A model generated the notes under the pieces. It made no database searches, was not told where the DNA came from, and saw only the letters and a program-made list of their open reading frames with translations. The translations under genes were made by a program, and so were the position numbers. A stretch of 64,000 nt of DNA from Jiangella mangrovi (GTDB lineage: Bacteria; Actinomycetota; Actinomycetes; Jiangellales; Jiangellaceae), in the NCBI RefSeq assembly GCF_014204975.1, contig NZ_JACHMM010000001.1, forward strand, positions 2,542,001 to 2,606,000, given 5' to 3'. Shown here one piece after another: positions 1-64,000 of the stretch; the first letter of the stretch is position 1; each line of letters begins with the position of its first letter.

Positions 1-188
1 ACGCCGCCGAGCACCTGCCACCACGCGGCCGTGATGCCGCCGGCCGCCGCCATGTCCTGTGCGGCCTCCATGAGCCGGGCGTTGAGCCGGAACGTCGTCA
101 GCGCGATGTCGGTGAACACCTCGCCCGCCGGAGTGGCCGGCCCGGGCTCCGGCCACTCCGCGCGCGGCGGGACGTCGGTCGTCGTCAT
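1..188 (-). CDS. MarR-family transcriptional regulator (partial, N-terminal part)
   Basis: The reading frame starts at an ATG and runs off the left edge of the window, so only about 62 residues are visible. After an acidic, proline-rich lead comes a helical stretch (FRLNARLMEAAQDMAA, then GGITAAWWQVL) typical of the first dimerisation helix and start of the winged helix in MarR proteins. It lies 5 bases downstream of the PfpI-like gene on the same strand, so the two are probably one transcript. A palindrome and a direct repeat before that gene are a plausible operator for this regulator. The family call rests on a short fragment. Confidence 0.6.
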   Translation of the reverse strand, partial: MTTTDVPPRAEWPEPGPATPAGEVFTDIALTTFRLNARLMEAAQDMAAAGGITAAWWQVLGG

Positions 189-193
189 GGCGA

Positions 194-808
194 TCAGTGT
201 GCCTGCATGAGGACCGGGTACGCGCTGGCGTCGGCGCGATGGAAGACGTCCTCGTACGCCTGCAGCGTCTGCTCCGACGCCAGGCCGAGCCGGCTCAGCG
301 TCGCGCGGGCGAACTGGACCGGCGAGTCCGGCCCGGCCGTCACGACGTCGCCGCCCACGACCGCCCGCGCGTCGACGTAGCGGTCCTGGCCGCCGTAGCC
401 CGGCTGCGCCATCAGGTACTCGACCGCGGCGCTGGTGTGGTCGCGGTCGTCGAGCAGTCCGGCCCGCGCGAGGCCCGCCGTCGCGCCACAGATCGCGGCG
501 ACCGGCACCTCCGCGTCGAGGAAGCGCTGGGCAGCATCGGTCCACGCGCTGCCGCCGCCCTCGTCCCAGTGCGCCGCGCCGGCGAGCACCAGCAGGTCGC
601 TGTCCGCCGGGTCGAGGCCCGCGAGGACCTGGTCGGGGACGATGCGCAGCCCGCCCATGGTCGTGATCGGCTCGGCCGACTCGGCGACGGCGACGACGTT
701 CCAGGGCGTGCCGGTGAACCGGCCGGTCCGCAGCTCGACGAGCAGGTATCCGATCTCCCAGTCGGCGAGCGTGTCGTACAGAGCGATGTGTGCTGTCTTC
801 GTGGTCAT
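194..808 (-). CDS. DJ-1/PfpI-family (class I glutamine amidotransferase-like) protein
   Basis: A 204-residue single-domain protein of the DJ-1/PfpI superfamily. The nucleophile-elbow cysteine is Cys107 in AAICGATAG, and an acidic residue at the DJ-1 Glu18 position is present in ADWEIG. Members act as small stress proteins, deglycases, isonitrile hydratases or unknown hydrolases, so the substrate cannot be named. The ATG at 808 was chosen because MTTKTAHIALYD begins the first beta strand; longer upstream starts would read through the operator-like repeats. It precedes a marR gene by 5 bases, which suggests repression by MarR and induction by a small ligand or oxidant. Confidence 0.85.
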   Translation of the reverse strand: MTTKTAHIALYDTLADWEIGYLLVELRTGRFTGTPWNVVAVAESAEPITTMGGLRIVPDQVLAGLDPADSDLLVLAGAAHWDEGGGSAWTDAAQRFLDAEVPVAAICGATAGLARAGLLDDRDHTSAAVEYLMAQPGYGGQDRYVDARAVVGGDVVTAGPDSPVQFARATLSRLGLASEQTLQAYEDVFHRADASAYPVLMQAH

Positions 809-809
809 G

Positions 810-843
810 GACAACATGTTGTCATATTGGGAATGTGTTGTCA
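810..843. promoter_or_regulatory. Candidate MarR operator: 14-base palindrome plus direct repeat
   Basis: GACAACATGTTGTC at 810-823 is a perfect 14-base palindrome just upstream of the ATG of the PfpI-like gene. TGTTGTCA occurs at 817-824 and again at 836-843, 19 bases apart, or about two helical turns. Two dimer sites covering the translation start region fit MarR autoregulation. Assignment to the neighbouring MarR is inference. Confidence 0.55.
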
Positions 844-1008
844 ATGGCGTGGCGGTGAGGGGCTCTGGCCCTCGGACCGTTTCGTCTCGGATCGCTCTGG
901 TCGCTGACGGTGGGCGGGGCGTCGGCCAGCCGTGACTGGGCAACCCCAGCCAGAGGTCACCGCGAACCGAGACGCCGGGTCGGGTGGGGAGGGGCCGCGG
1001 ATGACCCC

Positions 1009-1060
1009 GTGATCATCAATGATCCAACCACCCAGAGGGGGTCGGATCATTGATGATCAC
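1009..1060. terminator. Long intergenic inverted repeat (17-base arms, TGATCA core)
   Basis: GTGATCATCAATGATCC at 1009-1025 is matched perfectly by its reverse complement at 1044-1060 around an 18-base loop. It lies 20 bases beyond the stop codon of the ABC permease gene. It is far richer in A+T than its surroundings and has no T run. Two similar repeats occur in this window, also at 3' gene ends. It may be a terminator or a dispersed extragenic palindrome. Confidence 0.6.
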
Positions 1061-1079
1061 CGGCCGGCCGCCACCCCGC

Positions 1080-1883
1080 TCAGTCGTAGCGGCGGACCAT
1101 CCGCACGTTGAGGAACAGCATCAGTGCGCCGAACGCCGCCACCACGCCGAACCCGCGGGCCAGGACGTCCCACTGCAAGTCCTGGAGGATCAGCGACCGC
1201 AGCGCCTCCATGACGTACGTGACGGGGTTGAGCGTCGCCGCGATCTCCATGGGCCGGGTGAGGAGGTCGCGCGGCACGAAGTTGGGGGTCAGGAACAGCA
1301 GCGGGAAGAAGATCAGCCCGCCGGAGTTCGTAGCCGCCGCACTGCGCGTCTTCAGGGCGATGAGCTGCATGAACCCGGCGAAGACGATGCCCCACAACGA
1401 CGTCAGCACCAGCAGCAGCACCAGCCCCACGGGCCCGCTGGCGATGGTGACGCCGAACGGCAGCGCGATGATGATCAGCGCGATGGTCAGCACCGCCGTC
1501 TTCAGGCCCTCGGCGAGCAGCCGGCCGAGCACGAGCGCGCTGCGCGAGACCGGTGCCGCCCGCAGTTTGTCGAAGTAGCCGCCCTCGATGTCCTCGACCA
1601 GATACAGCGCGGCCGAGCCGAAGGACGCCGCGAGCAGCAGCGAGCTGGGCAGCTGGAACGCGGCGTAGGTCTGCCCGTACAGGAACGGCGTGGAGTCGGA
1701 CGGGAAGATCTCTCCGGCCTGGCCGAAGTTGACGACCAGGAAGAACACCGGGATGAACAGCGTCGGAGCGAGCGCCTCGGGCGTGCGCAGCGACTCGCGG
1801 ATGGCGCGCCGGCCGAGCAGGTCGGCCTGGACCAGGCCGCTCGTCTTGTTTCTCCCTGGCGCCTGGCTGCGGGCCGCAGTCAC
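1080..1883 (-). CDS. ABC-2 type transporter permease (DrrB-like)
   Basis: Membrane subunit of a two-component ABC exporter, 267 residues with about six hydrophobic segments (for example VLTIALIIIALPFGVTI and GLVLLLVLTSLWGIVFAGF), typical of ABC2_membrane proteins such as DrrB. The motif NPVTYVMEALRSLI near the C-terminus is characteristic. The GTG start at 1883 overlaps the stop of the ATPase gene by four bases (GTGA), so the two are translationally coupled and should form a 2+2 complex exporting a drug or lipid. The substrate is not readable from sequence. Confidence 0.88.
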   Translation of the reverse strand: MTAARSQAPGRNKTSGLVQADLLGRRAIRESLRTPEALAPTLFIPVFFLVVNFGQAGEIFPSDSTPFLYGQTYAAFQLPSSLLLAASFGSAALYLVEDIEGGYFDKLRAAPVSRSALVLGRLLAEGLKTAVLTIALIIIALPFGVTIASGPVGLVLLLVLTSLWGIVFAGFMQLIALKTRSAAATNSGGLIFFPLLFLTPNFVPRDLLTRPMEIAATLNPVTYVMEALRSLILQDLQWDVLARGFGVVAAFGALMLFLNVRMVRRYD

Positions 1884-2692
1884 GCCCCCACCTCCTGGAC
1901 CTCGCCGGCCGCGCGTTCGCGGGTCCGACCGGTGGCGTCGAGGAAGACCTCGTCCAGCGTCGGGTCGGGCGCGTCGCCGGGCAGCCGGAGCCGTTCGCGC
2001 AGCTCCTTCTTCAGCGACGACGGCGTGCCCGCCCGGACGATGCGGCCGCCGTCGATGATGGCCAGCCGGTCGCAGAGCTGGTCGGCCTCTTCGAGGTACT
2101 GCGTGGTCAGGAAGACCGTGGTGCCGCGCTGGTTGATGCGGCGCACCTCGTCCCAGACGCCCAGCCGGCTGGCGGGGTCGAGACCGGTGGTCGGCTCGTC
2201 GAGGAACAGCACCTCGGGCCTGTGGACCAGCGCCGACGCGAGGTCGAGGCGGCGCTTCATGCCGCCGGAGTACCCCTTGATGCGCCGGTCGGCGGACTCG
2301 GTGAGCTCCACCAGCTCGAGCAGCTCCTCGGCCCGCTGCGCCGCCTCGGCCGTGCTGCTGCCGAACAGCCGCGCCTGCAGCACGATCAGCTCGCGCCCGG
2401 TCTGGCGCGGGTCGAGCCCGGCCTCCTGCAGCGCGACGCCGATGCGGCGGCGGACGGCGTCGGGGTCGGCGGTGACGTCGATGCCGGCGACGCGGGCCGT
2501 GCCCGACGTGATGGACAGCAGCGTCGTCAGCATGCGGACGGTGGTGGACTTGCCGGCGCCGTTGGGGCCCAGGAAGCCGAACACCTCGCCCGCGGTGACG
2601 CTGAGGTCCACCCCGCGGACCGCGTCGACGGTGCCGGTGCGTCCTCGGTACTGCTTCACCAGGCCCTCGGCCTCGATAGCGAGAGCGTTCAT
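1880..2692 (-). CDS. ABC transporter ATP-binding protein (DrrA family)
   Basis: 270-residue ATPase. Walker A is GPNGAGKST (residues 42-50), the signature is YSGGM (141-145), and Walker B is VLFLDEP (161-167) followed by TTGLDP. The tail has PTLDEVFLDATG, the C-terminal motif of DrrA-type exporter ATPases. The ATG at 2692 has a clear ribosome site (GGGAGGGACG just upstream); longer frames run into the neighbouring gene's shadow. It drives the permease encoded immediately downstream. Confidence 0.92.
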   Translation of the reverse strand: MNALAIEAEGLVKQYRGRTGTVDAVRGVDLSVTAGEVFGFLGPNGAGKSTTVRMLTTLLSITSGTARVAGIDVTADPDAVRRRIGVALQEAGLDPRQTGRELIVLQARLFGSSTAEAAQRAEELLELVELTESADRRIKGYSGGMKRRLDLASALVHRPEVLFLDEPTTGLDPASRLGVWDEVRRINQRGTTVFLTTQYLEEADQLCDRLAIIDGGRIVRAGTPSSLKKELRERLRLPGDAPDPTLDEVFLDATGRTRERAAGEVQEVGA

Positions 2693-2795
2693 CGTCCCTC
2701 CCAGTGGTCTGTGCCACAGGGGGCGCACGGTGCGTCCCCACCGAGACGTCGAACCGTAGTGGCCGATACCGACAAGGTCGGGCGAGGAAGTTTCG

Positions 2796-3896
2796 TCAGC
2801 GGACGACGACGGTGACCCGCTGCGCGTGGTTGTTGGCCATCCCCTGGCGGTTCCAGGCCTGGCCGACCGGCTGTTCGTTCCCGGACGTGTCGCGGGCGCG
2901 GGCCCGCAGCTCGTACCGTCCGGGTGCGGCGTCCCACACATAGCGCCACAGCCGCCACGCATACGGGTCGGCCGGCGGCTCGAGCTCGGCGGGCCGCCAG
3001 CTGACGCCGTCGTCGACGCTGATCTCGACGGTGTCGACGGGGGCCCAGCCGGACCACGCGCGCCCCGTCAGCTCCACGACGCCGCTGTCGACGACGCGCA
3101 CGCGGCTCTGGAAGTCGGGCACGCCGGGCGGCTGGACCAGCGCCTTCGGCATGATCCGGGTGACCGGCTCGCCCGGCTCGTCGGCGTCCTGCTTGAGGCG
3201 GTAGGACGTGACGTTCTGGTAGCCGCCGAACTCCGCCTCGAGCACCGTCACCTCGACCAGCCACTTCACGTGCGCCATGCCGTACCAGCCGGGGACGATC
3301 AGCCGCACCGGCGCGCCGTGCTGCGGCGGCAGCGGCCGGCCGTCCATCTCGTCGACCAGCAGGATGTCGTCGCGCATGGCCTCTCCCAGCGACAGTCCGC
3401 GCCGGTAGTCCTGCTCGACGCCGCGCTCGAAGCCGCGGTCGGCGCCGGCGAAGGCGACGTCGACGGCGGTCGCGGCGACCCCCGCCTCGGCGAGGACCCC
3501 CGCGAGCGGGGTCCCCGTCCACTCGGCCGTGCCGACCGCCTCGTCGAGCCAGGGCTGGCTGACGGGGCGCGGCTGCAGCCGGGCGCGGCCGTTGCCCGCG
3601 CACTCGAGCGTCACGCGCTGTGTCACCCGCGGCCTGACGCGCAGGTCCTCGAGGCCCAGCGAGAGCGGCCGCGCCACCGCCCCGGACACCGTCAGGCGCC
3701 AGGCACCCGGGTCGAGCGCGGGGATGTCGTAGTGCGTGAGCAGGTAGTGCAGGCCGGGCGGTGTGACGTCGTAGCGCAGCGCCTCGAGCGGCATGCCGTG
3801 GTTGCGCGCGGCGAGCCGCAGCTCGTCGACCGAGATCCCCTCGTCCGGATCGGCGATGCGCGCGGGTGCACTGACCCAGGGGTCCACCGTCCCCAC
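2796..3896 (-). CDS. Molybdopterin-dependent oxidoreductase (sulfite oxidase-like)
   Basis: About 366 residues. An N-terminal Moco domain carries the cysteine that ligates molybdenum in TLECAGNGR, and a C-terminal Mo-co dimerisation (Ig-like) domain carries SGWAPVDTVEISVDDG and RYELRARARDTSGNEQ. The architecture matches plant/bacterial sulfite oxidase and SorA/YedY relatives. No heme domain and no Tat or Sec signal are seen, so it is probably cytosolic and uses an unknown acceptor. The GTG at 3896 is a choice; GTG at 3887 or TTG at 3932 are alternatives. It is divergent from the flavin oxidase that follows. Confidence 0.85.
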   Translation of the reverse strand: MGTVDPWVSAPARIADPDEGISVDELRLAARNHGMPLEALRYDVTPPGLHYLLTHYDIPALDPGAWRLTVSGAVARPLSLGLEDLRVRPRVTQRVTLECAGNGRARLQPRPVSQPWLDEAVGTAEWTGTPLAGVLAEAGVAATAVDVAFAGADRGFERGVEQDYRRGLSLGEAMRDDILLVDEMDGRPLPPQHGAPVRLIVPGWYGMAHVKWLVEVTVLEAEFGGYQNVTSYRLKQDADEPGEPVTRIMPKALVQPPGVPDFQSRVRVVDSGVVELTGRAWSGWAPVDTVEISVDDGVSWRPAELEPPADPYAWRLWRYVWDAAPGRYELRARARDTSGNEQPVGQAWNRQGMANNHAQRVTVVVR

Positions 3897-3979
3897 CCGT
3901 CCAGTCCTACTCCCCGCGGGCGCCGCTGGCAACGGGTGCGGGAGTCACACGTTGCGTCACACGTCCAGGTGGGAGACCT

Positions 3980-3999
3980 GTGGTGTTGGCCAACACCAC
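3980..3999. promoter_or_regulatory. Perfect 20-base palindrome upstream of flavin oxidase (candidate operator)
   Basis: GTGGTGTTGGCCAACACCAC is self-complementary over its full 20 bases and ends 14 bases before the ATG of the flavin oxidase, in the gap between two divergent genes. Size and symmetry suit a TetR/MarR-type dimer or tetramer. No cognate regulator gene adjoins it, so the binder is unknown. Confidence 0.55.
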
Positions 4000-4013
4000 G
4001 AGGGGGAACCACC

Positions 4014-5384
4014 ATGTCCGACTTCACGCTCGATCAGTTGCGCGAGCAGGTACGAGGCGCCGTGATCGCGCCCGGCGACGACGGCTACGACCAGGCCCGC
4101 CGCGTCTACAACGCGATGATCGACCGGCGCCCGCGCGCCGTGGTGCGCGTCGCCAACGCGGGGGACGCCGCGACCGCCGTCCGGTTCGCCCGGGCGAACG
4201 ACCTCGAGGTCGCGGTCCGCGGCGGCTCGCACAGCGTGCCCGGCTTCGGCACCGTCGACGACGGCGTCGTCATCGACCTCGCGGGGATGCGCGGGGTCCG
4301 CGTCGACCCGGGCGCCCGGACGGCGCGCGCCGAGGGCGGCGCCACCTGGGGCGACTTCAACGCCGCGACCTACCCGTACGGCCTGGCCACCACCGGCGGC
4401 ATCATCTCGACGACGGGGGTCGGCGGGCTGACGCTGGGCGGCGGCATCGGGTACCTGGCCCGCGGCTTCGGGCTGTCCTGCGACAACCTGGTCTCCGCCG
4501 ACGTGGTGCTGGCGGACGGCCGGATCGTCGTGGCGAACGAGGAGGAGAACGCCGACCTGTTCTGGGCGCTGCGCGGCGGCGGCGGCAACTTCGGCGTCGT
4601 CACGTCGCTGGAGTTCCAGCTGCACCCGGTCAAGGACATCTACGGCGGGCCGATGTTCTTCTCGCTCGACGACGCCGCGGACGTGCTGCGGTTCTACCGC
4701 GAGTTCATCGACGACGCGCCGGAGCAGTTCGGCGGCTTCCCGGCGTACCAGATCGCGCCGCCGCTGCCGTTCATCCCGGAGGAGCGTCACGGAGAGCCGT
4801 TCCTGGCGTTCGTGTCCTGCTGGGCCGGGCCGCTGGACGAGGGCGAGGCCGTGCTCAAGGAACTGCGCGACGTCGCACCCGTGGTCGCCGAACACGTCGG
4901 GCCGATGCCGTACCCGGCCCTGAACAGCGCGTTCGACGCCCTGGTGCCGCCGGGACTGCAGCACTACTGGAAGGCGAACTTCGTCCGCTCGCTGTCGGAC
5001 GAGGCGATCGCAGCGCACCTGGCGCACGGGCCGAAGGTGCCGGTCGTCAACTCGACGATGCACATCTACCCGATCAACGGCGCGGTCCACCGGGTCGCCC
5101 CGGACGCGACGGCGTTCGCCTACCGCGACGCGAACTTCGCGACCGTGATCGCCGGCATGTGGCCCGACCCGGCGCAGAACTCCGCCAACACGCAGTGGGT
5201 GCGCGACTACTACGCCGCGACCGCGCCGCTGTCGGAGGAAGGCGGCTACGTCAACTTCATGGCCGGCGACGACCAGGGCCGGGTCGCGGTGAACTACGGC
5301 GGCAACTACGACCGGCTGCGGACGGTGAAGCGCGCCTACGACCCGGACAACGTGTTCCACCTGAACCAGAACATCGCGCCGTAG
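4014..5384 (+). CDS. FAD-binding oxidoreductase (berberine bridge enzyme-like, BBE family)
   Basis: 456 residues with an N-terminal PCMH-type FAD domain and a C-terminal BBE tail ending YDPDNVFHLNQNI. RGGSHSVPGF carries His73, which takes an 8-alpha-histidyl covalent FAD bond in this family. The second (cysteinyl) attachment site is absent: the matching segment is GIISTTGVGG. It is therefore probably mono-covalent. Relatives oxidise sugars, alkaloids or polyketides using oxygen. GAGGGGGA before the ATG is the ribosome site. A 20-base palindrome directly upstream suggests tight repression. Confidence 0.9.
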   Translation: MSDFTLDQLREQVRGAVIAPGDDGYDQARRVYNAMIDRRPRAVVRVANAGDAATAVRFARANDLEVAVRGGSHSVPGFGTVDDGVVIDLAGMRGVRVDPGARTARAEGGATWGDFNAATYPYGLATTGGIISTTGVGGLTLGGGIGYLARGFGLSCDNLVSADVVLADGRIVVANEEENADLFWALRGGGGNFGVVTSLEFQLHPVKDIYGGPMFFSLDDAADVLRFYREFIDDAPEQFGGFPAYQIAPPLPFIPEERHGEPFLAFVSCWAGPLDEGEAVLKELRDVAPVVAEHVGPMPYPALNSAFDALVPPGLQHYWKANFVRSLSDEAIAAHLAHGPKVPVVNSTMHIYPINGAVHRVAPDATAFAYRDANFATVIAGMWPDPAQNSANTQWVRDYYAATAPLSEEGGYVNFMAGDDQGRVAVNYGGNYDRLRTVKRAYDPDNVFHLNQNIAP

Positions 5385-5405
5385 GCGATGTGCAGATCCC
5401 GGCAG

Positions 5406-5465
5406 CTCCATGATCATCCAGGATTCGGGGCGTGATAGCGCCACCGATCCTGGATGATCATGGAG
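5406..5465. terminator. Long intergenic inverted repeat (19-base arms, TGATCATC core)
   Basis: The arms at 5406-5424 (CTCCATGATCATCCAGGAT) and 5447-5465 are perfectly complementary across a 22-base loop. It lies between the convergent flavin oxidase and ECF41 sigma genes, and the right arm covers the sigma factor stop codon. It resembles the repeats at 1009 and 36228. Probably a bidirectional terminator. Confidence 0.65.
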
Positions 5466-6363
5466 TGACGCGGCGCAGCTTGTCGGGGTTCGCGACGGAG
5501 TGGATGGCCAGGATCTCGCCGTCGGCGACGTCGAGGGCCATGATCCCGACCAGCCGCTCCTGAGCGTCGAGGGCGACCAGGCCCGGCTGGCCGTTGATCT
5601 CGCGCACCTCGACGCGGACGTCGCGGCGGGCCAGCAGGGGTATTCCGGCGGCCAGCGTCCGGGCGACGCGGGTCCGGCCGTGGACGGGCTTGCGTTGCGC
5701 GGGCACCTTGCCGCCGCCGTCGACGTACAGCGCCACGTCCTGCGCCAGCAGCGTCTCCAGTGCGGGCAGATCGCCCAGCTCGGCGGCGGCGAGGAAGCGC
5801 CGCGCGAGCTCGTCGCGCTGCCGGCGGGAGGCGGCGTAGCGCGGCCGACGCTCCCGCACGTGCCGGCGCGCCTTCGCGACGAGGTGCCGGGTGCTGTCCA
5901 CGTCGCTGCCGATGATCTCGGCGACCTCGGCGTACGGGTAGTCGAACACCTCACGCAGCAGGAACGCCGCCCGCTGCCGCGGCGACAGGTTCTCGAGCAG
6001 CACGAGGAACGCCAGCGAGAGCGAGTCGGACTGCTCGGCCTGCTCGGCCGGCGACGGTCCGGGTGACAGGCCCGGCAGCGAGCCAGGTGGTGAGCCGCCG
6101 ACCAGCGGCTCCGGCAGCCACTCGCCGACGTAGCGCTCGCGCCGGACCCGGGCCGAGCGGAGCTCGTCGATCGCCAGGCGGGTGACGAGCGTGGCGACGT
6201 AGGCCCGCGGCGACGCGATCGCCTCGCCGCGCCGTCGTGTCTGGTGCAGGCGCAGGAACGCCTCCTGCACCACGTCCTCGGCCTCGCCGACGCTGCCGAG
6301 CATGCGGTACGCGATGGCGAACGCCCGCGGCCGCAGCTCGTCGTACAGGTCGGCGCCGGACAT
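5458..6363 (-). CDS. RNA polymerase sigma factor, ECF41 group (SigJ-like) with fused SnoaL-like domain
   Basis: 301 residues: sigma-2 region (about 8-75), sigma-4 region (about 120-175, with the helix-turn-helix around YPYAEVAEIIGSD), and a C-terminal SnoaL-like extension. All three hallmarks known for ECF41 are visible: WLPEP (82-86), DGGGK (215-219; usually DGGGR) and NPDKL (292-296). In this group the extension replaces a separate anti-sigma factor and tunes activity. Its gene follows the oxidoreductase/epimerase gene by 5 bases, the classic ECF41 partnership. I could not find the TGTCACA element reported for ECF41 promoters upstream of the pair. Confidence 0.92.
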   Translation of the reverse strand: MSGADLYDELRPRAFAIAYRMLGSVGEAEDVVQEAFLRLHQTRRRGEAIASPRAYVATLVTRLAIDELRSARVRRERYVGEWLPEPLVGGSPPGSLPGLSPGPSPAEQAEQSDSLSLAFLVLLENLSPRQRAAFLLREVFDYPYAEVAEIIGSDVDSTRHLVAKARRHVRERRPRYAASRRQRDELARRFLAAAELGDLPALETLLAQDVALYVDGGGKVPAQRKPVHGRTRVARTLAAGIPLLARRDVRVEVREINGQPGLVALDAQERLVGIMALDVADGEILAIHSVANPDKLRRVTP

Positions 6364-6368
6364 ACGGG

Positions 6369-7307
6369 TCAGCTCATCCCCTCGACGAAGCCGGTCCGCC
6401 AGCTCGGGAACCGCGGTGTCCAGCCCAGCTCTCGCTCGATCTTCTCGTTGGTGATGGCCCGCGACCGCGTCATGATCTCCACCGCGCCGCGGCCGGCGAA
6501 CGGCCGCACGAGCCAGGCGGGCACCCGCCGCGGCGGCTTGGCGCCGAGCGCGCCGGCCAGCCCGAGCAGGATGTCGCGCACCGGCGCCGGGTCGTCATCG
6601 GCGACATGGTAGATGCCCGGGGCGCCCCGCTCGATCGCCGCGACGGTGGCCGACGCCGCGTCGGTGATGTGCACCATGGACCACAGCCCGCCACCGCCGC
6701 CGATGATCGGGAACCGGCGCCTGCGGACCAGCCCGGCCATCACGGCGTCCGGCGCGGTCTCGATGCCGGTCCCCGGACCGTAGAAGCCGCCGTAGCGCAG
6801 CACGATGCCGTCGCCCCAGGTGATGCCGGTGACCGCGGCCTCGAGGTGGCGTATCGCTGCCACGTTGGCCGCGATGTCGCGGGGCGGGTCCGGATCGATC
6901 CGGGCGCTCTCGTCCAGGAGCCGCCCGCCGTCCGGGAGCAGGGGGGCGTAGTTGCTCTGCGCGACGACGGTGCGGACACCGACGGCGCGGCCGGCGGCCA
7001 GCAGGTGGTCGGTGCCCTCGATGCGCAGCCGGTTGGTGGCCGCCGCCATCCGCTTCACGGTGCGCATCGGCCCGTTCAGCGCCGTGAGCTGATGCACGAT
7101 CACCTCCGGCTCGGTCTTGGCGACGGCGTCGGCCACCGCTTCGGGGTCGAGGGCGTCGAGGACCACCGGCTCGGCGCCGAGGTCGCGCAGCGTTGCGGCC
7201 TTGGCGGCCGTGCGGGTGGTGCCGACCACCTCGTGGCCGCGCTCCACGAGCTCGGGCACGAGGTACCTGCCGATCGCGCCGGACGCTCCGGCGACGAAGA
7301 TCCTCAT
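6369..7307 (-). CDS. NAD(P)-dependent epimerase/dehydratase-like oxidoreductase (ECF41 partner)
   Basis: 312-residue extended-SDR-type protein with the N-terminal dinucleotide site GASGAIG (7-13) and sequence such as YGGFYGPGTGIE in the substrate half. It belongs to the carboxymuconolactone decarboxylase/oxidoreductase/epimerase (COE) set usually paired with ECF41 sigma factors, and sits 5 bases upstream of that gene. The ATG at 7307 was chosen over a longer frame because GAGAGGAGACGCC lies directly before it. A CRP-like palindrome is centred about 70 bases upstream. The substrate is unknown. Confidence 0.85.
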   Translation of the reverse strand: MRIFVAGASGAIGRYLVPELVERGHEVVGTTRTAAKAATLRDLGAEPVVLDALDPEAVADAVAKTEPEVIVHQLTALNGPMRTVKRMAAATNRLRIEGTDHLLAAGRAVGVRTVVAQSNYAPLLPDGGRLLDESARIDPDPPRDIAANVAAIRHLEAAVTGITWGDGIVLRYGGFYGPGTGIETAPDAVMAGLVRRRRFPIIGGGGGLWSMVHITDAASATVAAIERGAPGIYHVADDDPAPVRDILLGLAGALGAKPPRRVPAWLVRPFAGRGAVEIMTRSRAITNEKIERELGWTPRFPSWRTGFVEGMS

Positions 7308-7369
7308 GGCGTCTCCTCTCGTCGTGCTCACCCCTGGGAGACGAGATGGAGCCGCCGTCCATGAACGGC

Positions 7370-7385
7370 AGTGATCCGGATCACA
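7370..7385. promoter_or_regulatory. Candidate CRP/FNR-type site upstream of the epimerase-ECF41 operon
   Basis: On the minus strand the site reads TGTGATCCGGATCACT: nine of ten positions of the TGTGA-N6-TCACA consensus of CRP/GlxR-like regulators, with a perfect 14-base palindrome GTGATCCGGATCAC inside. It lies 63 bases upstream of the epimerase ATG and overlaps the stop of the nuclease gene. Confidence 0.45.
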
Positions 7386-8190
7386 CGGCGAGGTCGACGA
7401 TCACGGCGAAGTGGTCGGACGGGTACAGGCCGTTGACCGGCTCGTCCACCACGGCCGTCCGCGTCACCTTGGGGACCGAGCCGCCGATCGACGGGCGGAA
7501 CATGACGTAGTCGATGCGGCGGTTGAGCTGCTTCACCGCGCCCAAGGGGGCGTCGGGATGGGCGGCACTCAAGGTGACGCCGTCGCCGTCGGCGCCGCCG
7601 GCCGTCCATGCGTCCGTCAGCGCGTCGCCGGAGGTGAGGGTCGCGATCTCCGGGGTGTCCGGTCCCGCGTTGAGGTCGCCGACCAGCAGCACCGGGAGGT
7701 CGCCGTCGCGGGCGCTGAGGTCGGTGACCAGCCGGGCCAGCTCGCGGGTCTGCGCCAGGTGGTCGTCCGCAAGGTGGGCGTGGTGCTCGGCGCAGGCGCA
7801 GACGACGTGCAGGACGCCGTCCGGATGCTCGACGGCGGCGACGAGGGCGACCGGGCGCTCGGCGCGGCTCGTCGGGAGCCGGTGCGTCCACGCGTGCCGG
7901 ATCGGCCAGCGGCTGAGGATCGCCAGGCCGAGGTCGACGCCGTCGTGGCCGGGCGCCTCGATCGGGTCGGGGAGCGACGGTCCGCCGTAGACGGAGTGCA
8001 GCCCGAGCGGCGCCGCGAGCACCGCCGCCTGCGACGCCTCGCGGACGGACCACGACTCCTGCAGGCCGACGATGTCCGGCTGGTGCGCCGCGAGCGTCGC
8101 GGCGATGCCGATCTGCCGCTCCCGCCACCGCTCGCCGAAGCGCCACCACACGTTCCAGGTCATCACGCGCACCGTGCCCGAACCACTCAT
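7381..8190 (-). CDS. Endonuclease/exonuclease/phosphatase family protein
   Basis: 269 residues of the DNase I-like EEP fold. Family motifs are in order: RVMTWNVWWRFG (N-terminal Asn of the metal site), VGLQESW (metal-binding Glu), LLVGDLNAGPD (GDxN), and a C-terminal SDHFAVIVDL (catalytic Asp-His). No signal peptide or membrane segment, so it is probably cytosolic. The family includes nucleases, phosphodiesterases and lipid phosphatases; the substrate is undetermined. The stop codon lies within the CRP-like palindrome ahead of the epimerase operon. Confidence 0.88.
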   Translation of the reverse strand: MSGSGTVRVMTWNVWWRFGERWRERQIGIAATLAAHQPDIVGLQESWSVREASQAAVLAAPLGLHSVYGGPSLPDPIEAPGHDGVDLGLAILSRWPIRHAWTHRLPTSRAERPVALVAAVEHPDGVLHVVCACAEHHAHLADDHLAQTRELARLVTDLSARDGDLPVLLVGDLNAGPDTPEIATLTSGDALTDAWTAGGADGDGVTLSAAHPDAPLGAVKQLNRRIDYVMFRPSIGGSVPKVTRTAVVDEPVNGLYPSDHFAVIVDLAV

Positions 8191-8214
8191 GGTGGAGGCG
8201 TACCCGCGCGGCCC

Positions 8215-8862
8215 TCAGTCAGTCAGGGCACGCACCGACGGCGGGACGGCGATGCCGTCGCGCAGGTCGGGGGCGGGGACGGGGTCGCCGTAGCCGCTGC
8301 GCAGCGGCACGATGCCCGCCCAGGCCGGGCCGTCGACGTCCTCGGGGAGGTCGTCGGGCCAGCGCTCGGACACCTTGAGCGACCACTCGTCGATGGGCAT
8401 GGCGCAGATCAGCGTGGCGGCGAGCTCACGCTTGGTCGGGCGGCGCAGCTCGCCGGTGCGGCCGGGCAGGATGCGGTCGACCAGCACGTCGAGCGCCCGC
8501 TCCTTGTCGTCGCCGGCGAGGGCGGCGAACCGGCCGAACAGCACGGCGCTGCGATAGTGGAACGACGACTCGAAGGACGCCCGCGCCACGACGACGGCGT
8601 CGAGTGCGGTGACCGTGACGCTGGCGGTCGTGCCGGTGGCGAGCGTCCGCAGCCACGACGACCCCGTCGACCCGTGCACGAGCAGGCGGTCGCCGTCGCG
8701 GGCCACGGCGGTCGGGAAGGCGACCGGATGCCCGTCGACCACCACTGCAACGTGCCCCAGCAGGACGTCGTCGAGCAGGGCGTGCAGGGCGGCGAGCTCG
8801 GTGACGGCCTTGTCGCCCATGCGGGTCAGCCGGGTGGGTGCGGAGGTCTGGTTCGTCGCCAT
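8215..8862 (-). CDS. Pyridoxamine 5'-phosphate oxidase-family (split-barrel flavin-binding) protein
   Basis: 215 residues resembling the NimA/FMN-binding split-barrel group. The N-terminus (LTRMGDKAVTELAALHALLDDVLLGHV), the central PVAFPTAVARDGDRLLVHGSTGSSWLRTLATG and the segment SFHYRSAVLFGRF match the usual FMN phosphate-site strands. Such proteins reduce small molecules or bind flavin/F420. It is monocistronic or follows the divergent SET gene's promoter region. The ATG at 8862 gives the normal family length. Confidence 0.8.
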   Translation of the reverse strand: MATNQTSAPTRLTRMGDKAVTELAALHALLDDVLLGHVAVVVDGHPVAFPTAVARDGDRLLVHGSTGSSWLRTLATGTTASVTVTALDAVVVARASFESSFHYRSAVLFGRFAALAGDDKERALDVLVDRILPGRTGELRRPTKRELAATLICAMPIDEWSLKVSERWPDDLPEDVDGPAWAGIVPLRSGYGDPVPAPDLRDGIAVPPSVRALTD

Positions 8863-8981
8863 CGTCGCATTCTGCCCTGCCGGCTGATTCGGTACCGGGC
8901 CCAGAAACGCCGAATGCCTCCCGGGTCGGATCGAGCCCGAGCCGGAAGGCGTGCCGTACTCGATCATGATAGCGCTCCGGC

Positions 8982-9530
8982 GTGTGCGACGGTAGACCCG
9001 TGCCGTCGACGTCGCCGCCTGTTCCCGGTCCGGACACCTGGCTGAACCCGTCCGTCGAACCACGGCGCTCGCCGATCCACGGCACCGGCCTGTTCGCCCG
9101 CACCGACCTGCCCGCCGGCCTGACGGTGTCGCGGCTGGGCGGCCGCCTGGTCACCGACGCCGAGCTGCAGGCCCTCTTCGACGATCCCGCGGTCGGCTAC
9201 GTCGACACCGTCTCCGTCTACGAGGACTCCAACCTGGTGCTGCCCGCCGACGCCGCCGGTGAGGGCTGCAACCACGGCTGCGACCCGGACTTGTGGTGGG
9301 CCGACCCGTTCGAGCTGCGGACCCGCCGCCCCGTGCTCGCCGGTGCCGAACTGACCCTCGACTACGGCACCATCACCGACGACCCCGGCTTCCGGCTGGT
9401 CTGCCGGTGCGGGTCGCCCGGCTGCCGCGGCGTCGTGACGGGCGTCGACTGGCGCCGCTCTGAGCTGCACGAACGCTATGGCGACCACTGGGTCCCCGTG
9501 CTCCGCGACCGCATCGCGGGAACGATGTGA
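8982..9530 (+). CDS. SET domain-containing protein (putative lysine methyltransferase)
   Basis: 182 residues made almost entirely of a SET domain: RSPIHGTGLFARTDLPAG at the start, CNHGCDPDLWW (the NHxCxPN knot variant), AELTLDYG (SAM/active-site tyrosine), and a post-SET cysteine cluster CRCGSPGC. In eukaryotes this fold methylates protein lysines; bacterial copies are scattered and their targets mostly unknown. The start is uncertain: GTG at 8982 or GTG at 9000. It is convergent with idi, and a hairpin lies between them. Confidence 0.82.
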   Translation: MCDGRPVPSTSPPVPGPDTWLNPSVEPRRSPIHGTGLFARTDLPAGLTVSRLGGRLVTDAELQALFDDPAVGYVDTVSVYEDSNLVLPADAAGEGCNHGCDPDLWWADPFELRTRRPVLAGAELTLDYGTITDDPGFRLVCRCGSPGCRGVVTGVDWRRSELHERYGDHWVPVLRDRIAGTM

Positions 9531-9548
9531 GGTCGCTGCGCCGACTGG

Positions 9549-9606
9549 GTGGCACAGGTGTCGCCAGGACGACAGTGATGCCACCCGGTTCCCGCACCTG
9601 TGCCAC
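9549..9606. terminator. Bidirectional terminator-like hairpin between SET gene and idi
   Basis: GTGGCACAGGTG (9549-9560) pairs perfectly with CACCTGTGCCAC (9595-9606) around a 34-base loop, between convergent genes. No T tract follows. Confidence 0.55.
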
Positions 9607-9626
9607 ACGGTTGCCGGGCAGGCGAC

Positions 9627-10229
9627 CTACCCGACGGGGTCGAGGACGGCGGGCGGGAGGTCGGCGGGATCGCCGGTGGGCCAGAAGAGCGGGTCGGACG
9701 GGAACCGAGCCAGTTCGGCCACCTGCAGGGCGCACCAGGGCGACACCTCGCGCCGTCCGGACAGGACGTCGTCGCGGAACATGCGCCAGGGGATCCACTC
9801 GAAGCCGCTGACCTCGGAGGCGTGTGGCTCGGGCGGATCGGCGGTCGAGGCGGCGAAGACGGGGCAGACCTCGTTCTCGACGACGCCGTTGGGCATGACG
9901 GCGCGGTAGCGGAACGCGGGCAGGACGGGGCGCAGGTCGCCGAGGCGAATGGTGAGCTCGTCGGCCGCACGGCGCGCGATGGCCGTGTACACGTCTTCGC
10001 CGGGCGCCGGATGCCCGCAGAAGGAGTTGGTCCACACATCCGGCCAGGTCGTCTTGGCCGAGGCGCGCTTGGTGACGAGCAGCGAGCCGGCCGCGTCGAA
10101 CACGTAGCAGGAGAACGCGAGATGCAGCGGCGTCGCCTGGTGGTGCACCTCGCTCTTCAGCGCGGTCCCCACGGCCGCACCGGCGGGGTCGAGCAGCACC
10201 ACCCGTTCGCCGACCAGCGTCGGAGTCAT
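9627..10229 (-). CDS. idi: Isopentenyl-diphosphate delta-isomerase, type 1
   Basis: 200 residues with a Nudix-like fold. It interconverts isopentenyl and dimethylallyl diphosphate, the starter step for polyprenols, menaquinone side chains and terpenoids. Catalytic Cys71 is in WTNSFCGHP and the acidic pair is in VVENEVCPVF; metal-ligand histidines are in EVHHQATPLHLAF. Length and motifs fit the E. coli type-1 enzyme. The ATG at 10229 has GGGAGGACGCG before it. No other isoprenoid gene is adjacent. Confidence 0.95.
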   Translation of the reverse strand: MTPTLVGERVVLLDPAGAAVGTALKSEVHHQATPLHLAFSCYVFDAAGSLLVTKRASAKTTWPDVWTNSFCGHPAPGEDVYTAIARRAADELTIRLGDLRPVLPAFRYRAVMPNGVVENEVCPVFAASTADPPEPHASEVSGFEWIPWRMFRDDVLSGRREVSPWCALQVAELARFPSDPLFWPTGDPADLPPAVLDPVG

Positions 10230-10402
10230 CGCGTCCTCCCTCCACACGAGTTTCGCAGAGCGCCGTCGAAAGATCGTCCGTGCAGCATCCCGTACCCGCC
10301 CCGTCCACGGCAATCCCCGTCACACGCGGTTTCACACGCCGCTGCCGGATCGTCCTTGATCGCAAGCGACACACATCCGAGAAACCGGGGGAGAACACCA
10401 CC

Positions 10403-10798
10403 GTGAGCACACCACAGCCGTCCGTCCTGGACCTCGTGGCCGACGCCAAGAGCCGCATCCGCAACCTGACCACCGACGAGGTGGCGCAGCAGATCGCGAC
10501 CGGCGGCGTCACGCTGATCGACATCCGCGAGCCGGAGGAGGTCAGCCGCGACGGCGTCATCGAGGGGGCGGTGCACGCGCCGCGCGGGATGATCGAGTTC
10601 TACGCGGACCCGGCCAGCCCGTATCACCGCGCCGAGTTCAGCCCGGCCGGCCAGACGATCCTGTACTGCGCGTCGGGCGGCCGGTCGGCGCTGGCGACGC
10701 GGGCGCTGCAGGACCTGGGGTACACCGACGTCGCGCATCTGGACGGCGGTCTGAAGGCGTGGACGGCCGACGGCCGGCCGGTCACCGCGCGCGACTGA
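10403..10798 (+). CDS. Rhodanese-like domain protein (sulfurtransferase)
   Basis: 131-residue single-domain rhodanese. The active-site loop is YCASGGRSALAT with Cys89, the persulfide-carrying residue, and the CH2A-type motif LIDIREPEEV is present. Such proteins move sulfane sulfur for thiosulfate or cyanide detoxification or cofactor biosynthesis. GTG at 10403 is preceded by GGGGGAGAA. No signal peptide, so cytosolic. A strong GC hairpin follows the stop. Confidence 0.9.
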   Translation: MSTPQPSVLDLVADAKSRIRNLTTDEVAQQIATGGVTLIDIREPEEVSRDGVIEGAVHAPRGMIEFYADPASPYHRAEFSPAGQTILYCASGGRSALATRALQDLGYTDVAHLDGGLKAWTADGRPVTARD

Positions 10799-10804
10799 CC
10801 TGGA

Positions 10805-10840
10805 ATCGGCGGGCCGCGAACCGTTCCGCGGCCCGCCGAT
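10805..10840 (+). terminator. GC-rich hairpin terminator after the rhodanese gene
   Basis: ATCGGCGGGCCGCG (10805-10818) pairs perfectly with 10827-10840 around an 8-base loop. It starts 6 bases after the stop codon. The 14-pair GC stem lacks a U tail, as usual in high-GC actinobacteria. Confidence 0.75.
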
Positions 10841-10875
10841 CGGAGTGACAATCGACCCAGGCGAGGGGGGTGCGC

Positions 10876-12693
10876 ATGGGGACGATCCGACTGCTGGGGC
10901 CGCCGGTCATCGAGCACGACGGCGGCCCGATCCGCCCGCCGCGGGGGCGCAAGGCCTGGGCGTTGCTGGCGTACGTGCTGCTCGCCGACCGGCCGCCGAG
11001 CCGGCAGCGGCTCGCCGAGCTGTTCTTCGCCGACGCGGAGGACCCGCTCGGCGCGCTGCGCTGGACGCTGGCGGAGCTGCGCCGCACGCTCGGGCGGCCC
11101 GACGTGTTCACCGGCGACCCGGTCACGGGTGGCGTGCCGGGCGAGGCGATCGACGTGCGGCTGCTGACCGACGAGCTGGCCGACCCGGCGCCGCTGCTGG
11201 AGGCCCGCGGTGAGCTGCTCGAGGGCGTGTACCTGGCCGCGTGCCCGGAGGTGGAGTCGTGGCTCGCGGTCGAGCGGCACCGCGTGTCGGCCCGGCTCGA
11301 GACGCGGCTGCGCCAGGCGGCCGTCTCGCTGCTCGCCACGGGCCGCGCCGCTGACGCCGTCCCGTACGCGGCCCGGGTGGTGGCGGTGAACCCGCTCGAA
11401 GAGGGCAACCACGAGCTGCTGGTCCGCAGCCTGGCCATGGCCGGTGACCGGACGGCGGCCATGCGGCAGGTGGCGGCCGGGAAGGACGTGCTCATGCGCG
11501 AGCTCGGCGTCGAGGCGTCGGCGGCCCTGACGGAGGCCGCTTCAGTGGCGACGGACTCCGCGAAGACGCCGCCGTTGAGCGGACGCGCGGCGGCGCTGAG
11601 CCAGCTCGACGCGGGCCGGGCGGCCATCGTCGCCGGCGCCGTCGACCCCGGCATCCAGTGCCTGCGCCGCGCGGTCGCCGAGGCGGCCCGCTGCCGCGAC
11701 CAGCAGTTGCAGGCCCGGACTCTGACGGCGCTCGGCGCGGCCCTGGTGCACGCCGTCCGCGGCCGCGACGAGGAGGGCGCGCTCGTCCTGCAGGAAGCCC
11801 TCAGGTTCGCCACGGCGGCGGGTGATCGCGCCACTCTCGTCACCTGCCACCGCGAGCTGGGCTTCGTCGAGGTGCAGGCCGGCCGCCGGGCCGCGGCGCG
11901 GACCTGGCTGAGCCGGGCGCAGGAGCTGGCAGAGACCGACGCCGAGCTGGCCGGGATCCTCGGCGTGCGCGGGCAGAACGCCTCCGACGAGGCCGACTAC
12001 ATCGCGGCGCTGGTGTTCCTCGGCGAGTCCATCGACCGAGCCCGCTCGTCCGGCGACGACCGGCAGGAGGCGTGGTCGCAGTCGATCCTCGCCCGCGCGC
12101 ACCTGCTGCGCGACGAGCGGCACCAGGCGACCATGGCCGCCGACCGGTCGCTGCAACTGGCGCACGAGCAGCGCTGGATGGCGTTCCTGCCCTGGCCGCA
12201 GGCGCTGCGCGGCGAGGTCGACCTGCGCAACGGCGACCTCGGCGCGGCCGCCGACGCGTTCGAGCAGTCCTGGGTGCTCGGCTGCCAGGTCGGCGACCCG
12301 TGCTGGGAGGGGTTCGCCGCCCGCGGGCTGGGCCTGCTCAACGCCGGGCGCGGCGACCAGCACGCGGCGACGGAGTGGCTGACCGAGGCCACGGTGCGCT
12401 GCAACCGCGTGACCGACCGCTACCACTGGATGCAGGGACACGTCCTCGACACCGCCATCGGCACCGCCCTCGACCGCGGCGACGAGGAGAGCGCCCGGCC
12501 ACTGGTGGCCACGCTCGGCGCGCTGGCCGCCCGCGGCGAGATGCGCGAGCTCGTCGTCCGCTCGCAGCTGCACCGGCACCGACTCGGCGACGGCGGCGCG
12601 CTGGGGACGGCGCGCGTGCTCGCCGCCGACATCGACAATCCCGTCCTGACCGCGCTGCTCGACGAACCCGACCGACCGAAGGTGGCCCGATGA
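10876..12693 (+). CDS. BTAD/SARP-like transcriptional regulator with C-terminal TPR repeats
   Basis: 605 residues. The N-terminal winged-helix segment (IRLLGPPVIEHDGG, GRKAWALLAYVLL, RQRLAELFFADAEDPLGALRWTLAELRRTLG) and the following bacterial transcriptional activator domain (to about residue 230) match SARP/EmbR-type activators. The rest is helical TPR-like repeats (about 240-600) that probably sense a partner or ligand. There is no NTPase domain. It overlaps the AhpD-like gene by four bases (ATGA), so it probably controls that gene and itself. ATG at 10876 is preferred; a GTG lies 6 bases upstream. Confidence 0.85.
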   Translation: MGTIRLLGPPVIEHDGGPIRPPRGRKAWALLAYVLLADRPPSRQRLAELFFADAEDPLGALRWTLAELRRTLGRPDVFTGDPVTGGVPGEAIDVRLLTDELADPAPLLEARGELLEGVYLAACPEVESWLAVERHRVSARLETRLRQAAVSLLATGRAADAVPYAARVVAVNPLEEGNHELLVRSLAMAGDRTAAMRQVAAGKDVLMRELGVEASAALTEAASVATDSAKTPPLSGRAAALSQLDAGRAAIVAGAVDPGIQCLRRAVAEAARCRDQQLQARTLTALGAALVHAVRGRDEEGALVLQEALRFATAAGDRATLVTCHRELGFVEVQAGRRAAARTWLSRAQELAETDAELAGILGVRGQNASDEADYIAALVFLGESIDRARSSGDDRQEAWSQSILARAHLLRDERHQATMAADRSLQLAHEQRWMAFLPWPQALRGEVDLRNGDLGAAADAFEQSWVLGCQVGDPCWEGFAARGLGLLNAGRGDQHAATEWLTEATVRCNRVTDRYHWMQGHVLDTAIGTALDRGDEESARPLVATLGALAARGEMRELVVRSQLHRHRLGDGGALGTARVLAADIDNPVLTALLDEPDRPKVAR

Positions 12694-13310
12694 CCCGCCC
12701 GCACCTCCTCGGCGACGCCCCGGACTCGCCCGGCGCGCAGGAGATCTACGAGCACGACCTCACCGACGACGGCTACGTCATGAACGTCACGCGGCTGTGG
12801 GCGCATGATCCGGAGGCGCACCAGAAGCTGTTCGACCTCATCACGTACGTGTGGGAGAGCCAGGGCATGACCATCCGCCAGCGTGGCATCCTCGTGGGCG
12901 CCGTCGCCTCCTCCCTGGGCGACTCGCCCTGCTCGCTGGTCTGGGGTTCCAAGCTGGCGGGCGAGGCCGATGCGGCGACGGCGGCAGCGGTCCTGACCGG
13001 CCGCGACGACGGCCTGACGGCGAAGGAACGGGCCATGGCGGCGTGGGCGCGCAAGGTGGTCCGTGACCCGAACGGCACCACCGAGCGCGACGTCCAGGAC
13101 CTGCGCGACGCCGGCTGGAGCGACGGCGAGATCTTCGGCCTGACGGTGTTCAGCGCGCTCCGGGTGGCGTTCTCGACGGTGAACGACGCGCTCGGCGCCC
13201 GGCCGGACGCGCAGCTCCTCGACAGCGCCCCGCAGGCCGTGCTCGACGCCGTCGACTACGGCCGGCCCATCGCGGACCGGCCGGTCGAGGACACCGTCAG
13301 GGCAGGGTGA
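12690..13310 (+). CDS. Carboxymuconolactone decarboxylase/AhpD-like family protein lacking the CxxC pair
   Basis: 206 residues with the AhpD/CMD helical core and the downstream pattern LTAKERAMAAWARKVVRDPNGTTERDVQDLRDAGWSDGEI, as in peroxidase-related CMD proteins. The usual CxxC...H redox motif is degenerate: the matching stretch is SPCSLVWGSKLAG, with one cysteine only and Lys near the His position. It is therefore unlikely to be a standard alkylhydroperoxidase. It is translationally coupled to the BTAD regulator upstream and its 3' end overlaps the convergent DyP gene by 14 bases. Confidence 0.75.
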   Translation: MTRPHLLGDAPDSPGAQEIYEHDLTDDGYVMNVTRLWAHDPEAHQKLFDLITYVWESQGMTIRQRGILVGAVASSLGDSPCSLVWGSKLAGEADAATAAAVLTGRDDGLTAKERAMAAWARKVVRDPNGTTERDVQDLRDAGWSDGEIFGLTVFSALRVAFSTVNDALGARPDAQLLDSAPQAVLDAVDYGRPIADRPVEDTVRAG

Positions 13311-14559
13311 CACCGAGCGGCCGGCCGGCGTCGAAGCCGGGCAGGATCAGGAAGGTCGCGCTGCCGGTGGGCGTGACGTACTGACCGAGGTCGTCGACCT
13401 CGTCGAGGCGGAACTGGGTCTGGACGAACGTGCGCAGGTCGCGCTGGAAGCAGACGAACAGCAGGCCGTGGTCGTCGCCGCCGTCGTCGAAGGCGTAGCC
13501 GCGGCGCAGCATGAGCGCGCTGCCGGTGACCGACGGGTGCGCGGCCCGTACGTGCGACCGCGCGGGCGTGACGTACTGGCCGTCGGGGGTCTTGGCGAGC
13601 AGGTCGACCTCGCCGGTGGGGCCGCCGCCTGACAGTGGGGTGCCGTCGGTCCGACGGCGCCCGATGACGGCCTCCTGGTGGTCGACCGGCTCGGCGGTGA
13701 AGCCCGCGACGTCGAGGCGGAGCCGGCGCACGACGCAGATGCTGCCGCCCGCGAACGGCCCGTCGGCGATCCAGACGTGCTCGTCCTGCTCCGCGGCGTC
13801 GTGCGGGACGATGACGCCGTCGTGGAACCCCAGCGGGTTGCGGGCGATGGTGCCGGTGCCCGGCGCCCGGAAGCCGCGCTGCGACCAGCGGACGACGGCG
13901 TCGGGTGCGGCCCGCGCGGTGAGCCAGGTCGCCGCGCGGTGCACGTCGTTGGGGTCCGAGCCGTGGACGGCGATCAGCAGGTCGCCGCCGGTGCGCTCGG
14001 GCGTGACGGCGGCGTCCTTCGCGAACGCCGGGAGCGGCGCGGCGCCCGGCAGTCCGGGCCCGAAGGCCGCGACGACCCGCGGCCCGAGCCCGACGGTCGC
14101 GGTGAGGTCGCCCGGCCCGTCGAGCAGCCCGGCCTCGGTGGCCCGCTCGCCGGTGAGGTCGAGGATCGCGGTGCCGAGCCGCCGGCACAGGGCCCGGACG
14201 GCGTCGCGAGAGGCCGCCGTCGCGGCGGGCGCCGTCACCAGGTCGAGCACGATGAGCAGCCCATGCGGCTGCGGGGTGTCCGGCCGGACGATGCCGGCCT
14301 GGTGCGGGCCGGTGGCGTCGACGGTGTCGGGTCGCGACGGGGTGGCCGACGGCGTGGGGACGGCAGTCCTCGGCGACGCGGCCAGCCGGCTGGTGTGGGT
14401 GTCGTCGGCCGTCGCGCGCCCGGCCGCCAGCCCGGCGGCGCCCGCGAAGCCCGCCGCGGCGCCGGCGGCGGCCAGCCCGCGCAGCAGGTCGCGCCGGCGG
14501 GTACCCCCCGGCTTGGGGACGGTGTCCTCGTCCGGCACGCGGCCCTCGTCGTCGGTCAT
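13297..14559 (-). CDS. DyP-type heme peroxidase, Tat-exported (EfeB-like)
   Basis: 420 residues. A twin-arginine signal (TRRRDLLRGLAAAGAAAGF, about residues 20-50) precedes two ferredoxin-like halves. DyP hallmarks are the GFHDG motif (GXXDG family, near residue 243), the proximal-heme histidine in RSHVRAAHP (near 335), and FVCFQRDLRTFVQTQ. It uses peroxide to oxidise dyes or lignin-like phenols; EfeB relatives take iron from heme. No EfeU or EfeO gene is adjacent. Its start overlaps the lipoprotein stop by one base (TGATG), so the two are translated together. Confidence 0.92.
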   Translation of the reverse strand: MTDDEGRVPDEDTVPKPGGTRRRDLLRGLAAAGAAAGFAGAAGLAAGRATADDTHTSRLAASPRTAVPTPSATPSRPDTVDATGPHQAGIVRPDTPQPHGLLIVLDLVTAPAATAASRDAVRALCRRLGTAILDLTGERATEAGLLDGPGDLTATVGLGPRVVAAFGPGLPGAAPLPAFAKDAAVTPERTGGDLLIAVHGSDPNDVHRAATWLTARAAPDAVVRWSQRGFRAPGTGTIARNPLGFHDGVIVPHDAAEQDEHVWIADGPFAGGSICVVRRLRLDVAGFTAEPVDHQEAVIGRRRTDGTPLSGGGPTGEVDLLAKTPDGQYVTPARSHVRAAHPSVTGSALMLRRGYAFDDGGDDHGLLFVCFQRDLRTFVQTQFRLDEVDDLGQYVTPTGSATFLILPGFDAGRPLGVTLP

Positions 14560-15410
14560 CAGCCGCTCGCCGTCGTCTCGAGGAACATGCCGGCGAAGTC
14601 CACGTCCGGCGCGTCGGAGAAGTCGACCGCGGTCCAGTCACCGCCGCCGCCCAGCCGCGCCTCGAGCCGCTGCAGCCGGCTCTCGTCGTCGACCCAGTAG
14701 CGCACGCTCGCGTCGCTGCCGTCGGGCGCCGTGGTGGCGGTCGCGGGGTCGTAGGCGCGGTCGGCGGTCGGGCCCGCCACGACGTCGACGGCGACGCCAC
14801 TGACCTCGTCGGAGCGCAGCCACCGCGCGTCGGTCTGCTGCAGCAGCAGCGGGTTGTCGGGCCGGTCGCTGGCGGCGTTGAAGATCAGTGCGAGCACCGC
14901 GTGCAGCCGCGACCGGTCCGGCGCCAGCGCCGCCGTGGTCCAGGCGGCGTCGTCGGGCGGAGGCAGTGGCGGTCCGCTGTCCGCGCCGGGACCCACGGGC
15001 TCGTGCGACGTGATGCCGGAGAGCGTCCACGCGACCAGCAGCGGGTCGCCGCCGTCCTCGCTGACGTGGGCATAGCCGACGTGCGCGGCGAAGTCGGCCC
15101 AGCCATCGACGGCCAGCGTGCGGCCGCCGTCGACCACCTCGAAACGGAGCGCGCGGACGCCGTCGGTGTAGTTCGTGTAGCGCATCATCGACAGCCGCTG
15201 CGCCTCGTCGCCGCTGAGCGGCCGCGGCCCCTCGTCCGGCGTGGCGGCCGCGGCAGACCCCGTCGCCGACGACGCCGGCGCATCGTCACCGGAGCATCCG
15301 GCGCCAGCGATGAGTGCAATGACGACCAATGTCGCAAACCGCCCGAAACAGCGCCCGGGTCGATGAGCGGAGCGGTGGCCGGACGAGGTCATGCGCATGA
15401 GTGTAAGCAT
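14559..15410 (-). CDS. Lipoprotein of unknown function, coupled to the DyP peroxidase
   Basis: 283 residues with a lipoprotein signal: a basic lead, hydrophobic FATLVVIALIAGAG, then Cys39 at the lipobox, followed by a Ser/Ala/Asp linker. The body (from about residue 70) begins RLSMMRYTNYTDGVRALRFEVVDGG and resembles actinobacterial LppX/LprG-like beta-rich lipoproteins only loosely; I do not recognise a domain. Being directly upstream and overlapping the DyP gene, it may be an extracytoplasmic partner or heme/lipid carrier. Starts at 15410, 15398 and 15392 are all possible. Confidence 0.7.
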   Translation of the reverse strand: MLTLMRMTSSGHRSAHRPGRCFGRFATLVVIALIAGAGCSGDDAPASSATGSAAAATPDEGPRPLSGDEAQRLSMMRYTNYTDGVRALRFEVVDGGRTLAVDGWADFAAHVGYAHVSEDGGDPLLVAWTLSGITSHEPVGPGADSGPPLPPPDDAAWTTAALAPDRSRLHAVLALIFNAASDRPDNPLLLQQTDARWLRSDEVSGVAVDVVAGPTADRAYDPATATTAPDGSDASVRYWVDDESRLQRLEARLGGGGDWTAVDFSDAPDVDFAGMFLETTASG

Positions 15411-15469
15411 GAACACTGTGCCCTCACCAGGCAATTCGGACGTCATGCATACCTTGGCGATTCTCAAAC

Positions 15470-15485
15470 TGTGATCTGTATCACA
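15470..15485. promoter_or_regulatory. Perfect CRP/GlxR-type site (TGTGA-N6-TCACA)
   Basis: TGTGATCTGTATCACA at 15470-15485 matches the CRP-family consensus at all ten fixed positions. It lies in the divergent region, 60 bases from the lipoprotein ATG and about 122 bases before the surface protein GTG, so it could govern either promoter. Actinobacterial CRP/GlxR proteins respond to cAMP. Confidence 0.6.
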
Positions 15486-15606
15486 CAGCGTGCTGAACGG
15501 CGTGTGAGCCGACTCTTGATGGTCAGCGCCGTCGTGTACCCCCGCACGGGATCGCGGCGTCGCGGGATGTGCAACCGCAGCTGTACGACAGTGACGGAGG
15601 ACCCCC

Positions 15607-18600
15607 GTGAGACCGTTCATGGAACGAGGCCACGGCCGATCGGCCCCTCAACGCCCGAAACGGGCCCGAGCGACGGCGGGGGCGCTGACCGCGCTCGGCG
15701 TCGTCGCTTCCGCGCTCGGCGCCGCCGGTGCCTCGAGCCTCCCGGCGCAGGCCGCGCCCGGCGACCCCATCACGGGCACGATCTGGCAGGACTACGACTC
15801 CGACGGCATGTACAGCCCGTTCGAGGCGTCGGGTCTGCTCGAGGGCATCGAGGTCTACGCCTACGACGCCGACGGCAACGTCGCGGGCCCGGCAATCACG
15901 GACGCGAGCGGCAACTACTCGCTGCCGGTCACCAGCGACGCCGGCCCCTGGCGCGTCGAGGCCAACGTGCCCGACACCCCCGAGTGGGAGGAGTGGCGCG
16001 ACTCCGTCGTCGGCCGCGCGGCCGGGCAGAGCAACGGGACCACCGTCCAGTTCATCGACTCGGTCCCCGCGGCCGACATCGACTTCTCGTTCCAGGTGCC
16101 GAGCACCTTCGTGGAGAACAACCCGTTCGTGTTCCTACCCGCGTTCCGGTACGGCCCGAGCGACGGCATCCAGGCGACGGAATTCGCCGGCGCCGCGCAC
16201 GAGTACGAGGCGATGAGCCCGAACACGACCACGGCCGTGCCCACGACGATGCACGTGCCGCACCAGCAGATCGGCGCCACGTACGGCACGGCGTACCAGA
16301 GGGCCGAGGCGCCCGGCGAGTTCGGCTCGGTGTTCGCCTCCGCGTACGTCCGCCGCCACTCGGGCCTGGGTCTGGGCGGCATCGACGCGATCTACCGGAT
16401 CACCCCGGACAACGGCGGGCCGGACTCGCCGACCGCGAGCGCCGACGTCTTCGTCAACCTCGAGGACTATGGCATCGACGTCGGCAGCGACTCCGACCCC
16501 GGTGCGGTTTCGGGCGACCCCAACGGGCTGCGGCCGGTGATGACGCTCGACAACCCGGTCTACGACTGGGGCACCGACGCGCAGGTGTGGGACAAGGTCG
16601 GCCGTGAGGGTCTCGGCGCGATGGAGATCTCCAACGACCAGGAGTCGCTGTTCGCGGTCAACCTGCACAACCGTTCGCTGATCGAGGTCGAGATCAGCCG
16701 CGACGGCACCCAGGTGCTCGGCGTGACGGAGCACGAGCTGGACGCGTACTTCCCGGACAGCAGCGACCTGCGCCCGCACGGCATCTCGGCCAACCCGCTG
16801 ACCAACGAGATGTACCTGACGGTCACGGACTCCGCCGAGTCGACCCAGAACCGGGCCGACCTGCACGCCTACGTGTACTCGTTCGACCCGGCCGACCCGA
16901 CGAACCTGACCCAGGTGCTGGACTTCCCGCTCGGCTACACCCGTGGTCTCTTCGCCGGCGCCTGGAACGCGAACTACCAGCCGTGGAACACCAACTCGGC
17001 GTACTGGCTGCAGTTCGCGCAGCCGACCAGTGGCGCGGCCGAGTTCGTCATGAACACGTCGGTGCCGATCGTCGCTGACGCGCGCTACCTGCACGGCGAC
17101 CTGATCGTCGGCATCCGCGACCTCGGCGGCGACCTGTTCGGCGCGAGCTCCGCTCTCGCTCCGGACGACCCGCGGCTGGTGGTCGGCCGGTCACTGGGCG
17201 GTGAGCTGCTCAAGGCCGGCTCCAACGGCGACGGCACCTGGTCGATCGAGCAGAACGGCGCGGTCAACGGCCAGGCCGGTGCGGTCGCGAACCAGGTGAC
17301 GCTGAACGGCCCGAACGGCCAGCCGGGCAAGTTCTTCATGGACACCTGGGTGAACGGCGTCGAGCACCTCGGTGCCACGCTGGTCGTGCCCAGCCGCGCG
17401 GACGGCATCATGGAGACCGGCATCCACGTCGCCGAGAGCGGCTTCCAGGTCGGTACCCGACGCTTCTTCCAGGACAACGGGTCGCTGGTGGAGCCCCGCG
17501 GCGCGGCGGTCATCACCGGCACCAACACTCCGCCGTCCGCGACCATGAAGGGCAACGGACTCGGTGAGCTGACGGCCATGGCGTCGGCGGCGCCGATCGA
17601 GATCGGCAACTACGTCTGGTACGACGACGACAACGACGGCATCCAGGACCCGGACGAGGCGCCGGTGCCGGGCGCGACCGTCAACCTGTACGAGGTCGAC
17701 GGCGACGGCAACCGCACGCTCGTCGGCACCACGACGACCGACGCGAACGGCGAGTACTACTTCTCGTCGAACGATCAGGACTACCAGCTGAAGACGCACA
17801 CCGACTACGTCGTCGGCGTCGACAACCCGGCCGACTACGAGGCCGGCGGACCGCTGGAGAACTGGTACCCGACGGCGCCGGACACGGGTGACCCGAACTC
17901 CGTCGACGCGAACCGGAACGACTCCGACGGGTTGGTCGAGACGACCGACGACGGCGACTTCCCGTACGCCGCCATCACGACCGGCGGGCCGGGCGAAAAC
18001 GACCACACGATCGACTTCGGCTACTCGAACATCGACTACGAGTTCGACAAGCGGACGGTGTCCGGGCCGACGGAGAACCCGGACGACGACGGCACGTGGA
18101 CGGTCGTCTACGAGCTCGTCGCCGAGAACACCGGCATGATCCCGGGGGCGTACCTGCTCACCGACGACCTGACCGGGTACGGCGACGGCGTCGAGGTGGT
18201 CGACACCCAGGTGGTGTCGGGCCCACCGGAGGCCGACGGGCTGCTGAACCCGAACTGGGACGGCGTGAGCGACCTGAACGTCGTCACCGGCGAGGTGCCG
18301 ATCGACCCGCAGTCGACCGTCGAGAACGGCACCGAGCACGTCTACACGCTCGAGGTGACCGTCGCGCTCACCACCGACCCGGACACCGGTGAGGTGACGG
18401 CGCTGCCGGAGAACCTGGCCTGCACCGACGGCCAGCAGGCCGGCGACGCGACGACCGGGTTGTTCAACCACGCCACGATGTCCCCCGACAACCACGAGGA
18501 CCTCACCGACGACGAGTGCGGCGACCTGCCGATCGTCACGCTCGACAAGACCGTCGTCACCGAGCCGCACGTCGTCGACCGGGAGAACCAGCCGGGCATC

Positions 18601-21078
18601 TGGGAGATCACCTACGGGCTCACCGTCACCAACGAGTCCGAGGTCCCGACCGACTACGACCTCGAGGACGAGCTGCGCTTCGGCACCGGCATCACGATCG
18701 TCGACGGCTCGGTCACCACGGCGAACACCGTCCCGGGCGACATCGCGACCCGGCCGGAGTACGACGGCGTCAGCGACCTGCTGATCGTCGAGGACCAGCC
18801 GATCGGCGCGCTGGAGTCGCACGAGTACACCGTCACGGTCCAGTTCACCGTCGACCTGCCGAACCCGCCCGCCCAGCCCGACCCGTCGGACTGCGACCTG
18901 GCCGGTGACGCCGGCGAGGAGGGCACGGGGCTGTACAACGACGCGAACTCGTCGTTCAACGGCTACCCGGACACCGACACCGAGTGCCGTGAGGTCGGCC
19001 AGCCGACCCACGTCAAGTCGCTGATCTCGGCCACGCCGATCGGCAACGGCCAGTGGGAGATCGTCTACGGCATCGACGTGTCGAACAAGGGCGTCAAGGA
19101 CACGTGGTACGACCTGTCGGACGAGCTGCACTTCACCGACCAGGTCACCATCGTCTCCGCCGCCGTCACCGTGTCGCCGGCCGAGGCCACGCTGTTCGAC
19201 CCGCCGTGGAACGGGCAGGACCAGCTGGTCATCGCCGAGCAGGTACCGCTCCTGGGCTCCGACGACGAGGCCTACGCGCCGCACCACTACGAGCTGACGG
19301 TGATCGCCGACGCGCCGCTGCAGTTCGCACCGGGTGAGGGCGGCTCGGACCCGACGGCCTGCCCGGCCGAGGGTGAGGACCCGACGAGCGACACGGCGTT
19401 CAACAACACGTCGACGCTGACCGACGAGTCGGGCCTGACCGAGGACGACCAGGCCTGCGCGCCGCTGCCGTCGATCGACATCGAGAAGACGGTGAGCGCC
19501 GGGCCGACCGCCAACGGCGACGGGACGTGGAGCATCACCTACGACCTGGTGGCGTCGAACACGGGCGCGGGCGACGGCGACTACACGATCAGCGACCAGC
19601 TCCGCTACGGCGAGGGCATCGTGGTCGAGGACGCCACCGTCGTGACGACGCCCGAGGGCGTGACGGCGCTGGACACCTGGACCGGCCAGGGACCCGACGG
19701 CGACCCCGTCAACGTCATCGCCGAGGACGTGCCGCTCGCCGCCGGCGGGGTGCACACCTACCAGGTGCAGGTGGTCTTCTCCCTCGACGAGGACACCCTC
19801 GCCGAGGAGTCGATGACCTGCCCCGAGCCGGACTCCGGCGAGAACGGCGGGCTGGCCAACAGCACCGGCATCGAGCACAACGACCTCACCGACGACGACG
19901 AGGCCTGCCTCTCGCTCGGCGAGCCGAGCCTCGACAAGGAGCTGGTGTCGGCCGAGCCGGTGGACGACGGTCAGTGGGAGGTCGTCTACACCCTGACGGT
20001 CAACAACCTGCTGCCGGGCGAGACCACCTACGACCTCGAGGACGAGCTGCTCTTCGGCGACACCGTCGAGATCGACTACGCCGAGGTCACGGACTTCCCC
20101 GACGGGGTGGACGTGAACGAGGACTGGGACGGTCTCGAGGACACCCTCATCGCCGAGGACGTGACGCTCCCAGGCATGAACGACGAGGGCTACGCGCCGC
20201 ACGTCTACACCGTCACCGTCGTCGCCGACGTCCCGCCGAGCTTCGAGGTGGACGACGACGGCAACACGGCGGCCGCGTGTGCGGGCGAGCCGGGCGACAA
20301 CTGGGAGAACGGCGGGCTGAACAACGGCGCCACCCTCACCACGGAGGGCGGCGACGAGCTCACCGACACCGACTGCGCCGACCTGCCGTCGATCCACCTG
20401 GACAAGACGATCGCGTCCGGGCCCACGTCGACCGGCACGAACGCCTACACGATCACCTACGAGCTGGAGGTCACCAACGACGGCGCGGCCGCCGGGGACT
20501 ACGTCCTCAGCGACCAGCTGAACTACGGCACCGGCATCGAGATCGTCGACGTCACCGCGTCGAACGCCGAGCCGGGCGACGTCCCGGTCCTGGACACGTT
20601 CACCGGGCAGGGCGACGAGCCGGACGCCCCGGAGAACGCCATCACCGGCGACGTCACCATCGACGTCGACGCGACGCACACCTACGAGGTGACCGTCGCC
20701 GTCACCGTCGACCCGGCCACGGCGACCGCCGAGTCGGTGTCGTGCCCGGACGACCCGGGCGAGGGCGACACCGGCGGGCTGCTCAACCTGGGCCTGCTCG
20801 ACCACAACGGCCACGAGCTCGACGCCGACGCGTGCGCTCCGCTCGACCCGCCGACGCCGCCGGACACCCCCGGTGACGACGACGGCTCGGGTGACGACGA
20901 CGGCTCGGGCGACGACGACGGCAACGGTGGCGGCAACGGTGGTGGCGGCGACGACCTGGCCGACACCGGTGGTGACTCCACGCTGCTGCTGGTCACCGGC
21001 GGGCTGCTCCTCCTCGCCGGGGCGACGGCGCTCGTCGTCACCCGGCGTCGTCAGCAGACGGGAGGCCTGAGCAGCTGA
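15607..21078 (+). CDS. Giant LAxTG-anchored surface protein with SdrD B-like domain and six cysteine-paired DUF11-like repeats
   Basis: 1,823 residues. A Sec signal ends near residue 54 (AQAAPG). An SdrD/SpaA-like domain (58-150, GTIWQDYDSDGMYSPFEASG) is followed by a large unassigned region (150-650). An SdrD B-like domain (about 662-800, NYVWYDDDNDGIQDPDEAPV) precedes six tandem DUF11-like repeats starting near 811, 977, 1134, 1290, 1440 and 1596. Each repeat ends with two cysteines flanking an Asp/Asn-rich loop. A GDDDGS-rich stalk, LADTG, a hydrophobic segment and RRRQQ form a sortase-E-type anchor. GGAGG before GTG 15607 fixes the start. A CRP-like site lies upstream. Probable role: adhesion or aerial-surface matrix. 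Confidence 0.9.
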   Translation: MRPFMERGHGRSAPQRPKRARATAGALTALGVVASALGAAGASSLPAQAAPGDPITGTIWQDYDSDGMYSPFEASGLLEGIEVYAYDADGNVAGPAITDASGNYSLPVTSDAGPWRVEANVPDTPEWEEWRDSVVGRAAGQSNGTTVQFIDSVPAADIDFSFQVPSTFVENNPFVFLPAFRYGPSDGIQATEFAGAAHEYEAMSPNTTTAVPTTMHVPHQQIGATYGTAYQRAEAPGEFGSVFASAYVRRHSGLGLGGIDAIYRITPDNGGPDSPTASADVFVNLEDYGIDVGSDSDPGAVSGDPNGLRPVMTLDNPVYDWGTDAQVWDKVGREGLGAMEISNDQESLFAVNLHNRSLIEVEISRDGTQVLGVTEHELDAYFPDSSDLRPHGISANPLTNEMYLTVTDSAESTQNRADLHAYVYSFDPADPTNLTQVLDFPLGYTRGLFAGAWNANYQPWNTNSAYWLQFAQPTSGAAEFVMNTSVPIVADARYLHGDLIVGIRDLGGDLFGASSALAPDDPRLVVGRSLGGELLKAGSNGDGTWSIEQNGAVNGQAGAVANQVTLNGPNGQPGKFFMDTWVNGVEHLGATLVVPSRADGIMETGIHVAESGFQVGTRRFFQDNGSLVEPRGAAVITGTNTPPSATMKGNGLGELTAMASAAPIEIGNYVWYDDDNDGIQDPDEAPVPGATVNLYEVDGDGNRTLVGTTTTDANGEYYFSSNDQDYQLKTHTDYVVGVDNPADYEAGGPLENWYPTAPDTGDPNSVDANRNDSDGLVETTDDGDFPYAAITTGGPGENDHTIDFGYSNIDYEFDKRTVSGPTENPDDDGTWTVVYELVAENTGMIPGAYLLTDDLTGYGDGVEVVDTQVVSGPPEADGLLNPNWDGVSDLNVVTGEVPIDPQSTVENGTEHVYTLEVTVALTTDPDTGEVTALPENLACTDGQQAGDATTGLFNHATMSPDNHEDLTDDECGDLPIVTLDKTVVTEPHVVDRENQPGIWEITYGLTVTNESEVPTDYDLEDELRFGTGITIVDGSVTTANTVPGDIATRPEYDGVSDLLIVEDQPIGALESHEYTVTVQFTVDLPNPPAQPDPSDCDLAGDAGEEGTGLYNDANSSFNGYPDTDTECREVGQPTHVKSLISATPIGNGQWEIVYGIDVSNKGVKDTWYDLSDELHFTDQVTIVSAAVTVSPAEATLFDPPWNGQDQLVIAEQVPLLGSDDEAYAPHHYELTVIADAPLQFAPGEGGSDPTACPAEGEDPTSDTAFNNTSTLTDESGLTEDDQACAPLPSIDIEKTVSAGPTANGDGTWSITYDLVASNTGAGDGDYTISDQLRYGEGIVVEDATVVTTPEGVTALDTWTGQGPDGDPVNVIAEDVPLAAGGVHTYQVQVVFSLDEDTLAEESMTCPEPDSGENGGLANSTGIEHNDLTDDDEACLSLGEPSLDKELVSAEPVDDGQWEVVYTLTVNNLLPGETTYDLEDELLFGDTVEIDYAEVTDFPDGVDVNEDWDGLEDTLIAEDVTLPGMNDEGYAPHVYTVTVVADVPPSFEVDDDGNTAAACAGEPGDNWENGGLNNGATLTTEGGDELTDTDCADLPSIHLDKTIASGPTSTGTNAYTITYELEVTNDGAAAGDYVLSDQLNYGTGIEIVDVTASNAEPGDVPVLDTFTGQGDEPDAPENAITGDVTIDVDATHTYEVTVAVTVDPATATAESVSCPDDPGEGDTGGLLNLGLLDHNGHELDADACAPLDPPTPPDTPGDDDGSGDDDGSGDDDGNGGGNGGGGDDLADTGGDSTLLLVTGGLLLLAGATALVVTRRRQQTGGLSS

Positions 21079-21085
21079 TCGACGT

Positions 21086-21173
21086 CCGCGGGGCCGGTCC
21101 GACCGGCCGGCCCCGCGGCGCACCCGCAGCGAGGGCCCGGCCCGCCGCACCACACGCGGCGCACCGGGCCCTC
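21086..21173 (+). terminator. Two consecutive GC-rich hairpins after the surface protein gene
   Basis: Stem 1: CCGCGGGGCCGG (21086-21097) pairs with 21107-21118. Stem 2: GAGGGCCCGG (21131-21140) pairs with 21164-21173, with an inner GCCGC/GCGGC pairing. They start 8 bases after the stop codon. A tandem terminator is likely. Confidence 0.65.
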
Positions 21174-21192
21174 CGCGTCCCACCTGCCTGAA

Positions 21193-21368
21193 CGCGCGCG
21201 TTGGAGGTTTGCCGTCTGATCCGACAGCAGAGCGCGATCGCGCGCGGGTGGGCGTGCGCACGCGCGCGTTGGAGGTCTGCCGTCCGATCCGACAGCAGAG
21301 CGCGATCGCGTGCGCGTGGGCGCGCGTGTGCGCGCGTTGGAGGTTTGCTGTCTGATGCGACAGCAGAG
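21193..21368. repeat. 68-base tandem repeat, about 2.6 copies, in the convergent intergenic region
   Basis: The 324-base gap between the surface protein and ECF sigma genes has no gene. Beyond two hairpins it holds a direct repeat with exact 68-base period: TTGGAGGT recurs at 21201, 21269 and 21337. Each copy contains a small dyad (GCTGTC/GACAGC in the third copy, with G-T variants in the others) and a GCGATCGC-type palindrome joined by alternating GC tracts. No spacers of CRISPR type. Confidence 0.8.
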
Positions 21369-21402
21369 CTCCAGCGTCATGCGGGAGGTCCTGACCTGCG
21401 GA

Positions 21403-21963
21403 TCAGGCGTCGGCGGGGGCGGCGGCGTAGGCCGCGCGCAGCGCCTTGCGGGCCCGGGCCGCCAGGCTGGAGACGGCGTTCGGCGTCATCGACAGCCGCG
21501 AGCCGAGCTCGGACGGGGAGTAGCGCTCGACGTCGATGAGCCAGAGCACGAGACGCCACCGGGCCGGCAGGGTGGCCAGCGCGGTCGCCGCCCGGCCGCC
21601 GTCGACCCGGCCGGCGGCGAAGCCGGGCTGGCCGAGCAGGGCGTCCCAGGCGGCGGGGTCCTCGACCGTCACCGTGCGCCCGCGCGCCGACGAGTGCCGG
21701 TAGGCGAGGCGTTTCACCGTCGACAACACGTAGCCGGGGAACGACGAGCGCGGCCCGCGACCTGCGCGGACGGCGTTCAGCACGAGGCAGAAGGTCTCCT
21801 GGACGAGGTCGTCGGCGGCGTGTTGGTCGCGGACGATGTGCTGTGCCGCGCGGTGCGCCATGGGGGCCGTCTTCTCGTACAGGATCCCGAAGGCGTCGTC
21901 GTCGCCGTCGTGAGCCCGGTCCAGCAGGATCGCGAACTCGTGGTGGTCCCACTCGTCGATCAT
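21403..21963 (-). CDS. ECF-type RNA polymerase sigma factor
   Basis: 186 residues with sigma-2 (about 20-85, containing DQHAADDLVQETFCLVLNAV) and sigma-4 (about 125-180, LPARWRLVLWLIDVERYSPSELGSRLSMTPNAVSSLAARARKAL). No C-terminal extension and no anti-sigma gene alongside, so its control is unclear. It is convergent with the surface protein gene and separated from it by tandem repeats. It could serve envelope genes, but that is only positional inference. Confidence 0.88.
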   Translation of the reverse strand: MIDEWDHHEFAILLDRAHDGDDDAFGILYEKTAPMAHRAAQHIVRDQHAADDLVQETFCLVLNAVRAGRGPRSSFPGYVLSTVKRLAYRHSSARGRTVTVEDPAAWDALLGQPGFAAGRVDGGRAATALATLPARWRLVLWLIDVERYSPSELGSRLSMTPNAVSSLAARARKALRAAYAAAPADA

Positions 21964-22062
21964 GAAAAGAACCTCGTGGCAGTGCGGTGTTCCGCGCGTC
22001 GGCGGTCCCCGCAGACCTCACTAGGGGGATTCACGATCTTGCGGCATATCGCCGCAATCGGG

Positions 22063-24570
22063 TCACTGCGCGGGCAGGATGGCCAGCGCCCTGGCCACGA
22101 CGACCGCCTCGTAGCGGTCGGCCGCGCCGAGCTTGCGGTAGAGCGAGCGCGCGGTGGTCTTCAGTGTGTTGCCGGAGATGTACATCGACTTCGCGATGTC
22201 GCTGAGCGTCTCGGGTCCGTCGAGCGACAGCAGCACCTCGGTCTCGCGCTCGGACAGCGCGGGAGCGGCTCCGGTGTTGGCGCGGTGCAGCGCGGCCAGC
22301 TCGACCGGCAGGCTGCTCAGGGGGCCCGACGGCGGCAGCGGAAGCTCGCCGCCGATGACGGCCGTCCGCAGCGCCGGCAGCAGCAGGAGCGGCCGGCGGG
22401 CGCCCGTGCGCTCGATCAGCGCGAACAGCTGGTGCAGGTGCGCGCCGGGGCCGAGGCCGCGGCGCAGGGCGGACTCGACGAGCAGCGCGTAGACGTCGGC
22501 GCGCACGGTCCGGGGGACGGTGCCGAGGTCGCCCAACGGCGTCAGCTCGCGCCCGGCGGCCAGGGGGTCGCCGGCCGCCAGCAGCGCCCGGGCCCGGGCC
22601 ACCGCGAGCAGCGCCGCGTGCCCCGGCGGCGCGGCGGTGGTCGCGAGCAGCGCTGTCGCCGCTTCGGGGTCGTCGCGGGCGATCAGGGCGTGCGCCCGGG
22701 CGATCGTCGCCAGCAGCCGGTTCAGCGGCAGCCGGTTGGTCGGCTGGTCCTCGCCGCTGAGCAGCTCGGCGTGCCCGGCGGCCGTGCGGTCGCCGCCCAG
22801 CAGCGCCAGCACCGACCACGCCAGGGCCAGCCGGGCTGCGGGCGGGACGACGTCGCGGTCGAGCCGGCGCTGGGCGCCGTGCAGCCGCTCGGCCACGCCG
22901 GCGGTGCGGCCGTGCTCGAGGTCGAGCGCCCCGCGGGTGAGGTGGACGTGGTCGGTGAACTGGTTGTCGGCCCAGCCGTGCCGCCGGGCGATCTCGGCCG
23001 CCGAGCGCGCCTGCCGGGCCGCGCCGGCGAGGTCGCCGCGCAGGAACGACGTGTAGGACCGCAGCGCCTCGCTGTTCGCCTCGTGCCAGGCGATGCCGTG
23101 GTGGCGGGCCTGCGTGGCCGTGCGGCCCAGGATGGCCTCGGCGGCGTCGAGGTCGCCGGCGGCCAGCCGGTTGGCGCCGGTCTGCCACTCGAAGTAGACG
23201 ACGCGGTCGAGGTGCTCGCGCCGCTCGTCGTCGGTGGCCGCCCGGATCAGCGCCTGCCCGGCCCGCTCGACGGCGAGCGCGGCGGCGGCGTCGCCACGGG
23301 CCCGGGCCAGCACCATCTGGAAGCAGCGGATGGTCAGCAGCGTCCCGCTCAGCGTGTACGGGTCGACCAGGCGGTCGGCCTGCGCGACGCGGCGGGCGAA
23401 GGTCTGCAGGTCCGGCGGCGGAGCGACGGCGGCGATGGCCGCGAGCAGCAGCAGCACGGGGTCGGCGGCGATGACGTCGTCGGGCAGCGTGTTGACCGCC
23501 GGCAGCAGGTCGTCGAACTGACCGCGGGCGACCGCCGGCTCCCAGCTGGCCCGGACCACGCTGCCGGCGGTCGCCTTGTCGAGCGCGGTGTCGACCACCA
23601 GCGGCAGCGCGTCGGTGGTGCGGCCGTGCGCCACCAGCAGCCGGACGGTGCGCGTCACCAGCTCGGTGCGGCGGCCGGGCTGCTCGACGTCGAGCCGGGC
23701 CAGCAGCGCGCGGCGGACCGGGTGCGGCAGCCGCCACTGCGCGTCGTCGGCGACGGGGACCAGCCGGCCCGCCGTCGCCCACCGGTCGATCAGCGCGGCG
23801 GGGTCGTCGGGCGCGGCGGCGTGGTCCTCGAGCAGCAGCGCCAGCACCGAGGCGTCGAACCGGGGCGCCGCGGCGACGTCGGTGAGCAGCGTGTGGTCGG
23901 CGGGGTCGAGGTCGCCGAGCAGCTCGTTGCGGACGAACTGGTCGACGAGGTCGCGCAGGCGCCGCTCGGACAGCGCGGCGTCGGGCCGCCGCGCGCGCAG
24001 CGCCGCCACCACGAGCGCCGGCCAGCCGTCGGTCGTCTGGTCGAGCTCGGCGAGGTCGTCGGGGCTCAGCGCGACCCGGAACCGGGTGGCCAGATGGTGG
24101 ATCTCGGCGGCGTCGAACAGCAGGTCCGCCAGGCCCACCAGCTGGATGGTGCCGTCGAGCTGCCGGTCGGCGGTGGCCCAGGCGGGCTGTGTGCGGGTGC
24201 TCAGGAGGACCCGGGTGTCGTGGTCGCGGGCCGCGCGCAGCGCCGAGCGCACGCCGTCGCCGTCGGGATCGGGGACGCCGTCGAGCAGGATGGCCGGCGG
24301 GTCGCCCGCGGCGTCGCCCACCGCACGGCAGAGGATGTCGTCGACGGCCGGACCGATGGCGTCACCGAGGGCGGGATCGACGCGGGCCACCCGCCCGGCG
24401 CCCAGCCGCCGGGCGACCTCGTCGAGCAGCAACGACTTCCCGAGCCCCGGCGGTCCCTGCACGACGAGGATCGGCGCGGCGTCGGGCCTGGTCAGCGGGT
24501 CGGCGAGGCGTGGCCTGGGCACGACGGCGCGCGGCCCCGACCGTCGCCGGTCGCTCTCGGCACCCCACAT
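22063..24570 (-). CDS. LuxR-family ATP-binding regulator (LAL/MalT type)
   Basis: 835 residues. An N-terminal STAND-type NTPase carries Walker A GPPGLGKS (39-46), and a Walker B-like ILLDGVPD follows. The long middle is helical repeats (TPR-like), and the C-terminal LuxR HTH (about 770-830) is LSERETEVLLSLDGPETLSDIAKSMYISGNTLKTTARSLYRKLGA. Such proteins are ATP- and ligand-dependent activators. GGGGAGACGACACG before the ATG at 24570 fixes the start. It is divergent from a second LAL gene 198 bases away. Confidence 0.88.
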   Translation of the reverse strand: MWGAESDRRRSGPRAVVPRPRLADPLTRPDAAPILVVQGPPGLGKSLLLDEVARRLGAGRVARVDPALGDAIGPAVDDILCRAVGDAAGDPPAILLDGVPDPDGDGVRSALRAARDHDTRVLLSTRTQPAWATADRQLDGTIQLVGLADLLFDAAEIHHLATRFRVALSPDDLAELDQTTDGWPALVVAALRARRPDAALSERRLRDLVDQFVRNELLGDLDPADHTLLTDVAAAPRFDASVLALLLEDHAAAPDDPAALIDRWATAGRLVPVADDAQWRLPHPVRRALLARLDVEQPGRRTELVTRTVRLLVAHGRTTDALPLVVDTALDKATAGSVVRASWEPAVARGQFDDLLPAVNTLPDDVIAADPVLLLLAAIAAVAPPPDLQTFARRVAQADRLVDPYTLSGTLLTIRCFQMVLARARGDAAAALAVERAGQALIRAATDDERREHLDRVVYFEWQTGANRLAAGDLDAAEAILGRTATQARHHGIAWHEANSEALRSYTSFLRGDLAGAARQARSAAEIARRHGWADNQFTDHVHLTRGALDLEHGRTAGVAERLHGAQRRLDRDVVPPAARLALAWSVLALLGGDRTAAGHAELLSGEDQPTNRLPLNRLLATIARAHALIARDDPEAATALLATTAAPPGHAALLAVARARALLAAGDPLAAGRELTPLGDLGTVPRTVRADVYALLVESALRRGLGPGAHLHQLFALIERTGARRPLLLLPALRTAVIGGELPLPPSGPLSSLPVELAALHRANTGAAPALSERETEVLLSLDGPETLSDIAKSMYISGNTLKTTARSLYRKLGAADRYEAVVVARALAILPAQ

Positions 24571-24768
24571 CGTGTCGTCTCCCCGTCCTGCCCACCCGGA
24601 TGACGATCTTAGTCTCACCCCTCGCCTCACCCCAGGTTCCACCCCCGATCACCCGTCAGCAGTGTCGGGTTCTCACGTCATGACAGGGTGCCGGACCGCG
24701 ATGCTTGGGGATGAAGATCGCGAAGGGGGGCCCGGCGATGGTGGGTGATCGCAGGGTGAGGGGAACGG

Positions 24769-27543
24769 GTGGACAAGGACGTACGCGACGAGCTGATCGG
24801 TCGCGATGGTGAACAGTCGAGGATCCGCGAGGTCCTGCTGAGGCTGACGGCCGGCGAGGGGGGCGCGGTCGTCGTGGAGGGCGCCGCGGGCGTCGGCAAG
24901 AGCGCGCTCGTGCGCGCCGTGGCCGACGACGCGCGCGCGGGGCGGCTGACGGGGCTCGACGAGGTGACGGTGTCATCGGTCGTCGGCGCCGAGGCCGAGC
25001 GCGGCTGGCCGTTCTCGGGCCTGCACCTCGTGCTGTCCGCCGTCGTGGGCTCGCTCGAGCCGGAACAGCAGCAGCTCGCGGCCCGGCTGGTCGACGACCT
25101 CACCCGCCGCCTCGACCAGGCCAGCACCACCGCCTACGAGATCGCCGTCCAGGTCCAGTCCCTCATCAGCCGGCTGCGGCGGCCGCTGGTCGTCGTCATG
25201 GACAACGCGCACCGCCTGGACCCGCAGTCGCTGGAGGTGCTCGGGTTCGTCGCCCGCCGGGTCGGAACGTCGCCGCTGGTGCTGCTGGTCGTCGTCGACG
25301 CGGCCGAGCGGGTGCCGCCGCTGCGCGGGCTGCCGGTGGTCCGGCTCGGCGAGCTGGCGCCCACCGACGCGACCGAGCTGGTCCGCCGGGCGGCCGGGTC
25401 GCACACCCTGCACAGCGTGGCGGCCCGCATCGCCGCGCGCGTCGGCGGCAACCCGCGGGCGCTGCTCGACGTCGTCGGGCGCATCCCGGACGTGCAGCTG
25501 CTGGGGCAGGTCGAGTTGGACCGGCACCTGCCGCACTCGCCGGTCCTGCAGGCGCTGCAGCTGCCGGAGCTGGGCACGCTCGACGACGATCAGCGCTTCG
25601 CCCTGCTGGTCGCGACCGGCAGCGAGGACCATCGGCTGGCGCCGGTGCTCAACGCGCTAGGCTCGCCGGACGCCCCGCACGTCGCCTGGCTCTTCGGCGA
25701 GCACCTGAACCGCTCCGACGGCACGTACACGCTGCAGCGGCCGGCCGTGCGCTCGATCATCTGGCAGGCCGCGACCATGGCCGAGCGCGACGCCGCCCAC
25801 CAGGCGCTGGCCGGTGCGTACGCCGACTCCGACCCCGGCCGGCAGCTCTGGCACCTGGCGCAGACCCGGCACGACCACGACGACGAGTTGGCCACACGGC
25901 TGCACCGGGCCGCCAGCGAGTCGCTGGCCCGCGGCGAGGTGGAGCGGTCGCTGTCGTTCGCGCGCGAGGCGGTCCGGCTCACGTCCAAGCCCGGCGAGCG
26001 GATCGAGCGGCTGCTGCAGGCCGGGCGGTTCGCCGTCCTCGCCGGCCGGCTGGACGAGGCGGTGCACATCGCCCGCGAGCGGTTCCGGCTCGACACCACG
26101 GCCGAGCAGCGGGCCGACTTCGCGCTGCTCGAGGTGCGCGCCCGCAACCTGCTCGACGGCGAGGTCGCGACCGGCCTGGTCAGCCGGCACGTCGAGGAGG
26201 TCGCGCCGATCGACCCGGCCCGCGCGGCCGCCCTGGACCTCGCCGCCGCGCACGGGCTGGCCGGGCGCATGGAGCAGGCCGAGGCCGCCCGGTTCCTCGC
26301 GCTGGCCGAGCGGTTCACCGACGACTTCGACGACACCACCCGCGCGGCGCACCGGCGGACGGCGGCGCTGCTGGCGTCGGTCAGCGGCGAGCTGGACCGC
26401 GCCGTCGAGCTGGCCGAGGCCGGAGCGGGGGGCGCCGAGGACCTCTTCGGCGAGGCCGAGTCGCACCTGCTGCAGGCGACGGTGCTGGTGCGGGCGGAGC
26501 GGTACGGTCAGGCGCGGCGGCTGCTGCGGGCGGTCATCAGCGGGCAGTTCGGCGACTCGCCGCTGTTGCTGCGGGCCGCGCTGGCCGGCCTGGTCCAGCT
26601 GGAGGCGCGGGCCGGCCGCCTGCGCGAGGCCGCCGAGGCCGCCACCGGGTGGGACCGCGTCGACGCCGACAGCGCACACCGGGCGCTCGTGCCGGCGTGC
26701 ATGATCCGGGTCAACGCCTTCCTCGGCGAGGACGAGGCCGCCTGGGAGCGCCGCCGTCAGTCGATCGAGGGGTCGCGGCGGCACGGCGACTCGTGGGCGA
26801 CCGCCGTCATGCAGGCCGAGACCGGCGCGTTCCTGCTGCTGCTCGGCCGGTTCGACGAGGCGATGTCGGTGCTCGACCACGCCCGGCGGCACGCCCTCGA
26901 GCACGCCGACCCGTCGATCCTCGCCGTCGAGCCCGACTACGTCGAGGCGTGCGTGCGCAACGGCGAGCTCGCCCGGGCCCGCGTGGCGCTGGCCGAGTTC
27001 GAGCTGCGCGCCGACCGCGTCCCGACGGCGTGGGCGCGGCACACCGTCGCCCGCTGCCGTGCCCTGGTCAGCGAGGGCGATGAGGCGCTGACGCTGTTCC
27101 GCGAGGCGGTCGAGACGGCCGCCGACACCGTCTCGCCGGTCGAGCAGGCACGGACGCTGCTCTGCTTCGGCGAGCGGCTGCGCCGGCTGGGCCGGCGCAC
27201 CGACGCGCGCTCCTGGCTGCAGCGCACGGTGGTGCTGGCGCAGGAGAGCGGCGCCATCGCGCTGGCCGGTCGGGCTGGTCAGGAGCTCGGCGCCGCCGGC
27301 GGTCCCGTCCCGCCGACCACCCGGCTGGCCGACCTCACCGACGCGGAGCAGCGCATCGCGACCCTGGTCGCCAGCGGCCGGCGCAACCGCGAGATCGCGG
27401 CGGAGCTGTTCGTCTCGGTCCGCACGGTCGAGGCGCACCTCGGGCGCATCTTCCGCAAGCTCGGCATCCGGTCGCGGACCGAGCTCACCGGCATCGTGGT
27501 CGCCGGTCTGGACGACGACGGCGTGGGCGCCGGCCAGGCCTGA
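24769..27543 (+). CDS. LuxR-family ATP-binding regulator (LAL type, AAA16 domain)
   Basis: 924 residues. The N-terminal AAA16-like module begins LIGRDGEQSRIREVL with Walker A GAAGVGKS (38-45) and a Walker B-like VVVMDNAH. The middle is TPR-like helical repeats, and a C-terminal LuxR-type HTH (about 855-915) is DLTDAEQRIATLVASGRRNREIAAELFVSVRTVEAHLGRIFRKLG. GTG at 24769 follows GAGGGGAACG. It is read away from the other LAL gene; the shared upstream region may carry binding sites for both. Target genes unknown. Confidence 0.88.
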   Translation: MDKDVRDELIGRDGEQSRIREVLLRLTAGEGGAVVVEGAAGVGKSALVRAVADDARAGRLTGLDEVTVSSVVGAEAERGWPFSGLHLVLSAVVGSLEPEQQQLAARLVDDLTRRLDQASTTAYEIAVQVQSLISRLRRPLVVVMDNAHRLDPQSLEVLGFVARRVGTSPLVLLVVVDAAERVPPLRGLPVVRLGELAPTDATELVRRAAGSHTLHSVAARIAARVGGNPRALLDVVGRIPDVQLLGQVELDRHLPHSPVLQALQLPELGTLDDDQRFALLVATGSEDHRLAPVLNALGSPDAPHVAWLFGEHLNRSDGTYTLQRPAVRSIIWQAATMAERDAAHQALAGAYADSDPGRQLWHLAQTRHDHDDELATRLHRAASESLARGEVERSLSFAREAVRLTSKPGERIERLLQAGRFAVLAGRLDEAVHIARERFRLDTTAEQRADFALLEVRARNLLDGEVATGLVSRHVEEVAPIDPARAAALDLAAAHGLAGRMEQAEAARFLALAERFTDDFDDTTRAAHRRTAALLASVSGELDRAVELAEAGAGGAEDLFGEAESHLLQATVLVRAERYGQARRLLRAVISGQFGDSPLLLRAALAGLVQLEARAGRLREAAEAATGWDRVDADSAHRALVPACMIRVNAFLGEDEAAWERRRQSIEGSRRHGDSWATAVMQAETGAFLLLLGRFDEAMSVLDHARRHALEHADPSILAVEPDYVEACVRNGELARARVALAEFELRADRVPTAWARHTVARCRALVSEGDEALTLFREAVETAADTVSPVEQARTLLCFGERLRRLGRRTDARSWLQRTVVLAQESGAIALAGRAGQELGAAGGPVPPTTRLADLTDAEQRIATLVASGRRNREIAAELFVSVRTVEAHLGRIFRKLGIRSRTELTGIVVAGLDDDGVGAGQA

Positions 27544-27674
27544 TCCGGCCCGGCCCGAACCGGTTCGAAAATTCTCGGAAGTCGCGCGTGCTGATCCGGC
27601 GGTCCGGCGCCTCCTACTTGATGACGGGTGGAGGTGCAGGGCCGGCCGGCCCACTCGTCCAACGGGGGATCCGC

Positions 27675-27716
27675 CACTCCGCTCCCCGTGAAGCCCCCCT
27701 TCTCGGGAGCGGAGTG
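27675..27716. terminator. Hairpin between convergent LAL and GAF-ANTAR genes
   Basis: CACTCCGCTCCC (27675-27686) pairs perfectly with GGGAGCGGAGTG (27705-27716) around an 18-base loop; partial pairing extends outside the stem. It lies between two convergent stops. Confidence 0.65.
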
Positions 27717-27730
27717 CCGGACAACCCCGT

Positions 27731-28489
27731 TCAGCGTCCGGTCGGGGGCCTGCGGCGATCGCGGGCCTGGGCCGAGAGGTCGAGGGTGCGCTCCAGCACC
27801 TGCCGGGCGACGTCGGCGACGGTGACGTCGTCGGCGTAGGCGCGGGCCCGCAGCAGCGCGAGCGCGTCGTCGGGCGAGATGCCGAGCTGGGCCACCAGGA
27901 AACCGGTGGCCTGGTGCACCTCGGCGCGGCCGGCCCACGCGCCGGTGAACTCGCCGGGCGGTTCGGCGAGGTCCGGGTCGCGCAGCAGCGCCGCGCCGAC
28001 GGCGGCGGCCAGGTGCGCGGTGAGGGCGGCCTCGGGCTCGGGATGGCCGGGGCCGCAGCGGTACGCCGTCAGGACGCCGAGCACGTCGGAGCCCATGGGC
28101 ACCGGGATGGCGACCACGGTGGCACGGCCGACCTCGCGGCGGGCGGCCTCGGTGAACAGCGGCCAGACCGGTCCGGACCCGTCGCTGCCGAGGCGGGCGA
28201 CGACGGTGCCGGCCGTGCGGTAGGCGTCGACGCCGGGTCCCTCGCCCAGCACGTCCTGCGGGTCCTCGAGGGTGCCGGCAACGGCGTCGGTGGAGCAGAC
28301 GGTGAGCCGCTGCGGCAGCGTGTAGGCCAAGGTGATGGCGGCGCCGTCGCCGTCGAGAATGGACCGGCAGGTCTCGCCGAGGCGCTGGGCCAGCGGCGCA
28401 GCGGACCCCGCGTCGGCGACCGCTGCGGCGAGTCGCGACGTCACCTCGGCTCGTGTGGTCAACCGCCGCTCCTCCTCGGCGGCCGGCAT
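27731..28489 (-). CDS. GAF-ANTAR domain protein (1 of 4)
   Basis: 252 residues: N-terminal GAF-like sensor (about 15-175) and C-terminal ANTAR three-helix domain (about 180-235, HQATGFLVAQLGISPDDALALLRARAYADDVTVADVARQVL). ANTAR domains bind paired RNA hairpins and prevent transcription termination, so this is probably an RNA-level regulator responding to a small ligand or redox signal. It is the most divergent of the four copies here. ATG at 28489 is the likely start. Confidence 0.87.
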   Translation of the reverse strand: MPAAEEERRLTTRAEVTSRLAAAVADAGSAAPLAQRLGETCRSILDGDGAAITLAYTLPQRLTVCSTDAVAGTLEDPQDVLGEGPGVDAYRTAGTVVARLGSDGSGPVWPLFTEAARREVGRATVVAIPVPMGSDVLGVLTAYRCGPGHPEPEAALTAHLAAAVGAALLRDPDLAEPPGEFTGAWAGRAEVHQATGFLVAQLGISPDDALALLRARAYADDVTVADVARQVLERTLDLSAQARDRRRPPTGR

Positions 28490-28562
28490 ACGGATCCGGC
28501 CCCCGGCGCCGCCCACCCTACTGGATCGGGCGGAGCGGGCGTCCCGGACGACAGGCGCGCGG

Positions 28563-29369
28563 TCATTCGCCGGTGTTGTACGCGTCGGGCAGTGACCGGG
28601 TCCGGACGACGTCGCCCGCCACCCGGCTGAGCTTGACGTTGTTGTCGCGGGAGTAGCGGCGCAGCACCTCGAACGACTGGGTGGCGTCGAGCCCGTAGCG
28701 CTCCATGAGGATGCCCTGCGCCAGCCCGATCTGGTAGCGGGCGTCGATCGCCTCGCGCAGCGTCGACGACCGGCGGGCGTCGGTGATGGCGATGGCGGCG
28801 TGGCGCAGCAGCAGCTTGGCGACCGCCACGTGCCGTTCCGCCGGCTGCTCGGCGAGCTCCCAGAACACGATGACCGTGCCGGAGTAGTGTGGGCCGAGGT
28901 CCAGCGGCATCGCCAGCATGCTGCGGTAGCCGATCTCGGCGATGACGGCGGTCCACCGCGGCCAGCGCGGCTCCGTCGTGCTGTCGGTGACGAGGATCGG
29001 CACCTGCTCGGTCAGCGCCGTGAGCGACGGCCCCTCGCTGAGCTCGAACTGGACGCGGTCGGCCTCCTCGGCGCGGTCGGTGGTGGCGGCCGCGACCTCG
29101 CGCCGGCCCCGAGGCCGCAGAAGCGTCGCCCCCGCGGCGTCGCCTCCGATGACCTCGACGCCCTGGTGGACGACGGCGTTCACCGTCGACTCGACGTCGG
29201 GCTGCAGGTAGAGGTGCGGCGCGGCCGCGGACAGCAGCTGGGCGACGTTGTCGGGCTCGATGAGACGCCGTTCGCCGAGCTCGCCCCCGCACTCCGGGCC
29301 GGAGGCCGGCTCGGGCTCCGGGTCCGGTTCGGGTTCCGCGTCGGAGGGCGTCAACGGTTCGCCGGTCAT
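28563..29369 (-). CDS. GAF-ANTAR domain protein (2 of 4)
   Basis: 268 residues. An acidic N-terminal tail of alternating Glu-Pro (residues 8-22) precedes a GAF domain (about 45-195) and ANTAR (about 200-255, IDARYQIGLAQGILMERYGLDATQSFEVLRRYSRDNNVKLSRVA). The ANTAR sequence is close to that of the plus-strand copy at 31089. It is transcribed in the same direction as the first copy, 73 bases upstream of it. Confidence 0.9.
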   Translation of the reverse strand: MTGEPLTPSDAEPEPDPEPEPASGPECGGELGERRLIEPDNVAQLLSAAAPHLYLQPDVESTVNAVVHQGVEVIGGDAAGATLLRPRGRREVAAATTDRAEEADRVQFELSEGPSLTALTEQVPILVTDSTTEPRWPRWTAVIAEIGYRSMLAMPLDLGPHYSGTVIVFWELAEQPAERHVAVAKLLLRHAAIAITDARRSSTLREAIDARYQIGLAQGILMERYGLDATQSFEVLRRYSRDNNVKLSRVAGDVVRTRSLPDAYNTGE

Positions 29370-29551
29370 GGGCGGGAACAGGGCGCCGGGCGGAATCCGG
29401 TGATTCCGAGATCGAGGCAGTACGACATGAAGACCTCGGGAGATGAGCCGGGTGCGGCGGAACTGCCGCCGGCTGGCGTCTCAACCGGAGACCGTCAACG
29501 TACATACGGCGCGGGCGAATGACAAATTCCGGTCGCGCGACGCGCCGGACG

Positions 29552-30361
29552 TCAGGCGTCCGGGACGCCGTCGCTCAGGCCGGGCGCGGACTCGATGCCG
29601 GTCGCAGTGGGACGGCGCCGGAACGGGGCCGGCTGCTGCGCCGCCTGGCCGGACACCTTGGCGACCATGCGCTCGGCGACGGTGCGCAGCTTGAGGTTGT
29701 TGTTCTGGGAGTGCTTGCGCAGCATCGAGAACGCGGTCTCGGCGGAGCACCGCTGCTGCGCCATGAGGATGCCGATGGCCTGGTCGATGACGCTGCGGGT
29801 GGCCAGCGCCTGCTCGAGCTGGTCGGTGAGCTCGGCGTCGTGCACCTGGCGCAGCGCGAGGGCCAGCGCGGTGGACGCCTGGGCGGCGAACGTCTCGGCG
29901 CGGCGGCGGTTCTGGATGTCGAACGCCTCGGGCTCGTCGAAGTCGTAGAGGTTCATGGCGCCGATGACGTCGCCGTTCACGACCAGCGGCAGGCTCAGCG
30001 AGGAGCGCACGCCCAGCGCGACGGCGTGCACCCGGTACTCCGGCCAGCGCGGGTCGGACTCCTGGTCGGCGATCTCGACCACCTCGCCAGTGGCCAGTGA
30101 GTGCACGCACGGCCCCCAGCCGCCGGTGTACTGACCCTCGTCGACCTGCGCGGCCCGGGGGTCGCTGCTGACGACGGTGCGCGGCTGGCCGTCGTAGCTG
30201 GTGGTGATGCCGCACGACGCCGGCGGCTCGACGAGGTCGGCGGCGAGCTTGGCGAGGTCGGTGAGGAACTCTTCGACCTTCGGGGCGTTGAGCAGCAGGT
30301 TCTGTACCGCGCCCAGCAGCTCGGCCAGGTCGCGGCCCACTGGTGTCCCCTCGTCCGCCAC
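29552..30361 (-). CDS. GAF-ANTAR domain protein (3 of 4)
   Basis: About 269 residues with a GAF domain (25-175; HSLATGEVVEIADQESDPRWPEYR and SSLSLPLVVNGDVIGAMNLY) and ANTAR (about 185-240, DQAIGILMAQQRCSAETAFSMLRKHSQNNNLKLRTVAERMV), followed by a Pro/Arg tail. The start is not well marked: GTG at 30361 fits the domain, GTG at 30370 is an alternative. It lies 40 bases downstream of the TetR gene and may be co-transcribed with it. Confidence 0.88.
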   Translation of the reverse strand: MADEGTPVGRDLAELLGAVQNLLLNAPKVEEFLTDLAKLAADLVEPPASCGITTSYDGQPRTVVSSDPRAAQVDEGQYTGGWGPCVHSLATGEVVEIADQESDPRWPEYRVHAVALGVRSSLSLPLVVNGDVIGAMNLYDFDEPEAFDIQNRRRAETFAAQASTALALALRQVHDAELTDQLEQALATRSVIDQAIGILMAQQRCSAETAFSMLRKHSQNNNLKLRTVAERMVAKVSGQAAQQPAPFRRRPTATGIESAPGLSDGVPDA

Positions 30362-30401
30362 CCTCGCCACTGTACGCCGCGGGGCGGGCGACGCCGAACG
30401 G

Positions 30402-30983
30402 TCAGCGGTACTGATCGATGAGGCTGGCCGCCATGGCCTTGGCCCGCTGCGCGGCGCCGGGGTCACCCTCGAGCGCGGCGATGATGGAGCCCTTCATGAG
30501 GATCTGCCAGGACCGGGCGAACTCCTCGGGCTCGCGCAGCCCGGCGTCGGCGGCACGGGCGCTGACGATGGCGCGCAGGTTGGCCAGGTGCTGGATGCTG
30601 GCCTGTCCCAGCGGGTGCGACTTGCCCATCTCGAGCAGGACGGTGATGAAGGCGATGCCGTCGAAGTCGTCGCTGGCGAACCACTCGTCGAACACGTCGA
30701 AGATGGCGAGCAGCCGTTCCTCGGGGGTGTCGCCGCGCTTCTCGGACCCGGCCTCGACCAGGCCGATGGTCCACTCGCTCTCGCGGCGGTCGAGGTAGGC
30801 CAGGACGAGGTCGTTCTTGGACGGGAAATGCTTGTAGAAGGTGGCCTTGGCGACGTGCGAGCGCTCGATGACCTCGTCGACGCCCACCCCGATGATGCCT
30901 CGCCGGGCGAACAGCCGATAGCTGGCCGCCAGGATGCGTTCACGCGCGTTGGGCGCGCCGCCGGCGGCCTCCGGGACCTGCAT
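30402..30983 (-). CDS. TetR-family transcriptional repressor
   Basis: 193 residues. The N-terminal HTH (about 12-60) is ARERILAASYRLFARRGIIGVGVDEVIERSHVAKATFYKHFPSKNDLVLAYL. The C-terminal half is the helical ligand domain. It sits inside the GAF-ANTAR cluster and is divergent from the fourth copy, with a candidate operator in the 105-base gap. ATG at 30983 gives a normal TetR length. The ligand is unknown. Confidence 0.9.
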   Translation of the reverse strand: MQVPEAAGGAPNARERILAASYRLFARRGIIGVGVDEVIERSHVAKATFYKHFPSKNDLVLAYLDRRESEWTIGLVEAGSEKRGDTPEERLLAIFDVFDEWFASDDFDGIAFITVLLEMGKSHPLGQASIQHLANLRAIVSARAADAGLREPEEFARSWQILMKGSIIAALEGDPGAAQRAKAMAASLIDQYR

Positions 30984-31001
30984 GACGATCGACGATACAT
31001 G

Positions 31002-31042
31002 TTGACACTGCCCGCTGTCGCGGGGTAGACAGAACCGTCTGT
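31002..31042 (+). promoter_or_regulatory. Candidate promoter and TetR operator before GAF-ANTAR copy 4
   Basis: TTGACA (31002-31007), an 18-base spacer and TAGACA (31026-31031) form a SigA-like promoter reading toward the plus-strand GAF-ANTAR gene. ACAGAACCGTCTGT (31029-31042), with perfect 5-base arms, overlaps the -10 element and resembles TetR-type operators. Binding by the adjacent TetR is inferred. Confidence 0.5.
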
Positions 31043-31088
31043 TCGCTCGATGGTGGAGACCTGCGCCCGCGAAGGGTGAGCGAGAGCA

Positions 31089-31766
31089 ATGGACCTCAGT
31101 CCGTCGTCGGAACTTGCCGCGGCCGCCGCTGACCTGCACAGCGAGCCGGACGTCGAGAGCACCGTCCAGTCCGTCCTGCAGCACGCCCGCGCCCTCACGG
31201 GGGCCGACGGCGTCGCCGTCATGATCCGTCAGGGCGGCCGCCCCGCGGTCATGAGCGCCACCAGTCCCGAGGCGGCCAAGGCCGACCTCTTCCAGATCCA
31301 GTGCGCCGAGGGCCCGAGCCTCGAGGCCATGTGCGCCCGCGACGCCGTCGTCGTCGACGACGTGTCGGCGGACGACCGCTGGCGCAGCTGGAGTGGCTCG
31401 GTCACCGAGATGGGCTTCCAGAGCGTCCTGTCCCTCGGGCTCGGCACCAACCGCTCGGCGCTCGGCGCGCTGAGCGTCTACTCCGCCAGGGTGGGCGCGT
31501 TCGCCGACGACCGCGCCCAGCTGGCCCGGCTGTACGCCCGGCACGCGTCGGTCGCGCTGGTGTCGGCGCGGCACGAGTCCGGGCTGCGGCGGGCCATGAA
31601 CGCACGACACGTCATCGGGCAGGCCCAGGGCGTGCTCATGGAGCGACACGGGCTCGACGCCGAGCAGGCGTTCGCCATGCTGCGCAACAGTGCCCGCGAC
31701 CACGGTGTGAAGCTCGGCGAGCGAGCCGAGCAGATCGTCGCGTCGCGGCCGGCCGAGGTCGGCTGA
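31089..31766 (+). CDS. GAF-ANTAR domain protein (4 of 4)
   Basis: 225 residues. GAF domain (about 5-160) with SEPDVESTVQSVLQHARALTGADGVAVMI, and ANTAR (about 165-215) with MNARHVIGQAQGVLMERHGLDAEQAFAMLRNSARDHGVKLGERA. It is the only one of the four on the plus strand, divergent from tetR and behind a promoter overlapped by a TetR-like operator. It probably acts as an RNA-binding antiterminator whose targets may lie elsewhere. Confidence 0.9.
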   Translation: MDLSPSSELAAAAADLHSEPDVESTVQSVLQHARALTGADGVAVMIRQGGRPAVMSATSPEAAKADLFQIQCAEGPSLEAMCARDAVVVDDVSADDRWRSWSGSVTEMGFQSVLSLGLGTNRSALGALSVYSARVGAFADDRAQLARLYARHASVALVSARHESGLRRAMNARHVIGQAQGVLMERHGLDAEQAFAMLRNSARDHGVKLGERAEQIVASRPAEVG

Positions 31767-31796
31767 ACCCCCCAGCCGACCTCGGGCCGGGCGCCC

Positions 31797-31994
31797 TCAG
31801 GTGCCGGGTTCCCGGTCGGGGTCGAGCTCCAGCCCGGCCTCGTCCGGCTCGGGCAGGCCGGCGAGCGGGTCGTCCTCGTCCTCGGTGGCGAACAGCTCCG
31901 GGTCCTGGGCGGGATCGGGCTGCTCCTCGGCCAGCCGCTCGTCGAGCGTCTCCTCGTCCTCGACGTGGAACGAGCCGTAGTCGGGTTCGCTCAT
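31797..31994 (-). CDS. Small acidic protein, DUF5709-like
   Basis: 65 residues, with about one third Asp/Glu. The motif ETLDERLAEEQPD resembles the short acidic DUF5709 proteins of actinobacteria. No membrane segment or signal. ATG at 31994 follows GGAGGACGTC, a good ribosome site. The function is unknown. It is divergent from the small basic protein gene at 32111. Confidence 0.7.
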   Translation of the reverse strand: MSEPDYGSFHVEDEETLDERLAEEQPDPAQDPELFATEDEDDPLAGLPEPDEAGLELDPDREPGT

Positions 31995-32110
31995 GACGTC
32001 CTCCTCCGTGAGGCCTCCCTGGGTCGGCTACCCGGTGCGATCCGCCGCAAACGACGCGGTTGGTTTCGCATCGCCCGGGTACAGGGAGAGGGAGCACGGA
32101 GGTGAGCCGG

Positions 32111-32437
32111 ATGCCGAGAGGGCAGTGGAGCAACAAGCGCGAGCGGCAGTACGAGCACATCAAGGAAGGCCTCGAGGACCGCGACTACAGCGAGGACCGG
32201 GCCGAGGAGATCGCCGCGCGCACCGTGAACAAGGAGCGGGCGCGTTCCGGCGAGGCCAAGGAGAAGAGCCGCTCGTCCGTCGACGACATCTCGTCCGGGC
32301 GCCGTGGCGGTCTGCGCTCCGGCAAGGGCCCCGGCGGCCGCACGAAGCAGCAGCTCTACAACGAGGCCAAGGACAAGGGCATCAAGGGCCGCTCGAAGAT
32401 GACCAAGAAGGAACTGGAGAAGGCGGTCGGCCGCTGA
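32111..32437 (+). CDS. Small basic protein with Rho-N/SAP-like C-terminus (plasmid-stabilisation-like, DUF7218-type)
   Basis: 108 residues, strongly basic and charged. The N-terminal half (GQWSNKRERQYEHIKEGLEDR and the following EEIAARTVNKERARSGE) is shared by actinobacterial proteins annotated as plasmid stabilisation protein. The C-terminus (TKQQLYNEAKDKGIKGRSKMTKKELEKAVGR) looks like a Rho N-terminal or SAP helical motif that binds nucleic acid. GGAGG lies 8 bases before ATG 32111. The role, perhaps nucleoid or stress related, is unknown. Confidence 0.8.
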   Translation: MPRGQWSNKRERQYEHIKEGLEDRDYSEDRAEEIAARTVNKERARSGEAKEKSRSSVDDISSGRRGGLRSGKGPGGRTKQQLYNEAKDKGIKGRSKMTKKELEKAVGR

Positions 32438-32465
32438 CGCCGCGCCGCTGAGAGAAGAGCCTGTC

Positions 32466-32493
32466 GGGCCGGTGATGAGGGTCTCACCGGCCC
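32466..32493 (+). terminator. GC-rich hairpin after the small basic protein gene
   Basis: GGGCCGGTGA (32466-32475) and TCACCGGCCC (32484-32493) pair perfectly around an 8-base loop, 28 bases beyond the stop codon. Confidence 0.7.
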
Positions 32494-32534
32494 GGCACCC
32501 TGTCCGGGGCCGGTCGCGCCGCCATACTGCCGCC

Positions 32535-32912
32535 ATGACGGTTGTCGCGTGGGTCTTCGCGGTGGTGGCCGGGATCTTCCACCTCGCGGCGTTCGTGATG
32601 GAGAGCATCCTGTTCGACCGGCCGGCCGTGCAGCGGCGCTTCGGCGTCGACGCCGCCTCGGCCGCCGGCGTCGGGCCGTGGGCGTTCAACCAGGGCTTCT
32701 ACAACCTGGCGCTCGCGGCCGGCGCGCTGGTCGGCGTCATCACCTGGGCGGCGGACCACGAGACGGTCGGCAGGACGCTGATCGTCTTCAGTTGCGCCGC
32801 CATGGTGCTCGCCGGGATCGTGCTGCTGGCGTCGCAGCGACGGCTCTGGCAGTCCGCGCTCGGCCAGGCCGTGCCGCCGGCGATCGCGATCGTGGCGACG
32901 CTCGCCACCTGA
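32535..32912 (+). CDS. DUF1304 family integral membrane protein
   Basis: 125 residues with four predicted membrane helices: VVAWVFAVVAGIFHLAAFVM, NQGFYNLALAAGALVGVITW, TLIVFSCAAMVLAGIVLLAS and the C-terminal LGQAVPPAIAIVATLA. The motif NQGFYNLALA is characteristic of DUF1304. Function unknown; these proteins are widespread small inner-membrane proteins. ATG at 32535. Confidence 0.85.
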   Translation: MTVVAWVFAVVAGIFHLAAFVMESILFDRPAVQRRFGVDAASAAGVGPWAFNQGFYNLALAAGALVGVITWAADHETVGRTLIVFSCAAMVLAGIVLLASQRRLWQSALGQAVPPAIAIVATLAT

Positions 32913-32987
32913 CGGCTGTTGACGCGGCCGGGCGCAGGGTCTACCGTCACGGCTTTCCTGATCATGGGTGCAGGGGGCCGGGGGGCC

Positions 32988-33638
32988 ATGACTATCGATC
33001 GATCGCGCCTGCGTGCGCTGATTCCTGTTCTTCTCCTCGTCGCGGCGGCCGGTTCGGGCTGCGGCTCGGCCGATGCCGGCGGCGGTTCCGGCGGCGACGA
33101 GGAGTTGCGGGTGGCGCCGCTGGCCGGTGCGCCGGCGAGCCCGACGCCGACACCGTCGCCCACGCCGGTGGTCACCGTCGAGACGGTGACGGAGACCGAG
33201 GCGGTCCCGTTCGAGCGGGTCAGCGTCGAGGACGACACCATGGACCTCGGCACGTCCGCCGTCACCACGGCCGGGGTCGCGGGCGTGCGGACGCTGGTCT
33301 ACGAGGTGACGCTCACGGACGGCGTCGAGACCGGCCGGGTGCTGGTGAGCGACGAGGTCACGACGGCGCCGGTCGACGAGGTGACGTCGGTGGGGACCTA
33401 CGAGCCGCCGCCACCGCCGCCCGAGCCCGAGCCGGAGGAGCAGGCGCAGGGTCTCGTCGACGCGCCGACGCAGGACGAGGGCTGCGACCCGAACTACACC
33501 GGTTGCGTGCCGATCGCGTCCGACGTCGACTGCGCGGGCGGCAGCGGCAACGGGCCGGCGTACACCGGTCAGGTGACCGTCGTCGGTGAGGACATCTACG
33601 GCCTGGACGCCGACGACGACGGGGTCGGCTGCGAGTAG
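32988..33638 (+). CDS. Lipoprotein with G5 domain and excalibur-like calcium-binding C-terminus
   Basis: 216 residues. Lipoprotein signal with hydrophobic LIPVLLLVAAAGSG and lipobox Cys25. A Thr-Pro linker leads to a G5 domain (about 55-135, VTVETVTETEAVPFERVSVEDD), a Pro-Glu spacer, and an excalibur-like end (CDPNYTGCVPI and DADDDGVGCE) with paired cysteines and an Asp-rich calcium loop. G5 domains bind N-acetylglucosamine polymers or zinc at the cell surface, so this is probably a wall-associated protein. The coding end overlaps a hairpin. Confidence 0.85.
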   Translation: MTIDRSRLRALIPVLLLVAAAGSGCGSADAGGGSGGDEELRVAPLAGAPASPTPTPSPTPVVTVETVTETEAVPFERVSVEDDTMDLGTSAVTTAGVAGVRTLVYEVTLTDGVETGRVLVSDEVTTAPVDEVTSVGTYEPPPPPPEPEPEEQAQGLVDAPTQDEGCDPNYTGCVPIASDVDCAGGSGNGPAYTGQVTVVGEDIYGLDADDDGVGCE

Positions 33639-33654
33639 CCGGCCCCGTCGTCGT
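33613..33654. terminator. Hairpin between convergent G5 lipoprotein and MFS genes
   Basis: ACGACGACGGGG (33613-33624) pairs with CCCCGTCGTCGT (33643-33654); inner bases TCGGC/GCCGG extend it with one mismatch. It spans the stop codon. Confidence 0.55.
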
Positions 33655-33659
33655 GCGGA

Positions 33660-35207
33660 TCAGCGCGGACGGCGTCCGGTCCGGGTCCACGACCGGTCGG
33701 TGTGCTGCCGGGTGTGCGTCCGGCCGGGCACGACGCGGGACTGCCGCCGTCGCCGTCGTTCGGCCGGATGCGTCGAGCGGGAGCGGTCCCGCAGGCCCCG
33801 GCTGAGCAGCCCCGGGGTCAGCGACGCGGACGCCGCCGGCACCGAGTCGCGCGGGACGACGTACAGCACGCCGCGGCCGGGCCGGTCGCGCAGGATGAGC
33901 CGCGTGGTGAGGCGTCCCTTCCGGGCGAGGACCGTCCCGACCACGACGGCGCCCAGCAGCGGCCCGGCGCCGCTGACGATCATGGCGAGGTGGGCGCCGA
34001 ACTCGTGCGCCAGCCAGCCGATGAGCGTGCCGGAGCCGGCCTGCGCGCCGAACAGCACCAGGATGTACAGCGCCATGACCCGCCCGCGCATGGTGGCCGT
34101 GACCGACGTCTGGACCAGGGTGTTGCCGCCGGTGAGGTACAGCAGCGACGTCGCGCCGACGGCGACCAGCACCACGCAGAACAGCGGCAGCCAGGCGATC
34201 ACCCCGGCGACCATCAGCAGGACGCCGAGCACGCCCGAGGTGTAGACGAGCGTGCGAAGCCGCAGGCTCCTGCGCCGGGTCGAGGCGAGCGCGCCCGCCA
34301 CGGCGCCGGCGGCCAGACACGAGTTGAGCAGGCCGTAGCCCGCGGACCCGATGTCGAACACGTCGTCGGCGTAGGCGGCCAGGACGGTGGCGAGGTTGAT
34401 GCCGGTGATCGCGACGAAGCCGACCAGCACGGTCGACCACAGGATGGCCGGCTTCTCGCCGACGTAGCGCAGGCCCTCTCGCAGCTGGCCGCGGGTGCGG
34501 GCGATGGCGGGCGCGGCCGAGAGCTCGGACGCGCGCATCATCACCAGCAGCACGACGGCGGTGACCCCGGCCATGGCGTTGACGATGAACGACCAGCCCT
34601 CGCCGACCAGCGCGATGCCGACGGCGGCCAGGGCCGGGCCGACGAGCGCGCCGATCTGGAACACCGTCGAGTTGATGCTGATGGCGTTGCGCAGGTGCTG
34701 ATGCCCGGCGACCTCCGGCACGAACGCCTGCCGCGCCGGGTTGTCGATGACGATCGCGAGGCCGGTGAAGGCGGCCGCGGCCAGGACGTGCCACGGCTCG
34801 ATGGCGCCGAGCAGCGTGAGCGTCCCGAGCACCAGGGCGGACAGCGCGATCAGCGACTGCGTGATCATCAGCAGCCTGCGCTTGTCGAAGCGGTCGGCGA
34901 CGACGCCGCCCCAGAGGCCGAACACGAGCATCGGGGCGAGCTGGAGGCTGACGGTGAGCCCGACCCAGGCGACGTTGCCGGTCAGGCTGAGGATGAGCCA
35001 GTCCTGCGCGACGCGCTGCATCCAGCCGCACGTGTTGGTCAGGACCTGAGAGGTGACGTAGAGACGGTAGTTGCGTACCCGAAGCGAGGCGAAGGTGTCG
35101 CGCCAGTGCGACCGGTGCTGCTGGTCGTCCGCGAGGGGCGGCGCGACCGGGCGGGTATCTGAGTGGGCTTGTGAGGACGGGTGAAGGGCGACGGGCGCCG
35201 GTCTCAC
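33660..35207 (-). CDS. MFS transporter (MFS_3/EntS-like exporter)
   Basis: 515 residues with about twelve membrane segments, flanked by a polar N-terminus and a basic Arg-rich tail (about 445-515). MFS motif A is present as GGVVADRFDKRR after the second helix, and the entry helix contains GWMQRVAQDWLILSLTG, as in EntS-like exporters. It probably pumps out a small compound. It starts at GTG 35207 and is divergent from a LysR gene, which is the likely regulator. Confidence 0.88.
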   Translation of the reverse strand: MRPAPVALHPSSQAHSDTRPVAPPLADDQQHRSHWRDTFASLRVRNYRLYVTSQVLTNTCGWMQRVAQDWLILSLTGNVAWVGLTVSLQLAPMLVFGLWGGVVADRFDKRRLLMITQSLIALSALVLGTLTLLGAIEPWHVLAAAAFTGLAIVIDNPARQAFVPEVAGHQHLRNAISINSTVFQIGALVGPALAAVGIALVGEGWSFIVNAMAGVTAVVLLVMMRASELSAAPAIARTRGQLREGLRYVGEKPAILWSTVLVGFVAITGINLATVLAAYADDVFDIGSAGYGLLNSCLAAGAVAGALASTRRRSLRLRTLVYTSGVLGVLLMVAGVIAWLPLFCVVLVAVGATSLLYLTGGNTLVQTSVTATMRGRVMALYILVLFGAQAGSGTLIGWLAHEFGAHLAMIVSGAGPLLGAVVVGTVLARKGRLTTRLILRDRPGRGVLYVVPRDSVPAASASLTPGLLSRGLRDRSRSTHPAERRRRRQSRVVPGRTHTRQHTDRSWTRTGRRPR

Positions 35208-35293
35208 GGTGTGGTTCCTTGTGTCGGATTGGCAGGACCGTGGTCAACGTTAGGTGCTGAACTGCCGATTCACGAAGCCGATAAGGGCTATAA

Positions 35294-36235
35294 ATGTCAT
35301 CAAGAAATCCAATGACGACTCCCGATGGCGGTGAACGGCCCGTGTTCGATCCGGTGCATCTGCGGACATTCCTGGCGGTGGCGTCGACGCTGAGCTTCAC
35401 CCAGGCGGCGCAGCAGCTCGGCATCAGCCAGCCCAGCGTCAGCCAGCACGTCCGGCGGCTCGAGGAGGCGGCCGGGCGGCAGCTGCTGCTGCGCGACACC
35501 CGGGCTACCGCTCTCACCGACAACGGCGAGGCGATGGCCGGCTTCGCCCGCTCGATCCTCGCCGCCCACGACGAGGCGGCCAGCTACTTCACCGGCACCG
35601 CCATGCGCGGCCGGCTCCGTTTCGGCGCCGCCGACGACCTCGCGCTGGCCCAGCTGCCCGCCGTCCTGCGGGCGTTCCGGCAGTTGCACCCGCGCATCAA
35701 CCTGGAACTCACCGTCACGCAGACGCGCACGCTCATGCGCCGGCTCGAGGCCAACCAGCTCGACCTCGTCTTCATCAAGGAGTTCCCCGACGAGACCGTC
35801 GGCCGCGTCGTCCGCCGCGACCGGCTGGTGTGGATCGGCCTGCCCGGCACCCAGGTCCGCCCCGACGAGCCGATCCCGCTCATCACCTACACCGCGCCCT
35901 CGGTCAGCCGCGTGACGGCGCTGCGGGTGCTCGCGGAGTCCGGGCGGTCGTGGAAGATCACGTGCAAGACGCTGGAGGTCAACGGCGTCCTGGCGGCGGC
36001 GCGGGCGGGCATCGGGGTGGCGGTGTTCCCGAGCAGCCTGGTGCCGGCGGACCTGCAGGCGCTGCCCGCCTCGGTGGGGCTGCCCGAGCTCGGCGACATC
36101 GACTTCACGCTGCTGTCCAACCCTCGCTCACCCGTCGAGCCGGTCGAGGCGCTGACGTCGGCGATCCTCGGCCAGCCCTTCGCCGGGCGCTCGGCCGCTC
36201 CCGCCGCTCCCACGCCCCCACCCACTCAAAGTTGA
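35294..36235 (+). CDS. LysR-family transcriptional regulator
   Basis: 313 residues. The N-terminal HTH (about 20-75) is PVHLRTFLAVASTLSFTQAAQQLGISQPSVSQHVRRLEEAAGRQLLLRD, followed by a periplasmic-binding-like effector domain (about 105-300). It is divergent from the MFS exporter with an 86-base gap, the usual LysR arrangement. The 3' end overlaps a 23-base-arm inverted repeat whose left arm contains the stop codon. Confidence 0.92.
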   Translation: MSSRNPMTTPDGGERPVFDPVHLRTFLAVASTLSFTQAAQQLGISQPSVSQHVRRLEEAAGRQLLLRDTRATALTDNGEAMAGFARSILAAHDEAASYFTGTAMRGRLRFGAADDLALAQLPAVLRAFRQLHPRINLELTVTQTRTLMRRLEANQLDLVFIKEFPDETVGRVVRRDRLVWIGLPGTQVRPDEPIPLITYTAPSVSRVTALRVLAESGRSWKITCKTLEVNGVLAAARAGIGVAVFPSSLVPADLQALPASVGLPELGDIDFTLLSNPRSPVEPVEALTSAILGQPFAGRSAAPAAPTPPPTQS

Positions 36236-36305
36236 TCTTGGAGTTCTTCGGCCATCTATCGGACATTTCGGCCCGCAGTCAGCGAAGAACTCCAAGATCA
36301 ACTTT
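36228..36305. terminator. Long inverted repeat (23-base perfect arms) between LysR and alcohol dehydrogenase genes
   Basis: The arms at 36228-36250 and 36283-36305 are perfect reverse complements; the left arm includes TTGATCTTGGAGTTCTTCG. The loop is 32 bases. It lies between convergent genes and includes the lysR stop codon. It is A+T richer than its surroundings and resembles the repeats at 1009 and 5406. Confidence 0.65.
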
Positions 36306-36327
36306 CGGCGGGGCGCGAGCGCAAGCG

Positions 36328-37257
36328 TCACCAGGCGATGGCGGCCTTGACGAAGCCGGGCTCCTTGGCGACCAGCGCCTCGAAGGCGGCGTCCACCTGG
36401 TCGAGGGCGAAGCGGTGAGTGACCAGCGCGCCGACGTCGATGCGGCCGGCGGCCACGAGGTCGAGGCCGCGCCGGACGCTCTCGCGTAGGCGGTCGCGGT
36501 CGCGGACGTGGGCGTTGACGACGTCGATGGCCTTCCAGTTCCACGTTCGCAGGTCGACGGTGCGCGGCTCCTGGTGGTAGCCCATGATCGACAGCACGCC
36601 GTGCGGGCGGACCAGTGTCGTCGCGAGGTCGAGGCCGGGTGCGGTGCCGGACGCCTCGACGACGACGTCGAAGGCGTCGTCGTGCGCAGTACCCGCGGCC
36701 TCGCCAGGCGCCACCGCGGCGTCCGCGCCGTGCACCAGGGCCAGCTCGCGCGCGTCCGGCCGCGGGTCGATCGCCACGACCTGCCGGGTCCCCGCGTGCC
36801 GCAGGAGCTGCAGCAGCACCAGCCCCATGAACCCGGTCCCGACGACGGCGACCCGGTCGCCGGTGTCGAGGCGGGTCCGGCGCAGCGCCTCGACGACGCA
36901 GCCGAGCGGCTCGCCGATGGCCTCGGCCGGGTCCAGGCCGGGCGGCACCGGGACGAGGTCGCGCACGTCGCCGGTGGCGTGGTCGGCGAACGCGGCGTCG
37001 ACGCGGCCGGTGACGAGGTCGCCCGCCGCGAACGCCGTCACATCGGGCCCGACGGCGACGACCTCGCCCACCGGCTCGTGCCCCAAGACCGCAGGCTCGC
37101 CGGCCGTCCAGTCGGCGACCTCGCTCGCACATACCCCGCTGACCAGGACCTTCAGCAGGACCTCGCCGTACCCGGGCTCCGGCAGCTCCACGGACCGCAC
37201 GGCCGACGTCCGCGGCCCGGTCAGCTCACTCCGCCGCGTCCTCACCATCGGACTCAC
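36328..37257 (-). CDS. Medium-chain zinc-type alcohol/polyol dehydrogenase
   Basis: 309 residues, MDR superfamily. Catalytic zinc ligands are Cys43 (GVCASEV), His60 and Glu61 (GHEPVGEVV). The Rossmann motif is VGTGFMG (139-145). The usual structural-zinc lobe with four cysteines is missing, and the protein is shorter than typical sorbitol dehydrogenases. It probably oxidises a sugar alcohol or hydroxy-acid in the catabolic locus. Its GTG start at 37257 overlaps the ASRT stop by four bases (GTGA); ATG at 37248 is an alternative. Confidence 0.87.
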   Translation of the reverse strand: MSPMVRTRRSELTGPRTSAVRSVELPEPGYGEVLLKVLVSGVCASEVADWTAGEPAVLGHEPVGEVVAVGPDVTAFAAGDLVTGRVDAAFADHATGDVRDLVPVPPGLDPAEAIGEPLGCVVEALRRTRLDTGDRVAVVGTGFMGLVLLQLLRHAGTRQVVAIDPRPDARELALVHGADAAVAPGEAAGTAHDDAFDVVVEASGTAPGLDLATTLVRPHGVLSIMGYHQEPRTVDLRTWNWKAIDVVNAHVRDRDRLRESVRRGLDLVAAGRIDVGALVTHRFALDQVDAAFEALVAKEPGFVKAAIAW

Positions 37258-37616
37258 CGGGCCGGATACGCGATGGTCGACATCAGGGCGTTCGCGGCCT
37301 GCCGCGAGTCCAGCCGCGTGTGCTGCACCACCACCGGCACGTCACTGTGCAGCACGACGCTGTAGTCGACGCCCGCCGGAACGCCCAGCGCGCCGAGCTG
37401 CTGGTGGTACGCCCGCCGCGCCGGGACCGGCAGGACGTGCGGGCCGTCCGGCTCACGGTCGGTGAAGTAGACCCAGAGCTCCACCGTCGCGTCGGCCGCC
37501 CCCGCGTTGAGGATGCAGACGCTCTCGTGACTGGCCAGAGCCGGGTCGTCGCCGCTGCTGCCGGGCGGGATGTACCCGTCGGCGACCACCCAGACCGTCG
37601 AACCGATCGGCTCCAC
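37254..37616 (-). CDS. Anabaena sensory rhodopsin transducer (ASRT) family protein
   Basis: 120 residues. The WVVADGYIPPGSSGDDPALASHESVCILNAG opening and WVYFTDREPDGPHVLPVPARR match the small beta-sandwich ASRT family (PF07100). The founding member interacts with a sensory rhodopsin, but there is no rhodopsin gene here. The gene lies between an SDR and a dehydrogenase gene and overlaps the latter, as is common for this family in sugar catabolism operons, where its role is unknown but a carbohydrate-binding function is suspected. Confidence 0.8.
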   Translation of the reverse strand: MEPIGSTVWVVADGYIPPGSSGDDPALASHESVCILNAGAADATVELWVYFTDREPDGPHVLPVPARRAYHQQLGALGVPAGVDYSVVLHSDVPVVVQHTRLDSRQAANALMSTIAYPAR

Positions 37617-37637
37617 TCGAACCCTCCTCAGAAGAAG

Positions 37638-38411
37638 TCAGAAGTCGTTGGCGCTCTTCGCCATCAGGCCGCCGTCGCAGACCAGGTGGGACCCGGTGAC
37701 GTACGACGACTCGTCGGACAGCAGCCACAGCACCGCCGCGGCCACCTCGTCGGGCCGGCCGAGCCGCCCGAGGGGGACCTGCGTCGCGGCGGCGGCCCGG
37801 ATCCGGTCCAGGTCCGCGCCGCCGGCGGTCAGCATCGCCGTCTCGGTGGCGCCGGGCACGACGGCGTTGACGCGGATGCCGTGCGGCGCGTAGTCCAGCG
37901 CCGCGGACCGGACGAACGCCGACACCCCGCCCTTCGACGCCGCGTAGGCGCTGTTGCCGCCGCCGGAGTGACCGACGAACGCGGCCGGCGACGACGTGCA
38001 GACGACGGAGCCGCCGCGGCCGGCCGCGACCAGCCGGCGCAGCGCCTCGCGGCAGGTCAGGAACACGCCGACCAGGTTGACGGCGACGACGCGCTCCCAG
38101 TCCGCGGCCGGGAACTCGTGCAAGGAGCCGTTGACCTCGATGCCGGCGTTGGCGAACACCGCACTCGGGTCGCCGACGGCGTCGGCCACCGCCGCGAACG
38201 CCGTCGCCACCGATGCCTCCGACGAGACGTCACATGCGACCGCCACGGCGTCGGGCGCACCTGCCGCCCGCGCGGCCGCAGCTGCCGCCGTCGCCGCCGA
38301 TTCGTCCACGTCGAGGGCCGCCACCCGGGCTCCGCGGGAAGCTGCCGCCAGCAGGACCGCCCGGCCGATGCCGGAGCCCGCGCCGGTGACGGCGACCGTC
38401 TCAGGCCACAT
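37638..38411 (-). CDS. Short-chain dehydrogenase/reductase
   Basis: 257-residue classical SDR: NAD(P) motif TGAGSGIG (9-16), NAG motif FANAG (86-90), catalytic Ser near 140-141, Tyr156 and Lys160 in YAASK. Asp34 after the second strand favours NAD. Probably oxidises a sugar or sugar-acid hydroxyl. Its ATG overlaps the end of gntR by 11 bases; the ASRT gene follows 21 bases later, so all four leftward genes form one operon. Confidence 0.92.
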   Translation of the reverse strand: MWPETVAVTGAGSGIGRAVLLAAASRGARVAALDVDESAATAAAAAARAAGAPDAVAVACDVSSEASVATAFAAVADAVGDPSAVFANAGIEVNGSLHEFPAADWERVVAVNLVGVFLTCREALRRLVAAGRGGSVVCTSSPAAFVGHSGGGNSAYAASKGGVSAFVRSAALDYAPHGIRVNAVVPGATETAMLTAGGADLDRIRAAAATQVPLGRLGRPDEVAAAVLWLLSDESSYVTGSHLVCDGGLMAKSANDF

Positions 38412-39075
38412 CGTCGCCGTCCGAACCGCCGGGCGCGAGGTGGATGTGGATGTGCCGCTCGACGGCGTCCAGCACGGCCTCGCGGTCGCCGGCGCGGATG
38501 ACGTCGAGCAGCTCCTGGTGCTGCCGTGCCACCTCGGCGGGGTCGGAGTGCGCCGGCGCGTCGCGGCGGAAGTAGGCGCGCACCCGCGGCTGGATGGTCT
38601 TCCACATCTGCAGGCAGTGCCGCTGCTCGGAGCGGGTGATGACCAGTTCGTGGAAGCGGATGTCGAGGTCGGCCAGCCGTTCGGCCTCGCCGCCGGACGC
38701 CGCCACCAGCATGTCGTCGACCATTCCCTGCAGCTCGTCGAGGTCGCCGGGGGCGAGCTTGTCCAGTGCCTTGCCGAACGCGAACCGCTCGAGCGTGATC
38801 CGGATCGGCACCAGGACCTGCTCGACCTCGTCCTGCGAGACGCCCAGCACCTCGCTGCCGCGGTACGGGTAGGACGCGACCAGCCCCTCCTGCTCGAGCT
38901 GGCGCAGCGCCTCGCGGATGGGGGCGCGGCTGGTGCCGAGCTCCGCGGCGAGGTCGAGCTCGATCAGCCGGTCGCCGGGCTTGAGCCGGCCACTGGTGAT
39001 CGCCTCGCGCAGGATCTCGGCGACGTGCTCGCGCCGCGACAGGCTCGGTACCCGTCGCAAGCCCAGCCCGGTCAT
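38401..39075 (-). CDS. GntR-family regulator, FadR subfamily (FCD domain)
   Basis: 224 residues. The winged helix (about 12-75) contains REHVAEILREAITSGRLKPGDRLIELDLAAELGTSRAPIREALRQLEQEGL, followed by an all-helical FCD effector domain (about 85-215) with the metal/acid-binding pattern DLDIRFHELV and HQELLDVIRAGDREAVLDAVERHI. Effectors are commonly organic or sugar acids. It is the first gene of the leftward operon and faces the ABC importer operon; a candidate operator lies between them. Confidence 0.92.
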   Translation of the reverse strand: MTGLGLRRVPSLSRREHVAEILREAITSGRLKPGDRLIELDLAAELGTSRAPIREALRQLEQEGLVASYPYRGSEVLGVSQDEVEQVLVPIRITLERFAFGKALDKLAPGDLDELQGMVDDMLVAASGGEAERLADLDIRFHELVITRSEQRHCLQMWKTIQPRVRAYFRRDAPAHSDPAEVARQHQELLDVIRAGDREAVLDAVERHIHIHLAPGGSDGDDVA

Positions 39076-39134
39076 ATGGCCCTCCAGCGGTGTGTGACGA
39101 GCGGATGGCGATGATCCTAGAGCATATGAGCGAC

Positions 39135-39166
39135 TGTCGACAATCGGCCGTCGACTCTGTTACGGT
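39135..39166 (+). promoter_or_regulatory. Candidate promoter and GntR operator before the ABC importer operon
   Basis: TGTCGACA (39135-39142) is a palindrome fitting FadR-type GntR sites, and a second GTCGAC sits at 39150-39155. They cover a possible SigA promoter TCGACA-N18-TACGGT (39137-39166), 51 bases before the binding-protein ATG. Binding by the adjacent GntR is inferred. Confidence 0.5.
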
Positions 39167-39216
39167 CCCGCACTACACACCGACCCCGGTCATCCCGACG
39201 AACCGAGGAGCCGACC

Positions 39217-40581
39217 ATGAACCTCCGTCACCGTGCGACCGCGCTTGTCGCGCCCGGTGCCGCAGCCATCGCCGTCGTCACCGTCCTCGCCGCGTGCAGC
39301 ACGAGCGAGTCCGCCCGGCCCGCGGAGGAACCCGCGGCCGACGACGCCGCCGTCGCCGCCGCGCAGGATGCGGCACGAGAAGCCGCCGGCGGCGAGGAGC
39401 TCGGCGGCAGCGTGACGATGCTCGGCGTGCTGGGCGGCGAGGAGCTCGACGCGTTCCTCAGCGTCGTCGCGCCGTTCGAGGACGCCACCGGCATCGAGGT
39501 GCAGTACGAGGGCACCCGCGACTTCGCCGCCGTCCTGCAGACCCGGGTCGACGGCGGCAACCCGCCGGATCTCGTCGCGACACCGGCCATCGGCGAGATG
39601 TCGGCGCTGGCCGAGCAGGGCGAGCTGGTCGACCTGAACGGCGTCGTCGACGCCGCCGTGCTCAGCGCGAACTACCCGGCCAGCATGCTCGAGACCGGCA
39701 CCGCCGGCGGCGAGCTGTTCGGCCTGTACAACACCGTCAACCTGGGCGGGCTGATCTGGTACGACCCGAGCCGCTACGACGGCCCCACCGAACCGGCCAG
39801 CTGGGACGAGCTGCAGGCGTGGGCGCGCGACAAGGCGGCGCAGGGCGAGACGCCCTGGTGCGTCGGCCTCGAGAGCGGCGCCGCGAGCGGCTGGCCGGCC
39901 GCGGACTTCATCGACGAGATCCTGCTCCGCCAGGCCGGCCCGGAGTTCCACCGCGCCTGGCGCGAGGGCGCCGAGCCGTGGACGTCGCCACAGGTGAAGC
40001 AGGCCTTCGAGACGTACGGCGAGATGATCGCCGACGGCATGGTCTACGGCGGGACGACGACGGTGCTCAGCACCGACTTCTCGCAGGCCGCCAACCCCAT
40101 GTTCGCCGACGAGCCCGGCTGCTCCCTGATCCAGCAGGCCACGTTCATGGGCGGGATCATCACCGACGCCTTCCCGGACCTGGTGCCCGGCGAGGACCTC
40201 GACTTCTTCCCCGCACCCGACTTCAATCCGGAACATCCGGGCATCGCTTCCATCTCCGGCGAGATCCTCGGCATGATCACCGAGACGCCGCAGTCGGCCG
40301 CGCTGACCCGCTATCTCGCGTCGACCGAGGCCGGCACGCTGATCGCGGCGACCGGGCGCTGGCTCTCGCCGAACGTCACCGTCGCCGCTGACGCCTACGA
40401 GGACCCGTTCCTGCGCCGGGCTCAGGAGGTCCTGACCGAGGCGGAGGGGACGTATCCGCTGGGCAACTCGCTGATGCCGCAGTCCGAGGTGGACGCGTTC
40501 TGGCAGTCCGGGCTGGCGTTCGCGCAGAACCCGGGCGACCTGGACGCGATCCTGCAGGGCATCGAGGACGCCCGGGGATGA
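39217..40581 (+). CDS. ABC transporter substrate-binding lipoprotein (family 1, carbohydrate-type)
   Basis: 454 residues with a lipoprotein signal (AAAIAVVTVLAAC, Cys27), an acidic linker and a family-1 solute-binding fold (GGSVTMLGVLGGEELDAFLSVVAPFEDATGIEVQYEG; then YNTVNLGGLIWYDPSRYD). It captures a sugar or sugar derivative outside the membrane for the two permeases encoded next. AGGAG precedes the ATG. The stop overlaps the next start (ATGA). Confidence 0.92.
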   Translation: MNLRHRATALVAPGAAAIAVVTVLAACSTSESARPAEEPAADDAAVAAAQDAAREAAGGEELGGSVTMLGVLGGEELDAFLSVVAPFEDATGIEVQYEGTRDFAAVLQTRVDGGNPPDLVATPAIGEMSALAEQGELVDLNGVVDAAVLSANYPASMLETGTAGGELFGLYNTVNLGGLIWYDPSRYDGPTEPASWDELQAWARDKAAQGETPWCVGLESGAASGWPAADFIDEILLRQAGPEFHRAWREGAEPWTSPQVKQAFETYGEMIADGMVYGGTTTVLSTDFSQAANPMFADEPGCSLIQQATFMGGIITDAFPDLVPGEDLDFFPAPDFNPEHPGIASISGEILGMITETPQSAALTRYLASTEAGTLIAATGRWLSPNVTVAADAYEDPFLRRAQEVLTEAEGTYPLGNSLMPQSEVDAFWQSGLAFAQNPGDLDAILQGIEDARG

Positions 40582-41549
40582 TCGCCGATCGGATCCTCCT
40601 CACGCTGGCGGCGACGGCCGTGATCGTCGTCGCCGGTTGGGCCTACCTGCGCCTCGGCGACCGCGCCCTGGCCGCGCTGCCCCACGGGGCGTACCGGAGG
40701 CTCGTGCCCTGGCTGTTCGCCGCCCCGGCGGTCGCGATGGTGCTGCTCACGCTCGCCGCGCCGGCCCTCATCACCGTGGTCTGGAGCTTCTTCGGCGCCG
40801 ACGGCGGGTTCGAGGGCCTCGCCAACTACGCGCAGACACTGTCCGACGAGGTCACCCGCATCGCGCTGCGCAACACCGTGCTCTGGGTGGTGCTGCTGCC
40901 GACGCTCGCGGTGCTGGTCGGGCTGGCGATCGCGGTGCTGGCCGACCGGGTCCGCTACGGCGCGCTGGTGAAGGCGGCGCTGTTCCTGCCGATCGCGATC
41001 TCGGCCGTCGCGGCCGGGGTGATCTGGAGCTTCATGTACGACTACCAGCCGCCGGGCGCCGCGCAGACCGGCACCCTGAACGCCGTCGTGACGGCGCTCG
41101 GCGGCGAGCCGGTCTCGTGGATCATCGACACCGCCACCAACAACTACGCGCTGATCGGCGCGACGCTGTGGACCCAGGCCGGGTTCGCCATGGTGATCTT
41201 CGACGCGGCACTGCGGTCGGTGCCGGGCGAGCTGCTCGAGGCGGCCCGGCTGGACGGCGCCTCGGAGTGGGCGGCGTTCCGGCACGTCACGCTGCCGTTC
41301 CTGATGCCGACGGTGGTGGTCGTGGCGACGACGATGACGGTGGTCGCGCTCAAGGCGTTCGACATCGTCTACGTGATGACCAACGGCAACTACGGCACCG
41401 ACGTGCTGTCGACCGTCATGTACCGCGCGCTGTTCACCGCCAAGGACAACGGGCTGGCCGGCGCCGTCGCGACGATCCTCATGCTCACCGTCGCGCCGAT
41501 CATGATCGCCAACGTGCGGCAGTTCCGCCGCGAGACCGGGGCCGCGTGA
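40578..41549 (+). CDS. ABC sugar transporter permease (MalF/UgpA-like)
   Basis: 323 residues, eight or so membrane helices; the N-terminal helix ILLTLAATAVIVVAGWAYLRLG is extra to the standard six. The EAA loop EAARLDGASEWAAFRHVTLPF contacts the ATPase. Overlaps both neighbours by a few bases. No ATPase gene is in the operon, so a shared MsmK-type ATPase elsewhere is likely. Confidence 0.92.
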   Translation: MIADRILLTLAATAVIVVAGWAYLRLGDRALAALPHGAYRRLVPWLFAAPAVAMVLLTLAAPALITVVWSFFGADGGFEGLANYAQTLSDEVTRIALRNTVLWVVLLPTLAVLVGLAIAVLADRVRYGALVKAALFLPIAISAVAAGVIWSFMYDYQPPGAAQTGTLNAVVTALGGEPVSWIIDTATNNYALIGATLWTQAGFAMVIFDAALRSVPGELLEAARLDGASEWAAFRHVTLPFLMPTVVVVATTMTVVALKAFDIVYVMTNGNYGTDVLSTVMYRALFTAKDNGLAGAVATILMLTVAPIMIANVRQFRRETGAA

Positions 41550-42388
41550 TGGCGGCGGCGCTGCGGCGGATCCCGGTGCACGTGGTCGTGATGGGCGTGG
41601 CCGCGGTCTGGGTGATCCCGCTGCTCGGGCTGGCGGTCAGCGCGTTCCGGCCGTCCTGGGCGGTGCTGTCGTCGGCCTGGTGGGAGTCGTTCGCGCTGCC
41701 CGGCGACTACACGCTGGAGAACTACCGGCGCGTGCTCGACCGCGACGGCATGGCGCTGAGCCTGTTCAACAGCCTCGCGGTGGTGGTGCCGGCGACGCTG
41801 CTGACGGTGGCCGTCGGCGCTGCCGCGGCGTACACGCTGGCCGGTATGCGGTTCCGGCTGCGCTCGGCGGTGCTGCTGACGACGGTCGCGCTGATCATCG
41901 TGCCGATCCAGATCACGCTGGTGCCGCTGCTGCGGATGTTCAGCACGCTCGACCTCACCGGCAGCTTCCTCGGCATCTGGCTGGTGCACCTGGGGTTCGG
42001 GCTGCCCTTCGCGATCTACCTGCTGCACAACTTCTTCGCCGCGATCCCGAGGGAGCTGTTCGAGGCCGCCGAGATGGACGGCGCCGGCCGCGGCCAGATC
42101 TTCTTCTCGATCGTGCTGCCGGTGGCCCGCCCGGCGCTGGCGGCGCTGGCGATCTTCGACTTCGTGTGGACCTGGAACGACCTGCTGGTCGCGCTGATCT
42201 TCATGGGCGGCTTCCGCGACGTCGCGCCGATGACGGTCGCGGTGTCGCAGCTGGTCGCCTCGCGCGGCGACGGCTGGGAGATCCTCACGTCCGCCGCCGT
42301 GCTGTCGGTGCTGGTGCCGATGGCCGTCTTCGTCGCCCTGCAGCGGCACTTCGTCCGCGGCCTGCTGGCCGGTGTCTCGAAAGGATGA
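41549..42388 (+). CDS. ABC sugar transporter permease (MalG/UgpE-like)
   Basis: 279 residues with six membrane helices and the EAA loop EAAEMDGAGRGQIFFSIVLPVARP. The ATG at 41549 shares one base with the preceding stop (TGATG), and its own stop overlaps the next ATG. It pairs with the preceding permease. The downstream gene is a secreted-looking hydrolase domain fused to a glucosidase, but neither has a signal, so breakdown is expected after uptake. Confidence 0.92.
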   Translation: MAAALRRIPVHVVVMGVAAVWVIPLLGLAVSAFRPSWAVLSSAWWESFALPGDYTLENYRRVLDRDGMALSLFNSLAVVVPATLLTVAVGAAAAYTLAGMRFRLRSAVLLTTVALIIVPIQITLVPLLRMFSTLDLTGSFLGIWLVHLGFGLPFAIYLLHNFFAAIPRELFEAAEMDGAGRGQIFFSIVLPVARPALAALAIFDFVWTWNDLLVALIFMGGFRDVAPMTVAVSQLVASRGDGWEILTSAAVLSVLVPMAVFVALQRHFVRGLLAGVSKG

Positions 42389-45291
42389 GTAGACCCATGA
42401 CCGTGCGGATCGGCTTCGGCCGGACAGACCTCACTCCGCCCCTCGGCGTCGAGCTGGCCGGGTTCGGCCCGTTCCTGGGCCGGCGCGCGACGTCGGTGCA
42501 CGCTCCGTTGTACGCCCGGGCGATCGCGGTGGCCTCAGGTGTCGACGGCGGGCGCTGGGTGCTGGTGAGCTGCGACCTGCTCGGTGTCTCGGCCGCCATC
42601 GTCGACGACGTCGTCGCGCGGGTGGCGGATGCGACCGGCTGGCACCCCGGCGAGGTGGTCGTGCACGCCACCCACAACCACTCGGGCCCGGCGACCGTCG
42701 AGAACGTCGGCTGGGGTGAGCCCGACGAGCGGTACGTCGCGGGGGTGGCGGAGCTGATCGCCCGCGCGTGTGTCGAGGCGATCGCCGCGCTGGCGCCGTC
42801 GACCGTGCGGCACGCCGTCGTCCCGCTGGAGGAGTTCGCGCACAACCGCATGCTGCCGTCGCGCGACCCGTCGCTGATCGACTCCGGCGTGCACGTGCTG
42901 CGGGTCGACCACGGCGGCGAGCTGGCCGGGTTCGTCGCCTCCTACTCGTGCCACCCGGTGATCTGCTGCGAGGAGACGTCCGCGGTGCACGGCGACTACC
43001 CCGGCGAGGCGCTGCGGATCGTCGAGGCGGCGCACCCCGGGGCGACCGGCGTCTTCCTGCAGGGCGCGCTCGGCGACATCAACCCGCTCTACGCGCACGG
43101 CCCGGCGGACGAGTCCATGGTCGCGCTCGAGCTGTTCGCGGGCCGGTTCGCCGACGCGGTGTCCGCGGGGCTGGCGTCCGCCGAGCCGCTCCCCACGGAC
43201 GGTGACGCCGTCGCCGTCGTCAAACAGGAGATCCCGTACGAGCTGGCGCCGTACGACCTCGACGAGCTGCGCCGGCGGCGGGACGAGGGCGACGAGGTCA
43301 CCGCTGTGTCGTTGGGGCGGACCGTCGCCGCGCTGGAGGCCGGGGAGGACGTGCGCCGCCCGCTGTGGATGCACGCGCTGCGGCTGGGCCCGCTGACCCT
43401 GCTCGGCTACAACGTCGAGGTGTTCCACGGCATCAAGCGCCGGCTGCAGGAGGCGGTGGGCGAGAACTGCCTGGTGCTGTCGACGACGAACGGCTGGCTC
43501 GGCTACGCGCCGACGCACGACGCGTACGAGCCGCCGGCCGACCCGTACCCGGCGTACGAGGTGCCGATCATCGCCTGCCATCTGCCGTTCCGGCCCGACA
43601 TCGAGGACGACCTGGTGGCCGCCGGGGTGCGGGCGGCCGGCCTGGTCGGCGGGGCGGGCTCGGACGAGGACTGGTGGCGCGGCGCCGTGGTCTACGAGTG
43701 CCACCTGCCGAGCTTCCGCGACGGGTCCGGCGACGGCATCGGCGACCTCGAGGGGCTGATCGAGGGCCTGGACTACCTGCGCGACCTGGGCGTCGACGCC
43801 GTCTGGACCGGGCCGTTCTACCGCTCGCCGCTGCTGGACCAGGGCTTCGACGTGTCGGACTACCTCGACGTCGAGCCGGTGTTCGGTTCCCTGGAGAAGT
43901 TCGACCGGCTGGTCGCGGCCGCGCATGAGCGGGGCATCAGGGTGATCGTCGACTACATCCCGAACCACACCTCGGACCGGCACCCGTGGTTCGTCGCGTC
44001 GCGGTCGTCGCGGGACGACCCGATGCGGGACTGGTACGTGTGGCGTGACCCGGCGCCCGGCGGCGGCGTGCCGAACAACTGGACCAGCGAGGCCGGCGGG
44101 TCGGTGTGGGAGTACGACGAGCCGACCGGGCAGTACTACCTGCACTCGCACCTGGTGGAGCAGCCCGACCTCAACTGGCGCAACGCCGAGGTGCGCAAGG
44201 CCCTGCTGGACGTGCTGCGGTTCTGGCTGGACCGCGGCGCCGACGGCGTGCGTATCGACGTCGCGCACATGCTGCTGAAGGACCCAGAGTTCCGCGACAA
44301 CCCGGCGGCGCCCGGTGGGAACCACAACGCCTTCGACCTGCAGCACCCCGACTTCGGCACCCAGCTGCACGTGCACGACCGCCGGCACCCGGACACGTTC
44401 ACGGCGCTGGCCGAGATCCGCGCCGTCGCCGACGAGTACGCCGGGTCGCGCCTGACGATCGCCGAGATCGAAGCGATGCCGTGGGCCGACTGGGCCGAGT
44501 ACTACTCCGCCGGCATGCACCTGCCGTTCCCGTTCCGGCTGCTCGAGACGCACTGGCGGGCCGACCTGCTGCGCTCGGAGCTGGCCGCCCTGTACGCGGC
44601 GCTCCCCGACGGCGCCTGGCCGATCGTCGCGCTGGGCAACCACGACCGGGTGCGGCTGGCCACCCGGCTCGGTCCCGCGCAGGCGCGGGTGGCCGCCGTC
44701 CTGCTGCTCACGCTGGCCGCGACGCCGTGCCTGCTCTACGCCGACGAGCTGGGCATGACCGACCAGCCGGTGCCGGTGGAGCGGCAGCGCGACTACTTCG
44801 CCCGCACCCACGGCGGCGTGAGCCGGGACCCGTCGCGCACCCCGATGCCCTGGACCGACGGCGTCAACGGCGGGTTCTCGTCGGCTCCGGAGGCGTCGCT
44901 GTGGCTGCCGGTGTCGCACGACGTGGAGCGGCTGAACGTGGTGGCGCAGCTGGCCGACCCGGAGTCGATGCTGCGGCTGTACCGGGCGCTGACCCGGCTG
45001 CGGCACGCGTCGCCGGCGCTGCGGCGCGGGTCGATCGCGTTCGACATCCCGGACGGCGGGACCGAGGCGGTACTCGCGTACCGGCGTGCGCACGGGAACG
45101 ACCAGAAGCTCGTGCTGCTCAACCTCACCGACCGGCCGGCGTCGGTGCCGGTCGCGGTGACCGGGCGGGTGCTGCTGTCGACGGTGTCGGCGGCCGGCGC
45201 TCCGATGCGGCGGGTCGTTGCCGAGGAGTTCGAGCTGGCCGCCGGCGAGGCGGTCGTCATCGACGTGGAGAGGGACCATGCGGATCACTGA
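42385..45291 (+). CDS. Fusion: neutral/alkaline ceramidase-like amidohydrolase + GH13 alpha-glucosidase
   Basis: 968 residues in one open frame. Residues 1-425 resemble the catalytic domain of neutral/alkaline ceramidases: GRTDLTPPLGVELAG near the start, the zinc-type HATHNHSGP (His97, His99), CHPVICCEE then GDYPGEAL, and FLQGALGDINP. Residues 430-968 are a GH13 amylase-type glucosidase: WWRGAVVYECHLPSFRDG, DYIPNH (523-528), GVRIDVA with nucleophile Asp625, IAEIEA with likely acid/base Glu694, and GNHDRVR (752 on), then a beta-rich C-domain. Both halves keep catalytic residues. No signal peptide. It is coupled to the importer upstream and overlaps the enolase gene by 14 bases. I infer deacylation and deglycosylation of one imported compound. 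Confidence 0.88.
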   Translation: MSRPMTVRIGFGRTDLTPPLGVELAGFGPFLGRRATSVHAPLYARAIAVASGVDGGRWVLVSCDLLGVSAAIVDDVVARVADATGWHPGEVVVHATHNHSGPATVENVGWGEPDERYVAGVAELIARACVEAIAALAPSTVRHAVVPLEEFAHNRMLPSRDPSLIDSGVHVLRVDHGGELAGFVASYSCHPVICCEETSAVHGDYPGEALRIVEAAHPGATGVFLQGALGDINPLYAHGPADESMVALELFAGRFADAVSAGLASAEPLPTDGDAVAVVKQEIPYELAPYDLDELRRRRDEGDEVTAVSLGRTVAALEAGEDVRRPLWMHALRLGPLTLLGYNVEVFHGIKRRLQEAVGENCLVLSTTNGWLGYAPTHDAYEPPADPYPAYEVPIIACHLPFRPDIEDDLVAAGVRAAGLVGGAGSDEDWWRGAVVYECHLPSFRDGSGDGIGDLEGLIEGLDYLRDLGVDAVWTGPFYRSPLLDQGFDVSDYLDVEPVFGSLEKFDRLVAAAHERGIRVIVDYIPNHTSDRHPWFVASRSSRDDPMRDWYVWRDPAPGGGVPNNWTSEAGGSVWEYDEPTGQYYLHSHLVEQPDLNWRNAEVRKALLDVLRFWLDRGADGVRIDVAHMLLKDPEFRDNPAAPGGNHNAFDLQHPDFGTQLHVHDRRHPDTFTALAEIRAVADEYAGSRLTIAEIEAMPWADWAEYYSAGMHLPFPFRLLETHWRADLLRSELAALYAALPDGAWPIVALGNHDRVRLATRLGPAQARVAAVLLLTLAATPCLLYADELGMTDQPVPVERQRDYFARTHGGVSRDPSRTPMPWTDGVNGGFSSAPEASLWLPVSHDVERLNVVAQLADPESMLRLYRALTRLRHASPALRRGSIAFDIPDGGTEAVLAYRRAHGNDQKLVLLNLTDRPASVPVAVTGRVLLSTVSAAGAPMRRVVAEEFELAAGEAVVIDVERDHADH

Positions 45292-46429
45292 CATCAGAGC
45301 GGCCGGGCTGCGCGGCGCGACGCCGAAGGGCGGCTGGGCGCGCGAGCTGGACCCGGACGACAACGTCCATACGCTCGTCGCGGTGCACACCGACGAGGGC
45401 GTGGTGGGCATCGGCAGCGTGTTCTCCAGCGAGACACTGGTGCGGGCGGCGCTGGACACGCTGCGCCCGCTCGCCGTCGGCGCCGACCCGCGCGAGCCGG
45501 ACCGCGTCAGCCAGATCCTGCACGAGAACACCTTCTGGCTGGGCCGCGGCGGCGCGGTCACGCACACCGTCAGCGGCATCGACATCGCGCTGTGGGACAT
45601 CCTCGGGCAGGTCACCGGGCTGCCGGTGAGCACGCTGCTGGGCGGGCGGTACCGCGAGCGGGTCCGGCCGTACGCCTCGGTGCTGATGGACGACCCGCCG
45701 GTGCTGAAGGACGACCTCGCGCGGCTGGTGGCGCAGGGGTTCACCGCGTTCAAGATCGGCTGGGGGGCGTTCGGCCGGGTGAGCGACGCCGTCGACGAGG
45801 AGATCGTGCGGGCCGCGCGCGAGACCGTCGGGCCGGACGCGCTGCTCGCCGTCGACGCCGGCGGATCCGACGCGTTCTGGTCGCGCGGGCTGTCGTGGGC
45901 GGTGCGGACGGCGGACATGCTGGCCGGGTACGACGTCGCGTGGTTCGAGGAGGCGCTGCGCCCCGACGACGTCGAGGGCTTCGCGTCGCTGAGGCAGCGC
46001 TCGCGGGTGCCGATCTCCGGCGGCGAGGTGCTGACCCGCCGGCAGGACTTCCACAGCTTCCTCACCGCGGGCGCGTTCGACATCGTGCAGCCGGACACCA
46101 CCAAGGGCGGGGGGCTCTCGGAGTCGCGCCGCGTGGCCTGGCTGGCCGCCGAGTTCGGGGTCGCGTTCGTGCCGCACGGCTGGAACACCGCCGTCGGGCT
46201 GGCCGCCGACCTGCAGCTGGCGGCGGCGCTGCCGGGCACGGAGCTGGTGGAGTACAAGACCGGGTCGGCCTACATCGACGAGCTGGCGGCGGATGGGTTC
46301 GCCCTGGACGCCGACGGGCTGCTGGCGGTGCCGTCGTCGCCGGGGCTGGGGTTGCGGGTGGATCCGGACGCGCTGGAGAGATATGCCCCGGGCCATTCGC
46401 TGTTCGATGCGGCCGGGGGTGCGCGATGA
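45278..46429 (+). CDS. Enolase-superfamily enzyme (mandelate racemase/muconate lactonizing-like dehydratase)
   Basis: 383 residues. An N-terminal capping domain and a barrel: metal ligands Asp193 (AVDAGG), Glu224 region (WFEEAL) and Glu250 (SGGE); QPDTTKGGG follows; His300 in PHGWN is a candidate general base. The usual KxK motif reads FKIGW, so only the first Lys (Lys159) remains. A one-base dehydration of a sugar acid is likely, as in galactonate/rhamnonate dehydratases. Start overlaps the fusion gene; end overlaps the PLP enzyme gene. Confidence 0.88.
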   Translation: MRITDIRAAGLRGATPKGGWARELDPDDNVHTLVAVHTDEGVVGIGSVFSSETLVRAALDTLRPLAVGADPREPDRVSQILHENTFWLGRGGAVTHTVSGIDIALWDILGQVTGLPVSTLLGGRYRERVRPYASVLMDDPPVLKDDLARLVAQGFTAFKIGWGAFGRVSDAVDEEIVRAARETVGPDALLAVDAGGSDAFWSRGLSWAVRTADMLAGYDVAWFEEALRPDDVEGFASLRQRSRVPISGGEVLTRRQDFHSFLTAGAFDIVQPDTTKGGGLSESRRVAWLAAEFGVAFVPHGWNTAVGLAADLQLAAALPGTELVEYKTGSAYIDELAADGFALDADGLLAVPSSPGLGLRVDPDALERYAPGHSLFDAAGGAR

Positions 46430-47730
46430 GCGCCGTCGCGCTGCCGGCCGTCCTGGGCGGTTCGCCCGTCATCACGCCGGAGACCGACCCGGTCTGGCCG
46501 GAGGTCGGCGCCGTGGAGAGCGCGATCCTGGGCGAGATCACCGACGGCGGGCAGTGGGTCGGCTACGCCAACCACCCGGCCAAGTGGCGGGCGGTGCTCG
46601 AGCAGGTCGTCGCCGACACCAGCGGCTACCGGTACGGCGTCGGCCAGCCCAACGGGACGCTGGCGATCGCGAGCGGCCTGCGGGCGCAGCTGTTCGCCCG
46701 GGGCTCTTCGTGGGCGGAAGGACGGTCCGAGGTGCTGGTGGCCGATCTGACGCACGCGTCGGCGCACCACGGCGTCGTGCTCGGGGTGGCGGCTCAGCTG
46801 GGCCGGGCGCCGCGACTGGTCCCGGTCCCGGCGAAGCTCGACGCGACGATGGACGAGGAGGTGGTGGCGTCGTACCTGGCGTCGCATGCCGGCCGCGTCC
46901 TGGCCGTCGTCCCGGCGACCATGTACGGCAACTTCGGCGCGATCGACCGGATCGCCGCGCTGGGCCGCGAGTACGACGTCGTCGTCCACCACGACAACGC
47001 GCTGGGCGGCGCGGCCCGGTACGACGGCGAGGGTGCGCCGACGGCGTCGATCTCCGGACAGGGCGGCGGCAAGGCGGCGCCGTCGTGCGAGGGCGGTCTG
47101 ACGGTGACCTCGGACCCGGAGCTGGCGGCGCTGCTGCGCGCCGACACCGACTGCGGCACCGGGCCCGGCCGCCTCGACCCGATCCCGTACGCCGAGGTCG
47201 GGCCGATGATGGCCGGCAACCAGCGCATGGGCGAGCAACCGGCCGCCCTGCTGCTGGTGCAGTGGCTGCGCGCGCTGCACGCACGGCTGCAGATGCGGGA
47301 GAACCGGCGGCTGATCCGTTCGTTGATCGACGATCGCTCGGTGTTCCCGGAGCCGGTGCTCTGGAACCCGCCGCCGGACGCGGAGTACCCGCCGTTCTTC
47401 TCGCTCTACCTGTCCTGCACCGACGCGCTGGAGTCGTCGCTCGGCCTGACGCCGAAGGACCTGCGGGTGACGCTGGCCGCCGAGGGCGTGTGGGCCGAGG
47501 CCGGGTTCACGCCGACGCACCAGGACCCGGCCTGGAAGCAGTGGGCCGACGGGGTGCCGCTGTCGTACGACACGTCGGCGCGGGTGGTCGAGCGGGCGGT
47601 GTTCGTGCACACCAAGTTCCTGCGCGACCCGCGGTTCCCCGACGTGCTGGCCGAGATCCTCCGGCGCGTGGTCGCGCATCGCGACCGGCTGCGGGGGATC
47701 GGGGACGGGCGGCCCGAGCCGGTCTGGTGA
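46426..47730 (+). CDS. DegT/DnrJ/EryC1/StrS-type PLP-dependent enzyme
   Basis: 434 residues, fold-type I PLP enzyme. Asp190 (VVHHDNALGG) would contact the pyridine nitrogen and Lys216 (GQGGGKAAPSCEGG) would bind PLP; the usual SFHxxK is replaced by a glycine-rich variant, but the spacing to EGG is kept. N-terminal GQWVGYANHPAKW and GVGQPNGTLAI match the family sugar-site opening. In secondary metabolism these are sugar aminotransferases; in a catabolic operon removal of an amino group from a keto-amino sugar is plausible. It overlaps the enolase gene by four bases (ATGA) and ends the operon. Confidence 0.82.
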   Translation: MSAVALPAVLGGSPVITPETDPVWPEVGAVESAILGEITDGGQWVGYANHPAKWRAVLEQVVADTSGYRYGVGQPNGTLAIASGLRAQLFARGSSWAEGRSEVLVADLTHASAHHGVVLGVAAQLGRAPRLVPVPAKLDATMDEEVVASYLASHAGRVLAVVPATMYGNFGAIDRIAALGREYDVVVHHDNALGGAARYDGEGAPTASISGQGGGKAAPSCEGGLTVTSDPELAALLRADTDCGTGPGRLDPIPYAEVGPMMAGNQRMGEQPAALLLVQWLRALHARLQMRENRRLIRSLIDDRSVFPEPVLWNPPPDAEYPPFFSLYLSCTDALESSLGLTPKDLRVTLAAEGVWAEAGFTPTHQDPAWKQWADGVPLSYDTSARVVERAVFVHTKFLRDPRFPDVLAEILRRVVAHRDRLRGIGDGRPEPVW

Positions 47731-47742
47731 GCGCTGCCCGCG

Positions 47743-48072
47743 TTACTTGGGCGGGAGGGAGCCGGCGAAGTCGACGCCCCGCCCGACCCAGCGACGCAGG
47801 TCGTCGTCCTCGGCGAGCGCGGCGGCGTCGACCACCAGCCAGCCCTTCATCGGCCGGCCGGTCATGTCGAACGGCTTCGCGCCGGGCTCGCCGAGGGCCG
47901 CCTCGTGCTCGTCGGCGGGCAGCCGCACCATGAGGTCGTCGTGGTGGACACCGACCGCCATGTTGCCGTTGACCAGGAACGCGAGGCCGCCGAACATACG
48001 CTTCTCTGCGACGTCGAGGCGGTCGGCCATCAGATCGCGGATGCGGGCGGCGAGCCCTTCGTCGTACGCCAT
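47743..48072 (-). CDS. TfoX/Sxy N-terminal domain protein
   Basis: 109 residues. KRMFGGLAFLVNGNMAVGVHHDDLMVRL and the tail pattern matching TfoX N-terminal domain proteins. In Gammaproteobacteria TfoX regulates competence, but stand-alone actinobacterial copies have no established role. No HTH or signal. It faces the PLP enzyme gene convergently with a 12-base gap. Confidence 0.88.
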   Translation of the reverse strand: MAYDEGLAARIRDLMADRLDVAEKRMFGGLAFLVNGNMAVGVHHDDLMVRLPADEHEAALGEPGAKPFDMTGRPMKGWLVVDAAALAEDDDLRRWVGRGVDFAGSLPPK

Positions 48073-48131
48073 GTCCCCAGCCTGCCGCACGGCGCCGGTC
48101 CTCGGCGGGTCCGCGCCGATAGGTTCGGGGG

Positions 48132-48704
48132 ATGGGCAGGGTGCTGTGGCACGTGACGATGTCGGTCGACGGGTTCATCGCCGGGCCGGACCACGACATG
48201 GACTGGGTGTTCGAGCGGCCCGCGGCGCCGGAGGCCTCGACCGACGTGGTGCCGCGGGTGGGCGCGATCCTCTGCGGCCGGCACACCTACGACGTCGGGC
48301 AGCGCGACGTCGGGAAGGGCAGCGGCGAGGCGTTCGAGGGCGAGTGGTCCGGCCCGGAGTTCGTGCTGACGACGCATCCGCCGGCCGAGGCGGACAGCGG
48401 GGCGGCCGGGTCGGCCGGGTCGGCCGGGTCGGCTGGGGCGCGGACGTTCCTGTCCGGTGACATCGGCGCCGCGGTCTCGACGGCCATGGCCGCCGCCGGC
48501 GACGGCGACCTGCTGGTGCTCGGAGCCGACGTGGCGCTGCAGTGCCTCGAGGCCGGGCTGGTCGACGAGCTGCTGGTCGACCTCGCTCCGCTCCTCCTCG
48601 GCGACGGCGTGCGGCTCTACGGCGGCCCGGGCCGCGAGCGGGTCGACCTCGAGCTCGTCGAGGCGACCGGCACCGTCCTGCGCTACCGAGTGCTCAAGGC
48701 CTAG
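48132..48704 (+). CDS. Dihydrofolate reductase/RibD C-terminal-family protein
   Basis: 190 residues of the RibD_C/DHFR fold (YwjB/YyaP-like): opening HVTMSVDGFIAGPDHDMDWVF, GAILCGRHTYDVG, and LLVLGADVALQCLEAGLVDELLVDLAPLLLGDGVRLYGG. It may reduce a pterin-like or flavin-like substrate; not a housekeeping folate gene. A run of Ala-Gly-Ser repeats (GSAGSAGSAG, 9-base units) interrupts it near residue 95. The stop TAG is made from the TA target site plus the first base of the insertion sequence; the same TAG would also exist without the insertion. Confidence 0.87.
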   Translation: MGRVLWHVTMSVDGFIAGPDHDMDWVFERPAAPEASTDVVPRVGAILCGRHTYDVGQRDVGKGSGEAFEGEWSGPEFVLTTHPPAEADSGAAGSAGSAGSAGARTFLSGDIGAAVSTAMAAAGDGDLLVLGADVALQCLEAGLVDELLVDLAPLLLGDGVRLYGGPGRERVDLELVEATGTVLRYRVLKA

Positions 48705-49830
48705 TGTCCTGAGTCGTTAATTCGCGTGCAGTATCTGGCGATGGATTCGAGGATCTGGTCGGCGGTCTTGGTCCACACGTAGGGCCTGGGGTTGTCGTTC
48801 CAGGTGTCGATCCAGGCGCGGATGTCGGTGTTGAGTTCGCGGACTGACCGGTGGGTGCCGCGTTGGAGTTTCTTCGTGGTCAGCTCGCCGAACCAGCGTT
48901 CGACCAGGTTGAGCCATGAGGAGCTGGTCGGGGTGAAGTGGAGCGTGAAGCGGGGGTGTTCGATCAGCCATCGCTTCACGGCCGGTGTCTTGTGGGTCGA
49001 GGCGTTGTCGAGCACGACGTGCACGTCGAGTTCCGGGCACCTCGGCGTCGATCTTGGCCAGGAACTTCTTGAACTCGATCGCTCGGTGGCGGGCGTGCAG
49101 CGAGCCGATGACCTGGCCGGTGGCGAGGTCGAGGGCGGCGTAGAGGCTGGACGTGCCGTAGCGCTTGTAGTCATGGGTGGCGCGCTGCGGGGTGCCCGGG
49201 AGCATGGGCAGGATCGGGGCCGTGCGGTCCAGGGCCTGGATCTGGGACTTCTCGTCCACGCACAGCACCACGGCCCGCTCGGGCGGGTCGAGGTAGAGAC
49301 CCACGACGTCTTTGACCTTGTCGACGAACAGCGGGTCCTTGGACAGCTTCCACGACTCCTGCCGGTGCGGCTGCAGGCCGAAGGCCCGCCAGATCCGCGA
49401 GACCGCGGACTGCGACAGGCCCAGCTCGGCCGCCAGCGACCGAGTCGACCAGTGCGTCGCATCCTTCGGCGTCGTCTCCAGCGTCCGGGTGATCACCGCC
49501 TCGACCTGCTCGTCACCAACCGTGCGGGGCCGGCCAGGGCGCGGTTCATCAAGCAGGCCATCGAGTCGGTCGGCGACGAACCGCGAGCGCCACTTACGCG
49601 CACTCGACACCGCGATCCCGAGCTTCTGCGCGATCGCGGTGTTCCCCAGCCCGTCACCAGCGGCCAGCACGATCCGCGACCGCACCGCCAACGCATTCGC
49701 GCTCGTCGGCCGCCGCGACCACGTCAACAGCTGCGACCGCTCCTCATCAGTCAACGTCACAACAGGGGCAACCGGACTCGGCACCCGCAAAGCCTACCCA
49801 CTAAATACGAACTATTGACTCACGACACTA
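48702..49830 (-). mobile_element. IS630-family insertion sequence with TA target duplication
   Basis: TA at 48702-48703 and 49829-49830 flank a 1,125-base element. The ends are imperfect inverted repeats: TAGTGTCCTGAGTCGTTAATT at the left and the right end reading inward TAGTGTCGTGAGTCAATAG share about 20 of 24 bases. TA duplication is the IS630/Tc1 hallmark. The single internal gene is a frameshifted DDE transposase. It sits in the overlapping 3' ends of two convergent genes. Confidence 0.88.
48717..49790 (-). pseudogene. IS630-family transposase, frameshifted
   Basis: The N-terminal part (from GTG 49790) has a winged helix-turn-helix (TAIAQKLGIAVSSARKWRSRF and a second HTH after THWSTRS) and the first catalytic Asp in VVLCVDEKSQ. 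After KIDAEVP, near 49038, the frame continues out of register; the true downstream part in the +1 frame holds the second Asp (VVLDNASTHK) and the Glu (LNLVERWFGEL). So one extra base splits the DDE triad. It could be a decayed copy, a sequencing error, or a programmed +1 frameshift; no classic slippery run is visible. Confidence 0.85.
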
Positions 49831-50906
49831 GCCGGGCGCGGCGGGGCGACCGTGCCTTCGAGCGTCTGCGCGCAGGGCAGCAGGATCTGCCGCTCGTAGT
49901 CGCCGCCCGGATCGGTGATCAGCGAGGTCAGCAGCCGGACCGCACGCCGCCCCATGGCGTTGCGCGGCACCTGCAGCGACGCCCACGAGCGCCCGCCGAT
50001 CTCGCCGCCGGGATCGTCGACCAACAGCACGACGGAGAGGTCGTCGGGGATGGAGAGCCCGCGCAGGCCGGCCATGGCCGTCAGCACTCGCAGCAGCCCG
50101 ACCGACTCGACCACCACGACCGTCGCGCCGGCGTCGACCACGCCGTCGAGCCACTGGGCGGTCAGCTCGTCGGGCCGGTCGTAGGCGGGTTCGGGCACTG
50201 GGAGCCCGAACCGGCCGAGCGCGCTGCTGAAGCCGTCCCACCGGTCGACCTGGGGCTCGTCGCGGGCAGGGTCGCCGAGGTAGGCGAACGTGCGGTGGCC
50301 CATGGCGACCAGCTCGTCGACGATGCGGCCGGTACCGGAGCGGTAGTCGCCGCCGACGTAGCTGATCTCAGTACCGGGGACCTCGCGGTGGCCGATGTAG
50401 ACGAACGGGTAACCGTCCTGGGCCAGCCGGGCGAGGTCGTCGCGGTGCGGGTGGTAGCCGAGCAGCAGGCTGCCGGTCGCCTGCCGCAGGCTGTTGGTGC
50501 TGCCGTGGTAGATGCGCCGGACGCCGTCCTCGTCGGGTGCGGCGGTGAACAGCACGAGGTTGCAGCCCTCGACACCGGACTGCTCCTCGATGCCGCGCAG
50601 GAACTCGAAGTAGTAGTCGCGCGCGCTGGTCGGGAAGATCGGCTCGAAGGTGTGGACGCCGAGCAGCAGCGGCGCCGCCACCGGCCGCCCCTGCAACCAG
50701 CCCAGGGAGCGCGGCTGCAGGGGTGCGACGTAGTTCAGCCGGCGGGCCGCCTCGACGACGCGGCGCTGGGTCTCGGGTGAGATGCGGGCGTGTTCAGCCG
50801 CGCCGCCCAGCACCATGGACACCGTCGACTGCGAGACGCCGGCCTCGCGGGCGACGTCGGCCTGGCGCGACCGGCGGGTCACCTCAGTGCCTTCGGAGTT
50901 CGTCAC
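49812..50906 (-). CDS. LacI-family transcriptional regulator (3' end altered by IS630)
   Basis: 364 residues. The HTH (about 13-60) is SRQADVAREAGVSQSTVSMVLGG, with hinge residues, and the ligand domain follows (LLLGVHTFEPIFPTSARDYY to LLPCAQTLEGTVAPP). The last residues SVVSQ and the stop come from the inserted element; without it the gene would end ARP and then TGA. The effector domain core is intact, so the repressor should work. It is 19 bases downstream of a FAD oxidoreductase gene and likely controls both that gene and the divergent operon. Confidence 0.9.
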   Translation of the reverse strand: MTNSEGTEVTRRSRQADVAREAGVSQSTVSMVLGGAAEHARISPETQRRVVEAARRLNYVAPLQPRSLGWLQGRPVAAPLLLGVHTFEPIFPTSARDYYFEFLRGIEEQSGVEGCNLVLFTAAPDEDGVRRIYHGSTNSLRQATGSLLLGYHPHRDDLARLAQDGYPFVYIGHREVPGTEISYVGGDYRSGTGRIVDELVAMGHRTFAYLGDPARDEPQVDRWDGFSSALGRFGLPVPEPAYDRPDELTAQWLDGVVDAGATVVVVESVGLLRVLTAMAGLRGLSIPDDLSVVLLVDDPGGEIGGRSWASLQVPRNAMGRRAVRLLTSLITDPGGDYERQILLPCAQTLEGTVAPPRPASVVSQ

Positions 50907-50925
50907 CGCTTCGTCACCCCCGTGA

Positions 50926-52467
50926 TCAATGGCCGGCCGGCAGGATGGCGCCACCGAGCTCGAGCTCGCGCCGGAGCGCGGCGTACTCGATGTCCTGGAC
51001 CGCGACCTTATCGGTGATCGCCTGTCCCGCGGCGGCTCCCACGACCTCGCCGAGCATCATGAACACCGGCTCCATGCGGGCCGACGCGAACGCGACGTGC
51101 GAGGCGGAGATGGCGGAGGCCACCAGCAGGTTCGGGGCCTCGCCGGCCTTGGGCGCCAGCGCGCGGTACGAGACGCCGAACGGCCTGGTCAGCGGCTGTT
51201 GCACGTTGCCCTCGTTGCGCGGCTGCCCGTCGACGAGGACGCGCTTGGCGTTGTGGGAGTCCATGACGTACGAGGCCAGCGCCACCGGGTCGGTGGCCCG
51301 GGCCGCTCCGGTGGCGTCGTGCTGGGTGATGACGTAGTCGGACACCATGCGCCGGGCCTCGCGGATGTAGAGCTGCGCCGGCCAATGCGAGGTGTCGGCG
51401 AACTCGCCCGGCGCGAGGCCGAAGGCGTTGGTGTCGTCGCGCACGGCGGCGGGCAGGCGCGGGTCGGTGGCCAGGAAGTGCAGCAGCCCCGCCTGGTAGC
51501 GCACGTGGTCCTGGAAGATCTCCTCACGGCGGGCGTAGCCGGCCTCGGGCCAGTCGTAGTTGGCGCCGATGTGGTCCGAGGAGAACGCGCCGTGGTTGTT
51601 CATGTCGTGGACGTCGCCGCGGACCCGCGTGGTGCGCCCGTACAGCTCGTAGCCGCCGGCCTCGACGTAGCGGCGCAGGAGCTCGTAACGGGCGGGGTCG
51701 TAGCCGTCGGGCCGGGGGAACGGCAGCCGCTTCGCGGACGTGGTGACGTGCAGCCGGAAGTTGTACGCCTGGATGCGCCGGTCACCGTCGCCGACCGTGC
51801 CGTAGGGGTCGGCCGAGATGCCCGGCAGCAGCCCGGACGACGGCCGGCCGGGGACGACGTAGGGGTCGACCGCGTACCGGAACTGGTGGTTGATGCTGTG
51901 CTGGACGCCGGCCACCGACTCGTCGTGGACCGTCGACGCCTCGCGGCCCAGCCGGTAGGTGACTCCTGCCGCCGCCAGCAGGTCGCCCTCGTAGGAGGCG
52001 TCGACGTAGACCTTGGCGCGGTACGTGCTGCCGTCGTCGGTGCGCAGCTCGGTGAGCCGGCCGCCGTCGCTGCGGACCGACTCGAGGTGCCGGCGGCGGT
52101 GCACCGCGACGCCGGCCTCGGCCAGCCAGCCCTCGAGGACCTCTTCGCCCACGTGCGCCTCGACGTCCCAGTGCGGCGCCGGCGCCCTGTAGGCGGCCGC
52201 GACGTCGTCGTAGAACGCCCGAGCCAGACCGCCGACCGTGCGCGCGTCGCCGACGTCGGTGGTGCCGAGCCCGCCCGTGGTCATGCCGCCGACGTGGTCG
52301 CCGAAGACCAGCAGCACGACCGACAGCCCGTCGCGGGCCGCCCGCACGGCCGCCGTGACGCCGCCGGAGGTGGCGCCGTAGACGACGACGTCGGCCTCCG
52401 CGTCCTCGGGCGGGCCGGAAGGCGGGAGGTAGTAGCGCAGGCCGGGCAGGGCAGGTTCGGACGTCAT
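50926..52467 (-). CDS. FAD-dependent oxidoreductase (PF12831-like), copy 1
   Basis: 513 residues. The dinucleotide site is VVVYGATSGGVTAAVRAARDGLSVVLL, then GGMTTGGLGTTD, VYVDASYEGDLLAAAGV, and a C-terminal SASHVAFASARMEPVFMMLGEVVGAAAG. The family is found beside glycoside hydrolases and is thought to oxidise sugars or their derivatives, but its chemistry is not well known. This copy resembles the one at 54339 more than the one at 52682. ATG at 52467 is chosen. Divergent from the operon beginning at 52682. Confidence 0.87.
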   Translation of the reverse strand: MTSEPALPGLRYYLPPSGPPEDAEADVVVYGATSGGVTAAVRAARDGLSVVLLVFGDHVGGMTTGGLGTTDVGDARTVGGLARAFYDDVAAAYRAPAPHWDVEAHVGEEVLEGWLAEAGVAVHRRRHLESVRSDGGRLTELRTDDGSTYRAKVYVDASYEGDLLAAAGVTYRLGREASTVHDESVAGVQHSINHQFRYAVDPYVVPGRPSSGLLPGISADPYGTVGDGDRRIQAYNFRLHVTTSAKRLPFPRPDGYDPARYELLRRYVEAGGYELYGRTTRVRGDVHDMNNHGAFSSDHIGANYDWPEAGYARREEIFQDHVRYQAGLLHFLATDPRLPAAVRDDTNAFGLAPGEFADTSHWPAQLYIREARRMVSDYVITQHDATGAARATDPVALASYVMDSHNAKRVLVDGQPRNEGNVQQPLTRPFGVSYRALAPKAGEAPNLLVASAISASHVAFASARMEPVFMMLGEVVGAAAGQAITDKVAVQDIEYAALRRELELGGAILPAGH

Positions 52468-52506
52468 GACTCCGGTTCTAGCATCAGCAGATACGAGTTG
52501 TCCATC

Positions 52507-52518
52507 GCTGATATCAGC
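52507..52518. promoter_or_regulatory. Candidate LacI operator (12-base palindrome)
   Basis: GCTGATATCAGC is a perfect palindrome 40 bases upstream of the leftward FAD oxidoreductase ATG, in the 214-base divergent region. A related half site ATCAGCA lies at 52483-52489. Even-length central symmetry suits LacI proteins; binding is inferred. Confidence 0.5.
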
Positions 52519-52566
52519 ATCGGGATCATCGGACGTCGGTGGCGGAGATTGCCTGGCACTCACGCC

Positions 52567-52595
52567 TTGACACCGGCCGGGGACGTGGATGTAGC
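52567..52595 (+). promoter_or_regulatory. Candidate SigA promoter for the FAD-GH38-importer operon
   Basis: TTGACA (52567-52572), 17 bases, then TGTAGC (52590-52595). The -10 match is weak. It is 87 bases before the GTG of the first rightward gene and 49 bases past the palindrome. Confidence 0.35.
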
Positions 52596-52681
52596 GTGAC
52601 CGAAACATTGCGGCAGGCGCCACATCAACAAATATTAGCAACCATCGGCCTCCTGGCCGGCACGCGGAGTGAGGGTCAGCT

Positions 52682-54346
52682 GTGACGGAACTGAGAACCG
52701 ATCTGCTGGTCGTGGGCGGCGGCCTCGGCGGCGTGGCGGCCGCTCTGACGGCGGCGAAGCTGGGCCTGCGCGTGGTGCTGACCGAAGAGACCGACTGGCT
52801 CGGCGGGCAGCTCACCGCACAGGCGGTGCCGTCCGACGAGCACCCGTGGATCGAGACCCCGCACGTCTCCTCTGGCTACGGCGAGCTCCGCACCCGCATC
52901 CGCGACTACTACCGCCGCACCTACCCGCTCACCCCCGAGGCCGCGGCCGACCCCACCCTCAACCCGGGCCTGGGCAACGTCAGCAAGCTCTGCGCCGAGC
53001 CGCGCGTGGCGGTCGCCGTCATCGACGAGCTGCTGGCCGGCTGGGTCTCGGCCGGTCGCATCAGCATCCACTACCGGTACGTGCCGGTGGCGGCCGAGGT
53101 CGACGGCGACGTGGTCACCGCCGTCACCCTGCGGCACACCGGCAGCGGCGACACCCTGACGGCCAGCGCGCCGCTGGTCGTCGACGCCACCGAGCTGGGC
53201 GATCTCCTCGAGCTGGCCGGCGTCGAGCACGTCGTGGGCGCCGAGTCGCACGCGCAGACCGGCGAGCCGTACGCCGCCCCCCAGCCCGATCCCACCGACC
53301 AGCAGGCCATCACCTGGTGCTTCCCGCTCGAGTACCGCCCGGGCGAGGACCACACGGTCGCGAAGCCGGCGTCGTACGACCACTGGGCCACGCACGTCGA
53401 CCCGTTCTGGCCGGGGCCGCAGCTGTCCTGGGAGAAGATCGACATCCACACGATGTCCGGCAAGACCAACCGCATCTTCGAGGGCGACCTCGACGCCGTC
53501 CGGCTGCCCGACCTCTGGCACTTCCGCCGCATCCGCGCCCGCACGCAGTTCCGCCGCGACGTCATCGACACCGACATCTCGCTGGTGAACTGGCCGAACA
53601 TCGACTACTGGGAGGCCCCGCTGCTGGGCCCCGGCGTCGACGAAACCGCCCGCCGGAAGGCACTGCAGCGCTGCAAGGAGCTGTCGCTGTCGTACCTGCA
53701 CTGGATGCAGACCGACGCGCCCCGTCCCGACGGCGGCACCGGCTACCCGGGCCTCACGCTCCGGCCCGACCTCACCGGCACCGACGACGGCCTCGCCAAG
53801 TACGCCTACATCCGCGAGGCACGCCGCATCCAGGCCCGCTTCACCATCCTCGAGCAGCACGTCGCCGTGGTCGACCGGCCCGACGGCGAGGGCGCCGAGC
53901 AGTTCGCCGACTCCGTCGGGGTCGGGCACTACAACATCGACCTGCACCCCAGCGCGGCCGGCGTCAACTACGTCAACCTCGAGACCTACCCGTTCCAGAT
54001 CCCGCTCGGCGCGCTGCTGCCGGTGCGCGTGCGCAACCTGCTGCCGGCCGGCAAGAACATCGGCACCACCCACATCACCAACGGCTGCTACCGCCTGCAC
54101 CCGGTCGAGTGGAGCATCGGCGAGGCCGTCGGCGCGCTGGCGGCGCTCTGCCGGGCCGACGGCACCGAGCCGCACGCCGTCGCCGACACACCGGCCCGCG
54201 TCGAAGACCTGCAGCGCCTGCTCACCGGCACCGTGGGCGCGCCGGTCCGCTGGCCCGACGACATCCGGCGCACGCGCCCGTCGCAGACGGTGAGGAGCGC
54301 GACCCCGGTGCTGGCACTGCCGGAGAAGCGGGTGTCCGGTGTCTGA
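52682..54346 (+). CDS. FAD-dependent oxidoreductase (PF12831-like), copy 2
   Basis: 554 residues. Canonical FAD site LLVVGGGLGGVAAALTAAKLGLRVVLTEE (8-36), WLGGQLTAQAVPSDEHPWIE, VVDATELGDLLELAGVEHV, and C-terminal LPAGKNIGTTHITNGCYRLHPVEWSIGEAVGAL. This is the most divergent of the three copies. Starts at GTG 52682 after GAGG. Its end overlaps copy 3 by 8 bases. Confidence 0.87.
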   Translation: MTELRTDLLVVGGGLGGVAAALTAAKLGLRVVLTEETDWLGGQLTAQAVPSDEHPWIETPHVSSGYGELRTRIRDYYRRTYPLTPEAAADPTLNPGLGNVSKLCAEPRVAVAVIDELLAGWVSAGRISIHYRYVPVAAEVDGDVVTAVTLRHTGSGDTLTASAPLVVDATELGDLLELAGVEHVVGAESHAQTGEPYAAPQPDPTDQQAITWCFPLEYRPGEDHTVAKPASYDHWATHVDPFWPGPQLSWEKIDIHTMSGKTNRIFEGDLDAVRLPDLWHFRRIRARTQFRRDVIDTDISLVNWPNIDYWEAPLLGPGVDETARRKALQRCKELSLSYLHWMQTDAPRPDGGTGYPGLTLRPDLTGTDDGLAKYAYIREARRIQARFTILEQHVAVVDRPDGEGAEQFADSVGVGHYNIDLHPSAAGVNYVNLETYPFQIPLGALLPVRVRNLLPAGKNIGTTHITNGCYRLHPVEWSIGEAVGALAALCRADGTEPHAVADTPARVEDLQRLLTGTVGAPVRWPDDIRRTRPSQTVRSATPVLALPEKRVSGV

Positions 54347-55931
54347 GTCCTCGTACGCTCCCCACGCCACGGCGGCCGGCGCCGCTGTGGGCGCCGACGG
54401 CGGTGCCGGCTACGACGCCGTCGTCTACGGCGCCACCCTCGCCGGCATCATGGCGGTGCTGCGGCTGCACCTGCGCGGCTACCGCAGCCTGGTGCTCGAG
54501 CCGACGGGGCACGTGGGCGGCATCGTCGCCGGCGGGCTGGTGAAGTCCGACACCCCCAACGTGGCGGCGGCGCTGGCCGGGCTGACGCAGGACCGGTTCT
54601 TCGCCGGCATCGGCGCCGAGTACGCGGCCGAAGGCCTCGACGACCCCAAGGCCCAGTACCTGTTCGAGCCCAAGGTGGCCGAGCGGGTCGCCCGGCGGCT
54701 GCTCGACGAGGCCGGCGCGACGGTCCTGCTGAACGCGCGCATCCACGACGCCGCCGACGTCGAGGTCCGGGGCGGGCGCATCGTCGCCGTCCACACCGAC
54801 GGCAGCTGGCATCGCGCGTCCTTCTTCATCGACGCGTCGTACGAGGGCGACCTCATGGCCGCGGCGGGCGTGCCGTACGCCGTCGGCCGCGAGCCGGCAT
54901 CGCAGTACGGCGAGGCGTACGCCGGGTTCCAACCGGCCCGCGCACACCGCATCCAGTCGTTCCGGCCGAACACCGGCTTCCCGGTCGGCCCGGTCCCCGA
55001 CACCGCGCCCGGCGAGGGCGATGCCAAGGTGCAGGCCTACAACTTCCGCGGTGTGCTGACCCGGCAGGCCGACCGCCTGCCGTTCCCCAAGCCCGACGGC
55101 TACGACGCCGGCCTCTACCGCCACCTGGGCAGCCTGCTGGCCCACCGCGGCATCCCGGGGCTGTCGTCCATCGTCACGCACACCGCCGCGCTCCCGCACG
55201 GCAAGTTCCAGACCAACCAGGCGCTGTTCATCGGCTTCGACCTGCCCGGCGTCAACTGGGACTACCCCGACGGCAGCTGGAAGCGGCGCGACGAGGTCAT
55301 CGCCGAACAGGTCCGCTGGCACCAGGGCATGCTGTACTTCCTCGCCCACGACCCGTCCCTGCCCGAGGCCTTCCGCGCCGACGCCCAGACGTTCGGACTA
55401 CCGCCCGACGAGTTCACCGACAGCCCCTACGGCGCCGGCTTCCCGCACGCCCTCTACGTGCGCGAGGCACGCCGCATGGTCGGCGCGCACGTCTTCACCG
55501 AGCACGACACCCAGGCGCCCCACCACACCAAGTCCACCGCGGTGTGCTGCTGGAAGTACGGCCTCGACTGCCACGTCGTGCAGTACTACCCCGACGGCGA
55601 CGACACCATCGTCGGCGAGGGCAGCACGACCGGCAGCTTCGTCAACGCCCCGGTCGACCTCTACCAGCTGCCGGCCGAGGTGCTGTTCCCGGCGCGGGGG
55701 AGCATCCAGAACCTCGCCGTGCCGGTCTGCTTCTCGGCCAGCCACGTCGGCATCCTGTCCCCGCGCATGGAGCCCACCTACGGCATGCTCGGCGAGGCCG
55801 CCGGCGAGCTGGCCGCGCAGTCGCTGCGCTCCGGACGGCCCGTGCAGGACTACCAGTACTCCGCGCTCGCCGCGGCGCTGGCCGAGCACGGCACGGTGCT
55901 GGAGCTCCCCGAGCTCGAGGCCGCGCCATGA
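54339..55931 (+). CDS. FAD-dependent oxidoreductase (PF12831-like), copy 3
   Basis: 530 residues. After an Ala/Gly-rich lead come VVYGATLAGIMAVLRLHLRGYRSLVLEP, GGIVAGGLVKSDTPN, FIDASYEGDLMAAAGVPYAVGRE and SASHVGILSPRMEPTYGMLGEAAGELA. It is a close relative of copy 1 in the divergent operon. Overlaps the GH38 gene by four bases (ATGA). Possibly acts on an imported oligosaccharide with copy 2. Confidence 0.87.
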   Translation: MSESSYAPHATAAGAAVGADGGAGYDAVVYGATLAGIMAVLRLHLRGYRSLVLEPTGHVGGIVAGGLVKSDTPNVAAALAGLTQDRFFAGIGAEYAAEGLDDPKAQYLFEPKVAERVARRLLDEAGATVLLNARIHDAADVEVRGGRIVAVHTDGSWHRASFFIDASYEGDLMAAAGVPYAVGREPASQYGEAYAGFQPARAHRIQSFRPNTGFPVGPVPDTAPGEGDAKVQAYNFRGVLTRQADRLPFPKPDGYDAGLYRHLGSLLAHRGIPGLSSIVTHTAALPHGKFQTNQALFIGFDLPGVNWDYPDGSWKRRDEVIAEQVRWHQGMLYFLAHDPSLPEAFRADAQTFGLPPDEFTDSPYGAGFPHALYVREARRMVGAHVFTEHDTQAPHHTKSTAVCCWKYGLDCHVVQYYPDGDDTIVGEGSTTGSFVNAPVDLYQLPAEVLFPARGSIQNLAVPVCFSASHVGILSPRMEPTYGMLGEAAGELAAQSLRSGRPVQDYQYSALAAALAEHGTVLELPELEAAP

Positions 55932-58900
55932 CGGCCGGGGCGCTGACGCTCGCCACCCCCGGCGTGGAGCTGCCGGCGTTCCAGCCCGGACCGCTCGACG
56001 CCGCGGCCGGCTGGCAGGACCACCGGGCCGAGCTGCGGTTCTCGCTCGACGGGGCGGCCGACCGGGTGCTGCGGCTCGAGTTCGACGCCGGCCACGGGCC
56101 CTGCCCCGACCTCCTCATCGAGCTCGACGGCGTGCACCGCGGCCTGGTGCACCCGGCGGTGGTCCGCGAGGACCGTGCCGAGGTGTACCGGCACGGGCCC
56201 ATCGCGGGTGCGTGCGTGGTCGAGGTCGCGCTGCCCGCGGCATGGCTCGGCGTGGGTGAGCACGTGCTCGCGCTCACCACGACCCTCGACGCCGTGGCCG
56301 CCACCGGACCGGTCGACATCCCGGCCGACGCGCGCGGCGGGCGGCACCGCGAGCAGTTCGGGCACCACTTCGGCAGCGGTCTCACCTGGCGGAGCCTGAC
56401 GCTGGAGCCGCCTGCTCCGGACGATGCGACGGTGGCCGTCCGGCTGCGGGCGACGCCGCTGTACCCGCTGGCCGGCGGCCAGCTGGCCGAGCTGACGGTC
56501 GGCGTGCCGGCGGGTTCGCCGTGGCCGGCGCTGGCGACGGTGTCCCTCGGCGCCGACGTGCACACGCTCGAGCTGGCTCGCCACGACCGCGACTTCGGGC
56601 AGGTCCGGGTCCGGTTCCCGATCGCCGAGCTCACCGCGCCCCTCACCGCCACGGTCGCCGTCGACGACTCCCCGCCCGCGACGTTCACCCTCACGCCGCA
56701 GCGGAAGTGGACGGTGCACCTCGTCCCGCACGTACACCTCGACGTCGGCTACACCGACGTGCAGGGCAAGGTGCTCGAACTGCACAGCCGCAACCTCGAC
56801 CGCGCCCTCGACGCGCTCGACGGCGACGACGCGTTCGCGTTCTCGGTCGACGGCTCGCTGGTGGTCGGGCAGTACCTCGCCACGCGGTCCGAGAAGCGCT
56901 CGCAGCGGGTGCTCGACGCGCTGCGCTCGGGGCGGCTGTCGGTCAACGCGTTCCACAGCCTGTTCCTGTCCGGCGTCGCGAGCCTGGAAGAGGTCTACCG
57001 CGCGGCCTACCTGGCGGCCCGGCTCCGCGACGACTACGGCGTCCCGGTCGGCTATGCCAACCTCACCGACGTGCCGTCGTACAGCGCGGCGGTGCCGTCC
57101 ATGCTGACGGCGCTGGGCATCGACGCGTTCGTCGGCATCGAGAACCACCACCGCGGCGGCAACGCCGACAGCGACCTCCAGCATCTGGCCAGCCCGGTCC
57201 AGTGGGAGGGCGTCGACGGCTCGCGAGTACTCACGCACTTCTCCGACACCTACTCGCAGCTGCGGTTCATGGCCGGAGACCCGCAGACGGTGGCCGGTGG
57301 CGCGCACGCGCTGGTCCGGCTGCTCGACCGGTACGAGCGCGACGACTACCTGCCACACGACCTCGCCGTCATCGGCACCCACGCCGACAACGAGGACCTC
57401 GCCGACGGCGACGCCGCGTTCGCCACCCGCTGGAACGCCGTCTACGCCTGGCCGAGGGTCGCGGTGTCGACCATGGCCGGCTATCTCGACTCCGTCCGTC
57501 CGCTGGCCGACCGGCTGCCGGTCTGGCGCGGCGACGGCGGCAGCTACTGGGAGGACGGCGTCGGCACCGGCGCCGTCGTCATCGCCGAGCACCGGCGGGC
57601 CCAGGTCGCGCTGCCGATGGCCGAGGCGCTGGCCGCGCTGGTGGCCCGGGCCGACGACACCTACCGGCCCAACCGCGCCGCCCTCGACGCCGCCTGGGAG
57701 GGCGTGCTCTACGGCAGCGAGCACACCTGGACGTGGTCGCACGCCAACGCGCACCCGCACGGCGAGCAGGTCGGCGACCAGCTCGACTGGAAGCGCCACC
57801 AGGTGCACACCGGGTTCCGCACGGCCGTCGACGAGACCCGCCGGGCGCTCAGCCAGCTCGGCGAGCTGGTCACCACGGCCGGCCCGACGCTGCTCACCTG
57901 CAACCCGCTCGGCTGGGCCCGCGACGTCGAGATCGAGGTCGAGGCGCCGGCCGGCACGCTCGACGGCGAGGTGCTCGCCGACTGCAACGGCCTGCTCCGT
58001 TACCGGCTCACCGTGCCCGACGTGCCGCCCTTCGGCTACCGCACCGTCCCGCTGGGCGCAGCGCGCACGCTGGCTCCGGGCGAGGAGGGCGGGTCCGGCC
58101 CTGCGGAGGAGCCCGGGTCCGACGACACGCGCGACGGCTGGGCACCGGTCCCGCCCCACCTCGAGACGGCCCGGTGGCAGGTGGAGCTCGACCCTGTCAC
58201 CGGGACGGTGACGGCGCTGACCCACCGGCCCACCGGGCGATCGCTGCTCGACGACGCCGCGCCCTGGCGGCTCGGCCAGGTCCTGTACGTCCTGAACGGT
58301 CCCGATGCGCTGACCCGCGGCGACGACCCGCACGCCGCCGTCGCGGTCCCGGCGCACTCGGGGACGCCGCACGTGCACCCGCCGGCACCGCGCAGCACGC
58401 TGTCCGGCCGCCGCCCGGTCGCCGACCCGCCCGAGCTGACGGTCACCGCCGCGGCCATGCGCCCGGTCGGCCTGCGCCGCACCCCCGACGGCTGGCGGCT
58501 GCGCGCCGTCGGGTCCGCGCCGAGCCTGCCGGTCATCGAGGCCGACGTGCTGCTGCGCGACCACAGCGACCGCGTCGACGTCACGGTCCGGCTGACCAAG
58601 GAGCGCGAGCTGGTCAAGGAGTCGGTCTACGTCGCGTTCCCGTTCGCCGCCGACGCGCCGCGGTTCCGCTACGACCGCCAGCAGGGCTGGATCGACCCCG
58701 CCGCCGACCACGCCCCCGGCGCCTGCCACGAGTGGTTCACCACCCAGTACGGCGTCGTCGTCGAGTCCGCCCCCGGCGGCCCGGCCGTCGCCTGGACCAG
58801 CGCCGACGCCCCGCTGTTCACGGCCGGCGACATCGTCCGCGGTGCCTGGCCCGAGCGGTTCGAGCCGGCGAGCGGCAGCATCCTGTCCTGGGTCATGAAC

Positions 58901-59365
58901 AACTACTGGCCCACCAACACCCCGCCCGAGCAGGATGGCGAGCTGACGCTGCGGTACGCATTCACTCCGCTGCCGGCGTTCGATCCCGGGGCGGCGGGCC
59001 GGTTCGGCCGCGAGGTCCGGGCCCCCGCGGTGGTCTCCGAGGTCAGCCGGCTCGACAAGTTCGACACCGGCGCGCGGCCGCTGCCGGCCGCCGCCGCGTC
59101 ACTGCTCGACCTGGGGCTGCCGCCCTGGGCGCACGCCACGGTCGCCGAACCCCGCGACCGTGCCGGGCTGCTGCTGCGGCTGCAGGATCTCGCGGGCGAC
59201 GGCGGGACCGTCCGGCTGCCGGTCGCCGGCCCCGTCGTACGGTGTCACGCCGACGAGCGCGAGGCCGGCCCGCTGCCGGTCGACGACTCCGGCGCGGCGG
59301 TCGTCGAGCTGCGGCCTTGGCAGGTCGTGTCCGTGCTCGTGCGCGGTGGGGAGGGTGGGCGATGA
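55928..59365 (+). CDS. Glycoside hydrolase family 38-like alpha-mannosidase
   Basis: 1,145 residues. The N-terminal beta-rich region (1-260) is followed by a GH38-type catalytic domain with VPHVHLDVGYTD carrying zinc ligands His268 and Asp272 (H-x-H-x-D), a likely nucleophile Asp381 in LTDVPSYSAAVPS, and later HADNEDLADG. The C-terminal beta-sandwich lies at about 700-1,145. No signal peptide, so cytosolic. It would release mannose-type residues; substrate unproven. Coupled to the SGNH gene by a four-base overlap. Confidence 0.85.
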   Translation: MTAGALTLATPGVELPAFQPGPLDAAAGWQDHRAELRFSLDGAADRVLRLEFDAGHGPCPDLLIELDGVHRGLVHPAVVREDRAEVYRHGPIAGACVVEVALPAAWLGVGEHVLALTTTLDAVAATGPVDIPADARGGRHREQFGHHFGSGLTWRSLTLEPPAPDDATVAVRLRATPLYPLAGGQLAELTVGVPAGSPWPALATVSLGADVHTLELARHDRDFGQVRVRFPIAELTAPLTATVAVDDSPPATFTLTPQRKWTVHLVPHVHLDVGYTDVQGKVLELHSRNLDRALDALDGDDAFAFSVDGSLVVGQYLATRSEKRSQRVLDALRSGRLSVNAFHSLFLSGVASLEEVYRAAYLAARLRDDYGVPVGYANLTDVPSYSAAVPSMLTALGIDAFVGIENHHRGGNADSDLQHLASPVQWEGVDGSRVLTHFSDTYSQLRFMAGDPQTVAGGAHALVRLLDRYERDDYLPHDLAVIGTHADNEDLADGDAAFATRWNAVYAWPRVAVSTMAGYLDSVRPLADRLPVWRGDGGSYWEDGVGTGAVVIAEHRRAQVALPMAEALAALVARADDTYRPNRAALDAAWEGVLYGSEHTWTWSHANAHPHGEQVGDQLDWKRHQVHTGFRTAVDETRRALSQLGELVTTAGPTLLTCNPLGWARDVEIEVEAPAGTLDGEVLADCNGLLRYRLTVPDVPPFGYRTVPLGAARTLAPGEEGGSGPAEEPGSDDTRDGWAPVPPHLETARWQVELDPVTGTVTALTHRPTGRSLLDDAAPWRLGQVLYVLNGPDALTRGDDPHAAVAVPAHSGTPHVHPPAPRSTLSGRRPVADPPELTVTAAAMRPVGLRRTPDGWRLRAVGSAPSLPVIEADVLLRDHSDRVDVTVRLTKERELVKESVYVAFPFAADAPRFRYDRQQGWIDPAADHAPGACHEWFTTQYGVVVESAPGGPAVAWTSADAPLFTAGDIVRGAWPERFEPASGSILSWVMNNYWPTNTPPEQDGELTLRYAFTPLPAFDPGAAGRFGREVRAPAVVSEVSRLDKFDTGARPLPAAAASLLDLGLPPWAHATVAEPRDRAGLLLRLQDLAGDGGTVRLPVAGPVVRCHADEREAGPLPVDDSGAAVVELRPWQVVSVLVRGGEGGR

Positions 59366-60699
59366 GACGGCGCAGCTTCCTCGGCGCGACGACGGCGCTC
59401 GCGGCGGGAGGTGCCATGGCGGCTCCGCTGGCCACGACGGCCTCGGCGACGGCGGCCGTCCCGGCAGCGGTCGGACCGGCCACTGTCGGACCGGCCACTG
59501 TCGGACCGGCCACTGTCGGACCTGCCGCCGGACCGGCGGCACGCCCCAGCGGCGGCGCGGCGCGAGTTCGGGTCGGCACCTGGGGCGCCGGGGCCTACGG
59601 CCTCGACGGCGTCACCTTCGGCGGGCGCACCGGGCGCTTCGTCGTTCGCACCAGCGTCGGCGGCACCCTCCCGCGTCTCCGGCTGTCCAACGTGGCGGGC
59701 GCCGAGCCGATCACCGTCGGCCCGGTCCACCTGGGCCTGCACGCCGGCGACGGCGCGGTCGTCGCCGGCACCAACCGGCCCGTCACCTTCGGCGGCGCGA
59801 CCACCGTCACCATCGCCGCCGGCGCCGTCGTCCTGGGCGACCCGGTCGACCTCACGCTCCCGGACCAGGCCGACCTCGCCGTCAGCGTCCACCTCGCGAC
59901 GCCGGTGGCCGGCGTCACGGGGCACAGCATCGCCGCGCAGCGCTCCTACCTGAGCACCGACGGCGACCACGGCGCCGACGAGTCCGCCACCTCGTACGTC
60001 ACGCCGACCTCGCAGTGGTACCTGATCGACGAGCTCACGGTCGAGACCGGTGCGGCCGGCGGCACCGTCGTCTGCCTCGGCGACTCCATCACCGACGGCG
60101 TGGGCTCGGTGTCGGGCACCAACCAGCGCTGGCCCGACTTCCTGGCCCGGCGGCTGCTCGCCGCGGGCGGCACGCTGGGCGCCGCCGGCGTGGTCAACGC
60201 CGGCATCTCCGGCAACCGCGTGCTGTGGGACGGAGCCTCGCCCAACAGCCAGGCCCGGCTCGACCGCGACGTGCTCTCGCACCCCGGCGTCCACGCGGTG
60301 GTGCTGGTCGAGGGCATCAACGACATCGCCAGCGGCAAGGCCGCCCGCGCCGGCGACCTGCTCGCCGGCTACCGCCAGATCGGCGAGCGCCTCGGCCTGC
60401 ACGGCATCCGGTTCCTCTGCGGCACCGTCACGCCGTGGCTGGGCTCGGCCAGCTGGACCGAAGCCAAGGAAGCCATCCGTCAGGAGGTCAACGCCGCCGT
60501 CCGCGCCGCCGGTGGTGTCGACTTCGACCTCGCCGTCCGCGACCCGGACGACCCCAGGCGGCTGCGCGCCGAGTACGACTCCGGCGGCGGCGTGCACCTC
60601 ACCCCGGCCGGTTACCGGGCCATGGCCGACGCCGTCGACCTCGCCCTGCTCGACCCGGCCCGGACCCCCACCCGAAGCATGATCGGAGTAGGCCCATGA
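59362..60699 (+). CDS. SGNH/GDSL-type hydrolase, Tat-exported, with altered triad
   Basis: 445 residues. A Tat-like signal (MRRRSFLGATTALAAGGAMA) precedes a linker with four PATVG units, a beta-rich region (about 65-230) and an SGNH domain (235-440). GDSITDG has nucleophile Ser242, GINDI supplies the block III Asn, and His412 is in GGGVHLTPAGY. The usual Asp three residues before His is Gly. Probable role: deacetylation of an exported or wall polysaccharide. It is the only exported enzyme of the operon. Confidence 0.85.
   Translation: MRRRSFLGATTALAAGGAMAAPLATTASATAAVPAAVGPATVGPATVGPATVGPAAGPAARPSGGAARVRVGTWGAGAYGLDGVTFGGRTGRFVVRTSVGGTLPRLRLSNVAGAEPITVGPVHLGLHAGDGAVVAGTNRPVTFGGATTVTIAAGAVVLGDPVDLTLPDQADLAVSVHLATPVAGVTGHSIAAQRSYLSTDGDHGADESATSYVTPTSQWYLIDELTVETGAAGGTVVCLGDSITDGVGSVSGTNQRWPDFLARRLLAAGGTLGAAGVVNAGISGNRVLWDGASPNSQARLDRDVLSHPGVHAVVLVEGINDIASGKAARAGDLLAGYRQIGERLGLHGIRFLCGTVTPWLGSASWTEAKEAIRQEVNAAVRAAGGVDFDLAVRDPDDPRRLRAEYDSGGGVHLTPAGYRAMADAVDLALLDPARTPTRSMIGVGP
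59471..59520 (+). repeat. 15-base tandem repeat inside the SGNH hydrolase gene
   Basis: TCGGACCGGCCACTG starts at 59471, 59486 and 59501, with a partial fourth copy. It encodes repeated VGPAT units in the linker after the signal peptide. Length variation would stay in frame. Confidence 0.85.
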
Positions 60700-62321
60700 G
60701 TGACATGCGTTTCAGCAGACGGCGGTTCCTCGAGTACACCGGTGGCCTGGCCGCCGTGGTGGCCGCTCCCGGCCTGCTCTCGGCGTGCGGTGGCGACGGC
60801 GGCGGTGTCAGCCCGTCCGACGCCGCGTCGGCCAACCGCGCGGTGCAGCTGCCCACCTACGTACCGTGGGACCAGGTCAGCCCCGACCTCCCGCCCACGC
60901 CCGAGGGCGTCATGGCCGGCTACTACGGCTACCCGACGCCGGTCGACGGGTTCAGCTCGCCGCCGCTGTCCGGCGCCGAGCCCGTCCAGATCCTCACCAA
61001 CATGCTCAACCCGCTGCCGCCCGCGGTGGGCGACAACGCGTACTGGCAAGAGCTCAACGCCCGCGTCGGCACCGAGATCGACCTCACCATGACGCCGCAG
61101 GCCGAGTACCCGAACAAGCTGGCGACGGTGTTCGCCGGCGGCGACCTGCCCGACATCATGCTCATCACGACGACGCTGGCGAACCGCGCCGACGTGCTGA
61201 CCCGGCTGTGCGCCGACCTGACGGAGTTCCTGTCCGGCGACGCCGTGAACGAGTACCCGTTCCTGGCCAACATCCCGGTCGACTCCTGGCCGGCCATGGT
61301 CTACAACGGCGGCATCTACGCGCTGCCGATCCCGCGCGCCGTCGTCGGCACCATCTTCTTCACCCGCGCCGACCTCATCGCCGAGCGCAGCCTCAACCCG
61401 GCGCCGGCCAGCTACGAGGAGTTCCGCGAGGTCGCCGAGGGTGTCACCGACGCGGCCGGCAACCGGTGGGCGTTCGGCGCCGGCAAGAGCGTCATCACGT
61501 TCGTCGGCAACATGCTCGGCGTGCCGAACGTCTGGCGCGAGGAGGGCGGCTCGTTCACCTCCGAGCACGAGACCGAGGAGCGCAAAGAGGCCATCGCCCG
61601 CACGGCCGAGCTGGTGCAAGCCGGGGTGTTCCACCCCGACGCCATCGGCGGCAAGCTGCAGCTGCGCGAGCTGTTCGGCAACGGGACCCTGGCGTTCCAG
61701 TCCGACGGCTACGCGGCCTGGGACATCCTGGCCGACACCTATCCGGTCGAGGTCGGCGCCATGCCCGCCCCCTCGTTCGGCGGCGGCGACTCCGGCGTGG
61801 TCCGCGCCGGCGCCACGAGCTTCGGCTACACGGCGTTCAAGAAGGCCGAGCCCGAGCGCATCAAGGAGCTGCTGGCGCTGTGCAACTGGCTGGCCGCGCC
61901 GCTCGGGACCAGCGAATTCATGTTCCGCAAGTTCGGCATCGAGGGCACCCACTACACCATGGAGAACGGCGCCCCGGTCCGCACCGAGCAGGGCAACACC
62001 GAGGTCAAGCTGCCGCTCGAGTACGTCGCCGACTCCCCGCACGTGCTCGGCCCGCGCGACCGCACCCGCGTCGACGCGCAGCGCGCCTACCAGGAGCAGG
62101 TCGTTCCGAACATCGTCCGCAACCCGGCCGAGGGCCTGTACTCGCCCGCGTCCATCAACAAGGGCGGTCAGCTGACGAAGATCCTCGACGACGCCGAGCT
62201 CGAGATCCTCTCCGGCCGCCAGCCGATCGACTACTGGGACACCACGGTCGACAACTGGCGGCGGCAGGGCGGCGACCAGATCCGCTCCGAGCTCGAGGCC
62301 GCGTTCGCTGAGACACACTGA
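60696..62321 (+). CDS. ABC transporter substrate-binding lipoprotein (LplA-like)
   Basis: 541 residues. Twin-arginine (SRRRFLEYTGG) and lipobox (LLSAC, Cys31) features together. The body (GYYGYPTPVDGFSSPPLSG, MTPQAEYPNKLATVFAGGDLPDIMLI) matches the long LplA/YtcQ-type binding proteins that work with LplB/YtcP permeases on oligosaccharides. ATGA overlap with the SGNH gene. It delivers a substrate to the permeases encoded next. Confidence 0.9.
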   Translation: MSDMRFSRRRFLEYTGGLAAVVAAPGLLSACGGDGGGVSPSDAASANRAVQLPTYVPWDQVSPDLPPTPEGVMAGYYGYPTPVDGFSSPPLSGAEPVQILTNMLNPLPPAVGDNAYWQELNARVGTEIDLTMTPQAEYPNKLATVFAGGDLPDIMLITTTLANRADVLTRLCADLTEFLSGDAVNEYPFLANIPVDSWPAMVYNGGIYALPIPRAVVGTIFFTRADLIAERSLNPAPASYEEFREVAEGVTDAAGNRWAFGAGKSVITFVGNMLGVPNVWREEGGSFTSEHETEERKEAIARTAELVQAGVFHPDAIGGKLQLRELFGNGTLAFQSDGYAAWDILADTYPVEVGAMPAPSFGGGDSGVVRAGATSFGYTAFKKAEPERIKELLALCNWLAAPLGTSEFMFRKFGIEGTHYTMENGAPVRTEQGNTEVKLPLEYVADSPHVLGPRDRTRVDAQRAYQEQVVPNIVRNPAEGLYSPASINKGGQLTKILDDAELEILSGRQPIDYWDTTVDNWRRQGGDQIRSELEAAFAETH

Positions 62322-62373
62322 CCCCGGACTCGGCGAACCGGCCGCTCGTGACGTCGCGCAGGAAGGCAGCAGC

Positions 62374-63363
62374 ATGGCCACAGAGGTAGAGACCCCACCG
62401 GCGGCACCCGCCGGTGGGGCCGGGCCGCCCCGCGCGAGCGCATCTCGCCCGCGGGCGTCGCGGTGGGCCCGGTTCGGCCGCGACCGCTTCCTGCTGCTGC
62501 TCGGCCTGCCGGGGCTGCTGGTCGTGCTGCTGTTCAACTACGTGCCGCTGCTGGGCAACGTCATCGCGTTCAAGGACTACCAGCCCTACATCGGCATCTA
62601 CGACTCGCCGTGGGTCGGGTTCCGCAACTTCGACGTGATCATCAACGGCGACCCCGCCTTCGTCAACGCGCTCACCAACACGCTGGTCATCTCGTTCGTG
62701 CAGATCGTGGTCGTGTTCCCGGTGCCCATCGCGCTCGCGCTGGTGCTGAACTCGCTGCTCAGCGAGCGGGTGAAGCGGGTGGTGCAGTCGATCCTGTACC
62801 TCCCGCACTTCATGTCGTGGGTGGTCGTCGTCGCGATCTTCCAGCACATGCTGGGCAACGCCGGCCTGCTGAACAACTTCCTGCGCGCGCACGACTGGGC
62901 GACGGTGTCGATCTTCGGCAACCCCGACATGTTCCTCACGCTCATCACGTCGCAGGTCATCTGGAAGGACGCCGGCTGGGGGACGATCATCTTCCTGGCC
63001 GCGCTCTCGCGGGTCGACGTCGAGCTGTACGAGGCCAGCGCGGTCGACGGCGCGTCGCGGCTGCGCCAGCTGTGGCACGTGACGCTTCCGAGCATCCGCG
63101 GTGTCATCGTGCTGCTGCTCATCCTCAAGCTCGGCGACGTCCTGACCGTCGGCTTCGAGCAGATCATCCTGCAGCAGCAACAGGTCGGTGCCGACGCCTC
63201 CGAGGTGCTCGACACCTACGTCTACTTCAACGGCGTCATCGGCGGCAACTGGGGCGTGTCCGCGGCGGTCGGCCTGGTCAAGGGGCTGGTCGGCGTGGTC
63301 CTGGTGCTGGGCGCCAACAAGGTCGCGCACCTGCTCGGCGAGAGAGGGGTGTACTCCAAGTGA
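62374..63363 (+). CDS. ABC sugar transporter permease (LplB-like)
   Basis: 329 residues; Pro/Ala-rich N-terminal tail, six helices, motif VPLLGNVIAFKDYQPYIGI after the first helix (typical of LplB/YtcP), and an EAA loop EASAVDGASRLRQLWHVTLPS. Starts at ATG 62374 after GGAAGGCAGC. The stop shares a GTGA overlap with the next permease. Confidence 0.92.
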   Translation: MATEVETPPAAPAGGAGPPRASASRPRASRWARFGRDRFLLLLGLPGLLVVLLFNYVPLLGNVIAFKDYQPYIGIYDSPWVGFRNFDVIINGDPAFVNALTNTLVISFVQIVVVFPVPIALALVLNSLLSERVKRVVQSILYLPHFMSWVVVVAIFQHMLGNAGLLNNFLRAHDWATVSIFGNPDMFLTLITSQVIWKDAGWGTIIFLAALSRVDVELYEASAVDGASRLRQLWHVTLPSIRGVIVLLLILKLGDVLTVGFEQIILQQQQVGADASEVLDTYVYFNGVIGGNWGVSAAVGLVKGLVGVVLVLGANKVAHLLGERGVYSK

Positions 63364-64000
63364 CCGACACCGTCATCCGCGACGAGCGCCGCGCCCGCGG
63401 CGGCACCGGGCGCACGCGCATGGTCGGCGGCGCGCCGCGGCCCGGGCTCCCGGTCCGCGGGCTCAAGGGCATCGTGCTGCTGATCGCGTGCGCCCTGGTG
63501 ATCCTGCCGTTCCTGGCCGTCGTCTCGACCAGCCTCGCCGATCAGCAGCAGGTCACCGAGTCCGGCGGCTACGTGCTCTGGCCCGACCGCCCCAACCTCG
63601 ACTCCTACCGGGCGATCCTGTCCGGAGGCGTCGTCACCCGGGCGCTCACGGTCTCCGTCGGCATCACCGTCGTCGGCACCCTGCTGTCGCTCACCTGCGT
63701 CACCCTGCTCGCCTACTCGCTGAGCCGGCCGGGCAGCTTCCTGCACAAGCCGGTGCTGCTCACGGTCCTGTTCACGCTGTTCTTCACGCCCGGCATGATC
63801 CCGACCTACCTGACGGTGCGCCAGCTCGGGCTGCTCGACTCCTACTGGTCGCTGATCCTGCCGACCATGGTGGGGGCGTTCCAGGTCATCATCATGCGGG
63901 CGTTCTTCCAGGAGATCCCCGGCGAGCTGATCGACGCCGCCCGCATCGACGGCGCCAACGAGCTGCAGATCCTCACCCGCATCGTGCTGCCGCTGTCCAA
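63360..64000 (+). CDS. ABC sugar transporter permease (LplC/YtcP-like, partial)
   Basis: About 213 residues visible; the window edge cuts it. GTG at 63360 overlaps the preceding stop. Helix 1 is GIVLLIACALVILPFLAVVS, and LFTLFFTPGMIPTYLTVRQLGLLDSYWSLILP is characteristic of YtcP/LplC. The EAA loop DAARIDGANELQILTRIVLPLS is at the cut. No ATPase gene is seen so far in this operon. Confidence 0.9.
   Translation, partial: MTDTVIRDERRARGGTGRTRMVGGAPRPGLPVRGLKGIVLLIACALVILPFLAVVSTSLADQQQVTESGGYVLWPDRPNLDSYRAILSGGVVTRALTVSVGITVVGTLLSLTCVTLLAYSLSRPGSFLHKPVLLTVLFTLFFTPGMIPTYLTVRQLGLLDSYWSLILPTMVGAFQVIIMRAFFQEIPGELIDAARIDGANELQILTRIVLPLS

What the first reader, a model, noticed from the sequence alone, without database searches (positions are those of the whole stretch)
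42385..45291. Ceramidase-like amidase fused to a GH13 alpha-glucosidase
One 968-residue frame joins two domains I know only as separate proteins: a neutral/alkaline ceramidase-like zinc hydrolase (about residues 1-425) and a GH13 glucosidase (430-968). Both keep catalytic motifs (HATHNHSGP; DYIPNH, Asp625, Glu694, NHD at 752). There is no frameshift or stop at the seam near 43,672. The gene is coupled to a sugar importer. An enzyme that both removes an acyl amide and cleaves an alpha-glucoside would be new to me.
Basis: partly seen in the sequence, partly recalled or inferred. Interest (0 to 1): 0.8.

Follow-up and report, generated by a model that had tools for sequence, protein, structure and literature searches.

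The report
Ceramidase-fold hydrolase fused to alpha-glucosidase
In the soil bacterium Jiangella two enzymes that are normally separate, a zinc hydrolase built like human neutral ceramidase and a sugar-cutting alpha-glucosidase, are encoded as one protein inside a sugar-uptake operon, which suggests that the ceramidase-like half works on sugars rather than on lipids.

Summary
One open frame (42385-45291, +) encodes a ceramidase-fold domain and a GH13 alpha-glucosidase with no stop at the seam; the real start is probably 42397 (964 aa). The N half folds as the whole catalytic domain of neutral ceramidase (Z 40.6 to 2zws) and keeps the zinc-site residues, but lacks the ceramidase C-terminal domain. 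The GH13 half keeps its catalytic residues and is nearest to 3wy1. The fusion is no assembly accident: it occurs in 9 of 12 Jiangella genomes, its linker varies by whole codons, and both halves are under purifying selection. A sister genus has the same operon with two adjacent unfused genes. I found no such fusion elsewhere in the Actinomycetota genomes and plasmid records sampled. The operon (ABC sugar importer, enolase-superfamily enzyme, DegT-type enzyme) is inherited as a block. Several, not all, short ceramidase-fold relatives sit in amino-sugar operons. Best reading: a cytoplasmic enzyme that hydrolyses an amide (or ester) and an alpha-glucosidic bond of an imported, probably N-acylated amino-sugar glucoside. 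The substrate is inferred only. New domain combination of two known folds.

The parts
42397..43659 (+). N-terminal neutral-ceramidase-fold hydrolase domain (P0001 residues 5-425; probable true start codon at 42397)
   Evidence: Pfam PF04734; profile match to 2zws residues 6-483, E 3e-34; AlphaFold pLDDT 89.4, Foldseek TMq 0.79-0.81, VIA Z 40.6; start codon:
43642..43671 (+). Seam or linker, 7 to 10 residues, varying by whole codons among nine species
43660..45291 (+). C-terminal GH13 alpha-glucosidase domain (first conserved motif WWRG at 43672) with DUF3459 part
   Evidence: Pfam PF00128, PF11941; nearest solved 3wy1 and 6aav, E about 1e-120; fold TMt 0.89 to 3wy4
39217..40581 (+). Sugar-type ABC solute-binding protein (SBP_bac_1); lipobox by eye
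   Evidence: co-inheritance
40578..41549 (+). ABC permease 1 (BPD_transp_1); start overlaps the stop of the SBP gene
41546..42388 (+). ABC permease 2 (BPD_transp_1)
45278..46429 (+). Enolase-superfamily (MR_MLE) gene, sugar-acid dehydratase-like; start overlaps the end of the fusion gene
   Evidence: (below the family cut-offs)
46426..47730 (+). DegT/StrS-like PLP enzyme, weakly like 2-deoxy-scyllo-inosose aminotransferases
   Evidence: (best E 1.8e-7)
38401..39075 (-). GntR/FCD regulator, divergent
   Evidence: also in L048 and L049
37638..38411 (-). Short-chain dehydrogenase
   Evidence: also in L048 and L049
37254..37616 (-). ASRT (Anabaena sensory rhodopsin transducer) family protein
   Evidence: present in L048 at 68%

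Best explanation
This is a cytoplasmic bifunctional hydrolase. A small alpha-glucoside is imported by the ABC transporter encoded just upstream. The GH13 half cleaves the alpha-glucosidic bond by the usual retaining Asp/Glu mechanism. The ceramidase-fold half uses one zinc ion to hydrolyse an amide (less likely an ester or lactone) on the same molecule or its product, most plausibly an N-acyl group of an amino sugar. The freed amino sugar would then go to the DegT-type PLP enzyme, the short-chain dehydrogenase and the enolase-superfamily enzyme. Shown: the fusion, both folds (by prediction), kept active-site residues, conservation, operon linkage, an unfused neighbour pair in a sister genus. 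Inferred: zinc, amide chemistry, cytoplasmic location, that both sites serve one pathway. Guessed from context: an N-acylated amino-sugar glucoside as substrate.
For: Uninterrupted fusion in 9 of 12 Jiangella genomes. Median dN/dS over 36 pairs 0.245 (N half) and 0.237 (GH13); linker 0.67 with whole-codon indels; H97, H99, H190, E345, Y374 and D625, E694, D754 identical in all nine. The N-half profile aligns H97, H204, E411 and Y448 of 2zws to conserved residues, invariant in the 24 aligned family rows. Fold. SBP, enolase-type and DegT orthologues at 88-94% identity in all eight other fusion genomes, and none in the three Jiangella without the fusion. No hydrophobic leader at the N terminus, by eye. 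Relatives in amino-sugar operons: NagB-like, SIS, NagA-like, ceramidase-like and sugar ABC genes in 6 of 14 plasmid regions read; DegT and class III aminotransferase genes in 3 more; NanE, BadF-type kinase and SIS in a second Jiangella cluster. SIS within 6 kb of 14 of 38 ceramidase-like loci against 0 of 20 control stretches of 19 kb.
Against: No substrate or activity is known. The fused N half is a long branch and does not fall inside the supported SIS/NagA-linked clade; it groups only weakly (80/88) with haloarchaeal and Jiangellaceae rows, some beside DegT genes, so the amino-sugar argument is by family, not by close kin. Of 17 neighbour families tested only SIS (p 0.0011) and NagA-like (p 0.041) pass 0.05, uncorrected; DegT is 6 of 38 against 0 of 20 (p 0.084). 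Seeds came from the test loci and several loci are orthologous, so these p values are optimistic. Four of 14 plasmid regions show no amino-sugar genes, and one Jiangella paralogue type (L050, L054, L056) sits among what look like nucleotide-sugar genes. G020 lacks the ceramidase-like gene and the transporter yet keeps GH13, enolase-type and DegT genes, so the activities are separable. The full-length model (pTM 0.66) says nothing reliable about how the halves face each other.
Confidence: 0.42

Rival explanations
1. The fused protein is real, but the halves act in unrelated steps; the fusion only fixes a co-expressed stoichiometry, and the ceramidase-like half is an esterase or lactonase, for example on a sugar-acid lactone that feeds the enolase-superfamily enzyme.
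For: The enolase-superfamily neighbour is nearest to sugar-acid dehydratase models, below their cut-offs, with dehydrogenases across the divergent promoter. GH13 persists without the ceramidase-like part in G020.
Against: The fold is that of an amidase, and relatives are tied to amino-sugar genes in several lineages.
Confidence: 0.25
2. It is a true ceramidase or glucosylceramide-handling enzyme: GH13 removes glucose and the N half cleaves ceramide.
For: The N half has the neutral ceramidase catalytic fold and zinc residues.
Against: No C-terminal ceramidase domain (PF17048 not hit); no export signal by eye; a sugar importer beside it; glucosylceramide is beta-linked (recalled) whereas GH13 cuts alpha-glucosides; the fused domain lies outside the supported clade of long ceramidases.
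Confidence: 0.05
3. Two separate proteins are made in vivo, by internal initiation near the seam or by proteolysis of the short linker.
For: In-frame GTG (ATG in L006) codons lie 12-19 codons before the GH13 WWRG motif in all nine species.
Against: The Shine-Dalgarno-like AAGGAG before the ATG of the unfused GH13 gene in G021 has no counterpart that I could see at the seam of the fusions; linker indels keep frame.
Confidence: 0.1
4. The N half is catalytically idle and serves as a scaffold or sugar-binding module.
For: GH13 enzymes often carry accessory domains (general knowledge); the ceramidase-like gene is absent from the G020 operon.
Against: The zinc-site residues are identical in all nine and dN/dS is as low as in the GH13 half.
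Confidence: 0.08

Closest known systems
Neutral ceramidase (Pseudomonas aeruginosa 2zws; human 4wgk), PF04734
   Same: Whole catalytic domain fold, Z 40.6 and 38.7; aligned zinc-site residues
   Different: 17-22% identity, no C-terminal domain, no export signal by eye, fused to GH13, sugar operon
GH13 alpha-glucosidases 3wy1 (HaG) and 6aav (XgtA)
   Same: 39-40% identity and TMt 0.87-0.89; aligned catalytic residues
   Different: Stand-alone enzymes; here the C-terminal half of a larger protein
Alpha-glucoside ABC operons with a GH13 enzyme (agl type; Streptomyces and Sinorhizobium examples recalled, not searched)
   Same: SBP, two permeases and GH13 in one operon
   Different: Adds a ceramidase-fold domain, an enolase-superfamily gene and a DegT-type gene
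Short ceramidase-fold proteins in amino-sugar operons of Alphaproteobacteria (NagB-like, SIS, NagA-like, ceramidase-like, ABC)
   Same: Single-domain ceramidase fold next to a sugar ABC importer
   Different: No GH13 found there; phosphosugar enzymes not seen in the Jiangella operon; a different clade

Membership tests
Neutral/alkaline ceramidase superfamily (PF04734 fold) | Catalytic domain fold | tested here: met
   (predicted model)
Neutral/alkaline ceramidase superfamily (PF04734 fold) | Zinc-site residues equivalent to H97, H204, E411, Y448 of 2zws (their role as ligands is recalled) | tested here: met
   Alignment; invariant in 24 family rows and in nine fusions
Neutral ceramidase proper | C-terminal domain PF17048 | tested here: not met
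   No hit in the Pfam scan of P0001 at E 0.001
Neutral ceramidase proper | Groups with long ceramidases in a tree | tested here: not met
   Five rows that I labelled long ceramidases (by length; only L078 was checked for PF17048, 29.2 bits against a cut-off of 30.5) and L094 form a 100/100 branch without the fusion; deeper forks are weak
Neutral ceramidase proper | Hydrolysis of ceramide | not testable with these tools
   needs an assay
GH13 alpha-glucosidase | Barrel fold with catalytic Asp, Glu, Asp | tested here: met
   Alignment to 3wy1 puts D625 on D202 and E694 on E271 (counted by hand; D202N and E271Q mutants are named in the entry titles); the third Asp, 754 on 333, is recalled as catalytic
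GH13 alpha-glucosidase | Alpha-glucosidase activity and linkage specificity | not testable with these tools
   needs an assay
Amino-sugar N-deacylase (proposed role) | Close kin in amino-sugar operons | tested here: inconclusive
   Family-level association, but the fused domain is outside the supported SIS/NagA clade

The most novel reading that the evidence does not exclude
The fusion is a natural pointer to a hidden enzyme class: short ceramidase-fold proteins of bacteria and haloarchaea are zinc amidases of sugar metabolism (amino-sugar N-deacylases), not lipid enzymes, and Jiangella has joined one to an alpha-glucosidase to break down an as yet unknown N-acylated alpha-glucosyl amino sugar through a new catabolic route that uses a DegT-type enzyme and an enolase-superfamily enzyme.
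Probability: 0.33. Interest if true: 0.72.

Novelty: new variant of a known kind. Interest (0 to 1): 0.5.

Why it matters
Ceramidase-fold proteins of about 400-470 residues are labelled 'neutral/alkaline non-lysosomal ceramidase N-terminal domain-containing protein' in 13 of the 14 plasmid regions read (the 14th, says hypothetical), yet many of the operons point to sugars. A conserved natural fusion with a glycosidase gives a concrete, testable lead to what they do, and it warns against reading sphingolipid metabolism from this annotation. It also outlines an uncharacterised sugar operon.

Tried and rejected
Assembly error or frameshift at the seam: rejected by eight further orthologous fusions. 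Stop-codon readthrough: the TGA flagged in six loci is upstream of the start. Fusion elsewhere: none with a GH13 match among 97 ceramidase-like open frames in the loci scanned (the Jiangella fusion loci, L048 and L049 were left out of that scan, some loci overlap so these are not 97 independent genes, and loci exist only for part of the matches). Five of the longest frames were scanned with Pfam: two carry PKD domains, one a ceramidase C-terminal domain just below its cut-off, two nothing beyond E 0.001. One genome-contig scan with the N half found only five Jiangella loci out of 29 pattern matches; it reaches close relatives only, so lineages outside Actinomycetota were sampled only through plasmids (19 of 72,556 records; 14 of the 19 regions read; no GH13 there by annotation or). 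Other folds for the N half: among the 50 VIA rows listed, all besides ceramidases have Z of 6.5 or less over about 70 to 160 aligned residues and were not pursued. The NCBIfam top row for P0001 (NF051899, named beta-galactosidase BglA) is far below its cut-off (442.6 against 900) and was ignored.

Literature, listings only, no paper opened: no paper held all of neutral ceramidase, alpha-glucosidase, fusion and actinobacteria (0 papers). Nothing on ceramidase-like proteins in sugar operons or on such a fusion in the titles and abstract starts shown (1 of 1; 20 of 57; 15 of 88; 15 of 3,685; 3 of 3; 12 of 330; 10 of 102; 10 of 248). The human ceramidase structure paper is not held.

Weaknesses of the neighbour statistics: seeds for SIS, NagA, NanE and others were picked from the loci tested, orthologous loci were counted separately, no correction for 17 families, and the 20 controls came only from Actinomycetota genomes. 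The 15 families that do not pass p 0.05 include DegT, enolase, GH13, SBP and sugar permeases.
Full report
Observation. The frame 42385-45291 on the + strand is open throughout and gives 968 residues. Pfam places Ceramidase_alk at 8-220 and Alpha-amylase at 443-882, with DUF3459 behind it. The start is probably the ATG at 42397: the upstream ATG is followed by an in-frame TGA in six of the eight other loci and is out of frame in two, while MT(V/L)RIGFGRT is kept in all nine. The genes are packed: SBP 39217-40581, permeases 40578-41549 and 41546-42388, fusion to 45291, enolase-superfamily gene from 45278, DegT-like gene from 46426. The GntR/FCD regulator, a short-chain dehydrogenase and an ASRT protein are divergent.

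Is it real and how old? The window lies in a single-contig 7.16 Mb genome. Of 60 genomes searched, 9 carry the fusion, all among the 12 of this genus; G001, G002 and G005 lack it. The eight others are 86-90% identical to the window's protein. The linker differs in length by whole codons; median dN/dS over 36 non-independent pairs is 0.245 for the N half, 0.237 for the GH13 half and 0.67 for 11 linker columns. In a sister genus, G021 has the same operon with the two genes separate and adjacent, 65% and 75% identical; there the first gene ends in TGA, followed by a Shine-Dalgarno-like AAGGAG and an ATG. G020 has GH13, enolase-type and DegT genes next to the regulator but neither the ceramidase-like gene nor the transporter genes there; its best matches to the N half and the SBP are 34% and 30%. 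The fusion therefore probably arose once in the Jiangella lineage from adjacent genes; later fission in the sister genus was not tested.

What the halves are. A profile of 24 rows (a selection of the homologues found) hits 2zws over 6-483 at E 3e-34 and human 4wgk. The predicted N half (pLDDT 89.4) matches 2zws with Z 40.6, rmsd 3.0, 397 residues, and 4wgk with Z 38.7. H97, H204, E411 and Y448 of 2zws (zinc ligands, as I recall) align with residues invariant in the 24 rows. PF17048 is not found. The GH13 half is nearest to 3wy1 and 6aav, with D625 and E694 on D202 and E271. The full-length model has pTM 0.66, so domain packing is not interpreted.

Distribution. The N half matched 61 of 393 class genomes and, as a profile, 42 of 396 phylum genomes; the two sets overlap. 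In one search only the nine fusions and G021 exceed 38% identity. No other open frame with both domains was found among those scanned (limits under Tried and rejected).

Co-inheritance. In 22 family genomes, orthologues of the enolase-type gene (92-94%), DegT (88-93%) and SBP (88-91%) are present in all eight other fusion genomes; in the three Jiangella without the fusion the best matches are 38-39%, none and 31-32%. G021 keeps all three (82%, 55%, 70%); G020 keeps the first two (78%, 75%).

Function by company. Short ceramidase-like relatives lie with NanE, a BadF-type kinase and SIS in another Jiangella cluster, and with SIS and oligopeptide-type importers in the sister genus. Of 14 plasmid regions read, six alphaproteobacterial ones have NagB-like, SIS and NagA-like genes and a sugar ABC importer, with an AGE-type epimerase that passes Pfam in one and is assigned by similarity to it in the other five. 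Three haloarchaeal ones have DegT and class III aminotransferase genes, one has GH20, a D-aminoacylase and a class V aminotransferase, and four show no amino-sugar genes. SIS is near 14 of 38 loci against 0 of 20 controls, with the caveats given. The tree tempers this: SIS-linked rows need three changes and the fused domain is not inside their supported clade (99/95, 11 rows); with L048 it is a long branch, weakly joined (80/88) to haloarchaeal and Jiangellaceae rows, some beside DegT or other aminotransferase genes.

Mechanism. Established family knowledge gives GH13 a double displacement at Asp/Glu and neutral ceramidase a zinc-activated water on an amide. With an importer beside it and no leader peptide visible, the fusion most likely acts inside the cell on an imported small molecule. 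An N-acylated alpha-glucosyl amino sugar fits both sites and the DegT-type neighbour, but this is inference. An ester or lactone substrate is the main rival.

Verdict. A real, conserved fusion of two known hydrolase folds in an uncharacterised sugar operon, not found described in the searches listed; ordinary in its parts, new in its combination.

Noticed in passing
L051 7801-14559 (G000 C1 about 2,233,800-2,240,600): A second Jiangella cluster joins a ceramidase-like gene to NanE, a BadF-type kinase, a SIS protein and a sugar ABC importer; similar in L061 and L062.
   Followed up: partly
L114, L117, L118, L119, L121, L125: Alphaproteobacterial plasmids carry a conserved amino-sugar operon in which the NagA-like and ceramidase-like genes overlap by 4 bases in five of six; the role of a second hydrolase there is unexplained.
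   Followed up: partly
L057 8232-11050; L058 7242-15253: Small-genome actinomycetes have clusters of two to four ceramidase-like genes near an oligopeptide-type importer and a pair of genes that look like deacylases (recognised by eye, not searched).
   Followed up: no
window 48701-49790: Transposase-like reading frame (IS630-like by eye) split over two overlapping frames, shortly after the operon.
   Followed up: no
window 50926-63998: Three FAD-dependent oxidoreductase-like genes in a row (two by weak NCBIfam rows, one by eye), a LacI-like regulator beside them at 49812-50906, a 1145-aa protein and another solute-binding and permease set: a second sugar-type locus next door.
   Followed up: no
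window 37254-37616: An ASRT-family protein (PF07100, 146.7 bits) belongs to the conserved neighbourhood (also in L048).
   Followed up: partly
L049 7950-13693: G020 keeps regulator, dehydrogenase, GH13, enolase-type and DegT genes but lacks the ceramidase-like and transporter genes in between.
   Followed up: partly
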